Below, in pieces: positions 1 through 64,000 of a stretch of DNA of 64,000 nt. Within the stretch, counting starts at the first letter, position 1; every line of letters begins with the position of its first letter. The notes beneath the pieces were generated by a model. The model worked only from the letters and a program-made list of their open reading frames with translations, did no database searches and had not been told where the DNA came from. The translations under genes were made by a program, and so were the position numbers. The DNA comes from an uncultured Flavobacteriales bacterium (lineage in GTDB: Bacteria; Bacteroidota; Bacteroidia; Flavobacteriales_G; Salibacteraceae): NCBI GenBank assembly GCA_937121175.1, contig CAKZKD010000001.1, positions 1-64,000 on the forward strand, read 5' to 3'.

Positions 1-58
1 TAAATACGCTGAAAATCACAGCCGAGTGATTTACGACCGAGTGAGCGGAAATTGCTGG
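1..58 (-). other. end of a further cassette, cut by the window edge
   Basis: This stretch contains the short motif CCGAGTG twice (TCACAGCCGAGTG and TTACGACCGAGTG). The same motif recurs in the two non-coding cassettes at 3211-3460 and 5441-5690. It ends at the TAAC that opens the first attC-like site, so I infer that the cassette array continues beyond the window and that the next cassette is of the same non-coding kind. No gene is visible. Confidence 0.5.
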
Positions 59-261
59 TAACGCCCCGCAGCCAAGGCAAGTAGGGCAGAGGAAGTATGT
101 TGAGCGGCTGCAGCACCGCAGGTTCTCATCACTCTGATTGAGCGCGTGGGAAAAAACATACTGACCATTGTACTCACTTAGAAGCTAGGCTTAAAGGTTA
201 TTAAATTTCTATCGTTTCAAATATATAACAGGCCGCCCTATTTGCTTTGTGGCTGCTGTTA
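59..261 (-). repeat. attC-like site A (after the HEPN cassette gene)
   Basis: Imperfect palindrome. TAAC at 59-62 faces GTTA at 258-261. Inner box GCAGCC (68-73) pairs with GGCTGC (251-256). Between TAAC and the inner box the left arm has five unpaired bases and the right arm about one, like the unpaired central spacer of integron attC sites. Further in, GGCAAGTAGGGC pairs with GCCCTATTTGC with bulges. The stop codon of the adjacent gene lies inside the right outer box. Confidence 0.75.
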
Positions 262-1278
262 TTGCACGTTCTTTTTGTTCTCCCAGTAATATTTAAAATT
301 TAAATGGTCAATGTTGTTCGTAATTAAACTTCGTATTGAAGCTAACAATATTGCCAAAGCAAAAGCTGAATAGTCTGTGTATTCTTCGTTAAAGCCTTTA
401 AAATCGTGTCCATGTCTTGACGTGAAATCCATGTCTCCATGTATCAATCTAGAACGAAAATCATAGAGTTTGGTTAATTTCTTTTTGTATTCCTTCGGTT
501 TGCCAAGAACAATTGTGCTTTTCTCTTGTAATTGTTTCGCAACACCTGAATTTCCGACACAATAAATGGATTCAAGCCCCAGCATAATCCAGAATAAGGA
601 ATCCGTTTCAGATTGATGTATATCATCTTTTATTAAATAGGAATATGCGCTAATTGCTCGACTAGCCGCGGAATCACTTTTAATTGATAGGTTAATGTCA
701 AACTTGTTCGTCCAATCAAGAAAATCCGAAAAATTAACCGGTTGTAATTCTGGCCAACCGTAAATTGCACTTGCTTCATACGCGAAATCTCCAGAGTGAG
801 TGTAACTTCTTGTTCTACCAATCTGTTTTCCGTCTACGAACACTGCCGCTTTTAAAAATGAAATTGGGAACGCATAGCTAATATTTAAAAACAACGAAAG
901 CCTAAACAAATATGAATTAGCATAATGCAGGTAAATAAAGCCATCTTCATTATCATCTTCTACGGAAAAAACAGTGAGGCTGAGAATTAAAAAATCATGA
1001 ATGTAAAAAGTGGGTTCCACACCAGTTTTTTCTATCATTTCATTAGCGCGCTCATCCTCCTCGTTGACGAATTCAAAATTTATCGAAAGAAGTCTTTTAT
1101 AATTAGGAATCTCACACTTGTCTAGTAAATGAAGAAAACGTTCATCATTCTTATAATTATTAATTTCTTTTTTAAATTTTTCAAACTCGTCATAGCAGGC
1201 TTGAATTTCAGGAAGTGAGTTGTAATCCCTTACAGGAATATAAACTTCGATTCTCTCGGTATCTTCTTTAGGTTTCAT
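259..1278 (-). CDS. HEPN-domain (ApeA-like) protein, cassette gene
   Basis: A 339-residue soluble protein. The C-terminal third carries what looks like an ApeA-type HEPN domain: helices around residues 215-320 with the RX4H signature in RSRLIHG (near residue 278), preceded by the LFWIMLGLESIY segment common in this group. The N-terminal two thirds resemble the variable sensor half of such proteins, but I recognise no named domain there. HEPN domains are often metal-independent RNases in defence or toxin systems; a defence role here is inference. It is the only gene between attC-like sites A and B, and its TAA stop overlaps site A, so gene and site are fused tightly. Start is the ATG 66 bases inside the cassette. 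Confidence 0.7.
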   Translation of the reverse strand: MKPKEDTERIEVYIPVRDYNSLPEIQACYDEFEKFKKEINNYKNDERFLHLLDKCEIPNYKRLLSINFEFVNEEDERANEMIEKTGVEPTFYIHDFLILSLTVFSVEDDNEDGFIYLHYANSYLFRLSLFLNISYAFPISFLKAAVFVDGKQIGRTRSYTHSGDFAYEASAIYGWPELQPVNFSDFLDWTNKFDINLSIKSDSAASRAISAYSYLIKDDIHQSETDSLFWIMLGLESIYCVGNSGVAKQLQEKSTIVLGKPKEYKKKLTKLYDFRSRLIHGDMDFTSRHGHDFKGFNEEYTDYSAFALAILLASIRSLITNNIDHLNFKYYWENKKNVQ

Positions 1279-1343
1279 TAACCTCTAAATTACAATTTGC
1301 AGAAGGTTTGATTTCTTAACATGAACGAAAAAAGAATGTGCCA

Positions 1344-1470
1344 TAACGCCCCGTGGCCAAGGCATGTGCGGGATTAAAAAGTTGGACTTTGGATTTCATT
1401 CTATCGTTTGTTCGAGGTATTTCGTTTCAAATTTATACTATCGCTAGCATTTGCCTTGTGGCCACTGTTA
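1344..1470 (-). repeat. attC-like site B
   Basis: A short site (127 bp). TAAC at 1344-1347 faces GTTA at 1467-1470. Inner box GTGGCC (1353-1358) pairs with GGCCAC (1460-1465). The left outer box belongs to the HEPN cassette (GTGCCATAAC, the complement of GTTATTGCAC at 258 apart from a one-base displacement). The right outer box belongs to the next cassette (GTTATGTGC). Confidence 0.75.
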
Positions 1471-1477
1471 TGTGCTT

Positions 1478-1927
1478 TTAATTAATCGTTAAGACTCCTT
1501 TCTTTATCTTATAACTTATCAGGTTTCTACTGTCTACATTTTCTCCATTCAATTGACCTGTTGTCCAATCTTCAAGAGTCATAAAAATTGCAAGTAACTG
1601 TGCGTCCAGTTCCTTATTAGTTTTTACAGAAACTTTCCATTCTAATGGCTCACCTTTACAGTTTATGTAAACTCCAAACATTCCTTTCGCTTTAAATTTG
1701 GGGTGTGATTTTAGATATTCTGCTTCATTAAGCAACTTTTGGATTTCTAGCTTATTAAGACTGCATTCAGCTTTTTTTTGCCCTTCGAAGCTGTTAAATA
1801 ATCCGAACACACGATTATGGTCACAAATTCCTTCAACATTCTCCTTCATTTCTACCGTGGCGATAAACTGGGCGGAAAGGATTGAGGTTGAGAATAGAAT
1901 TATTGCAGATATTATTACTTTTTTCAT
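1478..1927 (-). CDS. secreted protein with TonB C-terminal-like fold, cassette gene
   Basis: 149 residues with a clear signal peptide (MKKVIISAIILFSTSILSAQ). Residues 85-145 contain a pattern seen in TonB C-terminal or energy-transducer-like domains: a VYINCKGEP strand-turn, an alternating helix, then a W..GQLNGENV turn and a final strand ending KIKKGVL. There is no membrane anchor or proline-rich linker, so it is not a classical TonB; I infer a periplasmic or exported protein of unknown role. It overlaps the preceding gene by four bases (ATGA at 1924-1927), so the two are translationally coupled within one cassette. Confidence 0.55.
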   Translation of the reverse strand: MKKVIISAIILFSTSILSAQFIATVEMKENVEGICDHNRVFGLFNSFEGQKKAECSLNKLEIQKLLNEAEYLKSHPKFKAKGMFGVYINCKGEPLEWKVSVKTNKELDAQLLAIFMTLEDWTTGQLNGENVDSRNLISYKIKKGVLTIN

Positions 1928-2232
1928 TGTTTTATTTTTAGATTTTCTATTTGAGGGTATCTGACTAATTCCGAGAAGTCAACTTTCCAAAAATCCAATT
2001 CAAACAGATTTCCAGCTTTATCTGAAGTCAACTCTATATCGACTAAAACTCCGTCTTTATCAGTGAAAACTGCTGCGGCAATTTGATTGACTCTGTTTTC
2101 TTTTTTGGTTAAATCAAATTTTATGGAGCCCATTCCTCCATCTTTCAGGTCGACGACCAATTCAGGAATTTCCAGATTTGGTCCTGCCAGAAATCGTATT
2201 AATTTTTTTTCGTTCTCTCGGATTGGTCTCAT
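1924..2232 (-). CDS. DUF6984-like small protein, cassette gene
   Basis: 102 residues, soluble, without signal peptide. The opening MRPIRENEKKLIRFL and the central LKDGGMGSIKF segment match what I recall of the DUF6984 family, small proteins of unknown function frequent in Bacteroidota and often in cassette-like settings. It is the first gene of a two-gene cassette and overlaps the start of the TonB-C-like gene by four bases. Twelve bases separate its ATG from the TAAC of site C, leaving no room for a promoter inside the cassette, so it is presumably read from upstream. Confidence 0.55.
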   Translation of the reverse strand: MRPIRENEKKLIRFLAGPNLEIPELVVDLKDGGMGSIKFDLTKKENRVNQIAAAVFTDKDGVLVDIELTSDKAGNLFELDFWKVDFSELVRYPQIENLKIKQ

Positions 2233-2244
2233 CTTAATTGCACA

Positions 2245-2452
2245 TAACGCCCCGCCGCTAAGGTAAGTGCGGGATACATGCTTTTGGGCGCGTGGGCAAA
2301 ATATTCATTCCTATTGCACTCTGATTGAGTGCGGCTGGAACCAAACACCAAAAGCATGCGAGCCGAAGACTTGGGTTTAACAAATAGGTTTATTCGTGGC
2401 ATTTCGTTTCAAATTTAATCAACTGCTAGCATTTTCCTTTTAGCGGCTGTTA
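2245..2452 (-). repeat. attC-like site C
   Basis: TAAC at 2245-2248 faces GTTA at 2449-2452 (208 bp). The inner box is different from its neighbours, GCCGCT (2254-2259), and its partner has changed to match, AGCGGC (2442-2447). This is direct covariation support for a folded site. Confidence 0.75.
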
Positions 2453-2494
2453 GCAAACGTATTGATTGGATTCTGACTTTAGTTTCGTTCAATT

Positions 2495-3025
2495 TTAGTT
2501 AGCTTTAATTCCTGATAATTTTCTAAATCTCCCGTTAGCGTCTCCGTCACTGATAAGAAACTTGGAATTAGACTTACTCCATTCAGAAAGAGTGTCATCG
2601 TAAACAAATACCGTATTTGCTATAATGAATGCGTTGCTTGGATTAGCTTCGTTTTTTTTAAAGAAGAAGATATACCACCAGTGCCTATCTCCATCAAGCC
2701 AATCATTATAACTTGATGCTTCCTTTTTATTATAAATGTGACCAACCACAGTATAATCTAATTCATTGTCCTCATCGACAGCTCGTCTACTGCCTGTAAT
2801 AAGAATTTTATCCCACTCAAAACAAGTTATTGTTTCACTTAGGTCTATCGTATCCAAATTCTGGTTTCTAAAGGAATTTTCAACCTTTTCCAGACAGAGA
2901 GTAGAGCCTTTTTCGGAAAGTCCGTCAACTGAAGCCCACCAAAAGATAAAAAAGCAAAAAACAGCTAATAACATAATTATTGGAATCGTTGCAACGAAAT
3001 AAACTATCGAGTCGAATATTTTCAT
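2495..3025 (-). CDS. small membrane-anchored protein, cassette gene
   Basis: 176 residues. One strong N-terminal membrane segment (about residues 8-30, IVYFVATIPIIMLLAVFCFFIFWW), then a soluble, probably extracytoplasmic domain with several Trp and Asp residues. I do not recognise a family. The gene is flanked by a ten-base inverted repeat unique to this cassette (GTTAGCAAAC at 2449 and GTTTGCTAAC at 3032). The ATG is seven bases from that repeat. Confidence 0.6.
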   Translation of the reverse strand: MKIFDSIVYFVATIPIIMLLAVFCFFIFWWASVDGLSEKGSTLCLEKVENSFRNQNLDTIDLSETITCFEWDKILITGSRRAVDEDNELDYTVVGHIYNKKEASSYNDWLDGDRHWWYIFFFKKNEANPSNAFIIANTVFVYDDTLSEWSKSNSKFLISDGDANGRFRKLSGIKAN

Positions 3026-3037
3026 CGGAATGTTTGC

Positions 3038-3210
3038 TAACGCCCCGCGGCCAAGGCAAGTTGTGGTTGGGAGGAAGCGGCAGTCATTTTCTCAAAAAAT
3101 GACAGAGCGACTGACCCTTTCACAAACTTACAAGTGAGACATTTGGGGTTGTTCATGGCACTAAAGTAAGGCAAACAACTCAATAACTATTTGCCTTTTG
3201 GCCGCTGTTA
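3038..3210 (-). repeat. attC-like site D (identical in kind to site H)
   Basis: TAAC at 3038-3041 faces GTTA at 3207-3210. Inner box GCGGCC (3047-3052) pairs with GGCCGC (3200-3205). An additional internal hairpin is present (TCATTTT and AAAATGA around 3090-3108). Site and neighbouring cassette together are repeated at 5271-5705. Confidence 0.75.
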
Positions 3211-3460
3211 CTCGCTGCCCCCAAGCATCCGAGTATATCAACAGAGTAAATACCCGGCTTTTCACAACCGAGTGTAAAAATGTCGGACTTGCAGAATGGT
3301 TCAGAGCCATTTTTCCTACCAACCAAAAAATGGCGACTACACAAAAGTTTCGAACTTAGTTCTTTAGAGAGATGGAGAGTTAGCTTTTCACAACTGAGTA
3401 AATAACGAGATTTTCACATCCGAGTTATTTTTCACAAGATTGACTTGGGGGATAGCTAGT
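3211..3460 (-). other. cassette without a convincing gene, copy 1
   Basis: About 250 bases lying between attC-like sites with no ORF that has a start codon. Its ends are complementary: GTTACT (3207-3212) with AGTAAC (3458-3463), and CCCCCAAG with CTTGGGGG further in. The motif TTTTCACAnCCGAGT recurs three to four times. A second copy at 5441-5690 differs at about ten positions. Possibilities are a non-coding RNA, a promoter-carrying cassette, or a decayed gene. Confidence 0.6.
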
Positions 3461-3667
3461 AACGCCCCGTGGCCAAGGCAAGTGCGGGGCAGCGATTTTG
3501 GGTGCGGCTGGAAAAATCTTCACTTCTATTGAGTTCTGATTGAGCGCGTTGGCAACCAACCACCAAAATTGCAGAATAATTAAACTTAACGTTATTTCTA
3601 TCGTTTATTCGAGGCATTTCGTTTCAAATTTACACTATCGCCAGCATTTGCCTTTTGGCCACTGTTA
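3460..3667 (-). repeat. attC-like site F
   Basis: TAAC at 3460-3463 faces GTTA at 3664-3667 (208 bp). Inner box GTGGCC (3469-3474) pairs with GGCCAC (3657-3662). The outer boxes differ on the two sides, as they belong to two different cassettes. Confidence 0.75.
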
Positions 3668-3707
3668 GCAAACGTTTATTAATCTTCGAAAGATTGGGAT
3701 TGTTCGT

Positions 3708-4267
3708 TTAAGCCCAGACAAATTTTTTATTTTTCTTAATTCGATTCATTTTCATCAGTTTAATCAATGGCTCCCATTCCCATGAGCGGATGTTAATTTG
3801 TATCCTTTCTTGCGACATCCAAAGTAATAATTGACGGGATGTGTCCATCGTAGCAAACAACATTTTATATTGATTAACTTCTTGCCAGCTATAAAGTCTA
3901 GCTGATTTTTCATTGAAGAAATTATTAACTATTATCTCCTTTTCAGAAATCCGTACTACTTTCAATCTAGACAAACCGATTAATACTAATAAACCACCAG
4001 ATAAAAGAAATAAGAATCCTTCTATCAATAATTCCGCAAGCAAATGGAATAGCCCCATGCTTGTGAATACAAACGCAGCCATGAAAAATAACATTCCACG
4101 CATATGTGTGTACCTTTTGTCAATCGTCAGTTTTATTTTATGTTGAGGAATGGTGTTTTTAAAATCTTCCTTGTGCTTTTCATAATTCTTTCGTCCAAAA
4201 TGATTCGCAACTAGCACTATAGTCAAAGCGATTATAAAGAACATTAGATTATAGGAGAGGTCTGTCA
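3708..4267 (-). CDS. membrane protein with PH-like cytoplasmic part, cassette gene
   Basis: About 186 residues from the chosen start MTDLSYNLMFF. A longer reading would start inside attC-like site G at 4322 and is unlikely. Three membrane segments are visible: residues 5-23, 56-76 and 80-100. After them comes a soluble domain with the strand pattern VVRISEKEIIVNN ... RLYSWQEVNQYK, which resembles bacterial PH-like domains of YcxB/YdbT-type proteins; that assignment is tentative. It is the only gene in its cassette, flanked by the inverted repeat GTTAGCAAAC (3664) and GTTTGCTAAC (4277). Confidence 0.6.
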
Positions 4268-4282
4268 TTGGGTAATGTTTGC

Positions 4283-4407
4283 TAACGCCCCGCAGCCATG
4301 AGTAGTAGGCCTCTCGTGGCACACTCTTCGGAACTCGGGTTTGGGTTATTAAATTTCATTCGTTTCAAAATTAAACAACACGGCCTATTACTCATTTGGG
4401 TGCTGTT
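4283..4407 (-). repeat. attC-like site G, diverged arms
   Basis: TAAC at 4283-4286 faces GTTA at 4404-4407. Inner box GCAGCC (4292-4297) meets GGGTGC (4398-4403) with one mismatch. The deeper arm is unlike the other sites but still pairs with itself: GAGTAGTAGGCC (4300-4311) with GGCCTATTACTC (4382-4393). This keeps structure while changing sequence. Confidence 0.75.
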
Positions 4408-4419
4408 AGGCCTTGTTCA

Positions 4420-5244
4420 TTAAACAACTTTATTCATATCAACAGGATAACCAGATTTCCGTAATTCTTTCGCTAAATCTAGCTTCCATTCAATTTCATG
4501 CGAAATGTAGACTACACCTGAAATGTCATTTGGCGTTTCGACCTCTCCTTTCACAATAGCGGCTACTCTTTTTCTTCCAATCTTTCCGATTAAGAATCCA
4601 TGCTCAAATACTACGTTTTGACGAGCTCTGTCTTGAAGATTTGGGCTTTTCGTTTTCTTGGCGCCGATATCACATGGAGTATATAGTACAACTCCAAATC
4701 CAACATCTGAATTACTTTCAATTTTCTCGATGATTGTTTGTCCCGAACTCGCTTGTTCGTGCAATATAATTGGTTTAAACCCCAGATCAGAAATGAACCT
4801 TGCAACTTCGGTTTTTAGTAAATCATCATGCCCATGAACAATGAAAACCTTCTCCATATCCAAAGAGTTATTCTCCACATTTGTTCTTGATTTCTCTTTC
4901 GATTGGATAAGGTCAGCTTTTAAATCAAGCTTCTCCAAAGCATGAACTTTGTTTTTAATTTTCTTTTTTAGTTTTTCAATTGGGTCTTCCATTCTTTCCC
5001 CAGTTGGTATAATGCCTTCCCAAATTCCGAATTGTTCATACTCTTTTCTGTATTCGTTATTTGGTTCATTGAAAGACTGTTTTAGTAGTTCTCGATTATA
5101 GTCATGCCACTTACAAAAATCATCTTCCAGTTCATCTAATTCTGGGTATGTCCTAATTTGCCTACTTAATAGTTCCTTGCCGAGGTCAATTCGGGTGTTA
5201 AGTTTTTCTTTAAAGGCTTGCTGCGAAATTTTTAATTCAGTCAT
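4420..5244 (-). CDS. TIR-like nucleotide-binding protein (PF10137-type), cassette gene
   Basis: About 274 residues from MTELKISQQAF; the longer frame would start inside attC-like site H. Residues 130-270 match the predicted nucleotide-binding, TIR-like family: VFIVHGHDD opening strand and loop, an arrangement of LHEQASSGQTIIEKIE, then VLYTPCDIGA and RARQNVVFEHGFLIGKIGR. The first 125 residues are helical and charged, without a named domain. Members of this family act as NAD-cleaving or nucleotide-sensing effectors in antiviral systems; that role is inference here. It is the only gene of its cassette, flanked by GTTAGGCC (4404) and GGCCTAAC (5264). Confidence 0.8.
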   Translation of the reverse strand: MTELKISQQAFKEKLNTRIDLGKELLSRQIRTYPELDELEDDFCKWHDYNRELLKQSFNEPNNEYRKEYEQFGIWEGIIPTGERMEDPIEKLKKKIKNKVHALEKLDLKADLIQSKEKSRTNVENNSLDMEKVFIVHGHDDLLKTEVARFISDLGFKPIILHEQASSGQTIIEKIESNSDVGFGVVLYTPCDIGAKKTKSPNLQDRARQNVVFEHGFLIGKIGRKRVAAIVKGEVETPNDISGVVYISHEIEWKLDLAKELRKSGYPVDMNKVV

Positions 5245-5267
5245 TTGGTAATCTTTGGAATATGGCC

Positions 5268-5440
5268 TAACGCCCCGCGGCCAAGGCAAGTTGTGGTTGG
5301 GAGGAAGCGGCAGTCATTTTCTCAAAAAATGACAGAGCGACTGACCCTTTCACAAACTTACAAGTGAGACATTTGGGGTTGTTCATGGCACTAAAGTAAG
5401 GCAAACAACTCAATAACTATTTGCCTTTTGGCCGCTGTTA
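5268..5440 (-). repeat. attC-like site H
   Basis: TAAC at 5268-5271 faces GTTA at 5437-5440. Inner box GCGGCC (5277-5282) pairs with GGCCGC (5430-5435). From the first C onwards it matches site D essentially base for base, while the outer left box differs (GGCCTAAC against GTTTGCTAAC). That boundary is exactly what cassette exchange at the TAAC/GTTA box would produce. Confidence 0.75.
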
Positions 5441-5690
5441 CTCGCTGCCCCCAAGCATCCGAGTATATCAACAGAGTAAATACCCAGCTTTTCACGACCG
5501 AGTGTAAAAGTGTCGGACTTGCAGAATGTTTCAGAGCCATTTTTCCTACCAACCAAAAAATGGTGACTGCACAAAAGTTTCGAACTTAGTTCTTTAGAGA
5601 GATTGAGAGTTAGCTTTTCACAACTGAGTAAATAACCAGATTTTCCCATCCGAGTTATTTTTCACAAGATTGACTTGGGGGATAGCTAGT
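5441..5690 (-). other. cassette without a convincing gene, copy 2
   Basis: Near-identical to 3211-3460, with about ten substitutions. An open frame of 79 codons (5410-5649) exists on the minus strand here, but its start codon is a stop in copy 1. Nearly all differences between the copies would change the amino acid, so there is no sign of selection on protein. The ends pair as GTTACT (5437) and AGTAAC (5688). Confidence 0.6.
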
Positions 5691-5884
5691 AACGCCCCGT
5701 GGCCAAGGTAAGTAGGGCTGTGGAGGCAAATTGTGTGTAGGCCAAAAAAACACCGCGTACTGATTGAGCGGGCGGGGAAAATTTGCCGACCATGCAGAGG
5801 CCTTGGAATTTTAACTTTCGGTTCATAAATAACTATCGTTCCAAATATAGCACAAACGCCCTATTTGCCTTTTGGCCACTGTTA
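5690..5884 (-). repeat. attC-like site J (nearest the recombinase)
   Basis: TAAC at 5690-5693 faces GTTA at 5881-5884. Inner box GTGGCC (5699-5704) pairs with GGCCAC (5874-5879). The deeper arm AGTAGGGC pairs with GCCCTATTTGCC. The stop codon of the adjacent gene (5888-5890) lies inside the extended outer box TAATGCTAAC. Confidence 0.75.
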
Positions 5885-5887
5885 GCA

Positions 5888-6421
5888 TTAGTCCGTTTTA
5901 TTTTCACAGTAGTCAACCCATTTATATAAAAGCTTCATATTCAAGTTCAACGAATCTCCAAATTCTCTGTGTTCAGCGTTGAAGCTCATATCATATAAAG
6001 TATCCGAATTACTTAAAATAAGCATGTGTTGAGCTGCTCCATCATGGATAATCACATCTTCGGGATATATTGGTAATTCAGGTCTAATTGAAAGAATATT
6101 AGTAGAATCTAAGAATTTGAAAATAGCTTCTTGGCAGGTCTTGTTCTCAGTTTTTTGAACTTTTACTTTTGCTTTATTGGAAAGGTAATATTCTGTAATT
6201 ACAGAATTCGAGAGGGTCATGAATTTTAAACTTGAACCAAGGTAATATTTGACATAGACTACCGAATCTCGGGTTAATCCAAGTTCTGCAATACTTTCAT
6301 CAATTTTATCATAAGACTTTCTCATGTTTCTATAATAATTCCGGTCCTTTAAAGAACTGTGACACCCTGATATGAATATCCCAAAAGAAAAACTAGTTAT
6401 TAATAAAGCAATTGATTTCAC
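5888..6421 (-). CDS. lipoprotein of unknown function, cassette gene next to the recombinase
   Basis: About 177 residues from a GTG start that gives a clean lipoprotein signal, MKSIALLITSFSFGIFISGC. The longer ATG reading at 6475 would begin outside the cassette, in the recombinase 3' flank. The mature part is soluble and about 155 residues; I recognise no family. The gene is flanked by the inverted repeat GTTAGCATTA (5881) and TAATGCTAAC (6437). As the cassette closest to the recombinase it would be the most recently inserted one by analogy with integrons. Confidence 0.65.
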   Translation of the reverse strand: MKSIALLITSFSFGIFISGCHSSLKDRNYYRNMRKSYDKIDESIAELGLTRDSVVYVKYYLGSSLKFMTLSNSVITEYYLSNKAKVKVQKTENKTCQEAIFKFLDSTNILSIRPELPIYPEDVIIHDGAAQHMLILSNSDTLYDMSFNAEHREFGDSLNLNMKLLYKWVDYCENKTD

Positions 6422-6439
6422 TTGATGTGCGAGGATTAA

Positions 6440-6484
6440 TGCTAACTCGTTATATAACACACCAAATCTACGCATATCAACCGC
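6440..6484 (-). other. candidate attI-like insertion site
   Basis: This is the gap between the recombinase stop and the first cassette. It has a perfect ten-base palindrome GTTATATAAC (6449-6458) three bases from the cassette boundary TAATGCTAAC (6437-6446). No full attC-like arm is present on the recombinase side, so the array ends here and the short palindrome is the natural candidate for the primary site. Inference from position and symmetry only. Confidence 0.4.
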
Positions 6485-7249
6485 TTATTTACGTGATAAG
6501 AGTGCATTTTTACTATTTCCCTTACCCGATTCTAACTCAATTTGTTTTGCATTTGCAACCATGGTATCAAATGGACTGCGGACCTTTAATAATTCCTTTT
6601 TCGTGACATGAGTGTATATCTGAGTCGTCTCAGGCCTTGAATGACCCAATAGTATTTGTACATATCGTAAATCCACCCCTTGTTCCAGCAAATGCGTAGC
6701 ATAACTGTGCCGAAAAGTGTGAGGTGTAACACGCTTCTTTATTCCGGCCTTGCTCACAGCACGTCTTATTATCGAACGAACACTAGTTGCAGAATAAGGA
6801 GCACCTTCCGATCCTAAAAATAGGTGGTCACGAGGAGTATATTCCATAATATACGAACGTAATAAAACCGCCAGCCCATCTCCTAAACTAACCACTCGCC
6901 ATTTTCCTCCTTTTCCATTTTTTATTGAAATCTCCATTCGGTCAAAATCCAAATCGTGTACCCTTAAATTCAACAGTTCACCAACCCGCAATCCAGCTCC
7001 ATATAGCAACGAAACTATGACTCGGTGCTTTACATTTTTTAAATGCCTGAGTATATCCAATACTTCTTCGGAACTCAAAACAGTAGGTAATGCCTTTAAG
7101 CGTTTGGGTGCTTGAAGGTCTTCCTGTGGCAAAAATTGTTGCGGTAGCAATTGTTGCAAAATCTTTAGAGCAGCAATAAACTGTCTGTGATAGCTCCTTT
7201 GAATAATGATGCTTGACAATATATTCTGCAGAAAATCGCTCAACGTCAA
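6485..7249 (-). CDS. tyrosine recombinase, catalytic part (frame broken near 7195)
   Basis: Catalytic half of a tyrosine recombinase. The visible active-site residues are Arg in GAGLRVGELL, Lys in KNGKGGKWR, HTFRH, His in LLGHSRPETTQIYTHV, and the nucleophile Tyr in the same stretch. Length and spacing are XerC/XerD-like; the roughly 20-residue insertion that marks integron IntI proteins between the Lys and the HxxR box is absent. The N-terminal half continues in another frame (see next entry); the real product needs a one-base shift near the AAAGGAG at about 7193-7200. It reads in the same direction as the cassettes and ends 39 bases from the first cassette boundary. The TTG opening this frame is probably not the true start. 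Confidence 0.8.
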   Translation of the reverse strand: MTLSDFLQNILSSIIIQRSYHRQFIAALKILQQLLPQQFLPQEDLQAPKRLKALPTVLSSEEVLDILRHLKNVKHRVIVSLLYGAGLRVGELLNLRVHDLDFDRMEISIKNGKGGKWRVVSLGDGLAVLLRSYIMEYTPRDHLFLGSEGAPYSATSVRSIIRRAVSKAGIKKRVTPHTFRHSYATHLLEQGVDLRYVQILLGHSRPETTQIYTHVTKKELLKVRSPFDTMVANAKQIELESGKGNSKNALLSRK

Positions 7250-7694
7250 CCATAGATATGTGCAAAGGATGCTTTTTACAATAATAAAAGAAGCCCTTTA
7301 TCATGTTGTAATACGTATCAATTGTAGTCTGTGCATATCTGGCCGATTTCATTCTGCGAGTAAAAAAATACAAAACCTCCCGAACCTCTTTTTGTTCATC
7401 AACTGAGGTCAGTTCTCGATACTTTATTCTTTTGGTTAATTGAGCATAAGGCAGTTTTCGCGCATCAGCCAAAAACTGTTCAAATTCTACTTTAGCAATG
7501 TTCTTAAATGCAGACTTAATTTTTTTGTAATTCGTGCGGTCCAAAGGCAAATACCAAGCATTCTTAGTGTAACTCCAATTAGCCCCAATCTGTTTGCAAA
7601 GAGATTTTAAATGCTGGTCGAACTCAAAGACAATAAAAATTTGATTTTGATTTCTGTGAAACCCTAGTTCGAGTCGAATCGTTTTAGTTGGCAT
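7200..7694 (-). pseudogene. tyrosine recombinase, N-terminal part (frameshifted)
   Basis: This frame supplies the N-terminal half of the recombinase. About 75 residues form an accessory domain with the motif NWSYTKNAWYLPLDR, also seen in other Bacteroidota integrases. A SAM-like core-binding domain follows (TTIDTYYNMIKGFFYYCKKH) and ends in YIVKHHYSK. Reading then has to skip one base to join SYHRQFIAALKILQQLL of the downstream frame; without it the frame runs on as nonsense to 6978. The chosen ATG at 7694 begins MPTKTIRLELG; an ATG further up at 7751 is possible. The cause may be a mutation, a sequencing error, or a +1 programmed shift helped by the Shine-Dalgarno-like AAAGGAG. Confidence 0.7.
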
Positions 7695-7811
7695 ATGGTA
7701 AGAAGGTTTAAATTGATTGTACAAACCTAGCCAAAAAGGAAACCAATGCAATTAAAAAAAAATGGTTATTAAATTCAACTCAACCGTAACTCTATTTCTC
7801 AACACCAAAGT

Positions 7812-8566
7812 AAATGCCCAGCCGGCATGAGGCGAAAAAATGCAACCATTCAATCAATCAATTCATTACTACAATTCACCCAACATTAACACCAAGCAAA
7901 AGGTTTTTTCAGAGCTAGCGAGTTATGTTCGCAATCGCGTCCTGCATGGCAGGAAGAAGCGTTGAGAACAAACAACGAGCGTTGCTTGCAAGCTCCTATA
8001 AAACCTCCAAAGCGTTTTTGTTTCCTTTTGAGGTTTTGGTCAAAAGGAAATGCCCAGCCTGCACGAGGCGAAAAAATGCAACCATTCAATCAATCAATTC
8101 AATACTATAATTCACTCAATATTAAACCAGGCACGAATTTTTTTTCAGAGCTAGAGAGTTATGTTCGCAATCGCATCCTGCATAGCAGGAGGAAGCGTGG
8201 AGAACAAATAACGAGCATTGCTTGCAAGCTCCTTAAAAACCTCCAAAGCATTTTTGTTTCCTTTTGAGGATTTGGTCAAAAGGAAATACCCAGCCGGCAT
8301 GAGGCGAAAAAATGCAACCATTCAATCAATCAATTCAATACTATAAATCACCCAATATTAAACCCTGGCAAGAGGTTTTTTTAGAGCTAGCGAGTTATGT
8401 TCGCAATCGCGTCCTGCATGGCAGGAAGAAGCGTGGAGAACAAATAACGAGCGTTGCTTGCAAGCTCCTTTTAAAACCTCCAAAGCGTTTTTGTTTCCTT
8501 TTGAGGTTTTGGTCAAAAGGAAATGCCCAGCCGACACGAGGCGAAAAAAACGAGACCATTCCATCC
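7812..8566. repeat. 236-bp tandem repeat, three copies plus a partial fourth
   Basis: Units begin at 7812, 8048, 8284 and 8521 (spacing 236, 236 and 237); the fourth stops after about 45 bases. Each unit holds a hairpin CCTGCATGGCAGG, an inverted repeat GAGC...GCTC, and a strong 11-bp stem with an 8-base loop (8021-8031 with 8040-8050 in the first unit, TTTCCTTTTGA paired with TCAAAAGGAAA). Open frames cross the units on both strands, but the first copy carries a stop and differences are not biased to silent sites. It fills the space between the recombinase and the next gene. Confidence 0.85.
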
Positions 8567-8602
8567 AATCCATCTCATTCATCCACCCAAACAAACCTCC
8601 AT

Positions 8603-9205
8603 TTACTCCAAATAAAACCGAACCCCAGCGTTAATCACCATTCCATTAGAATAGAGTGGATTTGTAACCACCTTATTTTCCTTGGCACCAGTACCTACAT
8701 GACCTATTTCTATAAAGTAGTTATTAAACTTGCTCATAAAAAATTCGAATCCAATAACTCCATACCCCCCCAATTCGTAGTCTTCAGATGAAAATGCATC
8801 CGATGGTAGAATCAGAATGCCACCGCCTTCACCGTATAATCGGATGTAATCACCAATTTTACCGCCAACCCCAATCAATCCTAACGAAATGTTTGAATAA
8901 GGAGATAAGGTTGAAACTCCTGCTGCAAGGTGTTCATTAAACATGAGGTTCGCTCGTAATCGCACAGCCATTCGGTCGTACAAAAAAAATGGACTTGTAA
9001 CATTTAGCCCTATTCCAAAGTCATCTTGTATTTGAGTCAATTGTATTCCGAAACCAACACCTGTATTTAATGTGCTTTCTATAAAGCATTGTTCTACAGT
9101 CTCTTGAGGGTTTGTTTTTTTTAGCGAAATACTATCAGTTATTTGAGCAAATGCCCCAAAAGAGCAAAGAGTAAGCATCACAATCACTATTGAATGTTTT
9201 TTCAT
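8603..9205 (-). CDS. outer-membrane beta-barrel-like protein
   Basis: 200 residues with signal peptide MKKHSIVIVMLTLCSFGAFAQ. The mature part is a run of alternating strands separated by short turns (GVGFGIQLTQIQDD, RLRANLMFNEHL, SLGLIGVGGKIGDYIRLYGEGGG) and ends on an aromatic-rich strand, VINAGVRFYLE, typical of small Bacteroidota outer-membrane barrels. Function unknown. It lies 50 bases downstream of the TonB-dependent receptor gene on the same strand and may be co-transcribed with it. Confidence 0.65.
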   Translation of the reverse strand: MKKHSIVIVMLTLCSFGAFAQITDSISLKKTNPQETVEQCFIESTLNTGVGFGIQLTQIQDDFGIGLNVTSPFFLYDRMAVRLRANLMFNEHLAAGVSTLSPYSNISLGLIGVGGKIGDYIRLYGEGGGILILPSDAFSSEDYELGGYGVIGFEFFMSKFNNYFIEIGHVGTGAKENKVVTNPLYSNGMVINAGVRFYLE

Positions 9206-9255
9206 TGTAGTGTTTTTTTGTATGTAAATTATTTGTTGCGCCGTCTTCCGTTCTG

Positions 9256-11844
9256 CTAGAACAAGGCTTTGAAAGTGAACATTGGAAAGAATGCCATGTG
9301 ATACAGGGTAGTGTACTTTCCAGTTCTAGGATTAAACTCTTGTTGGAATACATTTTTCTGGTTGGTTAGGTTTTGTAAATCCATGGCAAATTCTGTGTAG
9401 AATTTTTTGTAATTAATTCTGTAAAATATTTTTAAATCCGTTCTAAAATATCCAGGAAGTCTAGGTTCAAATGCACGGGTTTCATCAAATATTACTTCTC
9501 CAGCAGCAATAGATGTGGTTTCATCAACTGGTTCAAAAGGTTTCCCTCCAGCATAAGTCAATTTTAAATCGGCGCCAACAGCAACCCGTTGGCCAAACCA
9601 TTTCTCATAGCCAGCAAGTCCGTTCACGGTGTATTGCATATCAAATGCAGTGCTTCTCCACTTCCGTTCAAGGGTCTGATATTCAGATTTGAATAGGGCA
9701 GTATTCACCATAAAATAGTAGCCCTTACTCAAGAATTTTTCTAATGTAAGTTCTACTCCATAATTTCTACCTGTGCCTTCATTCACCAAGCTGTCTTCTT
9801 GTGGAATAAAAAATGCAGCGCCCGTGTTTACCATCGAAAAACTACCACCATTAGCTTTTACTGGAATATCAAACAGGTGCTGGTAATAACTTTCAGCCTT
9901 AAATCGTAAGTTTTGATTGATGGATTTATCATACGCAAACGTAAAATGATGCGCACCTGAAAATCCTAAATCTTTATTGGTGAGTTCAGAGCCATTTGCA
10001 GTTATGGTTTCTACGAAATAAACGTTTCTCGGCTGCATTTGATGATGCTGACCGTATGAAACTGCAAACGCATTATTGTCTTTGTACAAATAACGAATCG
10101 CAAGTCGAGGTTCAATAGCAAACGCATCGTTTAGCAGTAAGTACTGCGAATGAACCCCAGCTCTGAACCGAAAACGATCGGTGAGTCGGTGTTCATTTTC
10201 AACGTACAACCGGGTTAGATTGATGTTGCTGTTCTCTTTGTGTGTTGTTTTTGGTTGACCAAATGGGTCAATGGAAATACTATTAAAATCAACAACGTAG
10301 GTGTCCCACCGAGTTCCGATTCTCAAATGGTTTTTACGAACTCTTCGGTCAAATTGTAAAAAGACTGAGTATTTGGTTTCTCCCGAATTGTCTGTAAATA
10401 CCCGATTAGCGGCATCACTCACAAAATTGAAAGTGTCTATTTCAGTTTCAATTCTGTTTTCTAAAACTGACACATTGCTTTTTAGGCTCCATTTTTTATT
10501 GAACCTATGCTTAAGGTTTACACCCGCCAATGCCAAGTTCGAGCCTGTTCTAATGAACTCGCCTGGGCCAGTAGTATCTACTTCATCAAAATCTCGGTCA
10601 TCTAATTCAATGTGACTTTTGGCCCAAATACCTAGCAAAGAAACGGTGGTTTTGTCGCTAACTTTAAAATTAAATTGCCCAGTAATATCTTGAAATTCAG
10701 GTAAAACACCCAAATCCAAACCCAGATGTTGCATTACATCCAAAAAAGAATAACGGTACGTTAACGAATAGGTACCAACATCTTTTTTCTTCGTAAAAGG
10801 TCCTTCGGTTCCCAATTCAAACCCATTCCAACCGGTTTGGAAACGATGCTGCCTTTTCTTTGGATTTATGCTTTTTGTTTTCAAATCAAAAACGCCTGCT
10901 AGGGCGTTTCCATATTCGGACGGAAAAGCACCCATCAAAAAATCTGAATTCCCTAATAAGTTCATATTCAATAGGGTAGTGGTGTTTCCAGTTAACCCAA
11001 TGCCTCCGTAATGATTTGGATTTGGAATTTCAATATCGTCAAGTTTCCATTGAATTCCGGTAGGTGAGTTTCCTCGAATTATAATGTCGTTTCTATCGTC
11101 ACGAGTTGGAACAACACCAGCGTAACTGCGTGCCATTCGAGCAGGGTCGCCTAATGTCCCTGCGTATCGGTTAGCTTCTTGAATCGTAAAGCTACGTCCG
11201 CTGGCATACGCCAATTCATTTTGCGTTCTAGCCTTATCTTTTTCGGCTTCCACAACCACTTCGTTTAGCTTAGATATTGAAGATGCTAAGTTTACAGGTA
11301 GGTATTGCTCCTCTCCAGATTTTATAAGCAACGGAATAATTTGCATTTGATATCCAATAAAGGAGACTACCAAATTAATTCTGCCAAGAGGAACGTCTAA
11401 TACAAAGTTTCCATCCAGATCGGTTACGGTACTATTGTTAATGTTCCCTTGCTGATAAATATTGGTGCTAGGTAATGTTCCACCAGTTTCTACATCAATT
11501 ACTTTTCCTCTAATTTGCTGATAAAGAGTCTTGTCCGCTCCCTGAGCGGTGGTGCTGGTAATAACATAATAGCCATCTACTTTTTTGAATTGTAAATTCG
11601 TTTTGGATTGAATTTCATTTAGTAATTCACTGAGTTCATAAGATTTTTGATTCAGTAAAATAGAGGTTCTAGTGTTTACTTCATCCTCAGAATAAACAAA
11701 GTGAGTTGTACTTTGAGACTCAATCGCTTTTAGTAAATCGATAACCGTAACTTTAGTATCGAGCAATTGAATCTTTTGTGCAAGCGTGACTGCCGAACTA
11801 CAAAGAATTAGCGCAAGAAGAGTTATTTGCTTTATTGTTTTCAT
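9256..11844 (-). CDS. TonB-dependent receptor with STN domain
   Basis: Outer-membrane active transporter, about 862 residues from MKTIKQITLLALILCSSAVTLAQ (signal peptide). Domains in order: STN signalling domain (residues 25-95), carboxypeptidase-D-like domain (about 107-195, VIDVETGGTLPSTNIYQQG ... DLDGNFVLDVPLG), plug (210-340, with DIIIRGNSPTGIQWKLDDIEIP), then the barrel ending in FKALF. The STN domain fits control by the adjacent FecR-like anti-sigma factor and ECF sigma gene, which lie just upstream on the same strand. The substrate is not readable from the sequence. The upstream reading to 11928 would start before the signal peptide. Confidence 0.9.
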   Translation of the reverse strand: MKTIKQITLLALILCSSAVTLAQKIQLLDTKVTVIDLLKAIESQSTTHFVYSEDEVNTRTSILLNQKSYELSELLNEIQSKTNLQFKKVDGYYVITSTTAQGADKTLYQQIRGKVIDVETGGTLPSTNIYQQGNINNSTVTDLDGNFVLDVPLGRINLVVSFIGYQMQIIPLLIKSGEEQYLPVNLASSISKLNEVVVEAEKDKARTQNELAYASGRSFTIQEANRYAGTLGDPARMARSYAGVVPTRDDRNDIIIRGNSPTGIQWKLDDIEIPNPNHYGGIGLTGNTTTLLNMNLLGNSDFLMGAFPSEYGNALAGVFDLKTKSINPKKRQHRFQTGWNGFELGTEGPFTKKKDVGTYSLTYRYSFLDVMQHLGLDLGVLPEFQDITGQFNFKVSDKTTVSLLGIWAKSHIELDDRDFDEVDTTGPGEFIRTGSNLALAGVNLKHRFNKKWSLKSNVSVLENRIETEIDTFNFVSDAANRVFTDNSGETKYSVFLQFDRRVRKNHLRIGTRWDTYVVDFNSISIDPFGQPKTTHKENSNINLTRLYVENEHRLTDRFRFRAGVHSQYLLLNDAFAIEPRLAIRYLYKDNNAFAVSYGQHHQMQPRNVYFVETITANGSELTNKDLGFSGAHHFTFAYDKSINQNLRFKAESYYQHLFDIPVKANGGSFSMVNTGAAFFIPQEDSLVNEGTGRNYGVELTLEKFLSKGYYFMVNTALFKSEYQTLERKWRSTAFDMQYTVNGLAGYEKWFGQRVAVGADLKLTYAGGKPFEPVDETTSIAAGEVIFDETRAFEPRLPGYFRTDLKIFYRINYKKFYTEFAMDLQNLTNQKNVFQQEFNPRTGKYTTLYHMAFFPMFTFKALF

Positions 11845-11878
11845 GACTGTACTTAAATGAGAATATACTGTTGAGTTT

Positions 11879-12811
11879 CTACTGTTTAGAGATAAGAATT
11901 GAATGGTTGTCCGTGTTTTTAAATTCAAGAGATTTTACCGCACAGATGGTTGCAATTAAGGTTTTTAGTTCTGGGTCGTCGAAGGTTCCACTGATCTTGA
12001 ATTCGCCAATTTCAGGTTGCTCAAATTCAATGTTCACTCCATATTCTCGTTGAATCAGGTTTTTAATCGAATTGAAATTTGTGTTTTTAAGCACAATTTT
12101 GTTCGCTTGCCAAGCCATAATTTCGTTAGAATCAAATTCAGATTTCTCAAATGTTTTTTCTTTCAAGCTAAAAGTTGCTTGTTCATTCGGAACTAACAAT
12201 AATTCGTTTTCTGCTTGATTAATCATCACCGAACCTTCCAATAAACTAACTGCTATTACTGAGTCTTCTGAGTATGCGTTTACATTAAATTGGGTTCCTA
12301 AAACCGTAGTTTTAACGGAATTTGCCATTGCTGTAAAAGGCTTGTTCGCATTTTTAGTTACTGAGAACAAACCTTCTCCTTCAATTGAAACTTGTCTCGC
12401 ATTTTCCGAAAACTCAATAGGGTAGGTTAAAGTTGATTTTGAATTAAGTAAGACGGTCGAACCATCTGGAAGTGTTACCGTTTTTTGTTCGCCAAAAGAA
12501 GTTTCAGCTACTACCATTTCAGGTCCAAATAATTGGTCTTGACTAGAATAAAAGCCAACAGCTAATCCAATAATTACAGCAATTGATGCAGCAATTCTGC
12601 CCCATCCAAAACCTGTATTCGATTTGGAAATTGAAATTCGCTTTTCGAGTTCATTTTTGATTTGGTGTTTTTCTAAATCCGATAAAAAAACGGTAGCTTC
12701 ACTTTTATTGTACAGATTGTCTGCTTCTTTTTCAAGTAATCGCAATTCCTGCTCACTTGCTTTGCCACTCTCGTATTTAGCTAGTAAATCGTCTATTTTT
12801 TTATCTTCCAT
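11879..12811 (-). CDS. FecR-like anti-sigma factor
   Basis: About 310 residues from MEDKKIDDLLAKYESG; the track up to 12868 lacks support as coding. The N-terminal 80 residues are a cytoplasmic sigma-binding region. One membrane segment lies near residues 85-105 (RIAASIAVIIGLAVGFY). The periplasmic FecR domain follows (TVTLPDGSTVLLNSKSTLTYP, then GEGLFSVTKN), and the C-terminal secretin/STN-like part ends GEFKISGTFDDPELKTLI. It would pass the receptor's STN signal to the ECF sigma factor encoded next door. Separated from the receptor by 34 bases. Confidence 0.9.
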   Translation of the reverse strand: MEDKKIDDLLAKYESGKASEQELRLLEKEADNLYNKSEATVFLSDLEKHQIKNELEKRISISKSNTGFGWGRIAASIAVIIGLAVGFYSSQDQLFGPEMVVAETSFGEQKTVTLPDGSTVLLNSKSTLTYPIEFSENARQVSIEGEGLFSVTKNANKPFTAMANSVKTTVLGTQFNVNAYSEDSVIAVSLLEGSVMINQAENELLLVPNEQATFSLKEKTFEKSEFDSNEIMAWQANKIVLKNTNFNSIKNLIQREYGVNIEFEQPEIGEFKISGTFDDPELKTLIATICAVKSLEFKNTDNHSILISKQ

Positions 12812-13282
12812 AATAGGGCTCTTTACTAGTAAGTACCGAAAAGGAAGAAGCACACGTAAGCGAAACAAAGTTTTTTTTGATTCTAAACTTTTTGTTGTGC
12901 TCAGCTTGACTAAGAATCTAGGCTTTATGAGCTAGAAACGAATCCAAATTTTAACCTGTTATGCTGAATTTAGTTCATCACCTTTTCAACTGAAACTCGT
13001 CAGAATATGACTTGGCGGTCCACATAAATTCAAGAGGTTTTCAACGCTAGGGTATATGTTCGCTTCTCGATGCACTGCTCGTTCCTCGAAGTATTCGAAG
13101 TTTTAGTTATGGTTGCAGAGTTTAATCATTGCTGCTCGTTCGACCGAGCACTAGATTTGACCTAGCCTCTTTGCTTAGGAATTAGGAGTTCGATAATCAT
13201 GAAGTGAAAAAACTAAAACGCTGTCAGTTCGAGTGTTTTTAAGTATCCTGCGGAATGAAAATGTATCGAGAACAAAGCAATT
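12812..13282. other. 470-base intergenic region between FecR and sigma genes
   Basis: No convincing gene. The stretch around 12954-13020 (GTTATGCTGAATTTAGTTCA and CAGAATATGAC) looks like a decayed copy of the interspersed palindromic repeat that is intact at 17425-17445. A small dyad GCTCG...CGAGC lies near 13136-13151. The FecR promoter is expected here but I could not place it with confidence. Confidence 0.4.
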
Positions 13283-13861
13283 TCAAATAAACAAACCCAT
13301 AAACACTGCAATGGCAGTGTCTTTCGGTAAATTCTTTCGCAAATGTTTTAGCGCATTCGAAATATGCGTTTCCACGGTACGTTGACTCAAGTTTAGATTT
13401 TTGGCAATTTCTGAATTGGTCAATTCCTCTTCTCTACTCAGTAGAAAAACTTCTTTGCATCGCTCTGGAAGAGAAGCAATTACTAAATTAACATTGGATT
13501 CAAATTCCTTGTATTCCAACTCATTATTTACACTGACCAGGTTAATATCCTGACTGATTTCTTCGGCGTGCTTAAAGTGGTTATTTCGAATTACATTAAG
13601 TGATGCAAACTTTACCGCTCTTGCCAAATAGTGCTCTAGATTTTTGATGTTGCGTTCTTCTCGTTTTTCCCAAAGATTGAGAAAAACTTCTTGGACTATA
13701 TCCTTTGCAGCTTCCGAATCGTTTAAAATACGTTTGGCAATTGAATAGAGTCTTTCCCAATTCCCTTCAAATATTTTGAAATAAGCATCTTCATCTCCTT
13801 GCTTAAGTTGCTCCAAAAGAATTTTTTCAGCATCCAGGTTTAGATTATTCGGAGAATTCAT
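13283..13861 (-). CDS. ECF RNA polymerase sigma factor
   Basis: 192 residues. Sigma region 2 spans about residues 25-95 (YFKIFEGNWERLYSIAKRILNDSEAAKDIVQEVFLNLWEKR, the core-binding and -10 recognition helices). Region 4 spans about 125-180 and includes the helix-turn-helix SREEELTNSEIAKNLNLSQRTVETHISNALKHLRK. It belongs to the FecI-like group usual in Bacteroidota. With the FecR-like and TonB receptor genes on the same strand it forms a cell-surface signalling locus, though 470 bases separate it from fecR, so it may have its own transcript. Confidence 0.9.
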   Translation of the reverse strand: MNSPNNLNLDAEKILLEQLKQGDEDAYFKIFEGNWERLYSIAKRILNDSEAAKDIVQEVFLNLWEKREERNIKNLEHYLARAVKFASLNVIRNNHFKHAEEISQDINLVSVNNELEYKEFESNVNLVIASLPERCKEVFLLSREEELTNSEIAKNLNLSQRTVETHISNALKHLRKNLPKDTAIAVFMGLFI

Positions 13862-13944
13862 TCTAACAAAAGAAGTAAAATGATTCTTAAGGTGATGATA
13901 AATTCGTTTTAATCCTTGACCCAGTTTTTATTTAGCTTTACCTA

Positions 13945-15435
13945 ATGAAATTTCTAACCACAATTTTTGCCATCATAGCTTTATTCACAACCTTCGCTCA
14001 ATCAAAATTCGTAGTTGACTTTGGTGCGTCAAAAGGTCCCATGAGTTTTTTTGGAATTAACGAAGGAATTCAAATTAACGACACCTTATTTGGTCTGGCC
14101 ACTACTTCGCGAAGGGTTGACGAATACAAAAAGCTACAATTGTTTAATGCTTCTGGTGATGACTTAAACCAATCTTTAGGTGCGCCTTCTTCTTGGTCGG
14201 GCGGTTCTTACCCATATTTCTATAAACTACAAAATACGTTTTTGCAAAGTAGTTCTTATGACACAGTTGGTGGAGCAATGCGTTATCTAACTCAATTGTA
14301 CAATGTCTCTGCGAATGTTATTTGGAGCGATTCTAACCTTCTGCTACGCTTTCCATTCTCACTCCAACAAAATGAAATATTAGCGGTTAATTACTCTGCT
14401 CAAGCGGAATTGGTACAAATCGATGCGCGTGGAGCAGTGTTGTGGTCAATTTCAATTGATTCGTTAAACTCAGGAACTTTAAGTGATTCAATATTACAGG
14501 TAGCTGGTTGCGGTTTTCTGGATAATAAGTATTGGGTAATGTTGTCTAATTCTTCTAATTCTGAGAATTTATTCATCTCTTTAAATAATAATCAGCAAGT
14601 TGTTTCTAAAAAGAAGTTTACCGATACGGGATTGTTAGAAGCATTTCAATTGGGTAACAGGATTGTCACTGTCAAAACCAACTACGCAACTGGGAACCCA
14701 AGAGACGCTATTAATCATTCGATTGATATTTACGACTCAAATTTCAATTCAATTAAATCAATTTCATACAGTGCAAACGAAGCAACCGAAATAATTGATG
14801 TTGCAGTAAGTGGAGCGTTTATTTACCTCCTAGTGTATCACATAACGCTTGTAAACTCAAGTAAGGTGTATTTCACAGAAGTACAAAAATTGGACAAGGA
14901 TGGAAATCAAGTTAGAAGTAATCTTTATCGGTTTTGGCTAAATCATAAAAATGAGCCGAACGTTCAAATTGGCCAAAATTCAGATTTCAGGTCGTTGCAC
15001 ATTTGTAATGATGGGGGGTATTTAATGACTGGATACATTGGTTCAGGCTATGACCAACGAACCGTTGCAATAAAGCTGGATTCGAACGGATTGGGAGATG
15101 ATACATTGAAGATTCCTGTTGATCGAATGCCTTTAATCTTTTGGGATCGGGACACAATTAGTGCGGATACGTTGCAAGTTGTTCGCAAGGAATCAATTGC
15201 TAATACTATTACGGTATTTCCAAATCCAGCTCATTCTGAACTTTTTATTCAACATTCTGCTGAAAGAATAGAGTACAAGTTATTCGAAAGCTCTGGTAGC
15301 GTGGTTTTTTGTGGTTGGTCTCATGAAAAAATCATAAAACTGAATACAACTGATTTTCAAGATGGGATTTATTGGCTGCAATTACGATTTGGTGACAATA
15401 GTATGGTCTCAAAACGAGTAATTATTTCAAAATAA
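13945..15435 (+). CDS. type IX-secreted protein of unknown function
   Basis: 496 residues. Signal peptide MKFLTTIFAIIALFTTFAQS. The body has repeated beta-propeller-like strands with recurrent NxxIWSDSN and VQIDARGAVLWSI patterns, typical of PQQ-like or delta-60 secreted proteins. The C-terminal 80 residues are a type A sorting domain (ITVFPNPAHSELFIQ ... DGIYWLQLRF ... KRVIISK). The protein should therefore be exported through the type IX system and attached to or released from the surface. Divergent from the sigma gene. Confidence 0.8.
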   Translation: MKFLTTIFAIIALFTTFAQSKFVVDFGASKGPMSFFGINEGIQINDTLFGLATTSRRVDEYKKLQLFNASGDDLNQSLGAPSSWSGGSYPYFYKLQNTFLQSSSYDTVGGAMRYLTQLYNVSANVIWSDSNLLLRFPFSLQQNEILAVNYSAQAELVQIDARGAVLWSISIDSLNSGTLSDSILQVAGCGFLDNKYWVMLSNSSNSENLFISLNNNQQVVSKKKFTDTGLLEAFQLGNRIVTVKTNYATGNPRDAINHSIDIYDSNFNSIKSISYSANEATEIIDVAVSGAFIYLLVYHITLVNSSKVYFTEVQKLDKDGNQVRSNLYRFWLNHKNEPNVQIGQNSDFRSLHICNDGGYLMTGYIGSGYDQRTVAIKLDSNGLGDDTLKIPVDRMPLIFWDRDTISADTLQVVRKESIANTITVFPNPAHSELFIQHSAERIEYKLFESSGSVVFCGWSHEKIIKLNTTDFQDGIYWLQLRFGDNSMVSKRVIISK

Positions 15436-15448
15436 CAATTTTGGTTTT

Positions 15449-16180
15449 CTAAAGAGTTCCATCACTCACTGTTTTAGTATCAAACTCGTGTGTATTATTA
15501 TTGCCTTCAGGGTGAAGTAGTTCCGTAATATCTACCCTGTAATATGATACGAGACTTATTGGAAGTATACTGGTAAAATCTGAGCTGTAATAGAAGGCAT
15601 CTTCGTGCAGAAAAAAGGCATTTTTCGTAAGGCCATTGAGCAATGCTTTTTCTTTGGGAAAATAGAAGGTGTGGTAAGCTCCTTCTTTTATCCACTCGAA
15701 ATAACCTCTCGAAATAAATTGCTTCGTGTGCCCAATTGCATGGAAACCGTTGCTTCCAACTCTATTGTTTGGATTCCCAAATCGCCATTTTTCAAAAAAC
15801 AACTGTCCTTCTTCAGGGATTTCATGAAACGCTATCTTCTCAGAAGGTAAATCGGTAATTCTAGTTTCGGGTCCAATTCCATGAAAAACAATGAAATAGA
15901 ACATAATGAACATAGGAATATTTGCAGCAGCTAGTCCTAGTTTTGTGCCACGACTTTTTATTTTGTTGACGGAGATGTAGATAATGGATAAAACAGAAAA
16001 TACGGGACCAATATTAGTGAAGATGAAAAGACCGTAATACGTAAGATAAATAGTTAACATCAACAGTCCACTGGCGAGAGCCATTGCGATTTGAGCGCAT
16101 ATTGAGAGAAAAAAAATCCCAAAAAAATCGAACAATGGGGTTGCTCTCTTCTGGGTTTCAACCAATTTCATAGGAGTCAA
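15449..16180 (-). CDS. membrane protein of unknown function
   Basis: 243 residues. Four hydrophobic segments lie in the first 115 residues (about 20-40, 43-63, 65-80 and 92-115). A C-terminal domain of about 125 residues follows, with several aromatic pairs (FEKWRFGNPNNRVGS, GYFEWIKEGAYHTFYFPKEKALL). I do not recognise the family. It is convergent with the type IX-secreted gene (13 bases between stops). Start could also be the ATG nine bases downstream (MKLVETQ). Confidence 0.6.
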   Translation of the reverse strand: MTPMKLVETQKRATPLFDFFGIFFLSICAQIAMALASGLLMLTIYLTYYGLFIFTNIGPVFSVLSIIYISVNKIKSRGTKLGLAAANIPMFIMFYFIVFHGIGPETRITDLPSEKIAFHEIPEEGQLFFEKWRFGNPNNRVGSNGFHAIGHTKQFISRGYFEWIKEGAYHTFYFPKEKALLNGLTKNAFFLHEDAFYYSSDFTSILPISLVSYYRVDITELLHPEGNNNTHEFDTKTVSDGTL

Positions 16181-16243
16181 AAGTAAGAGAAATCAACTCG
16201 TTATAAACTAATTAAAGCAGCCCCAAATGACTTATTTAATGTT

Positions 16244-17404
16244 TTAAAAAGACCATTTCAACCTTAAAAATACAGCTGAGCCTAAATGTCTAAAAACTTG
16301 TTGTTGTTCACCCAAATAAATTTGTCCTAGTAAATTCACATCCCACGTGTTAGAAATAGAGTAGGATACACTTGGCATGAGGAATAGGGTATTAATACCT
16401 TGTAAATAAATTGCTGAACCAGACCATGTAAAAAGAGGAGTGAAGTTACCCGCTACTTGTGTCATATAACTGAACTGGCTTGGCGACAAATTTTTGGCGG
16501 CTATGCCTTGGGCAAATATTTCCGACGCTGCTATGGCATCGGGTGAATCGAGTCCACCGCTATTGAATAAGGTTCCAAAGTTCACATAAATACCTTTTTT
16601 AAAGGTGTAATCAAAACTAAGTGCTGTTCCAACTACTCCAGCCGCTGAGTCTAAATGGTCGTATGGATGAAAGTAGGTAGCTTCACCTTTAAAACCAACA
16701 TTTTTAATGCTCCCAGCCCAACCTGTTCCAATGGCAGCGTCTTTTTCTGCTTTCGCAGCAAAAACTTGAAAATCATATTTCCACTTATTGAAACCATATT
16801 TAAGGGCATAGATATCTGAGTCGTAATTACCGGTGAATTTGTAGACTAATTCAATATTATTCATGCCTTTCAGAAAACGCTGAATTTTTATGGCATCGCT
16901 ACCTGGGCGTTCTTCGTAGTCAAAATCGGTAAAGTCGTATGCATTGAATATATCATTAGGATTCCAAGCTAAATTTAGTCCCCAATTGATGCGTTGACGA
17001 CCAATTCGGATGTTCCAATCGTCGTTCATGTAATCTAGCCAAGCTCTGTCAATGGCAGAATTGAGTACAAAAGATTTGGACTCAACTAAATTGAAAGACA
17101 AGTCCACAAGGCCGTAATCGGCCCCAATTACATCCTTAAATATAGGGTTAGCCTCTAACGCCTCTCCGTAGAAAAAACGATTTCTTAATTCAAGACCAGC
17201 TGTTAAGTTTTTATTAGCATAGTACCTGAAATTGAGTCGATTGTGAATGAAGTTGTCTTGAATCGTAGAGTCTGCATCACGTATATTGAGGATATGCATG
17301 TCTTTTACATATCCACTCATGTTTACTTTATCCTTGAATTTGGATTGAGCAGTTCCGTAGCTGCTCAATAGGAGAGAAAAGGATAAGAAAAGTAGGGTTT
17401 TCAA
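16244..17404 (-). CDS. outer-membrane porin-like barrel of the LolA-like/ABC operon
   Basis: 386 residues with signal peptide ending GTAQ. The mature protein is rich in long amphipathic strands (LTAGLELRNRFFYGE, WNIRIGRQRINWGLNLAW) and ends in LRLKWSF, with the terminal Phe of outer-membrane barrels. The motif RIGRQRINWG is frequent in porin-like or DUF1302-like proteins. It is the last gene of the operon 22101-16244 (TetR, LolA-like, two permeases, ATPase), so it may be the outer-membrane component of that export system. A repeat hairpin separates it from the ATPase gene. Confidence 0.65.
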   Translation of the reverse strand: MKTLLFLSFSLLLSSYGTAQSKFKDKVNMSGYVKDMHILNIRDADSTIQDNFIHNRLNFRYYANKNLTAGLELRNRFFYGEALEANPIFKDVIGADYGLVDLSFNLVESKSFVLNSAIDRAWLDYMNDDWNIRIGRQRINWGLNLAWNPNDIFNAYDFTDFDYEERPGSDAIKIQRFLKGMNNIELVYKFTGNYDSDIYALKYGFNKWKYDFQVFAAKAEKDAAIGTGWAGSIKNVGFKGEATYFHPYDHLDSAAGVVGTALSFDYTFKKGIYVNFGTLFNSGGLDSPDAIAASEIFAQGIAAKNLSPSQFSYMTQVAGNFTPLFTWSGSAIYLQGINTLFLMPSVSYSISNTWDVNLLGQIYLGEQQQVFRHLGSAVFLRLKWSF

Positions 17405-17424
17405 ATTGTTGATGTGTTATTGAG

Positions 17425-17445
17425 ATTCTGAAACGAGTTCAGAAT
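17425..17445. repeat. interspersed palindromic repeat (hairpin)
   Basis: ATTCTGAA and TTCAGAAT form a perfect 8-bp stem with a 5-base loop, followed by GACGG. This type of sequence (GATTCTGAAACnAGTTCAGAATGAC) is a common intergenic repeat in Bacteroidota. It sits between the ATPase and barrel genes and could tune read-through. Confidence 0.6.
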
Positions 17446-17473
17446 GACGGAATGGAAAGAATGAGTACTAGTT

Positions 17474-18166
17474 TTATTGTACATGTTGTTTTTCATCAGA
17501 AATAATTTTACCGTCTTCCAACGTAATAATTCTTCTGGCTCTATCTATAACGCGCTGGTCATGAGTAGAGAATACGAATGTGGTGTCTTCTTCTTTGTTC
17601 AATTTGAGCATAATGTCCAACAAATTGGCGGTTGATTTTGAGTCAAGATTTGCCGTAGGCTCATCGGCTAAAATAAATTGGGGTTTTGATGCCAAAGCCC
17701 GTGCAACGGCAACCCGCTGCTGCTGCCCACCAGAAAGTTCGGTAGGCCGATTGTTCATACGATCTTCTAATCCTACCTCTGCTAACAAAGATTCAACTCG
17801 TTTATCCCGTTCGGCTTTAGGAGTGTTTTGCAATAACATGATAAACTCCGTATTTTCTTTTGCGGTCAAAACTGGAATCAAATTATAGGATTGAAAAACA
17901 AAGCCAATATTCCTTAATCGAAAGTCAATCAGTTCGTTAGCACTTAAGTTTTCTATTTCGGTAGAGCCAATTTTAACACCGCCAGAACTAGCTTTGTCAA
18001 GCCCCCCAATAATGTTGAGTAGGGTAGTTTTACCCGAACCCGAAGGGCCTACAATGGCTGTAAACTCTCCCTTTTTAATTTCAAGGTCAACACCGTTTAC
18101 GGCATAAACTGGCACGGGGCCTTCGTCGTAAACTTTTGATAGGTTCGAAGTGGTAATTACATTCAT
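17474..18166 (-). CDS. ABC transporter ATP-binding protein (LolD/MacB type)
   Basis: 230 residues, a complete ATPase. Walker A is GPSGSGKTT (residues 40-48), the Q-loop lies in VFQSYN, the signature is [15 protein letters not shown], Walker B is [12 protein letters not shown], and the H-loop is FSTHDQRV. The signature and spacing are those of the LolD/MacB/FtsE group, which powers lipoprotein release or other mechanotransmission rather than substrate translocation. It follows the first permease with three bases between them and should pair with the two FtsX-type permeases encoded upstream. Confidence 0.92.
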
Positions 18167-18169
18167 AAC

Positions 18170-19384
18170 TTATATTTTTCGGATTGCAGTTGCAGGATTT
18201 AATCGTAAAGCTTTGAGGGCAGGGTAGATAGCGGCAAGTAAAGCCATAATCAACACCATTCCAGTGACTTCTATATAACTCTGATTCTCTAGGTAAGGAA
18301 AGATGGTGCTGGCAAAACCTACGTCTTCATACGAGGCGCCTGAAAGGTTTATTCCATGTTCTCCGAAATAGGTAATCATTCCCCAAGAAATGAGCAGACC
18401 GAGCGGTGCGCCGAGCATGCACATAAAAATGGTTTCAATCATTATCATTCCAAAAATCCGGGTTTTATTCATGCCAATTGACATTAACATTCCCAATTCT
18501 TTTACCCGTTCCAATACCGCCATAAGCATTGTGTTTACAATGCTAAACAGCAGAGCAAGTAACACAATTCCGACAATAATATATAGGTATAATCCAATCA
18601 CTTCATTCATAATGCGCATGCCAGCTGCTAAGTCTAGCCAAGGCAAAATCTCGAGATTCTCGTATTTTTTTTGAAAATCTGAAGCTACTGTTTCAGCTAA
18701 ATCTTGGTGGGTTAGCATCGCCGCAATCTCGTGGTAATCTTCCTCTACTTTTATCAATTTGCGCATGTCTTGTTCGCGGACAAACACATTAAAATTGTCG
18801 TACATGTTGTTGTCGGTTTTGTACAAACCCACTACCCGAAAAGCGCCCGCAGTAATTTCTCCGTCTCGGTCCTGAAGGGTGAGCACAAGTTTAGAACGCA
18901 CTTTTATCTTGTACTTTTCGGCCAATCGTTCACTGATAAGGACAGGATTTCGTTTAATTCCTTCAAAATAAGCACCGTCAACCAATTGCGTACTCAAGCT
19001 ACTAACTAGTGCCTCTTTACTCGGATTTATACCAACTACTCTAATAGAACCGCTTTTATTGGCAGAACCAATCATGGCCATAGAAACTAATCGACCCGCA
19101 GCTGCAGTAACTCGCTCGTCTTGCTCCAATTCATTGAGCTTTTCAGCAGAAGAAGGAATTGTCAGATTAACTTTTAGGTCGTCCCTGAATTCCTTTTGGT
19201 GGTATTGTAAGTGCGCTACTTCAACCTCAATTATAGATTGAATTTTGGCGGTCATCATTCCTTGAACGAATGCTGTTACAAATACTCCAGCCCACAATCC
19301 AAGTGCGATTGCGGTAATTACTACGAAGCTTCTGACTTTGTTTCGCCAGATATTTCTCCAAGCTATTTTAATCAACAGTTTCAT
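18170..19384 (-). CDS. ABC transporter permease, FtsX/LolE type (first of two)
   Basis: 404 residues. N-terminal membrane helix (residues 19-40, SFVVITAIALGLWAGVFVTAF), a large periplasmic MacB_PCD domain of about 230 residues, then three C-terminal helices containing MAVLERVKELGMLMSIGM, the FtsX core motif. It starts one base from the stop of the other permease and ends three bases from the ATPase start. The arrangement of two permeases plus a LolD-like ATPase is that of a lipoprotein-sorting or similar envelope system. Confidence 0.9.
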   Translation of the reverse strand: MKLLIKIAWRNIWRNKVRSFVVITAIALGLWAGVFVTAFVQGMMTAKIQSIIEVEVAHLQYHQKEFRDDLKVNLTIPSSAEKLNELEQDERVTAAAGRLVSMAMIGSANKSGSIRVVGINPSKEALVSSLSTQLVDGAYFEGIKRNPVLISERLAEKYKIKVRSKLVLTLQDRDGEITAGAFRVVGLYKTDNNMYDNFNVFVREQDMRKLIKVEEDYHEIAAMLTHQDLAETVASDFQKKYENLEILPWLDLAAGMRIMNEVIGLYLYIIVGIVLLALLFSIVNTMLMAVLERVKELGMLMSIGMNKTRIFGMIMIETIFMCMLGAPLGLLISWGMITYFGEHGINLSGASYEDVGFASTIFPYLENQSYIEVTGMVLIMALLAAIYPALKALRLNPATAIRKI

Positions 19385-19385
19385 A

Positions 19386-20600
19386 CTAGCTTCTCATTTG
19401 TTTAATGGCATCAATGCTCAATAGTTTTATCAGCGGGTAAATAGCAATAGTTGCGGCTAGGCAGAACACAATTATTCCTTGATTGATAAATATTTCGGGT
19501 GCGACAGAAGGTTGTAATACGGCTTCTAAGCCATATTCTTCAGTCATTTGTTTGAGCTCGTCGCCCAATTTGATAGGAGAGAAGTAGAGGTAAAAGCAAA
19601 CCGGAAGTGCGCCAATTACTCCAACAATAGCCCCTAAAACAGAAATGGAAATAACCTCTAACCAAACTAAAACTGCCAATTGAAAACGTTTCATGCCGAT
19701 AGCGACCAGCACACCAAATTCGTGTTTGCGTTCGGCTAACATCATAAGTATGGTTCCGAAAATGCCAAAGGAAATGACCAAATACAAAATGAACATGAAC
19801 ACGTAACCCTCGGTTCTGTCGGTCTCAATCATTTTTACCAATCCCGGATTCAGTTCTTGCCAGTCGTAGGCAACCAAGTTTTCAGGCAATTGAGTTTTAA
19901 GCTTTTTAGCCACCTTAATTCCCGCATTTGCTGAGTTGACCTGTAGAACCAAATTGGTGATTAGATTTTCTGCTCCGTATAAAGTTTGTGCAGTTTTCAG
20001 CGGCAAGAAAACAACTTGTTTGCTAATCTCTGGAGAGCCAAATTTTACAATGCCTTTAATTCGATATTTACCAGCTGCACTAACACCATGATAACCCTGA
20101 CCGAGCAGTACTATGGTGTCTCCAACGGTGACGTTCATATATTCGGCGAGGCCATCACCTATAAGAACTTCGTTGTCGTTTTGAGTTAAATACTCACCTT
20201 CAACCACGCGATTGTGTAATTGGGTGCCAAGCTTCTCTTTTTCAGGGTTAACACCAACAACCAAAGCACCTTTACTCACCGTTTTATGTGAGGCCAAAGC
20301 AAAGCTTTCGAGCCTAGGAAGGCTTTCTTCAATTGCCGATTCTGAACCTACTGCATTTTTAACTTCATCGGTAAATTCAAAGGAATAGTCAAGCGTTTTT
20401 TCTTCGTTGTATCCTTTTAATTGAATTTGAGCGTAGCCGTAAAAATCGCCAGCAGAATTTTTAATCATGTTTACGTAAACTCCTTCTTTGATACTCGACA
20501 TGAGTGTGGAAAGAATCACCGCAAAAAAGATAGACCCGAGAGTTATTGCTGTTCGACGTTTATTCCGCCAAATATTTCGCCATGCAAGTTTTAGAAACAT
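19386..20600 (-). CDS. ABC transporter permease, FtsX/LolC type (second of two)
   Basis: 404 residues, the same architecture as its neighbour: helix at about 16-40, periplasmic domain, then helices near 275-300, 320-350 and 375-395, with MMLAERKHEFGVLVAIGMKRFQ as the FtsX motif. The two permeases share the opening LAWRNIWRNK, so they look like an old duplication forming a heterodimer. It is preceded by a 176-base gap holding AT-rich inverted repeats. Confidence 0.9.
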   Translation of the reverse strand: MFLKLAWRNIWRNKRRTAITLGSIFFAVILSTLMSSIKEGVYVNMIKNSAGDFYGYAQIQLKGYNEEKTLDYSFEFTDEVKNAVGSESAIEESLPRLESFALASHKTVSKGALVVGVNPEKEKLGTQLHNRVVEGEYLTQNDNEVLIGDGLAEYMNVTVGDTIVLLGQGYHGVSAAGKYRIKGIVKFGSPEISKQVVFLPLKTAQTLYGAENLITNLVLQVNSANAGIKVAKKLKTQLPENLVAYDWQELNPGLVKMIETDRTEGYVFMFILYLVISFGIFGTILMMLAERKHEFGVLVAIGMKRFQLAVLVWLEVISISVLGAIVGVIGALPVCFYLYFSPIKLGDELKQMTEEYGLEAVLQPSVAPEIFINQGIIVFCLAATIAIYPLIKLLSIDAIKQMRS

Positions 20601-20629
20601 CAGTAATTTTTAATTGTGAGTTTGGATTG

Positions 20630-20775
20630 AAATAAAATTTTGAATGTTGAATTTTAAGTTTTTAATTATTGGGTTATGACTATTAGGATGTTTAGTGCTA
20701 GTAGCATTAAGTGCGCAAGTGCGTTCAAAAACCATGATTAAAAATTCAACATTAAAAATTAAGAATTCAAAATTC
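20630..20775. repeat. AT-rich imperfect inverted repeat
   Basis: TTTTGAATGTTGAATTTTAA near 20637 is mirrored by TTAAAAATTCAACATTAAAA near 20738, enclosing about 80 bases. It lies inside the operon, between the LolA-like and permease genes. It could form a long hairpin on the transcript; sequences of this kind are common intergenic debris in Bacteroidota. Confidence 0.5.
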
Positions 20776-20776
20776 A

Positions 20777-21517
20777 TTAACGAATTCTTCGCATATTCTG
20801 AGTAGTGAAAAAATCCTTTTCTATTTCAATGTCAAATTCTAAGTCATTGTAAATAAGTACAGTAGTGTTTCCGGGTTTTTCCATGGGCATCATTTCAGTT
20901 TCGGTAACGAAAGTTTTTCCGCCAAATTCTCCAATCTTTTTAGCACTCATTACATTGATTAAATATCCGTCTTCGTCGTACATTTCACTTTTGAGCTGCA
21001 GGTAATCTTTCGTATCTACCCAAATAAATATTTTACCCCAAACTACAGGTGCTCCTTCTTTCGGAATGAGTTCAATTTTGGTGCATTTTCTACCCAGAAT
21101 TAGGCTGTCTCCCACAATTGCGTGATTGTAATCCACCAAAATGCTCGATTGTTTTACTAAGTCGTCATTTGTGAAATCAGTTCCCATCCAAGATTGCATC
21201 ATCATAGAAGGTGGAAGTTTTACACTGCGCTCAATAGTAGGCAACCAGTTCCAAACTTCTTTGTCAATTTTAAGCATTACGGTTCCTTTTTCTTTGGCGG
21301 GTTCCATAATGTAGGTCATGGCATAAGACGTACCCAACGACCACGATTTCATTCTGATTTCTCTAGACCATCGCGGCCTGTTTATTTGAATGGTGATGTC
21401 TGCTTTAGACGATTTGCCCCTAGTAAGTTCGTCCGCTTTTTGAATAATTTCTTTTGCAGTTTGTGCATTGGCAAATGCAGTAGCACATAATATAGCAAGT
21501 GTTAATAGCGTTTTCAT
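20777..21517 (-). CDS. LolA-like outer-membrane lipoprotein-sorting protein
   Basis: 246 residues with signal peptide MKTLLTLAILCATAFANAQ. The mature part matches the LolA-like periplasmic family (PF17131): DITIQINRPRWSREIRMKSWS, then IMEPAKEKGTVMLKIDKEVWNWLPTIERSVKLPPSMMMQSWMGTDFTNDDLVK, and a C-terminal DLEFDIEIEKDFFTTQNMRRI. These proteins form a half-barrel that carries lipids or lipoproteins across the periplasm. The location upstream of two LolCE-like permeases and a LolD-like ATPase supports a dedicated carrier. Its ATG overlaps the TetR stop by four bases. Confidence 0.88.
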   Translation of the reverse strand: MKTLLTLAILCATAFANAQTAKEIIQKADELTRGKSSKADITIQINRPRWSREIRMKSWSLGTSYAMTYIMEPAKEKGTVMLKIDKEVWNWLPTIERSVKLPPSMMMQSWMGTDFTNDDLVKQSSILVDYNHAIVGDSLILGRKCTKIELIPKEGAPVVWGKIFIWVDTKDYLQLKSEMYDEDGYLINVMSAKKIGEFGGKTFVTETEMMPMEKPGNTTVLIYNDLEFDIEIEKDFFTTQNMRRIR

Positions 21518-22101
21518 TTGTAGAGTGATTTTATATAATCTTTAAAATATTGAATAGAGTCTTCTACAGGGTAGTTTTCAGGGTCGAGGATAATATGCAT
21601 TTGAATACCGTCCATCATGGCGGCAATGTGCCGAACCAAGCTCAGTGAGTTTTCAATTCCTTTAGATTGGAAAAACGCAATCATAGCGCCCATGAATTGT
21701 TGAATGGGTTCGGTTGCCAATTCCATAAAAATAGGAGTAACCTCCGGTTGGGTAGATAATGTAAGGTATAACCGCGCACGTTTTAGGTCTTTCAATGTGA
21801 TTTCAATACTATAGTCAATCCACTTCATTACATCCTCTTCAGAAAAGTTTTCTGGCTTTTGAGTTGGGAAACCTTCAACAATATCGCTCATTATTTTTTG
21901 CATAAGCGCTTTTAGAACTGCCTCTTTACTATCAAAGTAGTTGTAGAGTAAACCTTTAGATATTCCAGCCTTCTTGGCAATTTTACTGATAGAAGAGAGG
22001 TGATAGCCATCTTCTGCAAATAACTCAAGCGCAGTTTCTAAGATTTGCTCTTTTCTGCTGTTGCGTATTGCTTCGAATTGTTCTTCGGACCTTGGTGCCA
22101 T
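21514..22101 (-). CDS. TetR-family transcriptional regulator
   Basis: 195 residues. The N-terminal helix-turn-helix is clear: QILETALELFAEDGYHLSSISKIAKKAGISKGLLYNYFDSKEAVL (residues 18-64). The ligand domain contains a WIDYSIEITLKDLKRARLYL helix. It is the first gene of the operon down to 16244 and overlaps the LolA-like gene by four bases, so it very likely controls its own operon through the operator pair just upstream (22111-22160). Ligand unknown. Confidence 0.9.
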   Translation of the reverse strand: MAPRSEEQFEAIRNSRKEQILETALELFAEDGYHLSSISKIAKKAGISKGLLYNYFDSKEAVLKALMQKIMSDIVEGFPTQKPENFSEEDVMKWIDYSIEITLKDLKRARLYLTLSTQPEVTPIFMELATEPIQQFMGAMIAFFQSKGIENSLSLVRHIAAMMDGIQMHIILDPENYPVEDSIQYFKDYIKSLYK

Positions 22102-22110
22102 GTTTTATAA

Positions 22111-22160
22111 TTGAACGATTGGTCAAAAGTAAAACATATTTTTAAATGACCGTATGGTCA
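22111..22160 (-). promoter_or_regulatory. TetR operator pair and promoter of the LolA-like/ABC operon
   Basis: Two dyads share the half-site TTGAnC/GnTCAA: TTGAACGATTGGTCAA (22111-22126) and TGACCGTATGGTCA (22147-22160), centres 35 bases apart. On the minus strand TACTTTTG at 22124-22131 fits the Bacteroidota -7 box TAnnTTTG and overlaps the nearer dyad, so a bound repressor would block transcription. No well-spaced -33 TTG is visible. Assignment to the adjacent TetR protein is inference. Confidence 0.6.
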
Positions 22161-22325
22161 ATATAAAATAAATAAAATTATTTTTCTTTCCCCAAATCAA
22201 TCTTCCGAAAAAAGAAGCCCCGGATATTTCAAAATCATTCAATAGGTTCCTATTAGTCTAGTTTATACGAGTCAAGCAGAAATGCTGAAGTAAATTCGGT
22301 ACGGCTTTGCAATCTCTCAGATAAA

Positions 22326-23123
22326 GTGAATACCTACTTTCGCAACGTGGCTAAATTCAAACACTACTACCTCATTCGGATTTCCTATTTAGGCTATCGC
22401 TTGCACGGTTGGCAAAAGCAACCCAACGTAAAAACGGTGCATTTGATGGTTGACCGAACCCTCAAGTTTGTATTTCAGCACGATAGATTCAAAACCTTAG
22501 GAGCCAGCAGAACAGACGCTATGGTATCGGCAAATGACAGTGCCTTTGAACTGTTTATGAATGAAGAGTTGCCTGAGAATTTTGAGGCGGACTTGCAAAG
22601 GAATTTGCCTTTAGACATTCGATTAGAATCGATTGAAAGGGTAGATGAACACTTCAATATTATTCAATCGGTAACCTCCAAAACCTACCGGTATTATTTC
22701 TGTTTTGGAGAAAAGCCAAACCCAATATCTGCTTCGGTATTGGCGTGGTATCCTGAAGAATGGGATTTGAATTTGCTTTGGCAGGGTTTAGAAAGACTTG
22801 AAGGGACCCATAATTTCAAGAGTTTCTGTACCCAACCAAAAGAAACAACCGAATACATACGAACCATAGATCAGGCAGTTTTTGCAGAAAACAACGAACT
22901 TACTGCCAGCTTTTTTCCTGAGAAGTCCTATTTCCTTGAGTTTAAAAGTAAAGGTTTTGTGCGCAATCAAGTTCGACTTATGGTGGGTGCATTGTATATG
23001 TTAGCGACTAACAGATTAACATTAGAAAAGTTGGAGTATGCATTAGAGTATCATTACGATTTTAATAATCAATTGATTATAGCTCATGCTTCAGGATTGC
23101 ACTTACACTCAATTGATTTTTAG
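22326..23123 (+). CDS. truA: tRNA pseudouridine(38-40) synthase
   Basis: 265 residues. TruA converts uridines 38-40 of the tRNA anticodon arm to pseudouridine. The catalytic Asp is in GASRTDAMVSA (residues about 55-65; the family consensus is GRTDAGVHA), and the family segments YLGYRLHGWQKQP and FKSKGFVRNQVRLMVGAL are clear. The catalytic motif is somewhat diverged, as in several Bacteroidota TruA proteins. The start is a GTG; a later start near HYYLIRISYLG is possible. Stands alone, divergent from the TetR operon. Confidence 0.88.
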   Translation: MNTYFRNVAKFKHYYLIRISYLGYRLHGWQKQPNVKTVHLMVDRTLKFVFQHDRFKTLGASRTDAMVSANDSAFELFMNEELPENFEADLQRNLPLDIRLESIERVDEHFNIIQSVTSKTYRYYFCFGEKPNPISASVLAWYPEEWDLNLLWQGLERLEGTHNFKSFCTQPKETTEYIRTIDQAVFAENNELTASFFPEKSYFLEFKSKGFVRNQVRLMVGALYMLATNRLTLEKLEYALEYHYDFNNQLIIAHASGLHLHSIDF

Positions 23124-23201
23124 AAACTGCTGTTTCACATTCATTAATACCAATATTGCATTTCGCATAGATGTTTATATATCTTTCATCAAAATCAAAT
23201 T

Positions 23202-23444
23202 ATGGATACCAAAGATTTACCGAAAACACTTGCTTTATTGACAGTCGGATTTGCCGCTGGTGTTGTTGCAGGGGTGCTTTTTGCACCTGAAATGGGTGAA
23301 GAAACCCGTGCTAAGCTAAAAGAAAAAGCCGGCGAAATTGGTGATGAATTAGAAGATAAGTACCTCTCTGAAATAGAGCAACTTAAATCCAAATTGTCGG
23401 AGCTTAAATCTGAGGTTGGTGATAGATTAGACTCAAAAGCTTAG
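23202..23444 (+). CDS. YtxH-domain small protein
   Basis: 80 residues. One glycine-rich membrane segment (TLALLTVGFAAGVVAGVLFAPEMG), ending in the typical LFAPxxGxxxR motif of YtxH/gas-vesicle-like proteins. A charged, coiled-coil-prone tail with repeated KLKSELKSE-like heptads follows. Such proteins are linked to envelope stress, but the role is not established. It is the first of three tightly spaced genes (2 bases to the next). Confidence 0.8.
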   Translation: MDTKDLPKTLALLTVGFAAGVVAGVLFAPEMGEETRAKLKEKAGEIGDELEDKYLSEIEQLKSKLSELKSEVGDRLDSKA

Positions 23445-23446
23445 GT

Positions 23447-23800
23447 GTGAAGATTACGGAAGATTTACGAGGTTTTTTAGACCAAATTTTATCACTGGTG
23501 AATGCGCACCTTAATTATTATAAAGTGGTGGCTATCGAACAATTGGTGAAACTATTGGCAAAGCTAATTGCGATGTTAATTCTACTGATTACGTCCCTAA
23601 TATTTTGGTTGTTTATGTCGGTTTGGCTTTCATTTGTTATTGGTACTAGTCTTAACAGTGTTGGAGTTGGTTTTCTAATTATGGCTGGAGTTAATGTGCT
23701 TTTGGGCGGTTTAATTTATGCGTTAAGAGTGCCATTATTTATTAATCCATTCATTGCGTGGCTCGGCACAGCCTTTGAACCTAAAGAGGGGGTGGTGTAA
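23447..23800 (+). CDS. holin-like (DUF1469-type) membrane protein
   Basis: 117 residues with two long hydrophobic segments (about 40-65 and 70-95) separated by a short loop, and an amphipathic N-terminus. It resembles the putative superfamily III holin-X or phage-holin-family proteins that usually follow YtxH genes in Bacteroidota. The start is GTG, two bases after the preceding stop; its own stop overlaps the next ATG by one base. Function unknown. Confidence 0.7.
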   Translation: MKITEDLRGFLDQILSLVNAHLNYYKVVAIEQLVKLLAKLIAMLILLITSLIFWLFMSVWLSFVIGTSLNSVGVGFLIMAGVNVLLGGLIYALRVPLFINPFIAWLGTAFEPKEGVV

Positions 23801-24030
23801 TGGAAATTAAAACGTTAAAACAATTGCAACGTGCTAAGCTTCGACGCAAGTACGAGTTGGAGCTGTCAAAACTGGAAACTAAAGTGGCGGTTTCTAAGTT
23901 AGAAAAATATCAAAAGTTTAACGGAATACTCGAAATGATATTGGCTAATACTAGCTCGAAAAGTACTTCAATAATTACCGCTGTTGCAGGAGTTGCCTAC
24001 AAAATTTTCGGAAATCGTTCCTCTAAATAA
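23800..24030 (+). CDS. small hypothetical protein of the YtxH cluster
   Basis: 76 residues. A basic, coiled-coil-like N-terminus (LKQLQRAKLRRKYELELSKLETKVAVSKLEKYQKF) is followed by a short hydrophobic stretch near residues 55-68. Starts on the last base of the holin-like stop, so it is translationally coupled. Third gene of the YtxH/holin/hypothetical trio; no family name recognised. Confidence 0.65.
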   Translation: MEIKTLKQLQRAKLRRKYELELSKLETKVAVSKLEKYQKFNGILEMILANTSSKSTSIITAVAGVAYKIFGNRSSK

Positions 24031-24091
24031 ATACTCCCAATAAACGGTATTATTGGAATCACAAAAGCCGCATTTCATTAATTTCGTACCT

Positions 24092-24832
24092 ATGAAAATC
24101 TGTTGGTTCATCGTCTTTTTTACGGTCTCGATTTCCTCGTTAACTGCCCAGGTTTTTGATCAACAAACCATACCTAAACCAGAAGAATCATATCAGTTCA
24201 AAAAAGTCAATATCGATTTTAAAGCGGGTCTTGCAATTCCTGTTGGGAGTTTTGCAGATGCGAATACGCTTCTTTCTGAAGAACGAGTAGGGGCGGCACT
24301 TACTGGAATTGCTTTGGGCGCAGAATTAAATGTAAGGCCAACTGACTTGGTTGGGTTTGGATTAAATATAGCGGGCACCTCGAACCCCTATAACACTTCA
24401 CCTTATGATTTCTATGCGTCGAACGATTCTGTATTTACTGGTGTATCTTCACAGAGTTATTTGAACCTAAAGGTATTAGGCGTTTTTTCTCTAGGAGTGG
24501 CAACAGAATCTCTAGAAGCAGACTTCAAACTTATGGCCGGACCGATGATTTCTCGCTTACCAGAACAGGTGCTAACATGGAATTATTCTGGGTTTACCCT
24601 TACCGATACTCGTTCGAAGAGCAATTCTGTAGGCCTTTGTTATGGATTGGGGTTTGATACCCGCTATTACCTGGGTGAATTTTATTTGAAAACGTTCGCA
24701 GATTTTACAAGTTCTACAGTATTACATGATGTCACTTATACGGCAACAGGGATTGGTAGATATGGTGGTGAAACCATTACAACCAAAATGAATTGGATTA
24801 CGATGGGTTGTGGATTTGGAATTAGATTTTAA
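24092..24832 (+). CDS. outer-membrane beta-barrel protein
   Basis: About 246 residues from MKICWFIVFFTVSISSLTAQ (signal peptide); the earlier ATG at 24053 would put 13 residues in front of it. The mature sequence is strand-rich (VNIDFKAGLAIPVGSFAD, ALGAELNVRPTDLVGFGLNI, GLGFDTRYYLGEFYLKTFADF) and ends CGFGIRF, typical of OprD/OmpW-like small barrels. No specific function. It lies 12 bases upstream of the HMG-CoA lyase gene. Confidence 0.7.
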   Translation: MKICWFIVFFTVSISSLTAQVFDQQTIPKPEESYQFKKVNIDFKAGLAIPVGSFADANTLLSEERVGAALTGIALGAELNVRPTDLVGFGLNIAGTSNPYNTSPYDFYASNDSVFTGVSSQSYLNLKVLGVFSLGVATESLEADFKLMAGPMISRLPEQVLTWNYSGFTLTDTRSKSNSVGLCYGLGFDTRYYLGEFYLKTFADFTSSTVLHDVTYTATGIGRYGGETITTKMNWITMGCGFGIRF

Positions 24833-24844
24833 TACTATTTACTT

Positions 24845-25696
24845 ATGAAAATTATTGAATGCCCAAGAGATGCAATGCAAGGCATTAAAGATTGGATCCC
24901 AACCGAATTGAAAGCTAAATACATCAACGAATTATTACAAGTTGGGTTTGATACGCTGGATTTTGGAAGTTTTGTTAGTCCAAAAGCAATTCCACAACTC
25001 AAAGACACTCAGGAGGTTATTAATCAATTAAATTTGGATGATGTGACCACAAAATTATTGGCTATTGTTGCCAATGAGCGTGGCGCAATTGCGGCAAGTG
25101 AATTTGGAATCATTGATTATTTAGGATACCCGTTTTCTATTTCTGAAGAGTTTCAGAAACGCAATACAAATGCTTCTATCGAAGAATCACTGAGCAGAGT
25201 AGAAGCCATTCAGAACCTTTGTCACAAAACGAACAAGACTCTAGTAATCTATATTTCTATGGGTTTTGGAAATCCTTATGGAGAACATTGGAGCCCTGAA
25301 ATTGCCGCCAATTGGACCGAACGATTAGCAAAAGAGTTGGATGTACAGGTGATTGCATTATCTGATACCATAGGAGTTTCTAATCCTGAAAACATCAACC
25401 AATTGTTTTCTACTTTAATTCCAGAATTTCCTGGAGTAGAAATTGGTGCTCATTTGCATTCGACCCCAGAAACAAGAATGGAAAAGATTGAAGCCGCTTA
25501 TAATGCCGGTTGTATTCGTTTTGATGGAGCCATAAAAGGTTATGGTGGTTGTCCTATGGCCAAGGATGATTTAGTGGGTAATATGGCAACCGAGGATTTA
25601 TTGCTATTCGCTGAGCAATCCAAAATTGAATTGAATTTGAATCAGGAGGCATTGAACAGGGCCACACTCACTAGCAATGAAGTTTTTCTGCATTAG
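24845..25696 (+). CDS. hydroxymethylglutaryl-CoA lyase
   Basis: 283 residues of the DRE-TIM aldolase superfamily. Cleaves HMG-CoA to acetoacetate and acetyl-CoA, the last step of leucine breakdown. Seen: ECPRDAMQG opening (metal-binding Asp), GFDTLDFGSFVSPKAIPQ, LSDTIGVS, HLHST (metal histidines), and DGAIKGYGGCPMA with the catalytic Cys in the glycine-rich loop. The length is normal. The gene overlaps the start of the next lipoprotein gene by 20 bases. Confidence 0.92.
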   Translation: MKIIECPRDAMQGIKDWIPTELKAKYINELLQVGFDTLDFGSFVSPKAIPQLKDTQEVINQLNLDDVTTKLLAIVANERGAIAASEFGIIDYLGYPFSISEEFQKRNTNASIEESLSRVEAIQNLCHKTNKTLVIYISMGFGNPYGEHWSPEIAANWTERLAKELDVQVIALSDTIGVSNPENINQLFSTLIPEFPGVEIGAHLHSTPETRMEKIEAAYNAGCIRFDGAIKGYGGCPMAKDDLVGNMATEDLLLFAEQSKIELNLNQEALNRATLTSNEVFLH

Positions 25697-26831
25697 GAAA
25701 ACAATTTTAGCATCATTCTGCTTGTTTTTGTTCGCCTGCACAGATGAGTCTAGTATTGTATATTCTTCTTTTGAAGAATGGTTAAGCAGTAATTCGGGCA
25801 AATCTGAAACGGTTTGTAACCCCAAAGAGAAATCTGTAATTTTTACTTCTGACCAATTGAAAATTGAAGGCCTAGCCAAAAGCATGACCGGAGATTTAGA
25901 CGAGCAAAATGGTTCTGTAGATTGGTCAACTAGCGAATTGATTTGGCTTACAGGAGCTTCAGTATCTGTAGATTCTGATGATGAGAGTTTAAAAGAAACC
26001 TCCGATAAACACTTATGCCATAGTTTGGTTAACTACCAAAATCCAAAAAAGCTTCCATGGAAAATAAAAACTCAAGGAACGGACAAACGAATCTTCACGT
26101 TTAGTCAAGGGGTTACCAAGGTGCAGTTTCCGCAAGATTACGGAATTCCAATTATTTCAAACTCAAAATTGAGTATTGGTAATCAAGTACTTAACTTGGA
26201 AGAGCCAAATCTGAAAGGAAAAGTGAAATTTGAGGTGGAGTTGAATTATATCAATCAGCAAGAAAACTGTAAACCGCTAAAAGCACTGTATCAACAACCT
26301 GTTTTTGTAACAAAGCGCACCGGTGGACCGATTGGTGCTTATAATGAGAAGGATACTGGTAAAACGGAGTCGATGGATTCTTCTTCTACGATATTTTGTG
26401 ACACTGGTTTTGCGCAATGTGCTATATCTTATGAAGAAGGATTTAATCCTTATAGGGACAATTTTGGTAGAGTTTTTACAGGACATTGGACAATTTCGAC
26501 AGATAGCCTAGAAGTGCTTGCAACCAATATCACCCCTATGCTAGATTTACAAGAGAACACTGCTATTCACGCAATATCCCTTCATGTTCATCCATATGCG
26601 CATTCGTTAGAGTTAATTGATAAAACTGTCGGTATATCCTTGTTTAAAGGTACGGTCGATTATCAAAATGGAAATCTTTTGCGCATTTCTAATATGGATA
26701 TATATAGTTCGGAGGAAGGAATTCCCGTTTATAAAGACCACGAATATCAGTTGATTAGTATTTACCAAAACCCAAATGGAGAAGAAGGAATTACCGCTAT
26801 GGCTACAATGTTTTTGTACTTGGCAGAGTAA
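25677..26831 (+). CDS. lipoprotein with a possible copper-monooxygenase-like fold
   Basis: 384 residues with a lipoprotein signal (CLFLFACTDESS). The C-terminal half contains HAISLHVHPYAHSLELID, then YKDHEYQLISIYQNPNGEEGITAMATMFLYLAE. In peptidylglycine-type copper monooxygenases the CuM site is an HxH pair plus a Met in a late strand, and this layout is repeated here; SDKHLCHSLVNY near residue 115 could supply histidines of the other site. I know the family pattern, but the match is by eye. It is overlapped by the HMG-CoA lyase gene and is followed by a DsbA-like gene. Confidence 0.55.
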   Translation: MKFFCIRKTILASFCLFLFACTDESSIVYSSFEEWLSSNSGKSETVCNPKEKSVIFTSDQLKIEGLAKSMTGDLDEQNGSVDWSTSELIWLTGASVSVDSDDESLKETSDKHLCHSLVNYQNPKKLPWKIKTQGTDKRIFTFSQGVTKVQFPQDYGIPIISNSKLSIGNQVLNLEEPNLKGKVKFEVELNYINQQENCKPLKALYQQPVFVTKRTGGPIGAYNEKDTGKTESMDSSSTIFCDTGFAQCAISYEEGFNPYRDNFGRVFTGHWTISTDSLEVLATNITPMLDLQENTAIHAISLHVHPYAHSLELIDKTVGISLFKGTVDYQNGNLLRISNMDIYSSEEGIPVYKDHEYQLISIYQNPNGEEGITAMATMFLYLAE

Positions 26832-26862
26832 TAGTATTTCTTACTAGAGTACATTTGCAGTA

Positions 26863-27534
26863 ATGCGAATAATTGCTTTTTCAATTCTATTAATTCTAAG
26901 TTTTATGAAGTCGAGTGGACAAAAGTCAAAAATCATTTACATTGGAGACCCACTATGTAGTTGGTGTTATGGTTTTGCACCGGAAATTCTGAAAGTGAAA
27001 GAGCATTTTGATACGCTTCATTTTCAGTTGGTTATAGGTGGTCTTCGGCCCTACAATACTGAAACTATGGCTGATTTAGGCGACTTTTTAACCGAACATT
27101 GGAAATCGGTAGAAGACCGCAGTGGCCAGCCGTTTAATTATGGAATTATTGGCGACAAAACTTTTGTTTACGATACCGAGCCGCCTGCTCGTGCCGTGAT
27201 AGTAATGCGTGAATTGAATCGCAAAGCGGAGTTTGCTTTTTTCAAAGAAGTTCAGCATTTGTTTTACGAGCAAAACAAGAATACCAACGACGTAAAAGTT
27301 TACCTGCCCTTGCTAGAAAAATATGAAGTGGACCCGGAAGAATTTGAAAGTACTTTCGAAAGTTCTTGGGCTAAAATGGAAGTAAAAAAAGACTTTGAAC
27401 TGGCTCAGCAAATGGGCGTTAAAGGTTTTCCAGCTGTGGTGTTAGAACACAATGGAAAATTAATGCTGGTTACCAACGGCTATGCCGATGGCGATAAGAT
27501 TATTAAAGCAATTGAAGGGGTGGTTGGCAATTAG
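26863..27534 (+). CDS. DsbA-family (FrnE-like) thioredoxin-fold protein
   Basis: 223 residues with an N-terminal signal peptide, then the redox motif DPLCSWCYGF (CSWC, around residue 31). The helical insertion and the cis-Pro loop of the C-terminal thioredoxin half follow (MGVKGFPAVVLEHNGKLMLVTNGYAD). This matches FrnE-like dithiol oxidoreductases. The export signal places it in the periplasm, where it could form or shuffle disulfides, possibly in the neighbouring Cys-containing lipoprotein. Confidence 0.85.
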   Translation: MRIIAFSILLILSFMKSSGQKSKIIYIGDPLCSWCYGFAPEILKVKEHFDTLHFQLVIGGLRPYNTETMADLGDFLTEHWKSVEDRSGQPFNYGIIGDKTFVYDTEPPARAVIVMRELNRKAEFAFFKEVQHLFYEQNKNTNDVKVYLPLLEKYEVDPEEFESTFESSWAKMEVKKDFELAQQMGVKGFPAVVLEHNGKLMLVTNGYADGDKIIKAIEGVVGN

Positions 27535-27643
27535 GCCATTTGGAATTACAGTTCAATTGGTTTATTTGACAATTCAGTAAAATAATTCCAGAACACTATT
27601 AAATCAGGTTGAATATTTGTCCAGTATTTAAAACCCACATAGG

Positions 27644-29995
27644 ATGCTTGATAGAATATTTTTTTTAATTGTTTTTGCTCTTGTTACAATTTCTAGTAAC
27701 GCACAGACCTCGACTATTACTGGTAAAATAGTTGATTTACAGTCTGGTTATACCATTCCTGGAGCGGCTGTTGTTTTGCAAACTTCCACTGATTTTGTTG
27801 GTGCTTCGTCCGATATGGATGGTAATTTCAAAATCGAAAATGTTCCAGTTGGTAGGCATTCCATACAAATTAGTTTTTTAGGTTATGAAACCAGAACACT
27901 TTCCAACCTATTGGTTAGCTCTGCGAAGGAATTGAATGTAACCGTTCAACTCGAAGAAAGCATCGAAAAATTAAATGAAGTTGTCATTTCTGCAGAAGCC
28001 GATAAAGTTGGCCCAATCAACGAAATGAGCACGGTAAGTGCTCGGCAGTTTACAATAGAAGAGGCCCAACGCTACAGTGGAGCACTGCAAGACCCAGCTC
28101 GAATGGCTACTAATTTTGCTGGTGTTAGTGGCGCCAACAATTCTCGAAACGATATAATAATACGTGGAAATTCGCCTATTGGAGTTTTGTGGAGAATGGA
28201 AGGTATTGATATTCCTAGCCCAAATCACTTTTCTTCAACAGGTACTACGGGTGGACCAGTAAGTATGTTGAATTTGAATAATTTATCGAATTCTGACTTT
28301 ATGACTGGAGCCTGGACAGCGCAGTATGGTAACGCATTGAGCGGTGTCTTTGATTTGAATTTAAGGGAAGGTAGTACAGAAGATTATCAATTCCTCGGTC
28401 AAGTCGGATTCAATGGTTTTGAATTGGGCGCTGAAGGACCATTGGGCAAAAAGAAAAAAGCCTCTTTCTTATTGAATTACCGTTACAGTACTCTAGGGGT
28501 TTTTGGAGCCTTGGGAGTTAACCTAGGAACAGGAGCCGCTATACCTCAATATCAGGATCTTACATTCAATGTAAGCTTACCTACCGATAAAATTGGAAAA
28601 TTCACAATTTTTGGATTTGGAGGTGTTTCCGATATTGAATTCAAAGGGGAAGATTCAGACTCATTAGATTTATTCTCAGATGCCTTTACCGATTCAAGAT
28701 TTGCCACAGGTACAGGAATGGTAGGAGCATCCCATTCGTATTTTCTAAACAATACCACTTTATCAAAATTAGTAGTGGCCACTTCCACCAATCAGGAGAG
28801 AGGGGCAATCGACAGCCTTACACCAAACTATGAGAGTAGCGCACCTATCTACGGGCAATTGTACAATCAGGATAAATATTCGGTGAACTATAAAATCAAC
28901 AAAAAATTTAATGCAAAAAACACTGCAGTTATAGGAGTAATCTACGATCATTATGAAATTGAAATGTTGGATTCGGTTCGAATGCCTTTTGGTTTTGTAA
29001 ACCTGACGGACATGGATGGAAGTCTGGATTTAATTCAAGGTTACGCACAATGGCAACACAAATTCAATAAAAAATGGACGCTGAATAGTGGATTGCATGG
29101 CCAAGTATTAACCCTAAACAACTCTCAAGCTATAGAGCCTAGAATAGGACTAAAATATAAGCCAGTAGAAAAGCACAGCTTTAACGCAGGCGTAGGTTTA
29201 CATTCACAAATGCAACCTGTGCCGGTTTATTTTATGCTTGACCCAGACGGTTTAGTAAAAGGGGAAACCAATAGAGACCTAAACTTTACCAGAAGCTGGC
29301 ATTATATATTGGGCCATGACTTCTCAATCACACAAAATCTTCGATTAAAAACCGAATTGTATTATCAATACTTGTTCGATGTTCCAATTGATAAGGCTGC
29401 AAGCCCTTACAGTATGCTGAATCAAGGCGCCGACTTTGGATTTGAGAATAAAATTAACTTAGAAAATGGAGGAGAAGGACAAAATTACGGAGTGGAAATA
29501 ACGCTCGAAAAATTCTTTAGTAAAGGATTCTATTTTCTGACCACAACTTCTGTTTTTGATGCCAAGTATAAGGGAAGCGATGGCATAGAGAGAAACACTG
29601 CATTTAATTCAAATTATGTAGTCAATGCACTTGGTGGTAAGGAATTTCAGCTTGGAGATAAGGGAATGTCGCTTTCTTTTGATACCAAATTTAATCTCGC
29701 TGGTGGAAGGAGATATACCCCAATAGATTTGGAAGAATCTAGAAAAAGAAATGAGGAGTATAGAGACCCAGCGTTGGCTTACACCGAACAATTTGACCCT
29801 TATTTCAGATGGGATTTTAAAATAACGTTCCGTCAGAACAAAGAAAAGTTCTCTCATCAGTTTTCAGTTGATTTACAGAATGTTACAGCAAATAAGAACG
29901 TATTTGCATACGGATACAACAATAGAAGCGGTAATATTGGAACAACATACCAAAGAGGATTTTTTCCGGATGTATTGTATAGAATTTACTTTTAG
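27644..29995 (+). CDS. TonB-dependent receptor without STN domain
   Basis: 783 residues. Signal peptide ends NAQ; carboxypeptidase-like domain (24-110, SGYTIPGAAVVLQTSTDFVGASSDMDGNFKI); plug with DIIIRGNSPIGVLWRMEGIDIPSPNHF; barrel ending DVLYRIYF. The plug and first barrel strands are clearly homologous to the receptor at 9256-11844 (shared IRGNSP, SDFMTGA and FNGFELGAEGP), but the STN domain is missing, and the neighbour is a LytS/LytTR pair rather than sigma/FecR. The kinase gene begins five bases after its stop, so the three form one operon. Substrate unknown. Confidence 0.9.
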   Translation: MLDRIFFLIVFALVTISSNAQTSTITGKIVDLQSGYTIPGAAVVLQTSTDFVGASSDMDGNFKIENVPVGRHSIQISFLGYETRTLSNLLVSSAKELNVTVQLEESIEKLNEVVISAEADKVGPINEMSTVSARQFTIEEAQRYSGALQDPARMATNFAGVSGANNSRNDIIIRGNSPIGVLWRMEGIDIPSPNHFSSTGTTGGPVSMLNLNNLSNSDFMTGAWTAQYGNALSGVFDLNLREGSTEDYQFLGQVGFNGFELGAEGPLGKKKKASFLLNYRYSTLGVFGALGVNLGTGAAIPQYQDLTFNVSLPTDKIGKFTIFGFGGVSDIEFKGEDSDSLDLFSDAFTDSRFATGTGMVGASHSYFLNNTTLSKLVVATSTNQERGAIDSLTPNYESSAPIYGQLYNQDKYSVNYKINKKFNAKNTAVIGVIYDHYEIEMLDSVRMPFGFVNLTDMDGSLDLIQGYAQWQHKFNKKWTLNSGLHGQVLTLNNSQAIEPRIGLKYKPVEKHSFNAGVGLHSQMQPVPVYFMLDPDGLVKGETNRDLNFTRSWHYILGHDFSITQNLRLKTELYYQYLFDVPIDKAASPYSMLNQGADFGFENKINLENGGEGQNYGVEITLEKFFSKGFYFLTTTSVFDAKYKGSDGIERNTAFNSNYVVNALGGKEFQLGDKGMSLSFDTKFNLAGGRRYTPIDLEESRKRNEEYRDPALAYTEQFDPYFRWDFKITFRQNKEKFSHQFSVDLQNVTANKNVFAYGYNNRSGNIGTTYQRGFFPDVLYRIYF

Positions 29996-30000
29996 GAAAT

Positions 30001-31068
30001 ATGAATAGAAAGGTGAACAAATACATTGGGTTTAACGATACCCTGTTACTCATTTTTGGGATTCCACTCCTAGGTTTCATCATACCTTACGTTTTCTTCA
30101 GACTCAACCCTTTTGATGAGCAGTTGCCGATTCAATATTTTTTAGGAAGTATTATCCATGTTGCTATTTATTGGATTACAGATCGAAGCATTTTTATTTT
30201 TTTTAGAAAACGTTGGCCTTCCATTACTGATATTAATAAAAGAGCAGCGGCTACGTCCATTACCATTTTTGTTTTTACATGCACTTTCTGTTACACAGGA
30301 GGAGGGCTAATTGCGCCATTAATGTTTCAGGATGCTAATCCTGCTATTAAAGCAATTACAACGTTAGATTATAATATTGCCAGCTTAACTGCCACAGCGG
30401 TCATTGGAGCCATTTACGAGACGATTTATGTGCTTTACCAACTCAAGCACGTAATGGTTGAACGCGAAAAATTGAAAAAAGAAAATTTACAATCGCAGCT
30501 CGAAACGCTTAAGAATCAAGTGAATCCACATTTTTTATTTAATTCTCTAAATACATTAGCCTCGGTAATACCGGAAGACCCTGTTATGGCGGTTAAGTTC
30601 GTTCAAAACCTTTCTACAGTGTATCGTTACATTTTAGAAATTAGGAACAAAGAGCTTATAACAATACGAGAAGAAATCGAGTGTATAAATGCATATGAGT
30701 TTTTGCTTAAAATTAGATTTGGGGAAAGCATAGTGCTGCGTGTAAAAGTCCCAAATGAGGATTTGGAAAAACAGATTGTCCCACTTTCGTTGCAAATTTT
30801 GTTAGAAAATGCCATCAAACACAATGTGGTTTCCAAAAAGCGACCGTTAACGATTGAGTTCAAATCTGTGAATGAGAACCTAATTGTTGTAAATAATTTG
30901 CAGCCAAAAATGGAACAAGAGCATTCTACTAAAATGGGCTTAGAGAACGTTAAGAAAAGATACCAATTACTTTCTGGAAGAAACGTTGAAGTGATTCAAG
31001 GTAGTGAAACATTTTCGGTAGCCCTACCAATAATTGAAACAGAAGATTATGCAGGTATTAATCATTGA
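30001..31068 (+). CDS. LytS-type sensor histidine kinase
   Basis: 355 residues. Four membrane segments in the first 145 residues, then a coiled linker and the LytS-type phosphoacceptor region NQVNPHFLFNSLNTLASVI (His near residue 178). The ATP-binding lid and N-box are LLENAIKHNVV and NNLQPK...TKMGLENVKKRYQLL. It overlaps the response regulator gene by 20 bases. It probably senses a cue linked to the receptor encoded immediately upstream. Confidence 0.9.
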   Translation: MNRKVNKYIGFNDTLLLIFGIPLLGFIIPYVFFRLNPFDEQLPIQYFLGSIIHVAIYWITDRSIFIFFRKRWPSITDINKRAAATSITIFVFTCTFCYTGGGLIAPLMFQDANPAIKAITTLDYNIASLTATAVIGAIYETIYVLYQLKHVMVEREKLKKENLQSQLETLKNQVNPHFLFNSLNTLASVIPEDPVMAVKFVQNLSTVYRYILEIRNKELITIREEIECINAYEFLLKIRFGESIVLRVKVPNEDLEKQIVPLSLQILLENAIKHNVVSKKRPLTIEFKSVNENLIVVNNLQPKMEQEHSTKMGLENVKKRYQLLSGRNVEVIQGSETFSVALPIIETEDYAGINH

Positions 31069-31810
31069 GGACGAACAGCCAGCCGCTCGTAGGCTAAAGA
31101 ATCTGCTTACTGAATACGACAGCACCATTGAAGTGGTTGAGGTAATTGATTCCATAGAAGATGCAGTGGGTTGGTTAAAAGTAATGCCAAAACCTGATGT
31201 AATTTTTATGGATATAGAGCTAGCCGACGGTAAGAGTTTTGAAATCTTCAAACAAGTAAAAATTAGTGTTCCAGTTGTTTTCGCTACGGCTTACGACCAA
31301 TATGCAATTGATGCTTTTAAAGTAAGTGGTTTCGACTATTTGTTGAAACCAATTGAGCCAGAAATGCTTTCGGAAACTATGGAACGATTGAAGAATACTC
31401 AGAAATTAGGAGTCAATGTAGACATTGAAAAGATTGAGGAAGTACTTAAATCGTCTCGAGATAAAAAAGAGTTTAAAGAACGTTTTCTTATTAAAGTAGG
31501 GGAGCAGTTAAAGTATGTTCCGATTGACCAAATCGCTTATTTCTTCTCAGATTCAAGTACTCCGTATCTTCAAACCAAAGGTGGGCGCCACTATATTGTT
31601 GATTATTCTCTTGACGAACTTCAAGAACTTTTAAATCCGAAATACTTTTTCAGAATTTCGAGAAAGTTCATTGTTCACCATGCCTCGATTAGCGAAATTA
31701 CCAGTTGGTTTAATGGACGTTTAAAATTGGCCTTAATGCCAAATACGAAATTGGATACGCTGGTAAGCAGAGAACGCGTAAAAGAGTTTAAGGCTTGGCT
31801 TGATAACTAA
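31049..31810 (+). CDS. LytTR response regulator
   Basis: About 253 residues from MQVLIIEDEQPAARRLKN; an earlier ATG at 31034 is possible. The receiver domain carries the Asp pair IIEDE, the phosphoacceptor in PDVIFMDIELADG, and a Lys in YLLKPIEP. The C-terminal LytTR DNA-binding domain (about 155-253) contains KYFFRISRKFIVHHASISEI and ends VSRERVKEFKAWL. Partner of the LytS kinase; a TonB receptor as the likely target is inferred from the operon. Its end overlaps the convergent acetyltransferase by four bases. Confidence 0.92.
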   Translation: MQVLIIEDEQPAARRLKNLLTEYDSTIEVVEVIDSIEDAVGWLKVMPKPDVIFMDIELADGKSFEIFKQVKISVPVVFATAYDQYAIDAFKVSGFDYLLKPIEPEMLSETMERLKNTQKLGVNVDIEKIEEVLKSSRDKKEFKERFLIKVGEQLKYVPIDQIAYFFSDSSTPYLQTKGGRHYIVDYSLDELQELLNPKYFFRISRKFIVHHASISEITSWFNGRLKLALMPNTKLDTLVSRERVKEFKAWLDN

Positions 31811-32271
31811 AACACCTTGTGCATGTGATAGGTACTTGGTGAAAACCCAAGCCGTTCCCAAAACCGAATACCAGCTTCGTTTTTAACTGCCACTTGAAGT
31901 TCCATGGCCTCGCACTTGTTTTCTAAAAACCATTCTTTGGCCGTATTTACCAATTGGTTTCCAATTCCTTTACCACGTGCAGATTTGGTAACAATAGTCT
32001 CAGCAATATATCCAGTTTTTTTAATGGCAATAAAAGGTGGAATATCGTTTGTTCTACAAAATATGCAACCAACAACTGTATCATTTTCTTCTGCAACAAA
32101 ACACAGTTGGTTCTCACCACCAATGCGCTCACCTAAAGATTTTCGAAGCTCAGCATCGTATTTTTCGTCGTAACCAAACATGGGTCCTTGGTCTTTATGG
32201 TGTTCCATAATTTCCATCCATAAACCATGCAGAGCATCAACGTCGGTGGGTTTAGCTGTTCGTATGTTCAT
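31807..32271 (-). CDS. GNAT-family N-acetyltransferase
   Basis: 154 residues covering the whole GNAT fold: MNIRTAKPTDVDALHGLWMEIMEHH opening, the acetyl-CoA pyrophosphate loop SARGKGIGNQLV (residues 91-102), and the closing AVKNEAGIRFWERLGF. The substrate cannot be told. The ATG overlaps the upstream pterin dehydratase gene by 20 bases, so the two form an operon. Confidence 0.88.
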   Translation of the reverse strand: MNIRTAKPTDVDALHGLWMEIMEHHKDQGPMFGYDEKYDAELRKSLGERIGGENQLCFVAEENDTVVGCIFCRTNDIPPFIAIKKTGYIAETIVTKSARGKGIGNQLVNTAKEWFLENKCEAMELQVAVKNEAGIRFWERLGFSPSTYHMHKVF

Positions 32272-32518
32272 ATTCGTATTTTTCTAAAATAGTATTGATG
32301 CTTGCCGCCAGTTTATAATCGTAATCGGTGACTACATTTCCTTCATCATGAGTTGAAAGCTCTATGTCTACCGTATTATAGGTGTTTGTCCAAGTAGGGT
32401 GGTGGTGCTGTTCTTCAGCAACTATTGCCACTTCATTCATAAAAGCCCAGGCAGTTTTAAAGTCTTTGAATTGTAGAGTCAATTCAAGTTCTGTCTCATT
32501 TTCTTTCCAATTGTCCAT
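32252..32518 (-). CDS. 4a-hydroxytetrahydrobiopterin dehydratase (pterin carbinolamine dehydratase)
   Basis: 88 residues, the normal length. The signature is complete: FKTAWAFMNEVAIVAEEQHHHPTWTNTYNTVDIELSTHDEGNVVTDYDYKLA, containing the [E/D]xxxHHP catalytic motif. The enzyme recycles the pterin cofactor of aromatic hydroxylases; no phenylalanine hydroxylase gene is in the window. First gene of a two-gene operon with the acetyltransferase, divergent from the SRPBCC gene. Confidence 0.92.
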   Translation of the reverse strand: MDNWKENETELELTLQFKDFKTAWAFMNEVAIVAEEQHHHPTWTNTYNTVDIELSTHDEGNVVTDYDYKLAASINTILEKYEYEHTNS

Positions 32519-32568
32519 GAGTTCAAAGTTGGTTAAAATAGGTCTATGATATTATGTATTTTATTTAA

Positions 32569-32625
32569 GCAACTATTTGGTTGCGTAAATAAAAAAATTC
32601 TGTATAATTGCAACCAATTAGTTGC
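32569..32625 (+). promoter_or_regulatory. promoter flanked by two operator-like dyads (SRPBCC/ArsR operon)
   Basis: GCAACTATTTGGTTGC (32569-32584) and GCAACCAATTAGTTGC (32610-32625) are 16-base dyads and are the same site in opposite orientations (the complement of the second is GCAACTAATTGGTTGC). Their centres lie 41 bases apart, close to four helix turns. TTG at 32581-32583 and TATAATTG at 32603-32610, spaced 19 bases, fit a promoter framed by the dyads. An ArsR-type repressor encoded in the operon is the natural candidate to bind; that is inference. Confidence 0.65.
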
Positions 32626-32643
32626 ATATTAATACTAAAAATT

Positions 32644-33075
32644 ATGAAAGACGAAATAGTTAAAGAAAGACATTACAATCAATCAATTGACAAGGTATGG
32701 AATGCGATTACCAAAGCAGAAGAAATTTCGAAATGGTTTATTAGCGCAGATTTTAAACTGGAAAAGGGTTACCAGTACACACTAACTGCTACTGAGGCAC
32801 ATGGCGGTACACAAATTAAAGGTGAGGTCTTAGAAGTTGACCCTTATACCTTAAAGTACACGTGGGATGTGGAAGGCACAGGCATGCATACTATCGTTTC
32901 TTGGATGTTAGAAGAAGAAAATGGCAAAACAAAGTTAACATTAGTGCATTCGGGCATTGCTCAATTTGGAGAGCAGGGAGTAGAAATGATGGGCCATTTT
33001 GACAAAGGATGGGAAGCCTGTTTACAAGTATTACCTAACTATTTAGAAAATGAAGCAACAGAACCGGCACATTGA
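32644..33075 (+). CDS. SRPBCC (AHSA1-like) protein
   Basis: 143 residues from MKDEIVKERHYNQSIDKVWNAITKAEEISKWF. The Bet v1-like/START cavity fold is recognised by the opening strand, the KVWNAIT helix, and the final helix GHFDKGWEACLQVLPNYLE. Function is not assigned in this family. It overlaps the ArsR gene by 26 bases; SRPBCC-ArsR pairs of this kind are common and usually co-regulated. Confidence 0.88.
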   Translation: MKDEIVKERHYNQSIDKVWNAITKAEEISKWFISADFKLEKGYQYTLTATEAHGGTQIKGEVLEVDPYTLKYTWDVEGTGMHTIVSWMLEEENGKTKLTLVHSGIAQFGEQGVEMMGHFDKGWEACLQVLPNYLENEATEPAH

Positions 33076-33385
33076 TCGTGTTTTCAAAGCAATTGCGGAC
33101 CCTACAAGACGTGAAATTTTTCACGCTCTTGTGGTGGCCAGTGCAGCATTGCCCATCACACAAATTGCACAGCAGTTTGATATTAGTAGGCAAGGCGTAA
33201 CGAAGCAAATAAAAGTGCTAGAAGAGGCTGGATTAATTACCAGTAATTCTAATGGAAGAGAACGTTTTTGCCAAGCGAACCCAAAACAACTAAAGTTGAT
33301 TACGGATTGGATTGCTTTTTACGATAAATTCTGGGATGATGCTTTGGGTCGCTTGGATAATCATTTAGGGCAGGCTGATACTTAA
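33050..33385 (+). CDS. ArsR-family transcriptional regulator
   Basis: 111 residues. Winged helix with the typical RVFKAIADPTRREIFHALVVASAALPITQIAQQFDISRQGVTKQIKVLEEAGLITS stretch. No Cys or His metal site is apparent, so it is not a metal sensor of the classic type. Coupled to the SRPBCC gene and probably an autoregulator through the dyads at 32569-32625. Just after its stop begins an accessory block bounded by a direct repeat. Confidence 0.9.
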   Translation: MKQQNRHIDRVFKAIADPTRREIFHALVVASAALPITQIAQQFDISRQGVTKQIKVLEEAGLITSNSNGRERFCQANPKQLKLITDWIAFYDKFWDDALGRLDNHLGQADT

Positions 33386-33536
33386 AATAAGGGTGTTTGC
33401 AACAGTTAGTATAATAGCAGTAGCGGATTGATGCATTTATTTTCGGACAGCGAGATACTTAATTAAAGTAAAAAGAGATTCGAGGTTACTTCCAAACTGC
33501 TATTGCTTTAATATATTGTTGTGTACTTCCTTTTTG

Positions 33537-34157
33537 CTATTTGAACTTTTTTATAACCTTCTCTACACGTTTTCTTTTTGTTTCTTTTTCAATGTCGTCA
33601 AGTCTTGAAGTAAGAGTTTCCACAAAAAGGATTTTGTTTTTTTCATTAATTACAGGTATTGCTCTTTCAGCATACATTGGAAGTTGATTTGTAGGACTTT
33701 TCAAAAGCTGTTCTATAAGTAAATTAAAAGCACCATCTGTGTGACTTTTTGTAGTACACAGTTTTATCAAAATATTTACAGCGTGGTCTTTGGTAATAAC
33801 TGAGCCTTTGTCCGCAGCTTTAAGGATGGTTGGAAGTATCTCATAAATTTCTTTAGGGCGTTCAATTGTGATCGTACCCAGAGCAATCATTGCGCCCCAT
33901 TGTAACCGGTTGTTCTTACTGTGTAGTTGTTGTACAAACTCATTGATATAATCGGCAATGAGTTTAGGCTCTTGCTCTCCAATTTCATAAAGTACTTTTA
34001 TACAGTCGTTTTGAATGGCTTTAGTATTGGATAGGTTTTCAATCAATTCTTTAACAGCTTTCTTGTTTTTTGAAAGTATAATTTCTTTAGCAAGTTCTTG
34101 ATTGGGTACTTCATCTCTTCGATTAAGTGAAGAGGCTAATTTTTCGATAATACTCAT
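33537..34157 (-). CDS. HEAT-repeat-like helical protein
   Basis: 206 residues, all helical. Paired helices of about 35 residues (AVKELIENLSNTKAIQNDCIKVLYEIGEQEPKLIADY, then LQWGAMIALGTITIERPKEIYEILPTIL) suggest HEAT or armadillo repeats, a scaffold for binding proteins or DNA. I chose the ATG whose ATGA overlaps the upstream zinc-ribbon stop; an ATG 12 bases earlier (34169) is also possible. Function unknown. It lies in the accessory block 33400-36486. Confidence 0.6.
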   Translation of the reverse strand: MSIIEKLASSLNRRDEVPNQELAKEIILSKNKKAVKELIENLSNTKAIQNDCIKVLYEIGEQEPKLIADYINEFVQQLHSKNNRLQWGAMIALGTITIERPKEIYEILPTILKAADKGSVITKDHAVNILIKLCTTKSHTDGAFNLLIEQLLKSPTNQLPMYAERAIPVINEKNKILFVETLTSRLDDIEKETKRKRVEKVIKKFK

Positions 34158-34420
34158 ATATTTTTCCATCTTTTAAGGTTAGGGATTTTTTTAACGAACG
34201 AATTTGCGAAGAGAGACATAATAAATCCCATTCCCTTCATTTTCTCCTTTACAAAATCTTGCATTTGTTTGACAGTCCAGTCAGGATTTATGAATTTTCC
34301 ATTTTCGTAACAATAGGCACAATAGATTTTACTAATTGTACCGTCAGTATTTGTTCCGCCACCATTTGGTGATTTTTTTAGAGGCATTCCGCAACTCTGA
34401 CAGCTTTTAAATTGTTCCAT
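34154..34420 (-). CDS. zinc-ribbon domain protein
   Basis: About 88 residues from MEQFKSCQSCGMPLKK. Two CxxC pairs (CQSC and CAYC) frame a ribbon with a glycine-rich spacer. The family, a putative zinc ribbon domain often annotated from Bacteroidota and Firmicutes, has a C-terminal helical tail (VKQMQDFVKEKMKGMGF) that is present here. Function unknown. Coupled by a four-base overlap to the HEAT-like gene and preceded by the WYL regulator gene on the same strand. Confidence 0.75.
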   Translation of the reverse strand: MEQFKSCQSCGMPLKKSPNGGGTNTDGTISKIYCAYCYENGKFINPDWTVKQMQDFVKEKMKGMGFIMSLFANSFVKKIPNLKRWKNI

Positions 34421-34482
34421 AAATATTAATTTTAACAAAGATAAATCGGCTCACTGACAGCCCTATGTCAGTACTTTTCATT

Positions 34483-35169
34483 TTATTTTTGTTCCAATGA
34501 TTTTATGTAGTCATTTACATCCAAATGATTTGATTTTCTAAAGGGTTCTATTAAGTTTTCTAGATGATTTATCTTTTTAATTTTAAAATCTCGGTAAGCA
34601 TTCCGTTTCCAGCACCAAGCAATTAAATGCCATTGATTGGAATAGAATGTTAGACCTATTGGCTCTATTTCTCTGATACTTTTTTCTTCTTTATTATTGA
34701 TGTAGACTATCTTTAAAATTTGCTTGGTAATTATTGCTTTTTGTGTTTCAGTTAAATAGTTAGAAACCTCTAAAGTATTGGGTGAATTGTATATTTTAAT
34801 TTGTGATTGTAGAAAACCTACCTCTTCCTTTTTATCTGCTCTTAAGCTTGCCGTTATTTTTGAAATTGCATTTTCAATATGAGTTTTGGTCGTCTTGTCT
34901 GCAAATTTTTCAGATAACGTAGATATGAGTATTAATGAATTTGCTTCTTCGCTTGTCAACGAAATAGGTGGTAGGAAGAACCCTTGAAGAATTGAGTATC
35001 CTTTATGGCTTTCAAAACTAATAGGGACACCAATTTCTCCAAGTGCTTTTAGGTCACGATAAACCGTTCTTTCACTGATTTTGTATTTATCAGCAATAAA
35101 TTTAGCTGTTATATTTTTTTTTGATTGTAACGTAGTTAGGATAGCAACAAGTCTGTCAATTCTATTCAT
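34483..35169 (-). CDS. YafY-like helix-turn-helix/WYL-domain regulator
   Basis: 228 residues. HTH_11 at the N-terminus (RLVAILTTLQSKKNITAKFIADKYKISERTVYRDLKALGEIGVPI). A WYL domain follows (about residues 135-215, with VYINNKEEKSIREIEPIGLTFYSNQWHLIAWCWKRNAYRDFKIKKI). WYL regulators respond to nucleotide-like or single-stranded nucleic acid ligands and often sit in accessory or defence regions. It is upstream of the zinc-ribbon and HEAT-like genes on the same strand and may control them. Confidence 0.88.
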   Translation of the reverse strand: MNRIDRLVAILTTLQSKKNITAKFIADKYKISERTVYRDLKALGEIGVPISFESHKGYSILQGFFLPPISLTSEEANSLILISTLSEKFADKTTKTHIENAISKITASLRADKKEEVGFLQSQIKIYNSPNTLEVSNYLTETQKAIITKQILKIVYINNKEEKSIREIEPIGLTFYSNQWHLIAWCWKRNAYRDFKIKKINHLENLIEPFRKSNHLDVNDYIKSLEQK

Positions 35170-35212
35170 TTATTGCTCTTTATTTGGCTTTTTAGCTCAC
35201 CTAACGGCCCTG

Positions 35213-35770
35213 CTATGAAACGTGCCTGGAAGGGCATACTTTTATTGCGTCTTTTGGCTCTTGGAGTATAAGTCCTTTTTCTGATAGTTCTTTTAATTTG
35301 TCTTTATCTCTGCTAAGGGCTAGTCTGGTGTAAAGTGCTGAATCGTATTGTCTTTGAAGTTCTCTGACGCTCCAATTATTTTTTGCCGACTCTATTTCAT
35401 AGAATGAACGCTCATTTATATCATCAATTCTCATAAGCGTCAGGTAATGAGACCAACTCAAGTTGAAATCCGCAGGCAGCGTCTGCGTTTTTGAGTAGGT
35501 CAAATAGAATTTTCTCATCTGCTCAACATTCCTTTGAGAAAACCCTTTGCCAAATTCTTTTGTCAGTATGGTCGAAAGCTCTTTAATTAACTCCTTCCCG
35601 TATTCAGCTCTATCTTTCCCACTCTGTTGTTCTTCAAATATCATTCTCCCAATTTCAAAGTATGTGAGAACCATTGTGTGGTTTACAGCTTGAACTACTC
35701 TTTGGCGAGCACTTTTGAGTAGTTTGACTATTTGAGCATGAAAATCTGTATTTGAAACTTTGCTAGTCAT
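35213..35770 (-). pseudogene. truncated DUF1016 (YhcG-type) gene
   Basis: About 185 residues from MTSKVSNTDFHAQIVKL. The N-terminal DUF1016 domain is complete (VNHTMVLTYFEIGRMIFEEQQSGKDRAEYGKELIKELS through FYEIESAKNNWSVRELQRQYDSALYTRLALSRDK). The C-terminal PD-(D/E)xK nuclease half, which should follow PKDAIK with a DPYVLEFL-like stretch, is missing. After PKDAIK the reading continues for eight unrelated residues (VCPSRHVS) and stops. I infer a deletion or recombination joint. The joint lies next to TAACGGCCC (35198-35206), which weakly resembles a cassette end. Confidence 0.7.
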
Positions 35771-35911
35771 TTTTTTAACTTTTTCAAAAGTAGCACAGTT
35801 TTCTATCAAGGTTGCCAAATGAAGCTCTTTTGGTTTTCAGCTTTTGGGTTGAATGTTGGCAAAATAAAATGTGCTGTTTGTGGGAGAGATTTTTACATTA
35901 CTTTCAATGGT

Positions 35912-36038
35912 TACGTATAACCGTCGGTTACGGGTTAAATTAACGATTATTTTCGGTTTATCACTGACGTTAGCAATTCCGAGTTGATTCGGACGTAGTC
36001 GAATCCGCCGTAATTGCGGTTATACATCGTTGTGTAAC
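35912..36038 (-). repeat. attC-like palindrome of a second type
   Basis: The left arm (35912-35933) contains GTATAACCGtcggTTACGG; the right arm (36008-36026) contains CCGTAATTGCGGTTATA, its imperfect complement with an unpaired centre. The right end runs into CGTTGTGTAAC (36028-36038), which is repeated inverted as GTTACACAACG at 36467-36477 on the far side of the next gene. The layout (folded site, gene, cassette-specific ends) is that of the array at 1-6.4 kb, but the sequence family is different. Confidence 0.55.
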
Positions 36039-36457
36039 GTTTTTTTATTCAGTTTTTGGTTTATTAAAATCAGTCCGAGTATTACTAAAAGAGCGAAAAT
36101 TGATGAAAATGAAAACGCCCCTTCCATGTTTTCCGCGAATGGTTTTTTAAATGATTCAAAAAGTACAATTTCTCCAAATCCACCTAAAATCCACGTTGTT
36201 AATTCATATATAATAAAAGCTACAATTAAAGAAATCAGTTTATTCTGCAAACTGATTATCCGTTTTCTAAATATCAAAACGAGAGTGATTTCAATTCCGA
36301 ATACTATTAGTAAAACTATTCCAACAAGAAAAGGTATCATTCCGATATCCCCACCAGGCAATGTAGATTGGGAAATCCAAATCATAAAAAATGTCATTGT
36401 CAGAATTGGGTAAATCAGACAATAAATTATCATTTCGTTTTTATTCGGATTTTTCAT
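36020..36457 (-). CDS. four-helix membrane protein, solitary cassette-like gene
   Basis: 145 residues with four membrane segments (about 9-27, 38-60, 72-95 and 112-135) and short loops. No family recognised. It is flanked by an 11-base inverted repeat (CGTTGTGTAAC at 36028 and GTTACACAACG at 36467). Its last codons and TAA stop run across that repeat into the palindromic site downstream, as in two genes of the main array. I infer a single mobile cassette. Confidence 0.65.
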   Translation of the reverse strand: MKNPNKNEMIIYCLIYPILTMTFFMIWISQSTLPGGDIGMIPFLVGIVLLIVFGIEITLVLIFRKRIISLQNKLISLIVAFIIYELTTWILGGFGEIVLFESFKKPFAENMEGAFSFSSIFALLVILGLILINQKLNKKTLHNDV

Positions 36458-36711
36458 TTTTCAAATGTTACACAACGGTTAGTATATGGCAAGTAGGGCA
36501 GTAGAAAGCGATGTTATTAGCTCTTTTTATCGTTATTTGATTATGTTGTTAATGTTCAATTGATTAGATTTAATAAGTCTGCAGAGTGGACTAGAAACCG
36601 AATTTAAACTTTTTCGGAAACAATGGCAAAGTGGTGGGAAAATCACTTCATTCACTTTGGTTCAGCTTATGATTAAGCTTCATTTATTATTGGGTCAGTA
36701 GATTTTAGAAT

Positions 36712-37152
36712 TTACCGACCGCCCAACTCTTCTTTCTTAATCACTGCAATGGTTAGTCGAGCTTTACAAATCAGTTTATCTCTGTCGGAGTGGATTTCGA
36801 TATCCCAAACGTGGTTTTTTCTGCCCAAGTGAATCGGAGTGGCTTTTCCGGTTACCATTCCTGAACGAACGGGGCGAAGGTGGTTGGCATTTATGTCTAA
36901 TCCAACTGTGGCGTATTTTTCGGCATCCACGACATAGTGACTAGCAATAGATCCCAAGGATTCGGCTAAGACAACAGAGGCGCCACCATGCAAAATGCCG
37001 TAAGGTTGCACTGTGCGTTGGTCAACTGGCATGGTTGCTTTTACGTAATCGTCTCCGACTTCGGTAACGGTAATTCCCAAGGCATCGTGAATCGTACCTT
37101 TTTCAAGTTCTCTACTTGCCTCTAGGTTTGGATTTCCGTGCCAGATACTCAT
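36712..37152 (-). CDS. hotdog-fold thioesterase (MenI/YdiI-like)
   Basis: 146 residues from MSIWHGNPN, chosen because its ATGA overlaps the upstream stop. Hotdog-fold acyl-CoA thioesterase; the key segment YGILHGGASVVLAESLGSIAS carries the catalytic Glu and the HGG loop of the YdiI/MenI group, which hydrolyses DHNA-CoA in menaquinone synthesis or related aryl-CoA esters. Other menaquinone genes are not in the window, so the exact substrate is uncertain. The next gene upstream (37149-37601) is on the same strand. Confidence 0.82.
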   Translation of the reverse strand: MSIWHGNPNLEASRELEKGTIHDALGITVTEVGDDYVKATMPVDQRTVQPYGILHGGASVVLAESLGSIASHYVVDAEKYATVGLDINANHLRPVRSGMVTGKATPIHLGRKNHVWDIEIHSDRDKLICKARLTIAVIKKEELGGR

Positions 37153-37601
37153 TCTTCGATTTTTTTCCAAACACGATGCTTGATGTATGCATCATTGATT
37201 TGCTCTTCTAAATCGTGCAATTCAGTTGGTCCATCGAGTACGTTTATCACCTTTTTATCATTTATAGTTGTAATTACAGAAGGTAAATCGGTAACTCCCG
37301 GGTCGTATTTGTCTTCGTATTGGCTAAAGCCAATTTCATCTGCTTTTTTTAGAATCAGTTGAACTTGCAATGGGTCGCAATTACTACAAGTGTAGATTCC
37401 TTTTTCCAATTCAAGATTAGTAACAACCGAAAGAGTAGCTTCACCGTTACTTTTAACCGTTAGCACAAACTCAGGGCAAGTACCAAAACAAGCGGTTTTT
37501 TCAAATCGGATTGCAGGTTCTGCGGTAGATGAAGCGTTTTTTTTACTTGCACAACCTAACCAAATAATACTGCATGCTAAAAGGACAAAACCGTTTCTCA
37601 T
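37149..37601 (-). CDS. lipoprotein with DUF6438-like domain
   Basis: 150 residues. Signal MRNGFVLLACSIIWLGC gives a lipoprotein. The mature part IRFEKTACFGTCPEFVLTVKSNGEATLSVVTNLELEKGIYTC contains the CxGxCP motif characteristic, as I recall, of DUF6438, followed by a helix-strand repeat. Function unknown. Located between yidC (four bases after it) and the thioesterase gene, overlapping the latter by four bases. Confidence 0.75.
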   Translation of the reverse strand: MRNGFVLLACSIIWLGCASKKNASSTAEPAIRFEKTACFGTCPEFVLTVKSNGEATLSVVTNLELEKGIYTCSNCDPLQVQLILKKADEIGFSQYEDKYDPGVTDLPSVITTINDKKVINVLDGPTELHDLEEQINDAYIKHRVWKKIEE

Positions 37602-37605
37602 TTCG

Positions 37606-39498
37606 CTATTTTTTAGGTAATTGAACCCCTTTTTCCTTGGCCATTTTTTCTAATCGCGCTTGGAATTTACTCTTCTTTACTGGCTTCTTTTTATTTTCTT
37701 GAACCATTGCATGAACTTCGTCATCGTTAACCAAGAACTTACGGAATGCCCAGTTCTGTCCAATCGAAGTCAAGTTAGCACACAAGTAATAATAACTTAA
37801 ACCAGCAGAGTAGTTGTTGAACCACACCAACAACATGACTGGCATGAAGTACATCATGATTTTCATTTGCTGCGCTTGCATTTCACCACCTCCACCCATG
37901 GTGCCTGAGCTCATGTTACTTCTGGTGTAGAAAAACATAGAAAATGCCATGAAAATGGTAAATAAACTCACATGATCGCCATATAGCGGAATACTAAACG
38001 GCAGTTCAAAAACACTGTCGTAAGTTGATAAATCTTCGGCCCAAAGGAAGCTTTCACCTCTCAATTTAATAGAAGCCGGAAACAACATGAACATAGCGTA
38101 CAAAATCGGCATTTGTAGCACCATGGGCAAACAACCAGCCATAGGATTCGCTCCTGCTTTTTTGTAAAGTGCCATGGTCTCTTGCTGTTTTTTCATTGGG
38201 TCAGCATCCTTCAGTTTTTTGTTCAGTTCTTCAATTTCTGGTTTCAGAACTCTCATTTTAGCACCCGACAAATAACTCTTGTAAGTAAGGGGAGAAAGAA
38301 TGGCCTTGATAAGTAAAGTCAATAGCAAAATGATAATACCGTACGATACATCCATTTTGGCCAACAAGTTGAACAATGGCATGATAAACCATTTACTTAC
38401 CCAACCAAATATTCCCCAACCAAGGTCTAGTACACCATCCATGCCTTTTTCGGCCAATAAATCGTATTCGTTTGGCCCAAAGAAGAAGGTCATGTTAATA
38501 GAGTTGGTAGTTGCGTTAATTGGTGCACCAACATTGATAATCATATTCTTGGTATGCGAACCGTTTTCGGGTTGTTTTTGAGTTTCCAAGTACGCATTAG
38601 CTGCTTTGAATGGTTGCTCTGAAGATACAGCAGCGCTGAAATATTGTTGCTTAAAGGCAATCCATTCCAAATTATTTTCGAGGTCAACTCGCTCAGGACT
38701 TGCTTCAGAAATGTAATCTCTGTTTTCGTCAACTGGCTTAAAGAATATAGAAGTTCTTCTATCTTCGTTTTCAAATCCTTTTTCGTGCGCTGGAGAATAA
38801 ATTTGCCAGTAAAAGTTAAGTCCATCTCGGTTATCCGCTACTAAGTCGTTTAACCCAACAAAATTTACGGCATAATCTACCTCATAAGAGTTACCATCTA
38901 GTGAATACACAAATTCAACGTATTCAGAATTTGAAGCAAATAGCTTTAGACTAACCGAACCCTTGTTTCCATCTCCAGAAACAACAACATTGTCCTTGTC
39001 AGCTTTAAAGAATAGCTCAGATGTATTTAGTTTTCTGTTTTGACTATTAAATTCAAAAGCAAAGGCACTTGAATCTTCTGTAAATAAGTACAAGTCGGTT
39101 CTGTTGTAGTTTTTGAAGTTTTTCAATTGAACAGAAACCGGACGACCACCCAAACTCGAAAGCGTAACGATGACGTTTTCGTTTTCAAGAGTAATGTATT
39201 CATTGGTGCCAGTAGCTGCAGAAGCAAATTTGCCATAGCGTTCAGTTAATGCTGAACTTGCTAATGAATCTTGTTTTGCAACTGCATTAGAATCATTTGC
39301 TATTGCTTCAAATTTTGCCGTTTGTGCTTCAACCGCGGCATTATCCTCTGCTTTATTTTCTTGTGCTTCAACCGCAGCAATAGAATCTTGCTGTTGTTGC
39401 ATTTGCTGCATTTCGACTTCTGTAGGAGCTGAAAAGTAGCTCCAAGCAATAAGTATTGCTCCAATTAATCCAAAGCCAATTAGGCTATTCTTGTCCAT
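37606..39498 (-). CDS. yidC: membrane protein insertase YidC
   Basis: 630 residues. Oxa1/YidC/Alb3 insertase with the long periplasmic domain of Gram-negative YidC. First membrane helix at the very N-terminus (SLIGFGLIGAILIAWSYF), periplasmic domain to about residue 365, then the five-helix core (YGIIILLLTLLIKAILSPLTYKSYLSGAKMRVLKPEIEELNKKL, and GCLPMVLQMPILYAMFMLF) and a basic tail (KKPVKKSKFQARLEKMAKEKG). It inserts and folds inner-membrane proteins with SecYEG. Directly downstream of pyrG on the same strand. Confidence 0.96.
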   Translation of the reverse strand: MDKNSLIGFGLIGAILIAWSYFSAPTEVEMQQMQQQQDSIAAVEAQENKAEDNAAVEAQTAKFEAIANDSNAVAKQDSLASSALTERYGKFASAATGTNEYITLENENVIVTLSSLGGRPVSVQLKNFKNYNRTDLYLFTEDSSAFAFEFNSQNRKLNTSELFFKADKDNVVVSGDGNKGSVSLKLFASNSEYVEFVYSLDGNSYEVDYAVNFVGLNDLVADNRDGLNFYWQIYSPAHEKGFENEDRRTSIFFKPVDENRDYISEASPERVDLENNLEWIAFKQQYFSAAVSSEQPFKAANAYLETQKQPENGSHTKNMIINVGAPINATTNSINMTFFFGPNEYDLLAEKGMDGVLDLGWGIFGWVSKWFIMPLFNLLAKMDVSYGIIILLLTLLIKAILSPLTYKSYLSGAKMRVLKPEIEELNKKLKDADPMKKQQETMALYKKAGANPMAGCLPMVLQMPILYAMFMLFPASIKLRGESFLWAEDLSTYDSVFELPFSIPLYGDHVSLFTIFMAFSMFFYTRSNMSSGTMGGGGEMQAQQMKIMMYFMPVMLLVWFNNYSAGLSYYYLCANLTSIGQNWAFRKFLVNDDEVHAMVQENKKKPVKKSKFQARLEKMAKEKGVQLPKK

Positions 39499-39519
39499 CT
39501 TGTACTGTTATTTTTTGTC

Positions 39520-41202
<1,683 letters not shown>

Positions 41203-41342
41203 TTAATACTGAAAATTAATGCCGTAAAATCAATTTCTTGATCAACCTAATAATATTGAAATTCAACCTTTTGGTTTCCGCTTAAATACCGTGTTTAGCT
41301 TTTTTCAAAACTATGTACAAAACATTTTTTATTGAAACACTA

Positions 41343-42728
41343 CTAAGAGTTATCAGGAAAAGTCTCACCCTCGGGGGCCGGAATACAAACCGTGACTTTA
41401 GTTTGGTTGTTATTTTCAGTTTTAATACTGAATGTCCCACCATGTTCCTCGGCAATTTTTTTACAGATTTGAAGGCCGATTCCTTGGCCTGTATTACTTG
41501 ATACACCAGTAGTTTCAAACTCTGAATTTGAGTTTAGAATAATTTCAATTTTTTTCTGCGAAATAGGTTCACCGGTATTTCTAATTGTTACACAAACTAA
41601 ACCTTCAGAAACTGAAGCACATACTCCAACCTTTTCTCCATGGTTTGAAAATTTAATGGCATTTGATAAAATGTTTCGAATCAAAGTTTGAAGTAAAATC
41701 CTGTCAGCAGTTAAGTACAAGCTTGGGTGTATTCCAACATCAATAATTAATTCCTTTTTTTCAATGTTCAACTTAAAAAACTTAGTTGCTTCGTTTACAA
41801 CGTCTTTTAAGTAAACTGGATAAGGTTTTATTGCTGTATTTCCTTTTTGTTTTTTCGCTTTTGCCAGAACATCATCCAAAAGTTGTAAGCCTTGATTACT
41901 GGCTTCTAATAAGTACTTACGGGTAAATTCATCTTCTTCCACATTAGTTTCTGGAATTAGTTCAGCCAAACTTTTTATTTGAGCAAATGGAGTTCTTAAA
42001 TCATGACTCAGAATTCTAATCAATTCTAATTTGGAGTTATTTAAGTCGTTTAATTGCAGGTTTTTGAGTGTAATGCAGCTGTTTTGTTCTGAGATTCTCT
42101 TATTCGTCGCCAAATGAGTCGAATGAATTGCATAACCTAATAACCCTGCAACACTATTCATTGATAAGTAAAAGAACAACTTTTCTGGAGGGTATGAGCC
42201 ATCGGTCATTACAAAGCAACCTGCATTAAAAATAACATTAGCCAACACAAAAAACAGCATGTGAATTGGCTTTACAAGAATACCAATGCCAAATGTTAGG
42301 ATTAATGTAATCAACTCGACCTTCAGATAATAAGGCTCGAAAGGAGCTTGTTCAAATTCAATGCGCACAGGTAAGGAAGACATAATGCTAGCCAATACCA
42401 TATAAAATATCGTGATAAAAATATGCTGTGCACGTACCTTGAAAATATAATGCGAAAGAATTAAGAGGAAAATTACACATAGCTTCAACACGTCTTTATA
42501 AAAGAAGAAAGTACTATCTTCAATAAAGTATTCGATATAGGTGTCGATTGCTATTCCTCCAGTTATAGCATAGATAACAGGTATGTACAACTTTTCATAG
42601 TTGACAAAGTTTACATGAGGAAAATGCTTTGAAGTGCCTAACAAACCTTGAATTTGAACACAAATTTGTATCAGTTCTTTTTGAATAAGAATTTCTTTGG
42701 ATAGTAGGCTGAATTTATCGTTGAGCAT
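41343..42728 (-). CDS. sensor histidine kinase with multi-helix membrane input domain
   Basis: 461 residues from MLNDKFSLLSKE; the earlier ATG at 42746 lies inside the tRNA terminator hairpin and is rejected. Six hydrophobic segments lie between residues 45 and 210, a MASE-like input domain. The H-box ILSHDLRTPFAQIKSL, N-box NILSNAIKFS and G-box TGVSSNTGQGIGLQICKKIAEEHGG are intact. No receiver domain is fused and no response regulator gene is adjacent, so it is an orphan in this window. Confidence 0.9.
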   Translation of the reverse strand: MLNDKFSLLSKEILIQKELIQICVQIQGLLGTSKHFPHVNFVNYEKLYIPVIYAITGGIAIDTYIEYFIEDSTFFFYKDVLKLCVIFLLILSHYIFKVRAQHIFITIFYMVLASIMSSLPVRIEFEQAPFEPYYLKVELITLILTFGIGILVKPIHMLFFVLANVIFNAGCFVMTDGSYPPEKLFFYLSMNSVAGLLGYAIHSTHLATNKRISEQNSCITLKNLQLNDLNNSKLELIRILSHDLRTPFAQIKSLAELIPETNVEEDEFTRKYLLEASNQGLQLLDDVLAKAKKQKGNTAIKPYPVYLKDVVNEATKFFKLNIEKKELIIDVGIHPSLYLTADRILLQTLIRNILSNAIKFSNHGEKVGVCASVSEGLVCVTIRNTGEPISQKKIEIILNSNSEFETTGVSSNTGQGIGLQICKKIAEEHGGTFSIKTENNNQTKVTVCIPAPEGETFPDNS

Positions 42729-42760
42729 AAAAAAAGAGGAGTCCAAAAATGAACTCCTCT
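42729..42760 (-). terminator. rho-independent terminator of the tRNA-Arg gene
   Basis: AGAGGAGT (42735-42742) pairs with ACTCCTCT (42753-42760); on the minus strand the hairpin is followed by a run of T. It lies directly after the tRNA and before the kinase start, so the kinase probably needs its own start signal or read-through. Confidence 0.75.
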
Positions 42761-42767
42761 TCTAAAG

Positions 42768-42841
42768 TGAACCTGCAGGGATTCGAACCCCGAACCTCCG
42801 CATCCGTAGTGCGGTGCTCTATCCAGTTAAGCTACAGGTCC
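42768..42841 (-). tRNA. tRNA-Arg (anticodon ACG)
   Basis: 74 bases. Acceptor stem GGACCTG with CAGGTTC (one G-T pair), D-arm GCTT...GAGC, anticodon stem CCGCA with TGCGG enclosing loop CTACGGA (anticodon ACG), and T-arm with the TTCGAATC loop. Discriminator A; CCA is not encoded. ACG is expected to be edited to ICG by TadA and read CGU, CGC and CGA. No other tRNA is seen nearby. Confidence 0.95.
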
Positions 42842-42851
42842 AAACTAGCTG

Positions 42852-42859
42852 CAAAAGTA
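42852..42859 (-). promoter_or_regulatory. -7 box of the tRNA-Arg promoter
   Basis: On the minus strand TACTTTTG matches the Bacteroidota -7 consensus TAnnTTTG and lies eleven bases before the first tRNA base. No clean -33 TTG is visible at the expected distance. Confidence 0.55.
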
Positions 42860-42960
42860 TAGTATTTCTTTAGGAATGGAAAGCTTTTTTACGATTGTCG
42901 AAAATTGAACTTTAAATCAAGAAACGATTTTGGAGGGTATTGAGTATTAGTGTATTTAGG

Positions 42961-42991
42961 TTGTTTTCGATTAGAAACAATGCTAACTTTG
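42961..42991 (+). promoter_or_regulatory. Bacteroidota-type promoter of the LRR protein gene
   Basis: TTG at 42961-42963 and TAACTTTG at 42984-42991, with 20 bases between, match the -33/-7 consensus TTG/TAnnTTTG exactly. The transcript would begin near 42998, giving a short leader of about 18 bases before the ATG at 43016. Confidence 0.7.
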
Positions 42992-43015
42992 TTGAGAATC
43001 AATACCTATTTCTAA

Positions 43016-44881
43016 ATGAGAACTTACTTCAGCAAACTTTTAGTTACGATTGTTACCTTTTGCTTGTCTATTAATTTGTACACTCAAAATGTATTCATAC
43101 CTGATACCAGTTTTAAGGCAGAGTTACTTGCTGATATCAATATTAATAAGAACGGAGATGCCGAAATTTCGATAGTTGAGGCTCAAGCTACTCGCAGACT
43201 TACTTTAAATAATAAAAACATTAAAAATCTTAAAGGAATTGAAGAGTTTGGAAACCTGAGTGAGTTATATTGTGATGGAAATAGCATTGATAGTATCAAC
43301 CTTTCTCAAAATTCTTTATTGGAACAGGTAACAGTGCTCAACAACCCGCTGGTAGCTGTTACTTTTGGTAATCATCCATTATTGCACAGTTTGGGGTTTA
43401 ATGGTACCCCCATGACTTCAATAGATATAAGTAATCTTAGTTTTCTTTGGGGGTTCAATTGTGATTTCTGCAAGTTAGAAAGGTTGGATTTGAGGGGTAA
43501 CGAAAGGATAAGTCAAATTGTTTGCAAGTTCAGTGATATCGACACAGTTATGCTTCCCAATAATCACAGTAATTTGACTCTAATTGATTTTCAACAGAGT
43601 AATAAACTGAGTTACCTACAATTAGATAGTGTTCCTAATTTGACTGAGTTAATTTGCATTGGGGGCTCCCTAAAATCAATTGATGTCTCATCAGCAATTA
43701 GCCTAAAACGGTTTGCCGTTGACGGCGAATTCTCAAGTCTTGATATTTCAAAATGTGCTGATTTAGAAAGCTTTTATATTGGAGGTTCTGTTGCATCCCC
43801 AATTCCGTTTGTAAACTTTGTAGGGTTATTGAAAATCAAAGACATTACATTAGTCAATGTGGACTCAGCTTCACTTGGCACACATCCAAATCTTTCAACT
43901 ATTTCATTGAATGGATTTTATCAGCAAAAGAGTTTGAATTTCTCTTCTTTTTCATCTTTAAGCTCTGTCGTTTTTCAAGATTGTTTTAAGCTGGTTGAGC
44001 TCAACATCGCAAATGGAAATAAATTAAATAATGCTGGAATGAACTTCGTAGATTTAAGAGGAGCCAGCTTAGTTTCTTGTGTAACTGTTGATGATACTGC
44101 TTATGCTAACACTCAATGGACGCAAAAAGGTATTAATACCACGTTCAGTCTCAATTGTTCATCCTTACCCCCAACACCCTCACCAATTCCGGTTTATATT
44201 GCTTCTTCTCAGTTTAAGTCGAATGTTCTTTCTAACAACTCAATAAACTTAAATGGCGATACAGTTATAACCGTTGCAGAGGCAAAAGCTTTTACTGGTT
44301 TTTTAAACATTAGTAATTTAGGAATTGGGACACTTAAAGGCCTAGAATATTTCACGAATCTCACAGGCTTAGAATGTAGTTTTAATGATATTGATTCTAT
44401 TGATATTTCAGCGAATACTAAGCTAACCTACTTTAAAGCATACTCAAATAAGTTGGTGTTCTTAAATGCAGCGAATTCGAATAATGAAAATATTACTGTT
44501 TTTGATGCAAGTAAAAATAAATCACTTCCATGTATTGAAGTAGATGACACTGCCTATGCTAATGCGGTATTTAAAAAAGATGCTACGGTTTCCTTTAGTA
44601 CGGATTGTTCAAGTATAGTTGGTTTACCAGTAGAATGGGCTACAAAGACAAATGTTTCTATTTACCCTAACCCTGCCAACTCGGTAGTATTTGTAAAAGG
44701 GTTGAACAATTCTGACGTTTCTTATACAGTGCTAAATATGCATGGTCAGTTCTTACTTACTGGAAAACTATCTGGAATAGAAGGGTCTATAAATGTTGAA
44801 GAACTTGATGCTGGTTCTTATTTTATTAAATTCAGTTTCAACGCTCAACCCCAAATTGAGAGTTTAGTGATAACGAAGTAA
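43016..44881 (+). CDS. type IX-secreted leucine-rich-repeat protein with EF-hand-like loops
   Basis: 621 residues. Signal peptide ends at about residue 23 (NLYTQ). Two modules each start with an EF-hand-like acidic loop (DININKNGDAEISIVEA near 39; SINLNGDTVITVAEA near 410) followed by leucine-rich repeats (LKGIEEFGNLSELYCDGNSIDSINLS and LKGLEYFTNLTGLECSFNDIDSIDIS). A type A sorting domain closes the protein (VSIYPNPANSVVFVKGL ... SLVITK). This predicts a surface or secreted binding protein, calcium dependence being inference. It is monocistronic, with its own promoter. Confidence 0.85.
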   Translation: MRTYFSKLLVTIVTFCLSINLYTQNVFIPDTSFKAELLADININKNGDAEISIVEAQATRRLTLNNKNIKNLKGIEEFGNLSELYCDGNSIDSINLSQNSLLEQVTVLNNPLVAVTFGNHPLLHSLGFNGTPMTSIDISNLSFLWGFNCDFCKLERLDLRGNERISQIVCKFSDIDTVMLPNNHSNLTLIDFQQSNKLSYLQLDSVPNLTELICIGGSLKSIDVSSAISLKRFAVDGEFSSLDISKCADLESFYIGGSVASPIPFVNFVGLLKIKDITLVNVDSASLGTHPNLSTISLNGFYQQKSLNFSSFSSLSSVVFQDCFKLVELNIANGNKLNNAGMNFVDLRGASLVSCVTVDDTAYANTQWTQKGINTTFSLNCSSLPPTPSPIPVYIASSQFKSNVLSNNSINLNGDTVITVAEAKAFTGFLNISNLGIGTLKGLEYFTNLTGLECSFNDIDSIDISANTKLTYFKAYSNKLVFLNAANSNNENITVFDASKNKSLPCIEVDDTAYANAVFKKDATVSFSTDCSSIVGLPVEWATKTNVSIYPNPANSVVFVKGLNNSDVSYTVLNMHGQFLLTGKLSGIEGSINVEELDAGSYFIKFSFNAQPQIESLVITK

Positions 44882-44932
44882 TTCTGGAGATCTTGGTTTA
44901 TTCTGCGACAAACTCTTTTGATGTCCGTTATG

Positions 44933-45940
44933 CTATATAAACTTTTCTTTATTTAAATTCAACCATTCCAATGCTGCGCCGTGCAATAAGTTTCCTTTTT
45001 TATTATCACTATAATTTGTACCATTAATTAATTGCCCTGGCTCTAATTCTCCAAGCGGGAAGGGATAATCTGTGCCTAATGCAACTCTATTTTCTCCAAC
45101 GAGATTTACAATGTAATCCAACATTAGAGGGTCGTGAACTAAGGAGTCTAGCCAAAATTTGCCCATATAATCTCTTGGATTAATTGGATTGTCCACCGCA
45201 CATAAATCAGGGCGAACGTTAAAACCATGTTCAACTCTACCAAGCGTGGCAGGGAAAGAGCCACCGCCGTGGGCAATGGCAACTCTAAGATTTGGAAGTT
45301 TTTCGAATACTCCACCAAAAATTAAGTGACAAATTGCACGAGAACTTTCAGCGGGCATCGAAACCAACCATGGAAGCCAATACTCCTGCAAAGAATCAGC
45401 ACCCATCATATCCCAAGGATGAATAAAGACACACAGATCTAGAGCTTCGCAAGCTTCAAACACTCGTACAATTTCTGGTTGACTCAAGTTCCAGTCATTA
45501 ATATGGGTTCCAATTTGGATTCCTACGAGCCCAATTTCTTTGCATCGTCTTAATTCTTGAATGGCTAAATCGGGGTCTTGCATCGGAAGTGTTCCCAAAC
45601 CAATAAATCGGGTAGGGTAGTCCGATACAATTCCAGCAATATGGTCGTTTAAGAATTTAGCAACTTCTAATGTGTCTTTTGGTTTAGCCCAATAAGAAAA
45701 CATGACTGGAACTGTGCTGAGTACCTGAACATCAACGTGTTGGTGATTGCATTCTTTCATACGCGCCTCAGCACTCCAGCAATTGTCTTCAACTTCTCTA
45801 AAAAAATGGTCGTCCTTCATCATTCTAGCGCAGCACGGTTTGTGGTGGTCTAGGTGTATGAAGCCCCCGTAGCCAAATCGTTCTTTAAAGTTCGGAATAT
45901 CCTTCGGTAATATGTGCGTGTGTATATCAATTGTAAGCAT
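44933..45940 (-). CDS. amidohydrolase, ACMSD-like
   Basis: 335 residues. Amidohydrolase family 2: metal ligands in DIHTHILP (HxH near residue 7), FIHPWDMMG and IAHGGGSFP, and the last Asp in LGTDYPFPLGELEPG. Overall layout and length match aminocarboxymuconate-semialdehyde decarboxylase, which acts in tryptophan catabolism after the kynurenine pathway. No other kynurenine gene is present in the window. Related decarboxylases of the same family are the alternative. Confidence 0.82.
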   Translation of the reverse strand: MLTIDIHTHILPKDIPNFKERFGYGGFIHLDHHKPCCARMMKDDHFFREVEDNCWSAEARMKECNHQHVDVQVLSTVPVMFSYWAKPKDTLEVAKFLNDHIAGIVSDYPTRFIGLGTLPMQDPDLAIQELRRCKEIGLVGIQIGTHINDWNLSQPEIVRVFEACEALDLCVFIHPWDMMGADSLQEYWLPWLVSMPAESSRAICHLIFGGVFEKLPNLRVAIAHGGGSFPATLGRVEHGFNVRPDLCAVDNPINPRDYMGKFWLDSLVHDPLMLDYIVNLVGENRVALGTDYPFPLGELEPGQLINGTNYSDNKKGNLLHGAALEWLNLNKEKFI

Positions 45941-45999
45941 GTGCCTAAAGTAAAAAAAAGACTTAGGTACTTGCTCAAAGGAAATAGTTTGTGATTGAT

Positions 46000-47229
46000 T
46001 TAGAATGTATATCCTAAATTGAAGGTTAGCGGAATTTTTACGCCTTCATTATTCGGAAAAAGATTGCCATTGGAGTAGTGAGCAATCCGAACTTCTGTGT
46101 TGATTGTTCTTTGTTTACCAATAAAAAAGCCAGCGCCCATGTAGTCTTGAAAAGTAAATGCAGGACCAGTCTCATTCCCATCGATTTTTTTACCAGATAT
46201 TAAAGCAGGTCCTGCTAGAGAATAATTGAAATAAAAATCGAACGGTTTTGTATGGAGTAAATTGAATCTAAATAGTGGAAAAACTGCAATGGAATAAAAC
46301 TCTTGCTTTTCTTCAACTGACCTCCATGCACCAACGGTTGCACCCCAATCCAACGAGAATATTTTTTTTCCATGAAAAACATTTCTCTGATATTGAACTG
46401 TAATTCCATTTTCTACATGTGCCAACCCGCCCCAAAAAACAGGTACGGTTCCTTCAGAGAAAAAGTCATTTACTCTATATCCAAATGAATTATTTGCGTA
46501 CCCAACTTGTATCATTTGCAGCGGAAACACACGGTTGTGCTCTTTTACTTTTTCTCGTTTTTTTGCCAATTTTTCTTCTGGAATGTCTCGCATTGTAAAT
46601 GCAAAACCAGCTGCGATGTGGGAGGTGTGGGGTTGTTTAGATTTTTTATGTGATGGGGAATATATAGCGCTGAGTTTTAGCGTCCAATTTTTATTAATGT
46701 GGTAATTGAAACCAGTACCAAATAAAAATGAAGCGTAGTTGGCATCTTTGACAACATCTGGAAGCGCAGGGTCATCTATCTCATGAAATCCAGTTCTAGT
46801 AACGACGGCTAGGCCGCCTTCCCCGTAAATAGAAAAATAGTTACCAAGCGGTAAGGTGCCTTTAAGTGTAAGACCGCCAATATTCATAAATACTGGATGG
46901 TTGCTGCTGTCGTTGTAATTGTTTGTTCCGCCTATGATTCGATAGCGCACCCAAAATATTGGACGGGTATAGCTGATTTGAGCTGCAAAATATTTATTGA
47001 ATTCGTGACCATACAATACTATTCTTGGGGCAGCCCTTGGAATATGCACCTCTTCAACGGTGTAGCCCGGTTCTAAAGATTCGGATGAGAATGGGTAGTC
47101 AATATATCCGTAATTAATTTCAAAGTAGGAGTTGGACAATGCAGCCGGATATTGAATTCTCTCGTTTTGGGCGCTTAGCGAATTATTAAATGAGAAGAAT
47201 AGAACGATTAGCAGCAGTTGACTTTTCAT
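46000..47229 (-). CDS. acyloxyacyl hydrolase-like or other outer-membrane barrel protein
   Basis: About 409 residues from MKSQLLLIVLFFSFNNSLSAQ; the reading up to 47292 would cross a terminator. Strand-rich throughout, ending IPLTFNLGYTF with a terminal Phe. The second half (FDFYFNYSLAGPALISGKKIDG, FTFQDYMGAGFFIGKQRTINTEVRIAHYSNGNLFPNNEGVKIPL) resembles the lipid-A deacylase PagL/acyloxyacyl hydrolase fold, where H and S in HYSNG are catalytic. The first half is another barrel-like region, so this may be a two-barrel fusion. Confidence 0.6.
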   Translation of the reverse strand: MKSQLLLIVLFFSFNNSLSAQNERIQYPAALSNSYFEINYGYIDYPFSSESLEPGYTVEEVHIPRAAPRIVLYGHEFNKYFAAQISYTRPIFWVRYRIIGGTNNYNDSSNHPVFMNIGGLTLKGTLPLGNYFSIYGEGGLAVVTRTGFHEIDDPALPDVVKDANYASFLFGTGFNYHINKNWTLKLSAIYSPSHKKSKQPHTSHIAAGFAFTMRDIPEEKLAKKREKVKEHNRVFPLQMIQVGYANNSFGYRVNDFFSEGTVPVFWGGLAHVENGITVQYQRNVFHGKKIFSLDWGATVGAWRSVEEKQEFYSIAVFPLFRFNLLHTKPFDFYFNYSLAGPALISGKKIDGNETGPAFTFQDYMGAGFFIGKQRTINTEVRIAHYSNGNLFPNNEGVKIPLTFNLGYTF

Positions 47230-47248
47230 GGTTGATATACTTCTAGAG

Positions 47249-47289
47249 AAAAAAAAGCCCTCTTCAATATTCAAATTAAAAAGGGCTTT
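47249..47289 (-). terminator. rho-independent terminator after the TerB-like gene
   Basis: AAAGCCCT (47254-47261) pairs with AGGGCTTT (47282-47289) around a 20-base AT-rich loop; on the minus strand a run of T follows. It lies 25 bases after the TerB-like stop and before the barrel gene start. Confidence 0.7.
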
Positions 47290-47313
47290 CAAAATTTATG
47301 GTTGACTTTAAAA

Positions 47314-47751
47314 TTAGTGGTTTTTCATGTATTTTTCAATTGCTTCAATAGCATCGTCCTCATAACTTTTGGCTTCTACAATAGAAATTACTTCATCAAC
47401 TAAACCAGGGACTATTTCTGCTTTGAAACCTAATCCTACTGCAAAACGAGAAATTTTTGACAATTCATCAGGGTCTTTGACGCCATCTGCCATTACCATT
47501 CTACCCAAGTTCCATAATTGAACATAACGCTCTTGCTTACTCGATGGAGGGGTGAAGGGCAAGGAATCTACATTTTCAATAATATCTTGAACTTGTTCTT
47601 CCGATACTTCGTATTTGCGCGCAATTCTAAGTAGTAACTTGTATTCCGCGTCGTCGATAGTGCCATCGGCACAGGCAATGCGAACTAGGTTTCTGATGTG
47701 ACTTTTTGCTTTTGCGTGGTCTCCGCTATATAGTGCGTCTATAAATGACAT
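47314..47751 (-). CDS. TerB-like helical protein
   Basis: 145 residues, all helical. The pattern LVRIACADGTIDDAEYKLLLRIARKYEVSEEQVQDIIEN followed by a second copy (GRMVMADGVKDPDELSKISRFAVGLGF) is the TerB/TerB-like metal-linked domain, with acidic ADGxxDxxE loops in both halves. TerB proteins occur in tellurite and stress modules; no other ter genes are here, so the function is unknown. Confidence 0.78.
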   Translation of the reverse strand: MSFIDALYSGDHAKAKSHIRNLVRIACADGTIDDAEYKLLLRIARKYEVSEEQVQDIIENVDSLPFTPPSSKQERYVQLWNLGRMVMADGVKDPDELSKISRFAVGLGFKAEIVPGLVDEVISIVEAKSYEDDAIEAIEKYMKNH

Positions 47752-47827
47752 AATCTCGTTCTTAATAAATTTTGAAATACAAATTTACTTTTTACTAGTG
47801 TTACTCAGTTCAAAAAAAGAATTTTAA

Positions 47828-48751
47828 TCAGTGGTTTTTATTCATTTGGTAATTTACCAAATCAATGGTTTTCTCCAGTTCAGTAGGTTCGAACCAATTG
47901 TAAGCTTCATTTCTGCGAAACCAGGTGAGCTGCCTTTTTGCATATCTTCTTGAATTACGTTTAATAAGCTCAATAGCTTCATTCCTAGATATTTCACCCT
48001 TAAAATGTCTGAAAAATTCCGAGTACCCTACAGTATTTAATGTGCTTAAATGTTGTTGACTTTCCAGTGATTTTACTTCACATTCCAGTCCGTTTTCTAG
48101 CATTAAATCTACTCTGGCGTTGATTCTAAGGTATAATTTTTCTCGTTCTATGTTCAATGCCAAATAGACAATTTGAAAAGGCCTGTTTTTCTTTTGGTTA
48201 GTTTTTAGTTGGGTAATTGTATTACCTGAACTTTCACAGATTTCTATGGCCCGGATTAAACGGTGTGGGTTCTGAATTTCTGCTGTTTCAAAATATTTTG
48301 GGTCTAAGGTTTTTAGTTTCTCTTGCAAAGCTTCAATACCTTCTTCCGTAAGCTGTTTTTGTAAGGAATCTCTCAAAGTCTTGTTTGCAGAAGGTAAGTC
48401 ATCGAGTCCACTGCAAACCGCGTCAATAAATAATCCTGATCCCCCGGTAAGAATGACAAGCTTGTTACTTCCGTGTAATTCTTGAATTTTATCGAGCGCT
48501 AGTTTTTCGTATTGTCCAGCATTAATTGGATTACTAATGCTGTGCGAATTAATAAAATGGTGTTCTGCTTCGGAAAGTTCCCGTGCAGTAGGTTTTGCAG
48601 TGCCAATGTTCATTTCCCGATAAAACTGACGAGAATCTGCACTTAAAATAGGCGCATCGAAATGATTGGCAAGCTTTATTGCAGTTGACGTTTTACCAAC
48701 AGCCGTTGGTCCGGCTACGACAAGAAGGTATTTTTCTGAAGAAGAAATCAA
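47828..48751 (-). CDS. miaA: tRNA dimethylallyltransferase
   Basis: 307 residues. Adds the isopentenyl group to A37 of tRNAs reading UNN codons. P-loop AGPTAVGKTSTAIKLA (residues 13-28), SADSRQFYREMNIGTAKPT (substrate Asp and Arg), LTGGSGLFIDAVCSGLD, and the C-terminal IELIKRNSRRYAKRQLTWFRR. The start is a TTG whose TTGA overlaps the stop of the upstream gene; no ATG or GTG lies between it and the P-loop. Confidence 0.93.
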   Translation of the reverse strand: MISSSEKYLLVVAGPTAVGKTSTAIKLANHFDAPILSADSRQFYREMNIGTAKPTARELSEAEHHFINSHSISNPINAGQYEKLALDKIQELHGSNKLVILTGGSGLFIDAVCSGLDDLPSANKTLRDSLQKQLTEEGIEALQEKLKTLDPKYFETAEIQNPHRLIRAIEICESSGNTITQLKTNQKKNRPFQIVYLALNIEREKLYLRINARVDLMLENGLECEVKSLESQQHLSTLNTVGYSEFFRHFKGEISRNEAIELIKRNSRRYAKRQLTWFRRNEAYNWFEPTELEKTIDLVNYQMNKNH

Positions 48752-49263
48752 TTACTGATTAAGTCTTCAAAATTGAAGTCGTCATCACCTTCATCATCGT
48801 CTTCGTCGTTTTCTGAGGAGTTGGTAGCGCCTGAAAAATCAACTGGAGATTTTTCGTGTCGATTTGGTACATCACCATAAATCATGGTCAATTGAGGGTA
48901 TTCAGCTTCTGCTTCAGATTCTTTAATTTCCAGCACATCCACATAAAAACACCACATAAGCATGAAATCAAACACATAGATGAATTTATCGCCTTCGTTC
49001 ACGATTTTTTCCTTTAGCTCAATCTGACTCATTACTTTGAGACTTTTCGGTCCAAATTCCTCTTGAATATCCATCAATGGAATTTCGTCTCCTTTTTCCC
49101 AATCGGAATTACTTGCATAAAAAGAAGCCATTTCATCCGCTTCCCATTCAAAGGCATCAAGAATAGAGTAGTGGAGCGCTTCAAAAGTTTGCGTGTCTTC
49201 GATTTCAATGTCTCGAAAAACGTTTTTCTCGGTGTCTAAAAGAATACGAAATTTAATTATCAT
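48748..49263 (-). CDS. pRiA4b ORF-3-like protein
   Basis: 171 residues. The fold opening IIKFRILLDTEKNVFRDIEIEDTQTFEALHYSILDAFEWEADEMASFYASNSDW matches the plasmid pRiA4b ORF-3-like family, followed by a strand pair (FIYVFDFMLMWCFYVDVLEI) and a very acidic tail (NDEDDDEGDDDFNFEDLI). Function unknown. Coupled to miaA by a four-base overlap. Confidence 0.8.
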   Translation of the reverse strand: MIIKFRILLDTEKNVFRDIEIEDTQTFEALHYSILDAFEWEADEMASFYASNSDWEKGDEIPLMDIQEEFGPKSLKVMSQIELKEKIVNEGDKFIYVFDFMLMWCFYVDVLEIKESEAEAEYPQLTMIYGDVPNRHEKSPVDFSGATNSSENDEDDDEGDDDFNFEDLISN

Positions 49264-49317
49264 GCTTAGATTTTATGCTTTGCAAAAGTACTTTTTTCGA
49301 ATGTATCGGAAATAAAA

Positions 49318-49337
49318 AAGGCTGCAAATGCAGCCTT
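49318..49337 (-). terminator. rho-independent terminator after the M3 peptidase gene
   Basis: Perfect 8-bp stem AAGGCTGC/GCAGCCTT with a 4-base loop, followed on the minus strand by a run of T (49314-49319). It ends the transcript of the peptidase gene, about 120 bases after that gene's stop. Confidence 0.8.
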
Positions 49338-49455
49338 AAATATTTTGCGGTTATACGACAACAGTCGCTCCATTTTCAGGAGGCATTTGGTTGTGAAACT
49401 CTTTCCGCTAGCACAAAATTAGAACGAATTTTAGATTAAGAAGTATTAAAAAGAA

Positions 49456-51492
49456 TTAAACCAACTGCGCTCGTTTTAGCAAAGCGTCAACTGTTGGTTC
49501 TTTTCCTCTAAAGCGTTTGTATAATGTCATGGGATGCTCAGTTCCTCCTTTTTCTAATATGTTTTCTCTAAAGCTTGTTGCCACTTCTTTATTGAATATG
49601 CCTTTCGATAAAAACTCTTCAAAAGCATCAGCATCAAGTACTTCTGCCCACTTGTAACTGTAGTAACCTGCGCTATATCCTCCGCTAAAAATATGTGCAA
49701 AGGCAGTGCTTGTTGACGAATTTTCTACTGGTGGAAACAAATCTGTTGCTTGAAGAGCAGCAGATTCGATTGCTGTTAATTCCAATTTTTCGTCAGAACG
49801 GGCGTCATGCCATGCCATGTCCAGTCTTCCAAAACTCAATTGACGAATGGTTTGGTAGCCTTCCAAATAAGCCGCACTATCTTTGATAGCTTTAATGAAT
49901 TCAGATGGAATTAGCTCATTAGTATTGTAGTGATAGGCAAATAATTCAAGACATTCTTTCTCGTATAGCCAGTTTTCAAAAATTTGGGAAGGCAACTCCA
50001 CAAAATCCCAATAAACGCTTGTTCCACTTAGACTTTCGTATTTCGTATTGGCGAGCATTCCATGCAAGGCATGACCAAATTCATGGAACAGCGTACGCAC
50101 TTCCTGAAAGGTAAGAAGACTAGGTTCCTTTTCACTTGGCTTAGAGAAATTGCATACGATGGACACGTGTGGCCTGTTGTTTTTACCATCGGATATGGAT
50201 TGTCCTTTGTAGCTCGTCATCCATGCACCGTTTCTTTTTCCATCCCTTGGAAAAAAATCAGCGTAGAACAAAGAAACAAATTCATCATTTTCATCATAGA
50301 CTTCAAACGTTTGAACATCGGAATGATAAACTGGAACATTGTCGATATGTTTGAACGAGAGCCCAAACAATTTGCCAGCGGTTTTGAAAACGCCTTCAAT
50401 AGCATTTTCTAATTTGAAATAAGGTTTTAATTGCTCGTCGTCTAGGTTATACTTTTTCTGTTTGAGTTTCTCACTCCAGTATGCGAAATCCCAACGTTGA
50501 AGCGGAAGTTTAGCACTGTTTTCAGCAGCAAATAATGAAACCTCGTTCAATTGTTCTTTTGCTTTAGGTAGAGCTTTTTCTAGTAAGTCGTTTAAAAACT
50601 CGTGTACTTTGCCAGGTTTGGTGGCCATACGCTCGGCCAAAACAAAATCTGCATGAGATTTAAACCCAAGTAATTGTGCACGAAACATTCTGCATTTTGC
50701 AATTTCTTCTAACGTTTTTTTGTTGTTGAAATCATTGTCTTTGGCTGCGCGCTGTGCATAGGCCATGAAAAGTTCTTTTCTATGGTCAGCATTAGTTGCA
50801 TAAGTCATAAAAGGAACGTAGCTCGGAAAATCTAAGCTTACTGCCCATTTATTTTCGTGACCCTTACTTGCCGCCAGTTGTTTCGCTTGTTCAACTAGTG
50901 CCTCAGGCATCCCATCCAAATCAGATTCGTTATCAAAAACTTTCAGGTAAGCATTAGATTCATTCAATAGATTCTGGCCAAAATCGACAGTAAGCTGAGC
51001 TAGTTTTTGGTCCAACTCTTTTAAGGAAGACTTATCCGTTTCATTCAACAAAGCACCATTGCGTACGAATCCTTTGTACGTTTTTTCGAGTAATGTTTTT
51101 TGTTCTGGGGTGAGCGAAGAAATGTCAGTTTTTTCCTTTGCCAATTTGACTTTTTCGAAAAGCTCAAAATCGGTGTTAGTTTCCGAACTAAATGCACTGA
51201 TCTTACTGCTAAATTCACCAGCAATAGCTTGCATCTCGTCACTGGTTTCGGCACTGTTTAGATTAAAAAAAATGCTACTAACCGTTCCTAATAATTTTCC
51301 ACTTTTTTCAAGGGGTTCAATTACCGTTTCAAAAGATGGTTTATTAACCTGCTTAATGTCTTCAATATCTTTTTTTGCCGCTATTATAGCGGTTTCCAGT
51401 GAAGGCAGAAAATGCTCTGTTTTTATTGTATCGAAAGGGACACTGCCGTGTGGCGTGTTAAAGTCTTGCAGTAAAGGATTGTTATTGCTCAT
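49456..51492 (-). CDS. M3-family oligopeptidase (peptidyl-dipeptidase Dcp-like)
   Basis: 678 residues from MSNNNPLLQDFNTP; the TTG at 51501 is rejected. Zinc metallopeptidase with HEFGHALHGM (HExxH) and a downstream glutamate in the GTSVYWDFVELPSQIFENW helix, both typical of thimet oligopeptidases. No signal peptide, hence cytoplasmic; it would degrade short peptides from protein turnover or signal peptide breakdown. Length matches Dcp and oligopeptidase A. A terminator lies after it. Confidence 0.93.
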   Translation of the reverse strand: MSNNNPLLQDFNTPHGSVPFDTIKTEHFLPSLETAIIAAKKDIEDIKQVNKPSFETVIEPLEKSGKLLGTVSSIFFNLNSAETSDEMQAIAGEFSSKISAFSSETNTDFELFEKVKLAKEKTDISSLTPEQKTLLEKTYKGFVRNGALLNETDKSSLKELDQKLAQLTVDFGQNLLNESNAYLKVFDNESDLDGMPEALVEQAKQLAASKGHENKWAVSLDFPSYVPFMTYATNADHRKELFMAYAQRAAKDNDFNNKKTLEEIAKCRMFRAQLLGFKSHADFVLAERMATKPGKVHEFLNDLLEKALPKAKEQLNEVSLFAAENSAKLPLQRWDFAYWSEKLKQKKYNLDDEQLKPYFKLENAIEGVFKTAGKLFGLSFKHIDNVPVYHSDVQTFEVYDENDEFVSLFYADFFPRDGKRNGAWMTSYKGQSISDGKNNRPHVSIVCNFSKPSEKEPSLLTFQEVRTLFHEFGHALHGMLANTKYESLSGTSVYWDFVELPSQIFENWLYEKECLELFAYHYNTNELIPSEFIKAIKDSAAYLEGYQTIRQLSFGRLDMAWHDARSDEKLELTAIESAALQATDLFPPVENSSTSTAFAHIFSGGYSAGYYSYKWAEVLDADAFEEFLSKGIFNKEVATSFRENILEKGGTEHPMTLYKRFRGKEPTVDALLKRAQLV

Positions 51493-51696
51493 AGCCGACA
51501 AAAGTAGGGCGCAGGCTTTATTCAGTGATTGAGCATAGGTAGTTTGTAATTAACAATTGGTAAAATTTTGCATCACACATCTCTGTTAATGTTGAAGCTA
51601 CAGGTGATGCATATTAAATTTCATTTGTACCATACAATTAAGGAATAGTATTGAATACGCTCAATTTCCATAACTTAGTGTTCAAATCCAAGAAAT

Positions 51697-53235
51697 ATGA
51701 CTTATGATGTTTGTGTAATTGGAGCTGGCCCATCTGGTGTTGCAGCTGCCATGCGTTCTATTGATTTAGGGAAAAGTGTTTTACTTATCGACAAAGGAAA
51801 GGTTGGCGGTGCTGGTGTGTTTAACGGGGCATTAGCATCTAAAACATTATGGGAGATTTCGGAGAATTATAAAACGGCAAAATCCAATAAATTCGGATAC
51901 TATGTATTTGATAGTGAGGTGGATTACAGTACAGTGATTGCCGAAATGCACAAGGCTGAAAATGAAAAACACAGTCAGATAAAGGAACAGCTGCAGTTCC
52001 TAGAACGAGAAGGTAGTCTGCGGTTTATTAATGGACGCGCAAAGCTGATTACCAATACACTTGTTGAAGTAACAAATAGTCATGGAATTAAAGAAGAATA
52101 TCAGGTCGATAATGTGATTATGGCGGTGGGCAGTCGTCCCAGAAAGTTAGATCATTTGCCAATTGATGAGAAAACGGTTGTGACTAGTGATGGAATTACC
52201 TCTTTCAATGAATTCCCAAAAAGTATTGTAATTCTTGGTGCTGGAGTTATTGGCTGTGAATTCGCAACCATATTCTCAAACTTTGGTCAGACCAAAGTGC
52301 ATATTATTGATAAAGCAGATCGCATTTTACCTTTTGAAGACGATGATGTAGCTTCTATGGTGAGCAGAAACTTAGAAGAAAACGGGGTTTTGGTGCATAA
52401 GAATTCCAGTCTAAAATCTATGAAAATCGTTGATGGTCAGGTGGAATACGTGCTTGAATACAGCGATGGAAGAATTGAGATATTTACCGTGGAAAAAGCC
52501 CTAATCTCAATCGGTAGAGTTCCAAATGTTGAAAATCTTGGACTACAAGAAGTAGGCATGGAATTGGATTCTAGAGGTTTTGCTATAGATACCGACACCA
52601 AAACCTCAATTCCGAATATTTACGCAGTTGGAGATTTTACAGCCGATATAGCTTTGGTGAATATAGCTGAAATGGAAGGTCGTTTTGCAGCCGAACAAAT
52701 TGCTGGAGTGCAGGAGTCGGAGATGATTTACGATAACATCAGTACCATCATGTTTCTGAATCCAGAAGTTGCTGGTGTGGGTAAAAATGAAAAAGCTTGC
52801 AGGAAAGAGGGTATTCCGCATAAGGTAGCAGTAATGGACTATCGGTTTGTTAACAGAGCTATTGCTAAACGTAGAACGCAAGGCTTTTTTAAATTGATTG
52901 TTACGGACGATAAGGAAATGAAAATTCTAGGTATGCGAGCCGTTGGCGACCAAGCGAGTTCCACTATTGAATCGGTGGCTATGCTTATTGCCCTAGACAG
53001 AGGGGTAAAGGACTTAGCGGATTTGATTTTTCCACACCCAGCTGTAACCGAAGGATTGCAGGAATGCGCACGCATGTTGTTGGGTAAGTCCATCGTAAAA
53101 CCGAGAGTATTTAATCAACATTTGAAGTGCTACAGGTATTGCGCTGATGGTAGAGTGATTGATGTATTTAGTAATACACTACTTAATGAGTCAAATGCAC
53201 AAGCGTCTATAGAACCAACTGAGCCAGTTGAATAA
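51697..53235 (+). CDS. FAD/NAD-dependent disulfide-reductase-like enzyme without redox cysteines
   Basis: 512 residues. FAD site YDVCVIGAGPSGVAAAMRSIDLGKSVLLID, NAD(P) site SIVILGAGVIGCEFATIFSNFG, second FAD loop IYAVGDFTADIALVNIAEMEGRFAAEQI, and dimerisation domain with FPHPAVTEGLQECAR. The overall fold is that of dihydrolipoamide dehydrogenase and soluble transhydrogenase. The active-site segment, however, reads VGGAGVFNGALASKTLWE where relatives have one or two cysteines, so disulfide chemistry looks excluded. It has a longer C-terminal tail than Lpd. A transhydrogenase or oxidase role is possible. Confidence 0.85.
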   Translation: MTYDVCVIGAGPSGVAAAMRSIDLGKSVLLIDKGKVGGAGVFNGALASKTLWEISENYKTAKSNKFGYYVFDSEVDYSTVIAEMHKAENEKHSQIKEQLQFLEREGSLRFINGRAKLITNTLVEVTNSHGIKEEYQVDNVIMAVGSRPRKLDHLPIDEKTVVTSDGITSFNEFPKSIVILGAGVIGCEFATIFSNFGQTKVHIIDKADRILPFEDDDVASMVSRNLEENGVLVHKNSSLKSMKIVDGQVEYVLEYSDGRIEIFTVEKALISIGRVPNVENLGLQEVGMELDSRGFAIDTDTKTSIPNIYAVGDFTADIALVNIAEMEGRFAAEQIAGVQESEMIYDNISTIMFLNPEVAGVGKNEKACRKEGIPHKVAVMDYRFVNRAIAKRRTQGFFKLIVTDDKEMKILGMRAVGDQASSTIESVAMLIALDRGVKDLADLIFPHPAVTEGLQECARMLLGKSIVKPRVFNQHLKCYRYCADGRVIDVFSNTLLNESNAQASIEPTEPVE

Positions 53236-53260
53236 TTACATGCAATAGACCCAGTAGGTT

Positions 53261-53602
53261 ATGGCTGGAGAGGGATTCGCATTTTATGCAAACAGTATTC
53301 TTAAAAACAACAGGAGTCTTTTGAAGAAAAAAGGCTTCTTCTATTTGAAATCCGAATACTTAAAATCTGCAGAAAAGAAAAGCCTTAATCTGAAAAGTGC
53401 AACCCCAGAACAACTCAAAAAAATCAGAGATGAAATAACCGAACGAAATAAATACATAGTTATTAAAACTGTGGCCGCAATAATTATCTCAATACTTCTT
53501 GCAGCAGTGTTTATTTTAGGAGCCGTAAATTTTGGGCAATGGATGTTTGAAGATGCAAAATACAGTGTCCCAAAACCATTGAGATCAGTTTCAGATGGTT
53601 AG
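53261..53602 (+). CDS. small single-helix membrane protein
   Basis: 113 residues. A basic cytoplasmic N-terminus (NSILKNNRSLLKKKGFFYLKSEYLKSAEKKSLNLKSATPEQLKKIRDEI) precedes one membrane helix (about residues 71-95, TVAAIIISILLAAVFILGAVNFG) and a short tail. No family recognised. It lies 25 bases downstream of the flavoenzyme gene and is probably co-transcribed. Confidence 0.65.
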   Translation: MAGEGFAFYANSILKNNRSLLKKKGFFYLKSEYLKSAEKKSLNLKSATPEQLKKIRDEITERNKYIVIKTVAAIIISILLAAVFILGAVNFGQWMFEDAKYSVPKPLRSVSDG

Positions 53603-53649
53603 TTCAATGCAATTGTAAAAAAAACCTTGGATGCCTTATCGAAGATAGT

Positions 53650-54186
53650 TCAATGTAATTCCAATTCCACCACCGGAGATTTAGGTTGATTGAGCAACGT
53701 TTTATCCGTTCCATCAACGTGCAAATTGAACAAATTGGTTTGGTCTAAATAAGTATCAAAAAGAAGCGTATTTCGCAATATTATTGATTTTATTTTTCCG
53801 ATATCTTGATATTCTAAATAGACATACACGAGTTCATTTTCACACTCATATCCGATTATATTATAGTGTTTTGTTTTTTGATTAACAGTTAATTGCAGGT
53901 TTTTATTAAAGTAATTATTTATTATATTTTGGTGTTCTGTTGTACTATCAGGACAAAGAAATATTGGACGATTGTTTTCTGCACTTAGAGCTTTTTCAAA
54001 GTCATCAAAAAATAGCTTTAAACTGACCTCCAAAGACTTGTTCTCTTTCTTCCAATTCGCCTCAGCTACTGACAAATGCAAGGGGTGTGGAGCAAAAGAA
54101 AATAGAAGTCCAAAAAGCGCACAAAGCAGTATTAGTTTTAAACTCCAACTTTTCAATACATCCTTTATAAAACCCGTCCTTACCAT
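53650..54186 (-). CDS. DUF6702-family protein
   Basis: 178 residues with an N-terminal hydrophobic segment (SLKLILLCALFGLLFSFAPHPLHLSVAEANW). The start of the mature part, HPLHLSVAEANWKKENKSLEVSLKLFFDDFEKAL, is the hallmark of DUF6702, exported Bacteroidota proteins of unknown function that are frequently encoded beside an M1 peptidase gene, as here (divergent, 50 bases away). Confidence 0.82.
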   Translation of the reverse strand: MVRTGFIKDVLKSWSLKLILLCALFGLLFSFAPHPLHLSVAEANWKKENKSLEVSLKLFFDDFEKALSAENNRPIFLCPDSTTEHQNIINNYFNKNLQLTVNQKTKHYNIIGYECENELVYVYLEYQDIGKIKSIILRNTLLFDTYLDQTNLFNLHVDGTDKTLLNQPKSPVVELELH

Positions 54187-54236
54187 TGCTCACAATTATA
54201 CGGTTTTACTGGTTATTTTCGCAATCCTAAAATTAC

Positions 54237-56582
54237 ATGATGATAAAGTTTATTAGCTCTTTGCTTTGCCTACTGACAGTAACGGTTTCAATCTCAGCTC
54301 AAGAAAATACAAATACTAACAAATTCAGACAATTATACGATCAATTGCCAACTCCAAATGCGTATCGTTCTGCCGATGGACAACCAGGTCCGTGGTATTA
54401 CCAAAACACAGCCGATTATAAAATGGATTTGACTTTAGAGGACAACAAGCAAATTTTACGAGGTGATGAAACTATTAGCTATACTAATAATTCAAAGGAT
54501 AATTTGAGTTACATCTGGTTGCAACTCGACCAAAATATGAGAGCAAAAGAGAGCGATACTCGAAAAATTGCAACAGGTAAACTGGGTAAAAAAACAGCCT
54601 TCAGAGCGATAGAGCGCGACTTCTATTTTGAGGAGTACGATGGAGGATTCAAAATAGAAGAAGTTAAGGATGCTTCCGGAGCAAAAATGACTTATACCAT
54701 TGTAAATACGATGATGCGTATTGACTTGCCTAAGGTTTTGAAACCGGGTGCTAAAGTGTCGTTTTCTGTTAAATGGTGGTATAATATTAATGACCGAATG
54801 AAAATAGGCGGTAGGGGTGGTTATGAGTACTTCCCAGAAGAGGATAATTACATCTACACGATGGCTCAGTTCTTTCCTAGAATGTGTGTTTATAACGAGG
54901 TAGAAGGATGGCAAAACAAACAATTCTTGGGTCGAGGAGAATTTACGTTACCATTCGGGAATTATGAAGTGAGTATAACAGTGCCAAGTGACCACTTAGT
55001 AGCTGGAACTGGAGAATTGCAAAACGCATCAAACGTGCTTACCTCAGAACAACGTGACCGTTTTAATAAAGCTAAAAGTGAGACTAAAAAGCCAGTGTTG
55101 ATTGTAACCCAGGAGGAAGCTGAAGAAAACGAGAAAGAAAAGGCTAGTGGCACTAAAACGTGGACGTACAAAGCGGCAAATGTGAGAGATTTTGCATTTG
55201 CAAGCTCTAGGAAGTTTATGTGGGACGGAATGGCTGCTGAGGTAGGCGATAAAAAAGTACTATGTATGTCGTTTTACCCAAAAGAAGGAAATCCACTTTG
55301 GGAGAAGTACAGTACCGAATTGGTTGCGCACACGGTGAAAGTATATTCGAAGTTTACGATTGATTATCCATATCCAGTGGCTCAAAGTATCCACGCAAAC
55401 AGAATTGGAATGGAGTATCCAATGATTTGTTTTAACGGTGGACGACCAGAAAAGGACGGGACTTACTCAGAAGGTACTAAGTATGGTATGCACGGTGTGA
55501 TTATTCACGAAGTAGGGCATAATTTCTTTCCAATGATTATCAACTCCGATGAACGGCAGTGGACGTGGATGGACGAAGGCTTGAATACTTTTGTTCAGTA
55601 CCTAACGGAACAGGAGTGGAGCGACCATTATCCGTCAAGACGAGGACCTGCCGATAAGATTACGAGCTACATGAAAGGCGATAAGAGCCGTATTTCGCCG
55701 ATAATGACCAACTCGGAGTCCATCTATCAGTTTGGGAATAACTCCTACGCAAAACCCGCAACGGCGCTTAATATTTTGAGAGAGACAGTACTGGGTCGTG
55801 AGCTTTTCGATTATGCGTTTAAAACGTATTGCGAACGCTGGGCTTTCAAACACCCTTACCCCGCAGATTTTTTCAGAACCATGGAAGATGCAAGTGGCGT
55901 TGATTTAGACTGGTTTTGGAGAGGTTGGTTTTACACCAATGACCATTGCGACCAGTCCATTGAGGATATTGTGTGGTACAGAATTGACACAAAAGACCCA
56001 GATGTAGAAAAGGCATTACGCAAGAAAGAGGATGAGAATCGTCGTAAGTTTATTGGAGACATAAGAAACGATACTGCGTTAACTCCATTGATGAATGATA
56101 AGCCTGAACTGGCTGAATTCTACGACGACCCAGAGCAGAAGTACCGAGTTAATCGATTGGATAGGGAAGACTATGAACGCTACTTGAAAGGTTTAACAGA
56201 CCATCAAAAGGAAATTCTTAAATCTGGAATTAACTTTTATCAATTGAAGATAAAGAACTACGGTGGGCTGGTAATGCCAGTAATACTCAAGTTTACGTTT
56301 GAAGACGATTCTGAAGAAGTAATAAGAATTCCGGCAGAGATTTGGAAAATGAACGATAAAGAAGTCACTAAGATTTTCCATTTTGAGAAGGAGTTAAAGA
56401 AAGTAGAATTAGATCCATTCTTGGAAGTTGCCGACACTGAAAAATATAACAATCATTGGCCACGTGAGGTTATTCCTACAAGATTCGAACTGTACAAGGC
56501 AGGAAGCCGATATGGTGGCCGTGAGAATCCTATGCAACGCGAAAACAGAGCGAAAGAAAAGGTAGAGGAGAAAAAAGAGTAA
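54237..56582 (+). CDS. M1-family metallopeptidase
   Basis: 781 residues with signal peptide MMIKFISSLLCLLTVTVSISAQ. N-terminal beta domain, then the thermolysin-like catalytic domain with HEVGHNFFPMIINSDERQWTWMDEG, giving the HExxH and the distal zinc Glu. The GxMEN motif is replaced by GMEYPM, as in other exported Bacteroidota members. A charged C-terminal tail rich in Lys and Glu ends it. It would cut N-terminal residues from peptides in the periplasm or at the surface. Confidence 0.92.
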   Translation: MMIKFISSLLCLLTVTVSISAQENTNTNKFRQLYDQLPTPNAYRSADGQPGPWYYQNTADYKMDLTLEDNKQILRGDETISYTNNSKDNLSYIWLQLDQNMRAKESDTRKIATGKLGKKTAFRAIERDFYFEEYDGGFKIEEVKDASGAKMTYTIVNTMMRIDLPKVLKPGAKVSFSVKWWYNINDRMKIGGRGGYEYFPEEDNYIYTMAQFFPRMCVYNEVEGWQNKQFLGRGEFTLPFGNYEVSITVPSDHLVAGTGELQNASNVLTSEQRDRFNKAKSETKKPVLIVTQEEAEENEKEKASGTKTWTYKAANVRDFAFASSRKFMWDGMAAEVGDKKVLCMSFYPKEGNPLWEKYSTELVAHTVKVYSKFTIDYPYPVAQSIHANRIGMEYPMICFNGGRPEKDGTYSEGTKYGMHGVIIHEVGHNFFPMIINSDERQWTWMDEGLNTFVQYLTEQEWSDHYPSRRGPADKITSYMKGDKSRISPIMTNSESIYQFGNNSYAKPATALNILRETVLGRELFDYAFKTYCERWAFKHPYPADFFRTMEDASGVDLDWFWRGWFYTNDHCDQSIEDIVWYRIDTKDPDVEKALRKKEDENRRKFIGDIRNDTALTPLMNDKPELAEFYDDPEQKYRVNRLDREDYERYLKGLTDHQKEILKSGINFYQLKIKNYGGLVMPVILKFTFEDDSEEVIRIPAEIWKMNDKEVTKIFHFEKELKKVELDPFLEVADTEKYNNHWPREVIPTRFELYKAGSRYGGRENPMQRENRAKEKVEEKKE

Positions 56583-56586
56583 TTAA

Positions 56587-57474
56587 CTACTTACCCATCC
56601 AATTGGGTTTGAGTTTTTTTAATTCGCTGGTGGTTAGGTACTTTCGTTGAATACCACCTTTAATATCATTGACATGAAATTCGATGACAAATGCTTTTTG
56701 GTCGATGGTTTCAATGACGTTGTAGGTTTTTTTGATGTCAATTCGGTTTACCACAGTATGAATTATTGATAAATCGCTTTGAATTCCGCTTTTTCCGTAT
56801 CCTTCAACATTTCGATAAACGGTTAGGCCTGCACCCACCTTATCCGATAAACTTTTTTCTATATCGGATGCACAAGCAGAAACTATCATAAGCCCTACAT
56901 GATCTTCAAAACCTTCAATCATAAGGTCAATAACCTTTGCAGTCACTAAAAACGTAAGGATCGAGTACATGGCTACTTCAATAGAAAGTAAAGCAGCGGT
57001 TATACTAAATAGGATTACGTTGAAACTTAAAATGACTTTTCCTATGCTAATGCCAAACCGTTCGTGTAGGTAAATGCCTAAAATCTCTGAACCATCGAGC
57101 ACGGCACCATTCTTTACACTAACCCCAATACCAGCTCCCAGAAACAGTCCGCCAAATATTGCAATTAGCAATTTATCGTCTGTAATGAGTGTAAAATTCT
57201 CGAAATGAATCATAACTGCCAGAGCGGTAATTGATAATACAGATTTCATGAAAACTCGCCGACTAAGAGAATACCAGGCGAGTAATAGAAAAGGAGCACT
57301 AACTGCAATTAATAAAAAAGAGATATCTATACCGGTGAGTTCGCTCAGTAAAATAGCAATGCCTGTGGCACCTCCATCCAGAAAACCATTAGGAAGGAGA
57401 AATGCTTTGAGGCCAATACTAGCCAATAAAATACCGAGTGCAATTTGAGTGACTTCCGCAAAAAGCTTTTTCAT
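56587..57474 (-). CDS. YitT-family membrane protein
   Basis: 295 residues. Five to six membrane segments in the first 200 residues containing the glycine motifs FLDGGATGIAILLSELTG and GAVLDGSEILGIYLHERFGIS. A C-terminal DUF2179 domain follows (GLTVYRNVEGYGKSGIQSDLSIIHTVVNRIDIKKTYNVIETIDQKAFVIEF). Role uncertain; a transporter is assumed. Convergent with the M1 gene, four bases between stops. Confidence 0.88.
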   Translation of the reverse strand: MKKLFAEVTQIALGILLASIGLKAFLLPNGFLDGGATGIAILLSELTGIDISFLLIAVSAPFLLLAWYSLSRRVFMKSVLSITALAVMIHFENFTLITDDKLLIAIFGGLFLGAGIGVSVKNGAVLDGSEILGIYLHERFGISIGKVILSFNVILFSITAALLSIEVAMYSILTFLVTAKVIDLMIEGFEDHVGLMIVSACASDIEKSLSDKVGAGLTVYRNVEGYGKSGIQSDLSIIHTVVNRIDIKKTYNVIETIDQKAFVIEFHVNDIKGGIQRKYLTTSELKKLKPNWMGK

Positions 57475-57545
57475 GAGTGAAGTTTCAATGACTACAATCG
57501 AAACTACACCATGTTTATTGATTGGTGTTTTAAAATCTTAAAACG

Positions 57546-58346
57546 TTATTCTTCAATTACTTCCATTACCCAACGAAATCCAACTGCTTGGTGCGACGAA
57601 TCTGGGTTTGAAAACAAACCTTCAAAAGGGTCTTTGGCATTTACCGACAAGTAATCTTTAGTGTTCATGTAACTTCCGCCCGCAGTGCCAGATTGGTCGG
57701 CAAGCATTTCTGCAGCATTCCCCGAAAGATTATATAAGCCACTTTTATTGGGCCAATAAGCAAATACTGGTGCTAAAACATCTGCATTATCGTGTAATTC
57801 TCCACTTTTAATTTCTGTTTTTTGCTGCTCTCGTTTGAAGTTGGCTCGACAAGTACCATTTTCATTAAAGACACTGTTACCACTCCATGGATAAATGTTT
57901 TCTGGATTTTCAGACTTTACTGCAATTACCCATTCATCTTTAGTCGGCAAACGAAAAACAACTTGCTTATATTTTTTCTTAGATGAGTTATTGTAATTAT
58001 CGGTAAGCCAACGGCAATAGAGAAGTGCAGCATTATAACTCACATTTACAACAGGATATTGCTTGTACGCATTATGAGAATAATAATGATTTACATATGG
58101 ACTGTTGTAAAAATTATTATTTATCCAATTCAAGGTATCTATACTTACAATATCAATTTGTTCTTGATTGCCCGCGCTCTTTACAAATTCATTAAACACT
58201 TTGTATTGCATGTTGCTTACTTCGCAAGCAGACATGAACAGATTCTTGCTAATCTCCGTTGAATTTTTGTGTATGTATTTAGGGGTGATTTGAGCATTAG
58301 AATTCGTTGATATGATTAATGCAATGCTTAAAAGTAGTACTCTCAT
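57546..58346 (-). CDS. formylglycine-generating-enzyme (SUMF1) family protein
   Basis: 266 residues with signal peptide MRVLLLSIALIISTNSNAQ. The SUMF1 fold is visible: FLMSACEVSNMQYKVFNEFV, then YPVVNVSYNAALLYCRWLTD, FRLPTKDEWVIAVKS, NLSGNAAEMLADQ, GGSYMN and VGFRWVME. The catalytic Cys pair of true formylglycine enzymes is not evident. It belongs to the non-enzymatic branch that also includes gliding proteins GldJ and GldK, but is shorter and is not itself one of them. No neighbouring partner. Confidence 0.78.
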   Translation of the reverse strand: MRVLLLSIALIISTNSNAQITPKYIHKNSTEISKNLFMSACEVSNMQYKVFNEFVKSAGNQEQIDIVSIDTLNWINNNFYNSPYVNHYYSHNAYKQYPVVNVSYNAALLYCRWLTDNYNNSSKKKYKQVVFRLPTKDEWVIAVKSENPENIYPWSGNSVFNENGTCRANFKREQQKTEIKSGELHDNADVLAPVFAYWPNKSGLYNLSGNAAEMLADQSGTAGGSYMNTKDYLSVNAKDPFEGLFSNPDSSHQAVGFRWVMEVIEE

Positions 58347-58397
58347 ATTTGGATGTTTTGTTTTGTAACGAAAGTTAAGAACTTTATTGTTTGTATT

Positions 58398-58817
58398 TTA
58401 ACGAGAGAACAACTGTTCTTGGTTTTTAAATGCTTTAAATTCCAAGGCATTTCCCTCGGGGTCATAAAAGAAAAATGTTCCTTGTTCGCCGGCTAATCCT
58501 TTAAAGCGGATATACGGTTCAATTTCAAATTGAATTTGAGCATTTGCAAGCCTTTCTGCTAATTTCTCCCAATCGTTCCAATCTAACACCACACCAAAAT
58601 GGGGGACAGGTACATCATGACCGTCAACTGGATTCGAAACTATTTCGGGTTTTACGAAACCTTGTTTTTGGTGCAATACCAATTGATGACCAAAAAAATT
58701 GAAATCAACCCAATGGTCACTGCTTCGGCCTTCGGTGCAGCCCAATACGGTGAGGTAGAAGTTTCTACATAACTCTAAATTCTGAACTGGAATTGCTAAA
58801 TGAAATGGATTTGGCAT
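58398..58817 (-). CDS. VOC-family (glyoxalase/dioxygenase fold) protein
   Basis: 139 residues. Two beta-alpha-beta-beta-beta units: [46 protein letters not shown], then [20 protein letters not shown] ... [18 protein letters not shown]. Potential metal ligands are His in FHLAI, His in VPHFG and Glu in LEFKAF, so it may be an active metalloenzyme of unknown substrate. Confidence 0.85.
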
Positions 58818-58846
58818 GAATTATTCTTTAATTAGTGCTTTCTTTT

Positions 58847-59200
58847 TTAGTTCCCCCAAACAGTTTCTACAAAAGTAGCTTCGGAAAAATCGTGGCCGTT
58901 AATCTTATTGTTTCCCAAAATTCCTCCAAGGTTTCCTAAAGTGTTACATTCTTCATCAATGACCTCTGTGGTTAAGTCTGCCCCGCAATTACCCGGATTC
59001 AATGTGTAAACGGTTTCTGCTCTAAAAATGTACTTGTCAATTGTTGCACCGGTCGAACAAGTTCCTTGCAAATCGAATTCTATCAGTTTTTGGTCAAAAC
59101 AGCTCGGTAGTTCTGGTTCCACTTCATCTTTTTTACAGGATGAAAAAAGGATAATTCCACAGAATAGGAAAATTGGAATTAGGAAGAAATTGCTTTTCAT
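58847..59200 (-). CDS. Cys-rich lipoprotein
   Basis: 117 residues. Lipoprotein signal (FLFCGIILFSSCKKDE). The mature part holds five cysteines in the order SCFDQK, GTCSTGA, GNCGADL, EECNTLG, suggesting disulfides in the periplasm or outer leaflet, and ends FVETVWGN. It is clearly related to the frameshifted gene at 61909-62306, which has the same Cys order and the ending DTIWEN. Function unknown. Confidence 0.7.
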   Translation of the reverse strand: MKSNFFLIPIFLFCGIILFSSCKKDEVEPELPSCFDQKLIEFDLQGTCSTGATIDKYIFRAETVYTLNPGNCGADLTTEVIDEECNTLGNLGGILGNNKINGHDFSEATFVETVWGN

Positions 59201-59349
59201 AGTTTTAAATTTTGATTTAATTTTTTCTATTAGCTACAATATTTTAAAGTTATTGTAATTATAGAAATTTTTTTATTGGATGGTTAGATTTTGTGGGTTG
59301 GTAGCAGGTTTCGAATTTAACTTGAAATCCGCTGTGGTGTGTAAGTAAA

Positions 59350-60108
59350 TTACCCGCCCTTTCTTTCTGTTAATTTAAATAGCTCAATGTTTCCACAATC
59401 CTGAAATCCAAGCTTTTTATATATCGAAGCCCCGTCTCTCGTGGCTTGTAAGTGTACTTTTCGAACGCCTAGGTCAACAGCTTTTTCAACGCATTTAGCC
59501 GTTATTGCTGAACCGAAACCTTTGCCTTGGTTTATTGCTTGTGTTGCAACTAGGTAGATTCCAGCTTCCTTTTCATGCACCAACAACATGGCTGCGGTAA
59601 CCGTTTCACCAACTGATTTTCCTGAAAAAAAGTAACAACCAGTGTCATTCAATAAATGCTGAAGTATTTCTATGTCTAATGGACTCACCTTTATTAGTTC
59701 TTTCTCAACTATTGCATGCCATTTATTTAGTTCCCTAAAATCGGTAAATTCTACAATCTCTATATCAGGATGCTCAGACGATAAGCGTAGGTTGCTCGCA
59801 ACTAGTGTCATTGCTTTCCAATTTCCTTCTCCATATCCTCGTTTTCTAATTCGCGAAAGAAGGTGCTCATCCACTTCGTCAGCTGGGCAAACTAGGGTAG
59901 GTGCTATTTTACCTTGTTTTGCTAGTTTTTCAGCGTTATTTAATAGTTGATCAATACTATTCTCACTAAGCTGAAGGTTAAACAGTTTGTTAGGCCAAAC
60001 GGATTCCTTTGCTTGAATGGAATCAAATCCTTTGTAATGTTTTAAAATACACTTGCCTGATTCGGCTACCTTTTGCATTAAAACTGCCAAGTTTTTACTG
60101 GAATACAT
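59350..60108 (-). CDS. GNAT-family N-acetyltransferase, two-domain
   Basis: 252 residues. The C-terminal GNAT domain shows VHEKEAGIYLVATQAINQGKGFGSAITAKCVEKAV, with the NQGKGFGSA acetyl-CoA loop, and the closing ATRDGASIYKKLGFQ. The N-terminal 120 residues resemble the degenerate N-terminal half of two-domain GNAT proteins. Substrate unknown. Two bases downstream of the gene at 60111-60653. Confidence 0.85.
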   Translation of the reverse strand: MYSSKNLAVLMQKVAESGKCILKHYKGFDSIQAKESVWPNKLFNLQLSENSIDQLLNNAEKLAKQGKIAPTLVCPADEVDEHLLSRIRKRGYGEGNWKAMTLVASNLRLSSEHPDIEIVEFTDFRELNKWHAIVEKELIKVSPLDIEILQHLLNDTGCYFFSGKSVGETVTAAMLLVHEKEAGIYLVATQAINQGKGFGSAITAKCVEKAVDLGVRKVHLQATRDGASIYKKLGFQDCGNIELFKLTERKGG

Positions 60109-60110
60109 TT

Positions 60111-60653
60111 CTAAAAATTTATCAATCTAATTGTGCCTTTATCCTTGTATTTAAAGGTGCCACTGCGGTCCTTACCTTTATTGACGATGGACTTAAATTT
60201 ATCTAATAAATGTTTGGGGACAACAATATTTACTTTGCCGAAGTACGAATATGTAGAGTCGTTTAACTGCTTTAAGGTTTGGTTTTCAATTTCTTCCCCT
60301 GGCAACACAGCATAGTATCGTTTTGGGTCGATGTACAGTTTAAAAACACTTGAATCGGGCATTTTAGTTTTTTCAATGATGCGTACAAACTCAAATTCAT
60401 ATTGAGTTCCGTCCGATAAAGTGGATGAGAGTTTAGTCTCTTTTACTTCTAATTCATAAGTGTATCCCCATTCAAATTCAAATCCATCCAGAAATTCTAC
60501 GGGTGAGTCAGGAGAATCTAGAATTAGTCGCTTGTAATGCTCGTAATTTTCAAAGGAAAGGTTAGGTTCAATTGAAATGGCGCGGATGATCGTGGTTTGA
60601 GACAGAAGCGGTGAAGTAGAAAAAGCAAGTACAAGAGCAAGGATTACCTTCAT
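60111..60653 (-). CDS. secreted protein of unknown function
   Basis: 180 residues with signal peptide MKVILALVLAFSTSPLLSQ. The mature part is strand-rich (FEFEWGYTYELEVKETKLSSTLSDGTQYEFEFVRIIEKTKMPDSSVFKLYID), which resembles DUF4377-like extracellular domains, but I cannot name it with certainty. It ends on a basic strand (GTFKYKDKGTIRLINF). Co-directional with the acetyltransferase gene, two bases apart. Confidence 0.6.
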   Translation of the reverse strand: MKVILALVLAFSTSPLLSQTTIIRAISIEPNLSFENYEHYKRLILDSPDSPVEFLDGFEFEWGYTYELEVKETKLSSTLSDGTQYEFEFVRIIEKTKMPDSSVFKLYIDPKRYYAVLPGEEIENQTLKQLNDSTYSYFGKVNIVVPKHLLDKFKSIVNKGKDRSGTFKYKDKGTIRLINF

Positions 60654-60692
60654 GAGTCAAATGTAACTACTCAAAACCTTTGTCGCTTTCGT

Positions 60693-61652
60693 TTAAGGAT
60701 GGTTCTGCTTCTGCAACACAAATATCTCATCAACAGCTTTCTTGTACTTATGTGGATTCCCCGCCTTTTTAATGGCTTTGTAAACTTTATGCGGGTTGTG
60801 AGTCGAACGGGCGAAAAATTCCCAAAAGCCCAGCATTTTCATTTTTATCGGCACTGGTCCAGAGAGCATTTCGTCGTATTGTTCGTAAATGGTATCGTGA
60901 AACTCTTTGAATATTTCCCACCGATTAGTCGGGTGTTCTGCTGTATCGGCTTTTATCATGCTTGGTAAAAATGGGTCAGCTATGAGTCCGCGCCCAATCA
61001 TAAAATGTTGGATAGAAGGGAAGTGGTCTCGCATTTTATTGAATTGTTCAACCGAAGTTATGTCCCCGTTGTAGTAAAGCGTATGTTTCGCTACATCAAT
61101 ACATTTTTGGAATGCCTCTAGGTCAACGCCTCCTTTATATAGTTGTTTGCCAAGCCGAGCATGAATAGCAATGTTTTTTAGGGGGTATTTGTCCAGAATT
61201 TTGAAAGCATCCAGTATTTCAGTAGTATTTTCATAACCCAAGCGCATTTTCAAAGATACTGTCACATCAGTTTCACTATGCGCTCGGTCTAAAATATGGT
61301 CTATTTTTTCAGTATTGCAAATAAGTCCAGAACCCATTCCGCTTTTGGTAACCATGGGGTAAGGGCAGCCCAAATTCCAGTTTAGTTCTTTGTAGCCTAA
61401 GGATTGAATGTATTTGATCACAAATAAAAAATGTTCGGCATCGGCGGTCATTACTTGTGGAATAACCGTCAAGCTTGTATTTACCTCTGGATTCAAATCG
61501 CGCTGATAAGAACCCTTGATAATCATCTTGGTATTGAACCGAATGTACGGCGCATAAAAAGTGTCTATTCCACCAAAGAATTTTTGCTGAGCATTGCGGA
61601 AAGTAAAATCCGTAAAACCTTGTAGAGGGGAAGATAGAAGTTTGAAGGGCAT
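60693..61652 (-). CDS. tRNA-dihydrouridine synthase
   Basis: 319 residues. FMN-dependent TIM barrel reducing uridines in tRNA. SSPLQGFTDFTFRNAQ opening (FMN loop), ELNWNLGCPYPMVTKSGMGSGLICN (catalytic loop), VSLKMRLGYENT, IHARLGKQLYKG, YYNGDITSV and MIGRGLIADPFL are family hallmarks. The C-terminal helical domain (EFHDTIYEQYDEML ... NPHKVYKAIKKAGN) is of the DusC-like type. Which uridine it modifies cannot be read off the sequence. Confidence 0.9.
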   Translation of the reverse strand: MPFKLLSSPLQGFTDFTFRNAQQKFFGGIDTFYAPYIRFNTKMIIKGSYQRDLNPEVNTSLTVIPQVMTADAEHFLFVIKYIQSLGYKELNWNLGCPYPMVTKSGMGSGLICNTEKIDHILDRAHSETDVTVSLKMRLGYENTTEILDAFKILDKYPLKNIAIHARLGKQLYKGGVDLEAFQKCIDVAKHTLYYNGDITSVEQFNKMRDHFPSIQHFMIGRGLIADPFLPSMIKADTAEHPTNRWEIFKEFHDTIYEQYDEMLSGPVPIKMKMLGFWEFFARSTHNPHKVYKAIKKAGNPHKYKKAVDEIFVLQKQNHP

Positions 61653-61833
61653 TAATGGGCTAAAAGAAAATGCGAAGTGAAAGCATGTAGTTTTTCAAAT
61701 ACAAAATTATCACATTCTCAATATGAAGTTTATGCGGATACCCCAGCTCCCGAACGATTGTATCGTGTGGCAATATCAACTGAGAAGAAGTTGAAAAGTA
61801 CTTATTTTTGGATTATAGTTTGGAACGCGATGC

Positions 61834-61851
61834 ACCCGATAGCTATCGGGT
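61834..61851. repeat. 18-bp perfect palindrome
   Basis: ACCCGATAGCTATCGGGT is a perfect palindrome in the gap after the dihydrouridine synthase. This core (CCCGATAGCTATCGGG) is a recurrent intergenic element in Bacteroidota genomes as I recall. It could form a transcript hairpin or be a protein site. Confidence 0.65.
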
Positions 61852-61908
61852 CGCGCACGAGTAGTGATTCATAGTAGCAAACCGGGATTGAATCCGTATT
61901 TAGAGAAA

Positions 61909-62306
61909 TTAATTTTCCCAAATAGTATCTAGATGTTTTGAATTCCCTAAATCCACATTTCCATAATTAATAAAAAGTTTTTTAGTGGCATAGACAATAA
62001 ACCTGCACTTCTCGTTAAGAACTCTAATGTGCCAAAAATTGTTGCACTCACCCGATTCAAAAGAATACATGATTTCGCCTTCGACTTCTATTTTTCTAAT
62101 GCGTGCACCTTCAAGGCAGTTTTCGTTTTCTATGAAATCATTTACTTCTCTTTTATACACAAAGGAGTTCCTTTTTCGAGGTCATGTTTGTTGCATCCAA
62201 AAACGAGCAAACCAACCAAACCAATGAAAGCCAGCAAAATGCTAAACGACTGTGATTCGGTTTTAAAGTTATATGGTATCTGAATTTTAGAAAGCTCTGG
62301 CCACAC
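61909..62306 (-). pseudogene. frameshifted Cys-rich lipoprotein (relative of 58847-59200)
   Basis: The downstream frame (61909-62160) reads VNDFIENENCLEGARIRKIEVEGEI ... CNNFWHIRVLNEKC ... TIWEN. The upstream frame contains a lipoprotein signal (AFIGLVGLLVFGCNK) followed by HDLEKGTPLCIKEK and a stop. Joining them at the AAAGAGAAG near 62150 by a one-base shift gives CIKEK-VNDFIE, which matches the Cys spacing and ending of the intact lipoprotein 3 kb away. The start could be the GTG at 62306 or the TTG near 62237. A mutation or sequencing error cannot be separated. Confidence 0.6.
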
Positions 62307-62332
62307 CTATATACCCCAATCCGTATTAACCA

Positions 62333-64000
62333 TTAATCTTCGGTAACCTTAATTACTTCAATTCTTCTTTCTTTAATTGCAGCTGGACTATATACTGAAA
62401 GTGCTTTGTTGTTTCTTGAGTCACTAACTGTACTAGTAGCTGATTCTCCAAATGGCGCCTCTTCGATTAATAATCGGCCTTGTTCCGATTCCTTCATTAA
62501 ATAAGGGGCAATGGACCCTTCATCGTATGATTTTATGTAATTCACAATTGAGGAAATACGTCGTTTCGATAAACTGTGATTGTAAGCCGCGCTCGCAAGG
62601 GGAGAGGCAAAACCTCTAATGGTAACATGTATAGTATTTCCGGCCTCTAATTCAGGCAATAAAACCTCTAAAAACCGATTAAGGTCGAATAATCCCATTT
62701 TGATGTTGTTATCAAACAATGTGTCGATAATGTTGGCTAGACTGTCATGTTCGTTATGTTTTCCAATTTTCTGATAACCATGTTGATAGGTCTTTTTTTG
62801 TTCTACAAAATGACTAAGCAAATCTTTGTAATTCGATTCAGTTTCGGTGAGGTAAGTTCCAGGATTCGGTTGGTCATTTTCGAAGTACAAAACCGGTAAG
62901 TAATCGTTCAATTCTTCGATGGAAACCACTAAAGGTAAAGAGTCCGAAATTGTATCTTTTGGAGGAGGTGGTGGCGGAACATAAACTGGCGGTGGTTGAA
63001 TATTTGCGAAGTAAATATCATTACAACATGTTTGTCCTTCCATTTTTTCACCTCCCGGCCGATTTGAACTTACAAAAATTTGATTCGTGGTACTCGCCCA
63101 GTAGTACAGGTCGTTAGTTGGCGTGTTTATAGGCTGTCCGGTATTCTTAGCCTTACTTGTTGAACGCAGACTGCTTACGTTTACTTCAAACACATCATAG
63201 CCGCCAAAACCTTCCCACCAATCCGAACTGAAATATATTCGGTTACTGTCTGGGTGGTAAAACGGAGTTATTTCATTTCCTGCAGTGTTTACCTTTCTAC
63301 CCATATTTCTTGGGTATTTAAAGCCTTTTAATCGTTTCTCATAGGTGGAGTACCATATATCTAAATTACCCCGGCCTTGGGGTCGATTGGATACAAAAAA
63401 TAAGGTTGGTTTACCCTTTATGATGGCCATATGTGGCTGTGTAGATGAGAAGCCTTCTAAATTAACAGTAGGAGGTAGTTCTATTGGTTGTTCCCAGCTG
63501 GACCCATTCCATTTTCGGTATTTGATTTTACAACTGGAATAGTCGGGACATTCTGAGTAAAGTAGCCAATTACTATCCGCAAAATAGCTTGCGTTGCCAA
63601 TGTGTTTATTGGTAATGGAGAAAACTGTATCCCAATTGGAATTACGAATCCAATTTGAATCATGCGGGGCAGCAGCTAGAATGGTAACTTTTTTATTTCG
63701 CTCTGTTTTCGCCAATTTCAACGTGCTGTCTTTTTTTGCGAATTGCAATGAAGAATAGAGTAGTGTACTGTCGTTGATTAGGGTTCCACCAAAATCGGCG
63801 TAGTTGCTTGCAAATTGCATACTCTGAAATTCAATGTTCATCGAATCTTTTTTTGCTTTTTCCGCCCACGCACAGCCTTTAACTTGCTGTTTTGCATCTT
63901 TCCAGAAATAGGAGCCGGGCTCTGCTTCATAGTTGGCAAATCGTTCAAAATTATCTTCAGCAATATCATATTTTCCTTGAGACTGCTGCATTCTGGCCAA
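62333..64000 (-). CDS. TPR/PD40/OmpA-family protein (start beyond the window)
   Basis: At least 555 residues, incomplete at the N-terminus. The first visible residues (RMQQSQGKYDIAEDNFERFANYE) are a TPR-like helix pair. A beta-propeller of PD40 repeats follows (SYFADSNWLLYSECPDYSSCKIKYRKWNG, IYFSSDWWEGFGGYDVFEV, IFVSSNRPGGEKM), then a proline-rich linker (PPPVYVPPPPPPKD). The C-terminal peptidoglycan-binding OmpA domain contains HVTIRGFASPLASAAYNHSLSKRRISSIVNYI. The architecture resembles PorE-like envelope components linked to type IX secretion, although the exact ortholog cannot be named. Confidence 0.85.
   Translation of the reverse strand: MARMQQSQGKYDIAEDNFERFANYEAEPGSYFWKDAKQQVKGCAWAEKAKKDSMNIEFQSMQFASNYADFGGTLINDSTLLYSSLQFAKKDSTLKLAKTERNKKVTILAAAPHDSNWIRNSNWDTVFSITNKHIGNASYFADSNWLLYSECPDYSSCKIKYRKWNGSSWEQPIELPPTVNLEGFSSTQPHMAIIKGKPTLFFVSNRPQGRGNLDIWYSTYEKRLKGFKYPRNMGRKVNTAGNEITPFYHPDSNRIYFSSDWWEGFGGYDVFEVNVSSLRSTSKAKNTGQPINTPTNDLYYWASTTNQIFVSSNRPGGEKMEGQTCCNDIYFANIQPPPVYVPPPPPPKDTISDSLPLVVSIEELNDYLPVLYFENDQPNPGTYLTETESNYKDLLSHFVEQKKTYQHGYQKIGKHNEHDSLANIIDTLFDNNIKMGLFDLNRFLEVLLPELEAGNTIHVTIRGFASPLASAAYNHSLSKRRISSIVNYIKSYDEGSIAPYLMKESEQGRLLIEEAPFGESATSTVSDSRNNKALSVYSPAAIKERRIEVIKVTED

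Follow-up and report, generated by a model that had tools for sequence, protein, structure and literature searches.

Integrons of the IntI type, among them the class 1 integrons and the Vibrio superintegron, are known by an integrase, an attI site with a G/TT crossover, one-directional cassettes, imperfect-hairpin attC sites and superintegron size. The locus described here shares these features. Its recombinase differs from IntI in lacking the IntI insertion, carrying an additional N-terminal domain and falling in another clade, and the recombinase gene points toward attI. The insertion is treated as defining and essential for integron integrases and is used to distinguish them. Escudero et al. 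proposed that the gain of this I2 domain opened single-strand recombination (PMC4792948), and PMC8138268 and PMC9668308 report the insertion as essential for integron recombination in the enzymes studied, which counts against the explanation that we favor below.

Three other groups come close. In the 'atypical' integrons of Treponema (PMC3607928), intI is likewise transcribed toward attI, along the cassette direction; their integrases, unlike ours, are filed as IntI in that paper. XerA and other Xer recombinases also have no insertion; unlike them, the family studied here has an extra N-terminal domain and attC arrays, and XerC/D are placed outside its group. The family may be among the members of the 'integron-like subgroup' of tyrosine recombinases (Smyshlyaev 2021, PMC8138268), with the difference that the passages of that paper on the subgroup take integrons to depend on the insertion for their function; the same passages contain nothing on arrays, the N-terminal domain or a Bacteroidota class. 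IntegronFinder 2.0, which relies on an IntI-specific profile with a cut-off, reported a single complete integron in Bacteroidetes, that of Salinibacter ruber (PMC9024848). Some members of our family carry the RefSeq label 'site-specific tyrosine recombinase/integron integrase', so a label exists; no description of the integrase class was found in the literature searched, a body that leaves out most subscription papers and all preprints.

The recombinase and its family

The window, a stretch of 64,000 nt from an uncultured Flavobacteriales bacterium, carries two overlapping minus-strand ORFs, 6978-7751 for the N-terminal half and 6485-7249 for the catalytic half of a single tyrosine recombinase (Table 1). 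Once joined, the halves align over 397-401 residues with two orthologs from related genomes, without a gap at the joint. One ortholog (L064, 64% identity) is intact with 404 aa, and the other (L066, 66% identity) has an in-frame stop elsewhere in the gene. The catalytic residues R, K, H, R, H and Y are all found in the window recombinase and are invariant across its family. Arg I and the H-x-x-R-H motif lie 91 residues apart in the window recombinase and 90-92 in 28 relatives; in the five canonical IntI from this phylum that were measured by motif search the spacing is 133 (the insert is visible in all 16 aligned), and in the Xer proteins of the genome it is 98 and 94. The IntI insertion (~42 residues; I2, an additional domain of the catalytic domain) is therefore missing from the family. 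With TIGR02249 (cut-off 265 bits), the catalytic half of the window scores 191.3 bits and L137, an intact member from the isolate Algibacter onchidii, 190.8 bits, both below the cut-off; the best profile for both is NCBIfam NF040815, yet under its cut-off as well. The best fold match of L137 is IntI (2a3v), followed by XerA, and XerA/Xer structures (4a8e, 5hxy, 1a0p) are among the best PDB profile matches of the recombinase.

In a 58-row tree, built by a quick method with no bootstrap and with its deep branching order unresolved, the window recombinase groups with other Bacteroidota proteins in a clade (support 93) separate from that of canonical IntI (support 100), and XerC/D stand outside the group of these two clades (support 99). 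The genome encodes five tyrosine recombinases in all, XerC- and XerD-like genes among them and none a canonical IntI. Judged by its sequence, the window recombinase is a member of a Bacteroidota family distinct from both IntI and XerC/D. An earlier note on this DNA had described a noncanonical integrase that kept every catalytic residue, lacked the IntI-specific insertion and carried an extra N-terminal domain, and all four points are borne out. The note had also named kinship with genomic-island integrases never seen beside such arrays as the result that would speak against it; the opposite was found, in that the clade repeatedly adjoins attI/attC arrays.

The extra N-terminal domain, of ~80 residues and with NWSYTKNAWYLP, is common to the whole family. 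A profile made from this domain only has matches in 48 of the 247 genomes sampled from the phylum, most of them within recombinase-sized frames. Modelled alone, the domain reached a pLDDT of 84, and ranks 1-6 of its structural matches are all XPB, in the N-terminal damage-recognition region (Z 6.2-7.0, 54-58 residues, rmsd 1.6-2.1); against the SMARCAL1 HARP domain the values are Z 3.6 and rmsd 1.9. On its own, Foldseek returned no significant match to the domain from the PDB. Single members match the Pfam families HARP (best 0.0013) and DUF5710 weakly, and in a viral library phage HARP-like and helicase-associated predicted proteins match with marginal E-values. The model is thus suggestive of a resemblance to the DNA-structure recognition domains XPB-DRD and HARP, at a level of match below that which excludes a common arrangement. 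Two members (L181 and L142) have two copies of the domain or far longer N-termini; L181 is followed by six attC-like matches.

A second family member, intact and with 38% identity to the window type, lies elsewhere in the same genome (L056, G000:C4:84246-85433), with its own attI-like site and attC of a different type downstream. Among the matches listed, recombinases on Klebsiella and Aeromonas plasmids (H10-H14) match the catalytic part of the family (47% over 62% of the query), and a tally of plasmid recombinases matching that part includes 50 Acinetobacter records.

The attI site, attC sites and cassettes

The core found past the recombinase stop occurs, with small variations, at the same place in the window, L064, L066, L048, L128, L130, L131 and L134. 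Identity among the window, L064 and L066 is 83-90% over the 30 nt left of the cut and 27-43% to its right. The attI site is not the same in all subclades: generic attI patterns caught only 19 of 62 loci, compared with 1.6 expected. Two Chryseobacterium plasmids (L250 and L252) share a stretch of 3.2 kb at 90% identity, which stops precisely at the GTT of attI, with unrelated DNA beyond, and L250 runs on into cassettes bearing attC. The contigs of two relatives (L048 and L144) terminate exactly at ...GTTA, as expected where the first cassette varies. These sequences point to an attI with a G/TT crossover adjoining the integrase gene. A hairpin-like element of ~90 nt, GCCGCACA..AGCACATTTGGTTTTTGCCGACAC..AAAACCAAAAGAGCT..GCCAACGC, which is unlike attC, recurs close behind the attI point: at 9470-9551 in L056 and just past attI in L036, L039, L046, L047 and L054.

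Table 1. Features annotated at the recombinase and in the cassette array of the window
Feature	Position	Strand	Remarks
Recombinase, N-terminal half: extra ~80-aa domain (7440-7694) and SAM-like core-binding domain	7201..7694	-	PF13495, 1e-07
Joint, one-base frame change	7194..7206	-	Intact in orthologs L064 and L066
Recombinase, catalytic half, other frame	6485..7200	-	PF00589, 3.1e-43
attI-like core TATATAACGAG/TTA	6443..6456	-	29 nt past recombinase stop; orthologs share core, diverge after GTT
Cassette 1 ORF, 195 aa, probable lipoprotein	5888..6475	-	Mechanical start upstream of attI
attC 1	5690..5883	-	
attC 2	5268..5439	-	
Cassette 3 ORF, 289 aa, CAP12/Pycsar-type TIR effector	4420..5289	-	6e-39; PADLOC PDC-S35, 2.6e-88
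attC 3	4283..4407	-	
Cassette 4 ORF, 204 aa, hydrophobic stretches by eye	3708..4322	-	
attC 4	3460..3666	-	
attC 5	3038..3209	-	
Cassette 6 ORF, 176 aa, no family	2495..3025	-	
attC 6	2245..2451	-	
Cassette 7, two ORFs: 102 aa (DUF6984) and 149 aa	1478..2232	-	
attC 7	1344..1469	-	
Cassette 8 ORF, 339 aa, no family above cut-off	259..1278	-	
attC 8	59..260	-	Contig end just past site, within array

The window holds eight attC sites of 125-207 nt each. An integron is recognized by at least two attC sites with a conserved hairpin in a cassette array, and such an array is present here. In ten sites (the eight of the window and two of L066), the 16 stem pairs are paired in 96.9% of cases, as opposed to 22-44% with slid partners, and seven pairs show changes on both sides (covariation). 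In the two sites folded both ways the bottom strand gives the more stable fold, a known property of attC. A covariance model built from the sites described here finds 75 places at E<1e-7 in the genome, on 11 contigs (C1, C3, C5, C9, C14, C20, C29, C30, C31, C36 and C38), and several small contigs begin at a near-identical offset in or beside attC. The array was probably broken up by its own repeats, with the contig of the window beginning inside it; the array of the genome is superintegron-sized, and most of the sites belong to a fragmented superintegron. An Rfam scan of 1-9000 gave no matches.

Among 62 complete cassettes of this genome (median length 789 bp), the longest ORF is on the attC strand in 50 and on the opposite strand in 5, and 7 have no ORF of at least 60 aa. 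Recombinase and cassettes point the same way, on the same strand, as the earlier note had it. The TIR effector of cassette 3 is, by its sequence matches, a candidate anti-phage gene. The segments 3022-3321 and 5252-5551 are copies at 97% identity, each comprising an attC and a cassette with no clear ORF, and represent a duplicated, probably non-coding cassette. Just upstream of the recombinase, 7807-8600 contains three to four head-to-tail copies of a 236-bp unit, diverged copies of which lie on contigs C37 and C2 of the same genome.

Linkage to arrays and the source of the cassettes

With a strand-symmetric scan, 39 attC-like sites were found in 151 kb downstream of a first set of relatives and 7 in 255 kb upstream. 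In a second set of 28 named loci (Algibacter, Winogradskyella, Seonamhaeicola, Flavobacterium, Zunongwangia, Algoriphagus and others, a few genomes possibly being in both sets), the counts are 35 in 129 kb downstream and 1 in 225 kb upstream. The density of attC-like sites downstream of family members is about 60-fold higher than upstream. About half of the 28 named loci have no attC, several of them with <1.5 kb of contig remaining. First-order shuffles of 74 kb gave 1.8 attC-like sites, compared with 29 observed, and the finder also picks up canonical IntI loci, as expected. For recombinases with no match to the N-terminal domain, 305 kb contain 11 attC-like sites; 8 of these are at L181 and L152, where upstream frames carry the N-terminal domain as well. 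The arrangement of integrase, attI and cassettes recurs across the class. It is evident in the isolate A. onchidii (L137), where an intact integrase is followed by attI and then by cassettes, all ORFs of at least 90 aa being co-directional except two overlapping antisense frames. Full-length members with the N-terminal domain, counted as genomes with a profile match beginning at position 50 or before, are present in about 89 of 197 sampled genomes of the class of the window (about 45%). Canonical IntI above its cut-off occurs in 85 of 296 genomes of the phylum and in just 1 of 73 of this class.

These data bear on whether the recombinase built the array next to it. The cassettes could form a CALIN, placed by a canonical IntI that is now lost or elsewhere, with the adjoining recombinase an unrelated genomic-island or Xer-like enzyme. 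CALINs do outnumber complete integrons (PMC9668308), and the enzyme here falls outside the definition of IntI. This account is nevertheless rejected as quite improbable on the attC enrichment and attI: the enrichment downstream of the family extends across the class, the attI core lies directly past the gene, related plasmids diverge exactly at attI, and IntI is nearly absent from the class and absent from this genome. The recombinase is instead very probably, on sequence grounds, the integrase of a Bacteroidota-type chromosomal integron, its frame shift reflecting a pseudogene or an assembly error rather than programmed frameshifting. Its gene is transcribed toward the attI core behind its stop, beyond which lie one-directional cassettes, each ending in a hairpin-forming attC. 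From this anatomy, the linkage and the plasmid pair, we infer that the family recombines attI with attC. By analogy with known integrons, a folded bottom-strand attC would recombine with double-stranded attI at G/TT, so that a new cassette would enter next to the integrase gene, and cassettes would also be excised as folded bottom-strand attC. The N-terminal domain may take over from the IntI insertion in helping to recognize the folded attC.

The frame change and its meaning for the class

The one-base offset between the halves of the recombinase, seen correctly in the earlier note, had been read there either as a recent loss of the enzyme or as programmed +1 frameshifting of the prfB kind at a Shine-Dalgarno-like AAAGGAG. 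Both halves are otherwise clean and open, and most differences are at third codon positions in each half, which speaks for a programmed shift. Both orthologs, L064 and L066, however, read through the joint in a single frame and need no shift, which makes programmed frameshifting unlikely, and a prfB-type shift site is not conserved in these relatives. The shift point has no stop codon and no obvious slow codon, and AAAGGAG overlaps the shift point rather than sitting ahead of it. L064 encodes S-R-S at this position with an AAGGAG string of its own; the supposed Shine-Dalgarno signal is therefore ordinary coding sequence. Programmed expression is thus rejected as very improbable, and the other half of the earlier reading, recent loss of the enzyme (or an assembly error), is favored. 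The window copy most likely carries one frame-shifting lesion, to judge from the ortholog alignments, and is either a recent pseudogene or an assembly error. The latter, with the integrase intact and active, is a variant of the favored explanation rather than a rival. That the gene is clean apart from one lesion, and that the assembly is fragmented within the array, would fit such an error, but the site has no long homopolymer, L066 has its independent in-frame stop, and pseudogenes make up about a third of intI genes (PMC2426708); we hold an error to be rather unlikely.

A real frame shift would mean that the superintegron of this genome currently has no enzyme of its own; the intact paralog in the same genome could serve the array in trans. 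Integrase pseudogenes (PMC2426708) and attI-facing integrases (PMC3607928) are known, so neither the broken gene nor its direction is unusual. The type of integrase and its range are. It is an evenly balanced proposition that a phylum-scale class of integrons evolved the recombination of folded attC in a different way, with no IntI insertion and with a HARP/XPB-DRD-like N-terminal domain reading DNA structure. If the family does drive integrons, complete integrons would be common in Bacteroidia, plasmids included, and would have been missed or counted as CALINs. A question posed in 2016 (PMC4792948) would thereby become testable, namely whether the I2 insertion is required for an enzyme to recognize folded single-stranded attC or whether there is another route.

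Follow-up and report, generated by a model that had tools for sequence, protein, structure and literature searches.

Why is a small membrane protein gene of an uncultured Flavobacteriales bacterium enclosed by an inverted repeat and followed by a palindrome? The gene is located in the 64,000-nt stretch of contig CAKZKD010000001.1 that was analysed in this study (the window). The two halves of the repeat, CGTTGTGTAAC (36028-36038) and GTTACACAACG (36467-36477), flank ORF 36020-36457(-), match exactly over 11 bp in inverted orientation and have no further exact copy in the window. The initial annotation took this region for a solitary cassette with a second type of attC-like site, and the reading as a cassette holds, with complementary outer arms and an inner site that is reused elsewhere. 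The region 35909-36476 is very probably one integron-like gene cassette belonging to the system of a Xer-like recombinase, and the copy at 36 kb is probably a fossil. Features are listed in Table 1.

Table 1. Positions of the features in the window
Feature	Position	Strand	Remarks
Main cassette array	258..6446	-	8 cassettes; complementary outer arms; other inner-stem type
attI-like stretch (TATATAACGA|GTTAGCATTA)	6447..6484	-	From recombinase stop to first cassette; inspection against L079, L087 and L090
Tyrosine recombinase beside main array	6485..7751	-	Two frames: 6981-7751 N-terminal, 6485-7249 catalytic
Variable segment holding the cassette	32530..36702		Between PCD and PaaI genes
Second, weaker attC-like site	33404..33527	-	After HEAT-like gene 33537-34169
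Apparent half-site junction CATAGCAGGGCC|GTTAGGTGAGC	35195..35217	-	Before WYL regulator gene; inspection
DUF1016_N gene after the site	35213..35818	-	Truncated-looking; positions 4-184 of the 351-position PDC-S02 profile
attC-like site, inner part	35909..36028	-	Stem GTATAACCG.../...CGGTTATAC; ends GTAACC then ATTG
Cassette gene	36020..36457	-	145-aa protein; four hydrophobic segments (hydropathy peaks, ORF list)
R''-like outer arm GTTACACAAC	36029..36038	-	Gene 3' end; exact complement of R'
R'-like outer arm GTTGTGTAAC	36467..36476	-	Cassette 5' end
Apparent 3' half of lost upstream attC-like site (CTGCCCTACTTGCCATATACTAACC|GTT)	36477..36501	-	Inspection; no 5' arm upstream

Read along the strand of the gene, the region runs ...CATATACTAACC|GTTGTGTAACATTTGAAAA-ATG-gene-AACGTTACACAAC|GATGTATAACCG...CGGTTATACGTAACC|ATTG. 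The palindrome is a ~120-nt imperfect hairpin directly 3' of the gene, and both of the arm pairs described for it, GTATAACCG/CGGTTATAC and TTACGG/CCGTAA, were located. The stop codon of the gene lies inside this site, and the range of our scan of ORF flanks was widened after a first scan had missed the cassette for that reason. By this layout, the flanking 10 bp are the cassette's own outer arms, which would pair in a circular cassette. Four further matches of the 11-mer in the same genome appeared on inspection to be coding or chance sequence. The 145-aa protein gave no Pfam match at E 0.01; its only homologue among 296 genomes of the phylum was itself, and 395 genomes of the class yielded only weak matches (best E 8e-4) with stops inside.

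The following mechanism is likely. In the circular form, the outer arms GTTACACAAC and GTTGTGTAAC would enclose an imperfect inner stem to make an attC-like hairpin. A Xer-like tyrosine recombinase, of the type encoded at array heads in many Bacteroidota, would most likely bind the folded bottom strand and cut at G|TT, so that the cassette is inserted or excised.

Attachment sites of integrons (attC) fold better on the bottom strand. In the window, the linear 146-nt piece showed a modest folding excess over dinucleotide shuffles (z -1.9 and -1.4). For the modelled circular form, composed of R'', the inner part and its own R', comparison with mononucleotide shuffles gave z values of -5.9 and -6.6, which are clearer partly because the complementary outer arms are included. 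Energy was lower on the bottom strand in all of 23 complete sites (that of the window plus 22 from arrays in 8 loci), with means of -27.0 (bottom) and -23.4 (top) kcal/mol; the window site had -28.8 and -27.0 kcal/mol, respectively. Of 234 control segments, the bottom strand had the lower energy in 124 and the top strand in 107, with a mean difference of -0.23. The Wilcoxon p of 2.7e-5 for the sites overstates the evidence, since related sites are not independent and 50 of the 81 strongly folding controls were also bottom-leaning. The bias itself is present throughout the set, and recombination may proceed on a single strand.

The cassettes of the main array follow the same plan. With ends taken from the site boundaries, the outer arms are exactly complementary in 3/8 cassettes and have one mismatch in 10 in the other 5/8; for the first cassette, R' and R'' were taken from separate output lines. 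Two arm types are used twice, and two cassettes are merely ~257 nt long. GTT-starting inverted repeats enclose ORFs 2495-3025 (GTTAGCAAAC), 5888-6475 (GTTAGCATTA) and 4420-5289 (GTTAGGCC). Taken together, the two arms of a cassette match each other, most cassettes differ in their arms, and cassette boundaries can be drawn from them. Because the main-array cassettes have this arm plan, the two cassette families that had been proposed are, by this comparison, inner-stem types of one site class. Different stem types do coexist on the chromosome, but the CGTTGTGTAAC arms are no mark of a family. Likewise, the claim that the arms at 36 kb are unrelated to the main array is right for the inner stem and fails for the rest, since GGCAAGTAGGGCAG of the half-site upstream recurs in a main-array site and the outer arms are arranged alike. 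Mixture of stem types was also seen elsewhere: in genome G344 of the same class, an array at a contig end (L089) has eight cassettes with GTT-starting 9- or 10-bp repeats, and inspection revealed four or more inner-stem types in it.

The arms were counted more widely. In the window and 20 recombinase or array loci, one of which (L089) had been chosen for its copy of the 11-mer, GTT-starting repeats of 10 bp or more flanked 16 of 590 ORFs, and shuffling of the downstream flanks within loci gave 0-3 of ~570 ORFs (20 permutations). A scan of the window and 16 array loci listed 37 exact 10-bp repeats, among which 35 sequences were distinct. All 37 began with GTTR, the fourth base being A or G in every case though any base was allowed, and only 4 of the 37 listed R' cores fit GTTRRRY.

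In its own genome, the main-array site gave 57 matches on 10 contigs, namely the window (1-6446) and nine others (G000 C3, C9, C14, C20, C29, C30, C31, C36 and C38), in a count that takes pieces of one site apart and admits E up to 1. This suggests a superintegron-sized array that is broken across contigs in the assembly. The two ~257-nt cassettes (3207-3464 and 5437-5694) share their arms and lack an evident gene, and they overlap or adjoin 300-nt stretches that are 97% identical (3022-3321 and 5252-5551); as they stand in the array, they are duplicated small cassettes. Another cassette gene of the main array, 4423-5289, encodes a CAP12/Pycsar-type TIR domain and matches PADLOC PDC-S35.

In this assembly, the gene of the recombinase next to the main array carries a frameshift. 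Matches to its N-terminal part occur in 21 of 60 relatives, own genome included. In the surroundings of such matches in its own and related genomes, 6 of 19 loci had a repeat that begins with GTT on the strand of the recombinase (L073, L077, L079, L081, L083 and L087). Contigs were then scanned with an alignment of 15 proteins, and of 589 or more loci the 80 best were used. In 27 of these 80 the match starts at query position 60 or before and includes the N-terminal part; they contained 23 strict cassette ORFs against a permuted expectation of 1.6, and 22 of the 23 lay downstream on the same strand as the recombinase, in 10 loci. The remaining 53 Xer-like loci of the 80 contained 4 (expectation 1.6), one of them downstream. 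No strict cassette was found downstream in 17 of the 27 loci, 13 of which have less than 2.4 kb of downstream DNA and four of which (L094, L098, L113 and L119) have 3.7-10 kb. Strict cassettes occur in Algibacter onchidii (5), Seonamhaeicola aphaedonensis (4), Winogradskyella ursingii (2) and Algoriphagus ornithinivorans (1). Cassette arrays immediately behind the recombinase are seen in loci with the N-terminal part. The same recombinase type was also seen on contigs labelled as MAGs of Spirochaetota, Firmicutes and Undinarchaeales (L107, L102 and L108), where binning errors are possible; L107 has one strict cassette. Just upstream of the split recombinase in the window, a direct repeat of ~236 nt is present in three or more copies (7807-8600).

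A second, intact homologue is encoded on contig C4 of the same genome (L074, G000:C4:77000-93000; 7247-8437). It is followed by GTTATGCCCA, four ORFs (C5 methylase, HATPase_c_3, Z1 and DUF4420), and GGGCATAAC with a hairpin ending in ...CATATACTAAAC|GTT. The recombinase and the resulting 6.4-kb cassette span 7247-14860 of this locus, and the genes resemble a defence set. The initial annotation had thought that one enzyme might mobilise both site types. One enzyme class could serve both; an array with mixed stem types behind one recombinase exists in L105 (described below), and the intact recombinase is a candidate mover of both.

Might the cassette have been captured by an ordinary IntI as a canonical attC cassette? 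The likeness to integrons, CALIN and single-attC elements included, is considerable: cassette array, complementary outer arms, imperfect hairpin, bottom-strand folding bias and a recombinase heading the array are common to both. A TATAAC-like stretch that may correspond to attI precedes the first GTT in the window, L079, L087 and L090, though it is not evident in all loci. The enzyme differs, however. The six recombinase proteins or pieces tested scored 177-212 bits with the integron integrase family TIGR02249, each in two stretches and all below its cut-off of 265; since all 14 control genomes also matched TIGR02249, the family match alone says little. The own genome yielded no IntI above this cut-off. 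In the IntI structure 2a3v, 64 residues (180-243) stand against 21 in the protein of L071, so the additional domain of IntI is missing, and the region of this domain was absent from the array-linked recombinases tested; instead, these enzymes have an extra N-terminal part of ~100 residues. The outer arms measure ~10 bp and their core is GTTR instead of GTTRRRY, and the array lies behind the recombinase on the same strand. Capture by an ordinary IntI is thus unlikely. From the lack of the IntI-specific domain and from the 4/37 cores that fit GTTRRRY, we regard the system as an integron-like variant. NF040815 (XerA / integron integrase) was the best-scoring family for all six queries (201-236 bits, three of them above the cut-off of 220), and PDB 5hxy was the best solved structure for the one protein tested, whereas linkage to cassette arrays and the N-terminal extension set the recombinase apart from Xer/XerA.

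Few complete integrons are reported from Bacteroidota in the literature examined. Bacteroidota are named among the integron-bearing phyla in the parts of PMC9668308 and PMC8618304 that were available, and PMC9024848, in the part available, speaks of earlier In0 elements only and of a single complete integron, that of Salinibacter ruber; the phylum group is the same as here, but the recombinases described here fall below the IntI cut-off. In the available text, the additional domain is taken as a mark of IntI (PMC9668308 and PMC2426708), and the insertion of integron-like recombinases is said not to be fully conserved (PMC8138268). The core rule GTTRRRY comes from the consulted part of PMC8876359. 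Eleven taxon models were built in PMC8352920, whose main text as available contains no word beginning with 'Bacteroid'. Our literature search, whose coverage left out most subscription journals and preprints, returned no report of such a system. The near-identical sites that stand after different genes in other genomes (described below) suggest an integron-like system of gene capture that has received little notice. It is likely that Bacteroidota possess a widespread system of their own, with a Xer-like recombinase lacking the IntI domain, single-stranded attC-like hairpins, superintegron-sized arrays, and accessory and defence genes including the 6.4-kb four-gene cassette. If so, tools that rely on IntI and GTTRRRY would have missed it, it would be an overlooked reservoir of gene exchange in environmental Bacteroidota, and it would offer comparative material on the origin of integrons from Xer recombinases. 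If a recombinase without the additional domain handles folded attC-like sites, this domain would not be essential for cassette recombination.

We searched the DNA of the 36-kb site in other genomes. It matched 12 of 375 genomes of the class, own included; the 11 of 374 others contained 13 sites of 83-92% identity, one of them just a 31-nt piece. Together with a site of Flavobacteriaceae bacterium S0862 (L105), 14 sites were compared. R'' ends in AAC in 12 of the 14, and an exact complementary R' of 9-10 bp is present somewhere upstream in the fetched locus in 10. A detectable complementary R' is missing in 4/14; two of these, L172 and L180, also lack AAC and were left out of the R' search. No ORF of 40 aa ends at L172, and a 238-aa ORF ends at L180. 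The proteins encoded before 12 of the 14 sites have no similarity to the protein of the 36-kb gene, and among themselves only one weak pair was found (L176/L178, E 1.7e-4). When the window site was aligned with 10 of the 14 (L172, L179, L180 and L181 excluded), the conserved block extended from the AAC end of R'' to CC|GTT, with both outer sides variable. GTT follows CC in 10/10 aligned relatives, where the window has ATT (ATTG in place of CCGTT). In L105, the 36-kb stem type occurs in the second cassette behind the recombinase, after a NERD-domain gene, in an array that has other stem types behind the same recombinase. No match of the site was found in the phage and plasmid collections.

This comparison bears on a further possibility, that the segment is a MITE whose 11-bp terminal inverted repeats CGTTGTGTAAC enclose the gene, and that it was moved by a DDE transposase. 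An exact inverted repeat around a single gene and a segment that is missing in relatives would be expected of such an element, but related sites keep the inner palindrome and differ in R'', and constant terminal repeats are contradicted by the 35 distinct sequences among the 37 listed repeats, all GTTR. We consider a MITE very improbable. A fixed 3' element of the gene, such as a terminator or an mRNA hairpin, is hardly credible: the hairpin does follow the gene directly and contains its stop codon, but the same site stands after unrelated genes (L105, L171, L173-L179 and L183) and folding is better on the strand that does not encode the gene. Because near-identical sites elsewhere follow genes that, where inspected, are unrelated to this one, the palindrome is, in these genomes, not a fixed part of the 36-kb gene. 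The outcome that would have spoken against the cassette, a palindrome always with the same gene, did not occur, and the integron-like cassette is the reading that we retain.

Searches with the arms alone were less useful. The paired pattern GTTACACAACG...TATAACCGCAATT had 0 matches over the contig collection, and two-ended core patterns had none in 395 genomes and one on a viral contig (L018) that appeared unrelated; such patterns were ill-conceived because the neighbouring cassette usually bears other arms. CGTTGTGTAACATTT is rare (3/60 relatives and 2/395 genomes, own genome in both counts); by inspection its matches L014 and L017 appeared to be chance, and L016 was a true array.

The cassette at 36 kb is not quite solitary, as had been supposed. 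Apparent half-sites lie directly upstream of it and near 35206, and a weaker hairpin follows at 33 kb, which as it stands folds at -8.2 (bottom) and -7.1 (top) kcal/mol and for which no complementary R' was found. By inspection, the upstream half-site and the main-array site 76-89 both carry GGCAAGTAGGGCAG. The variable segment is absent or replaced in two genomes of the same genus (G297 and G298), in which the PaaI-PCD spacing is ~170 nt and 0.9 kb, respectively, against 4.2 kb in the window. The 0.9-kb gap contains an unrelated 290-aa ORF, the intervening genes of the window had no match within the 10.5 kb fetched from the two genomes, and no precise empty site was found in this comparison. 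The region looks like a degraded mini-array. In the integron model, excision needs two intact flanking sites. With just half of a site upstream and ATT as its own 3' core, the 36-kb cassette is probably a fossil that is immobile now, with excision weak or absent. A leader motif, AAAACCAAAAGAGCT, was also observed after an attC- or attI-like junction at 35823 (-) of the window, 6813 of L073 and 8521 of L074, and among the fetched loci it occurs in these three places and in overlapping copies of them.
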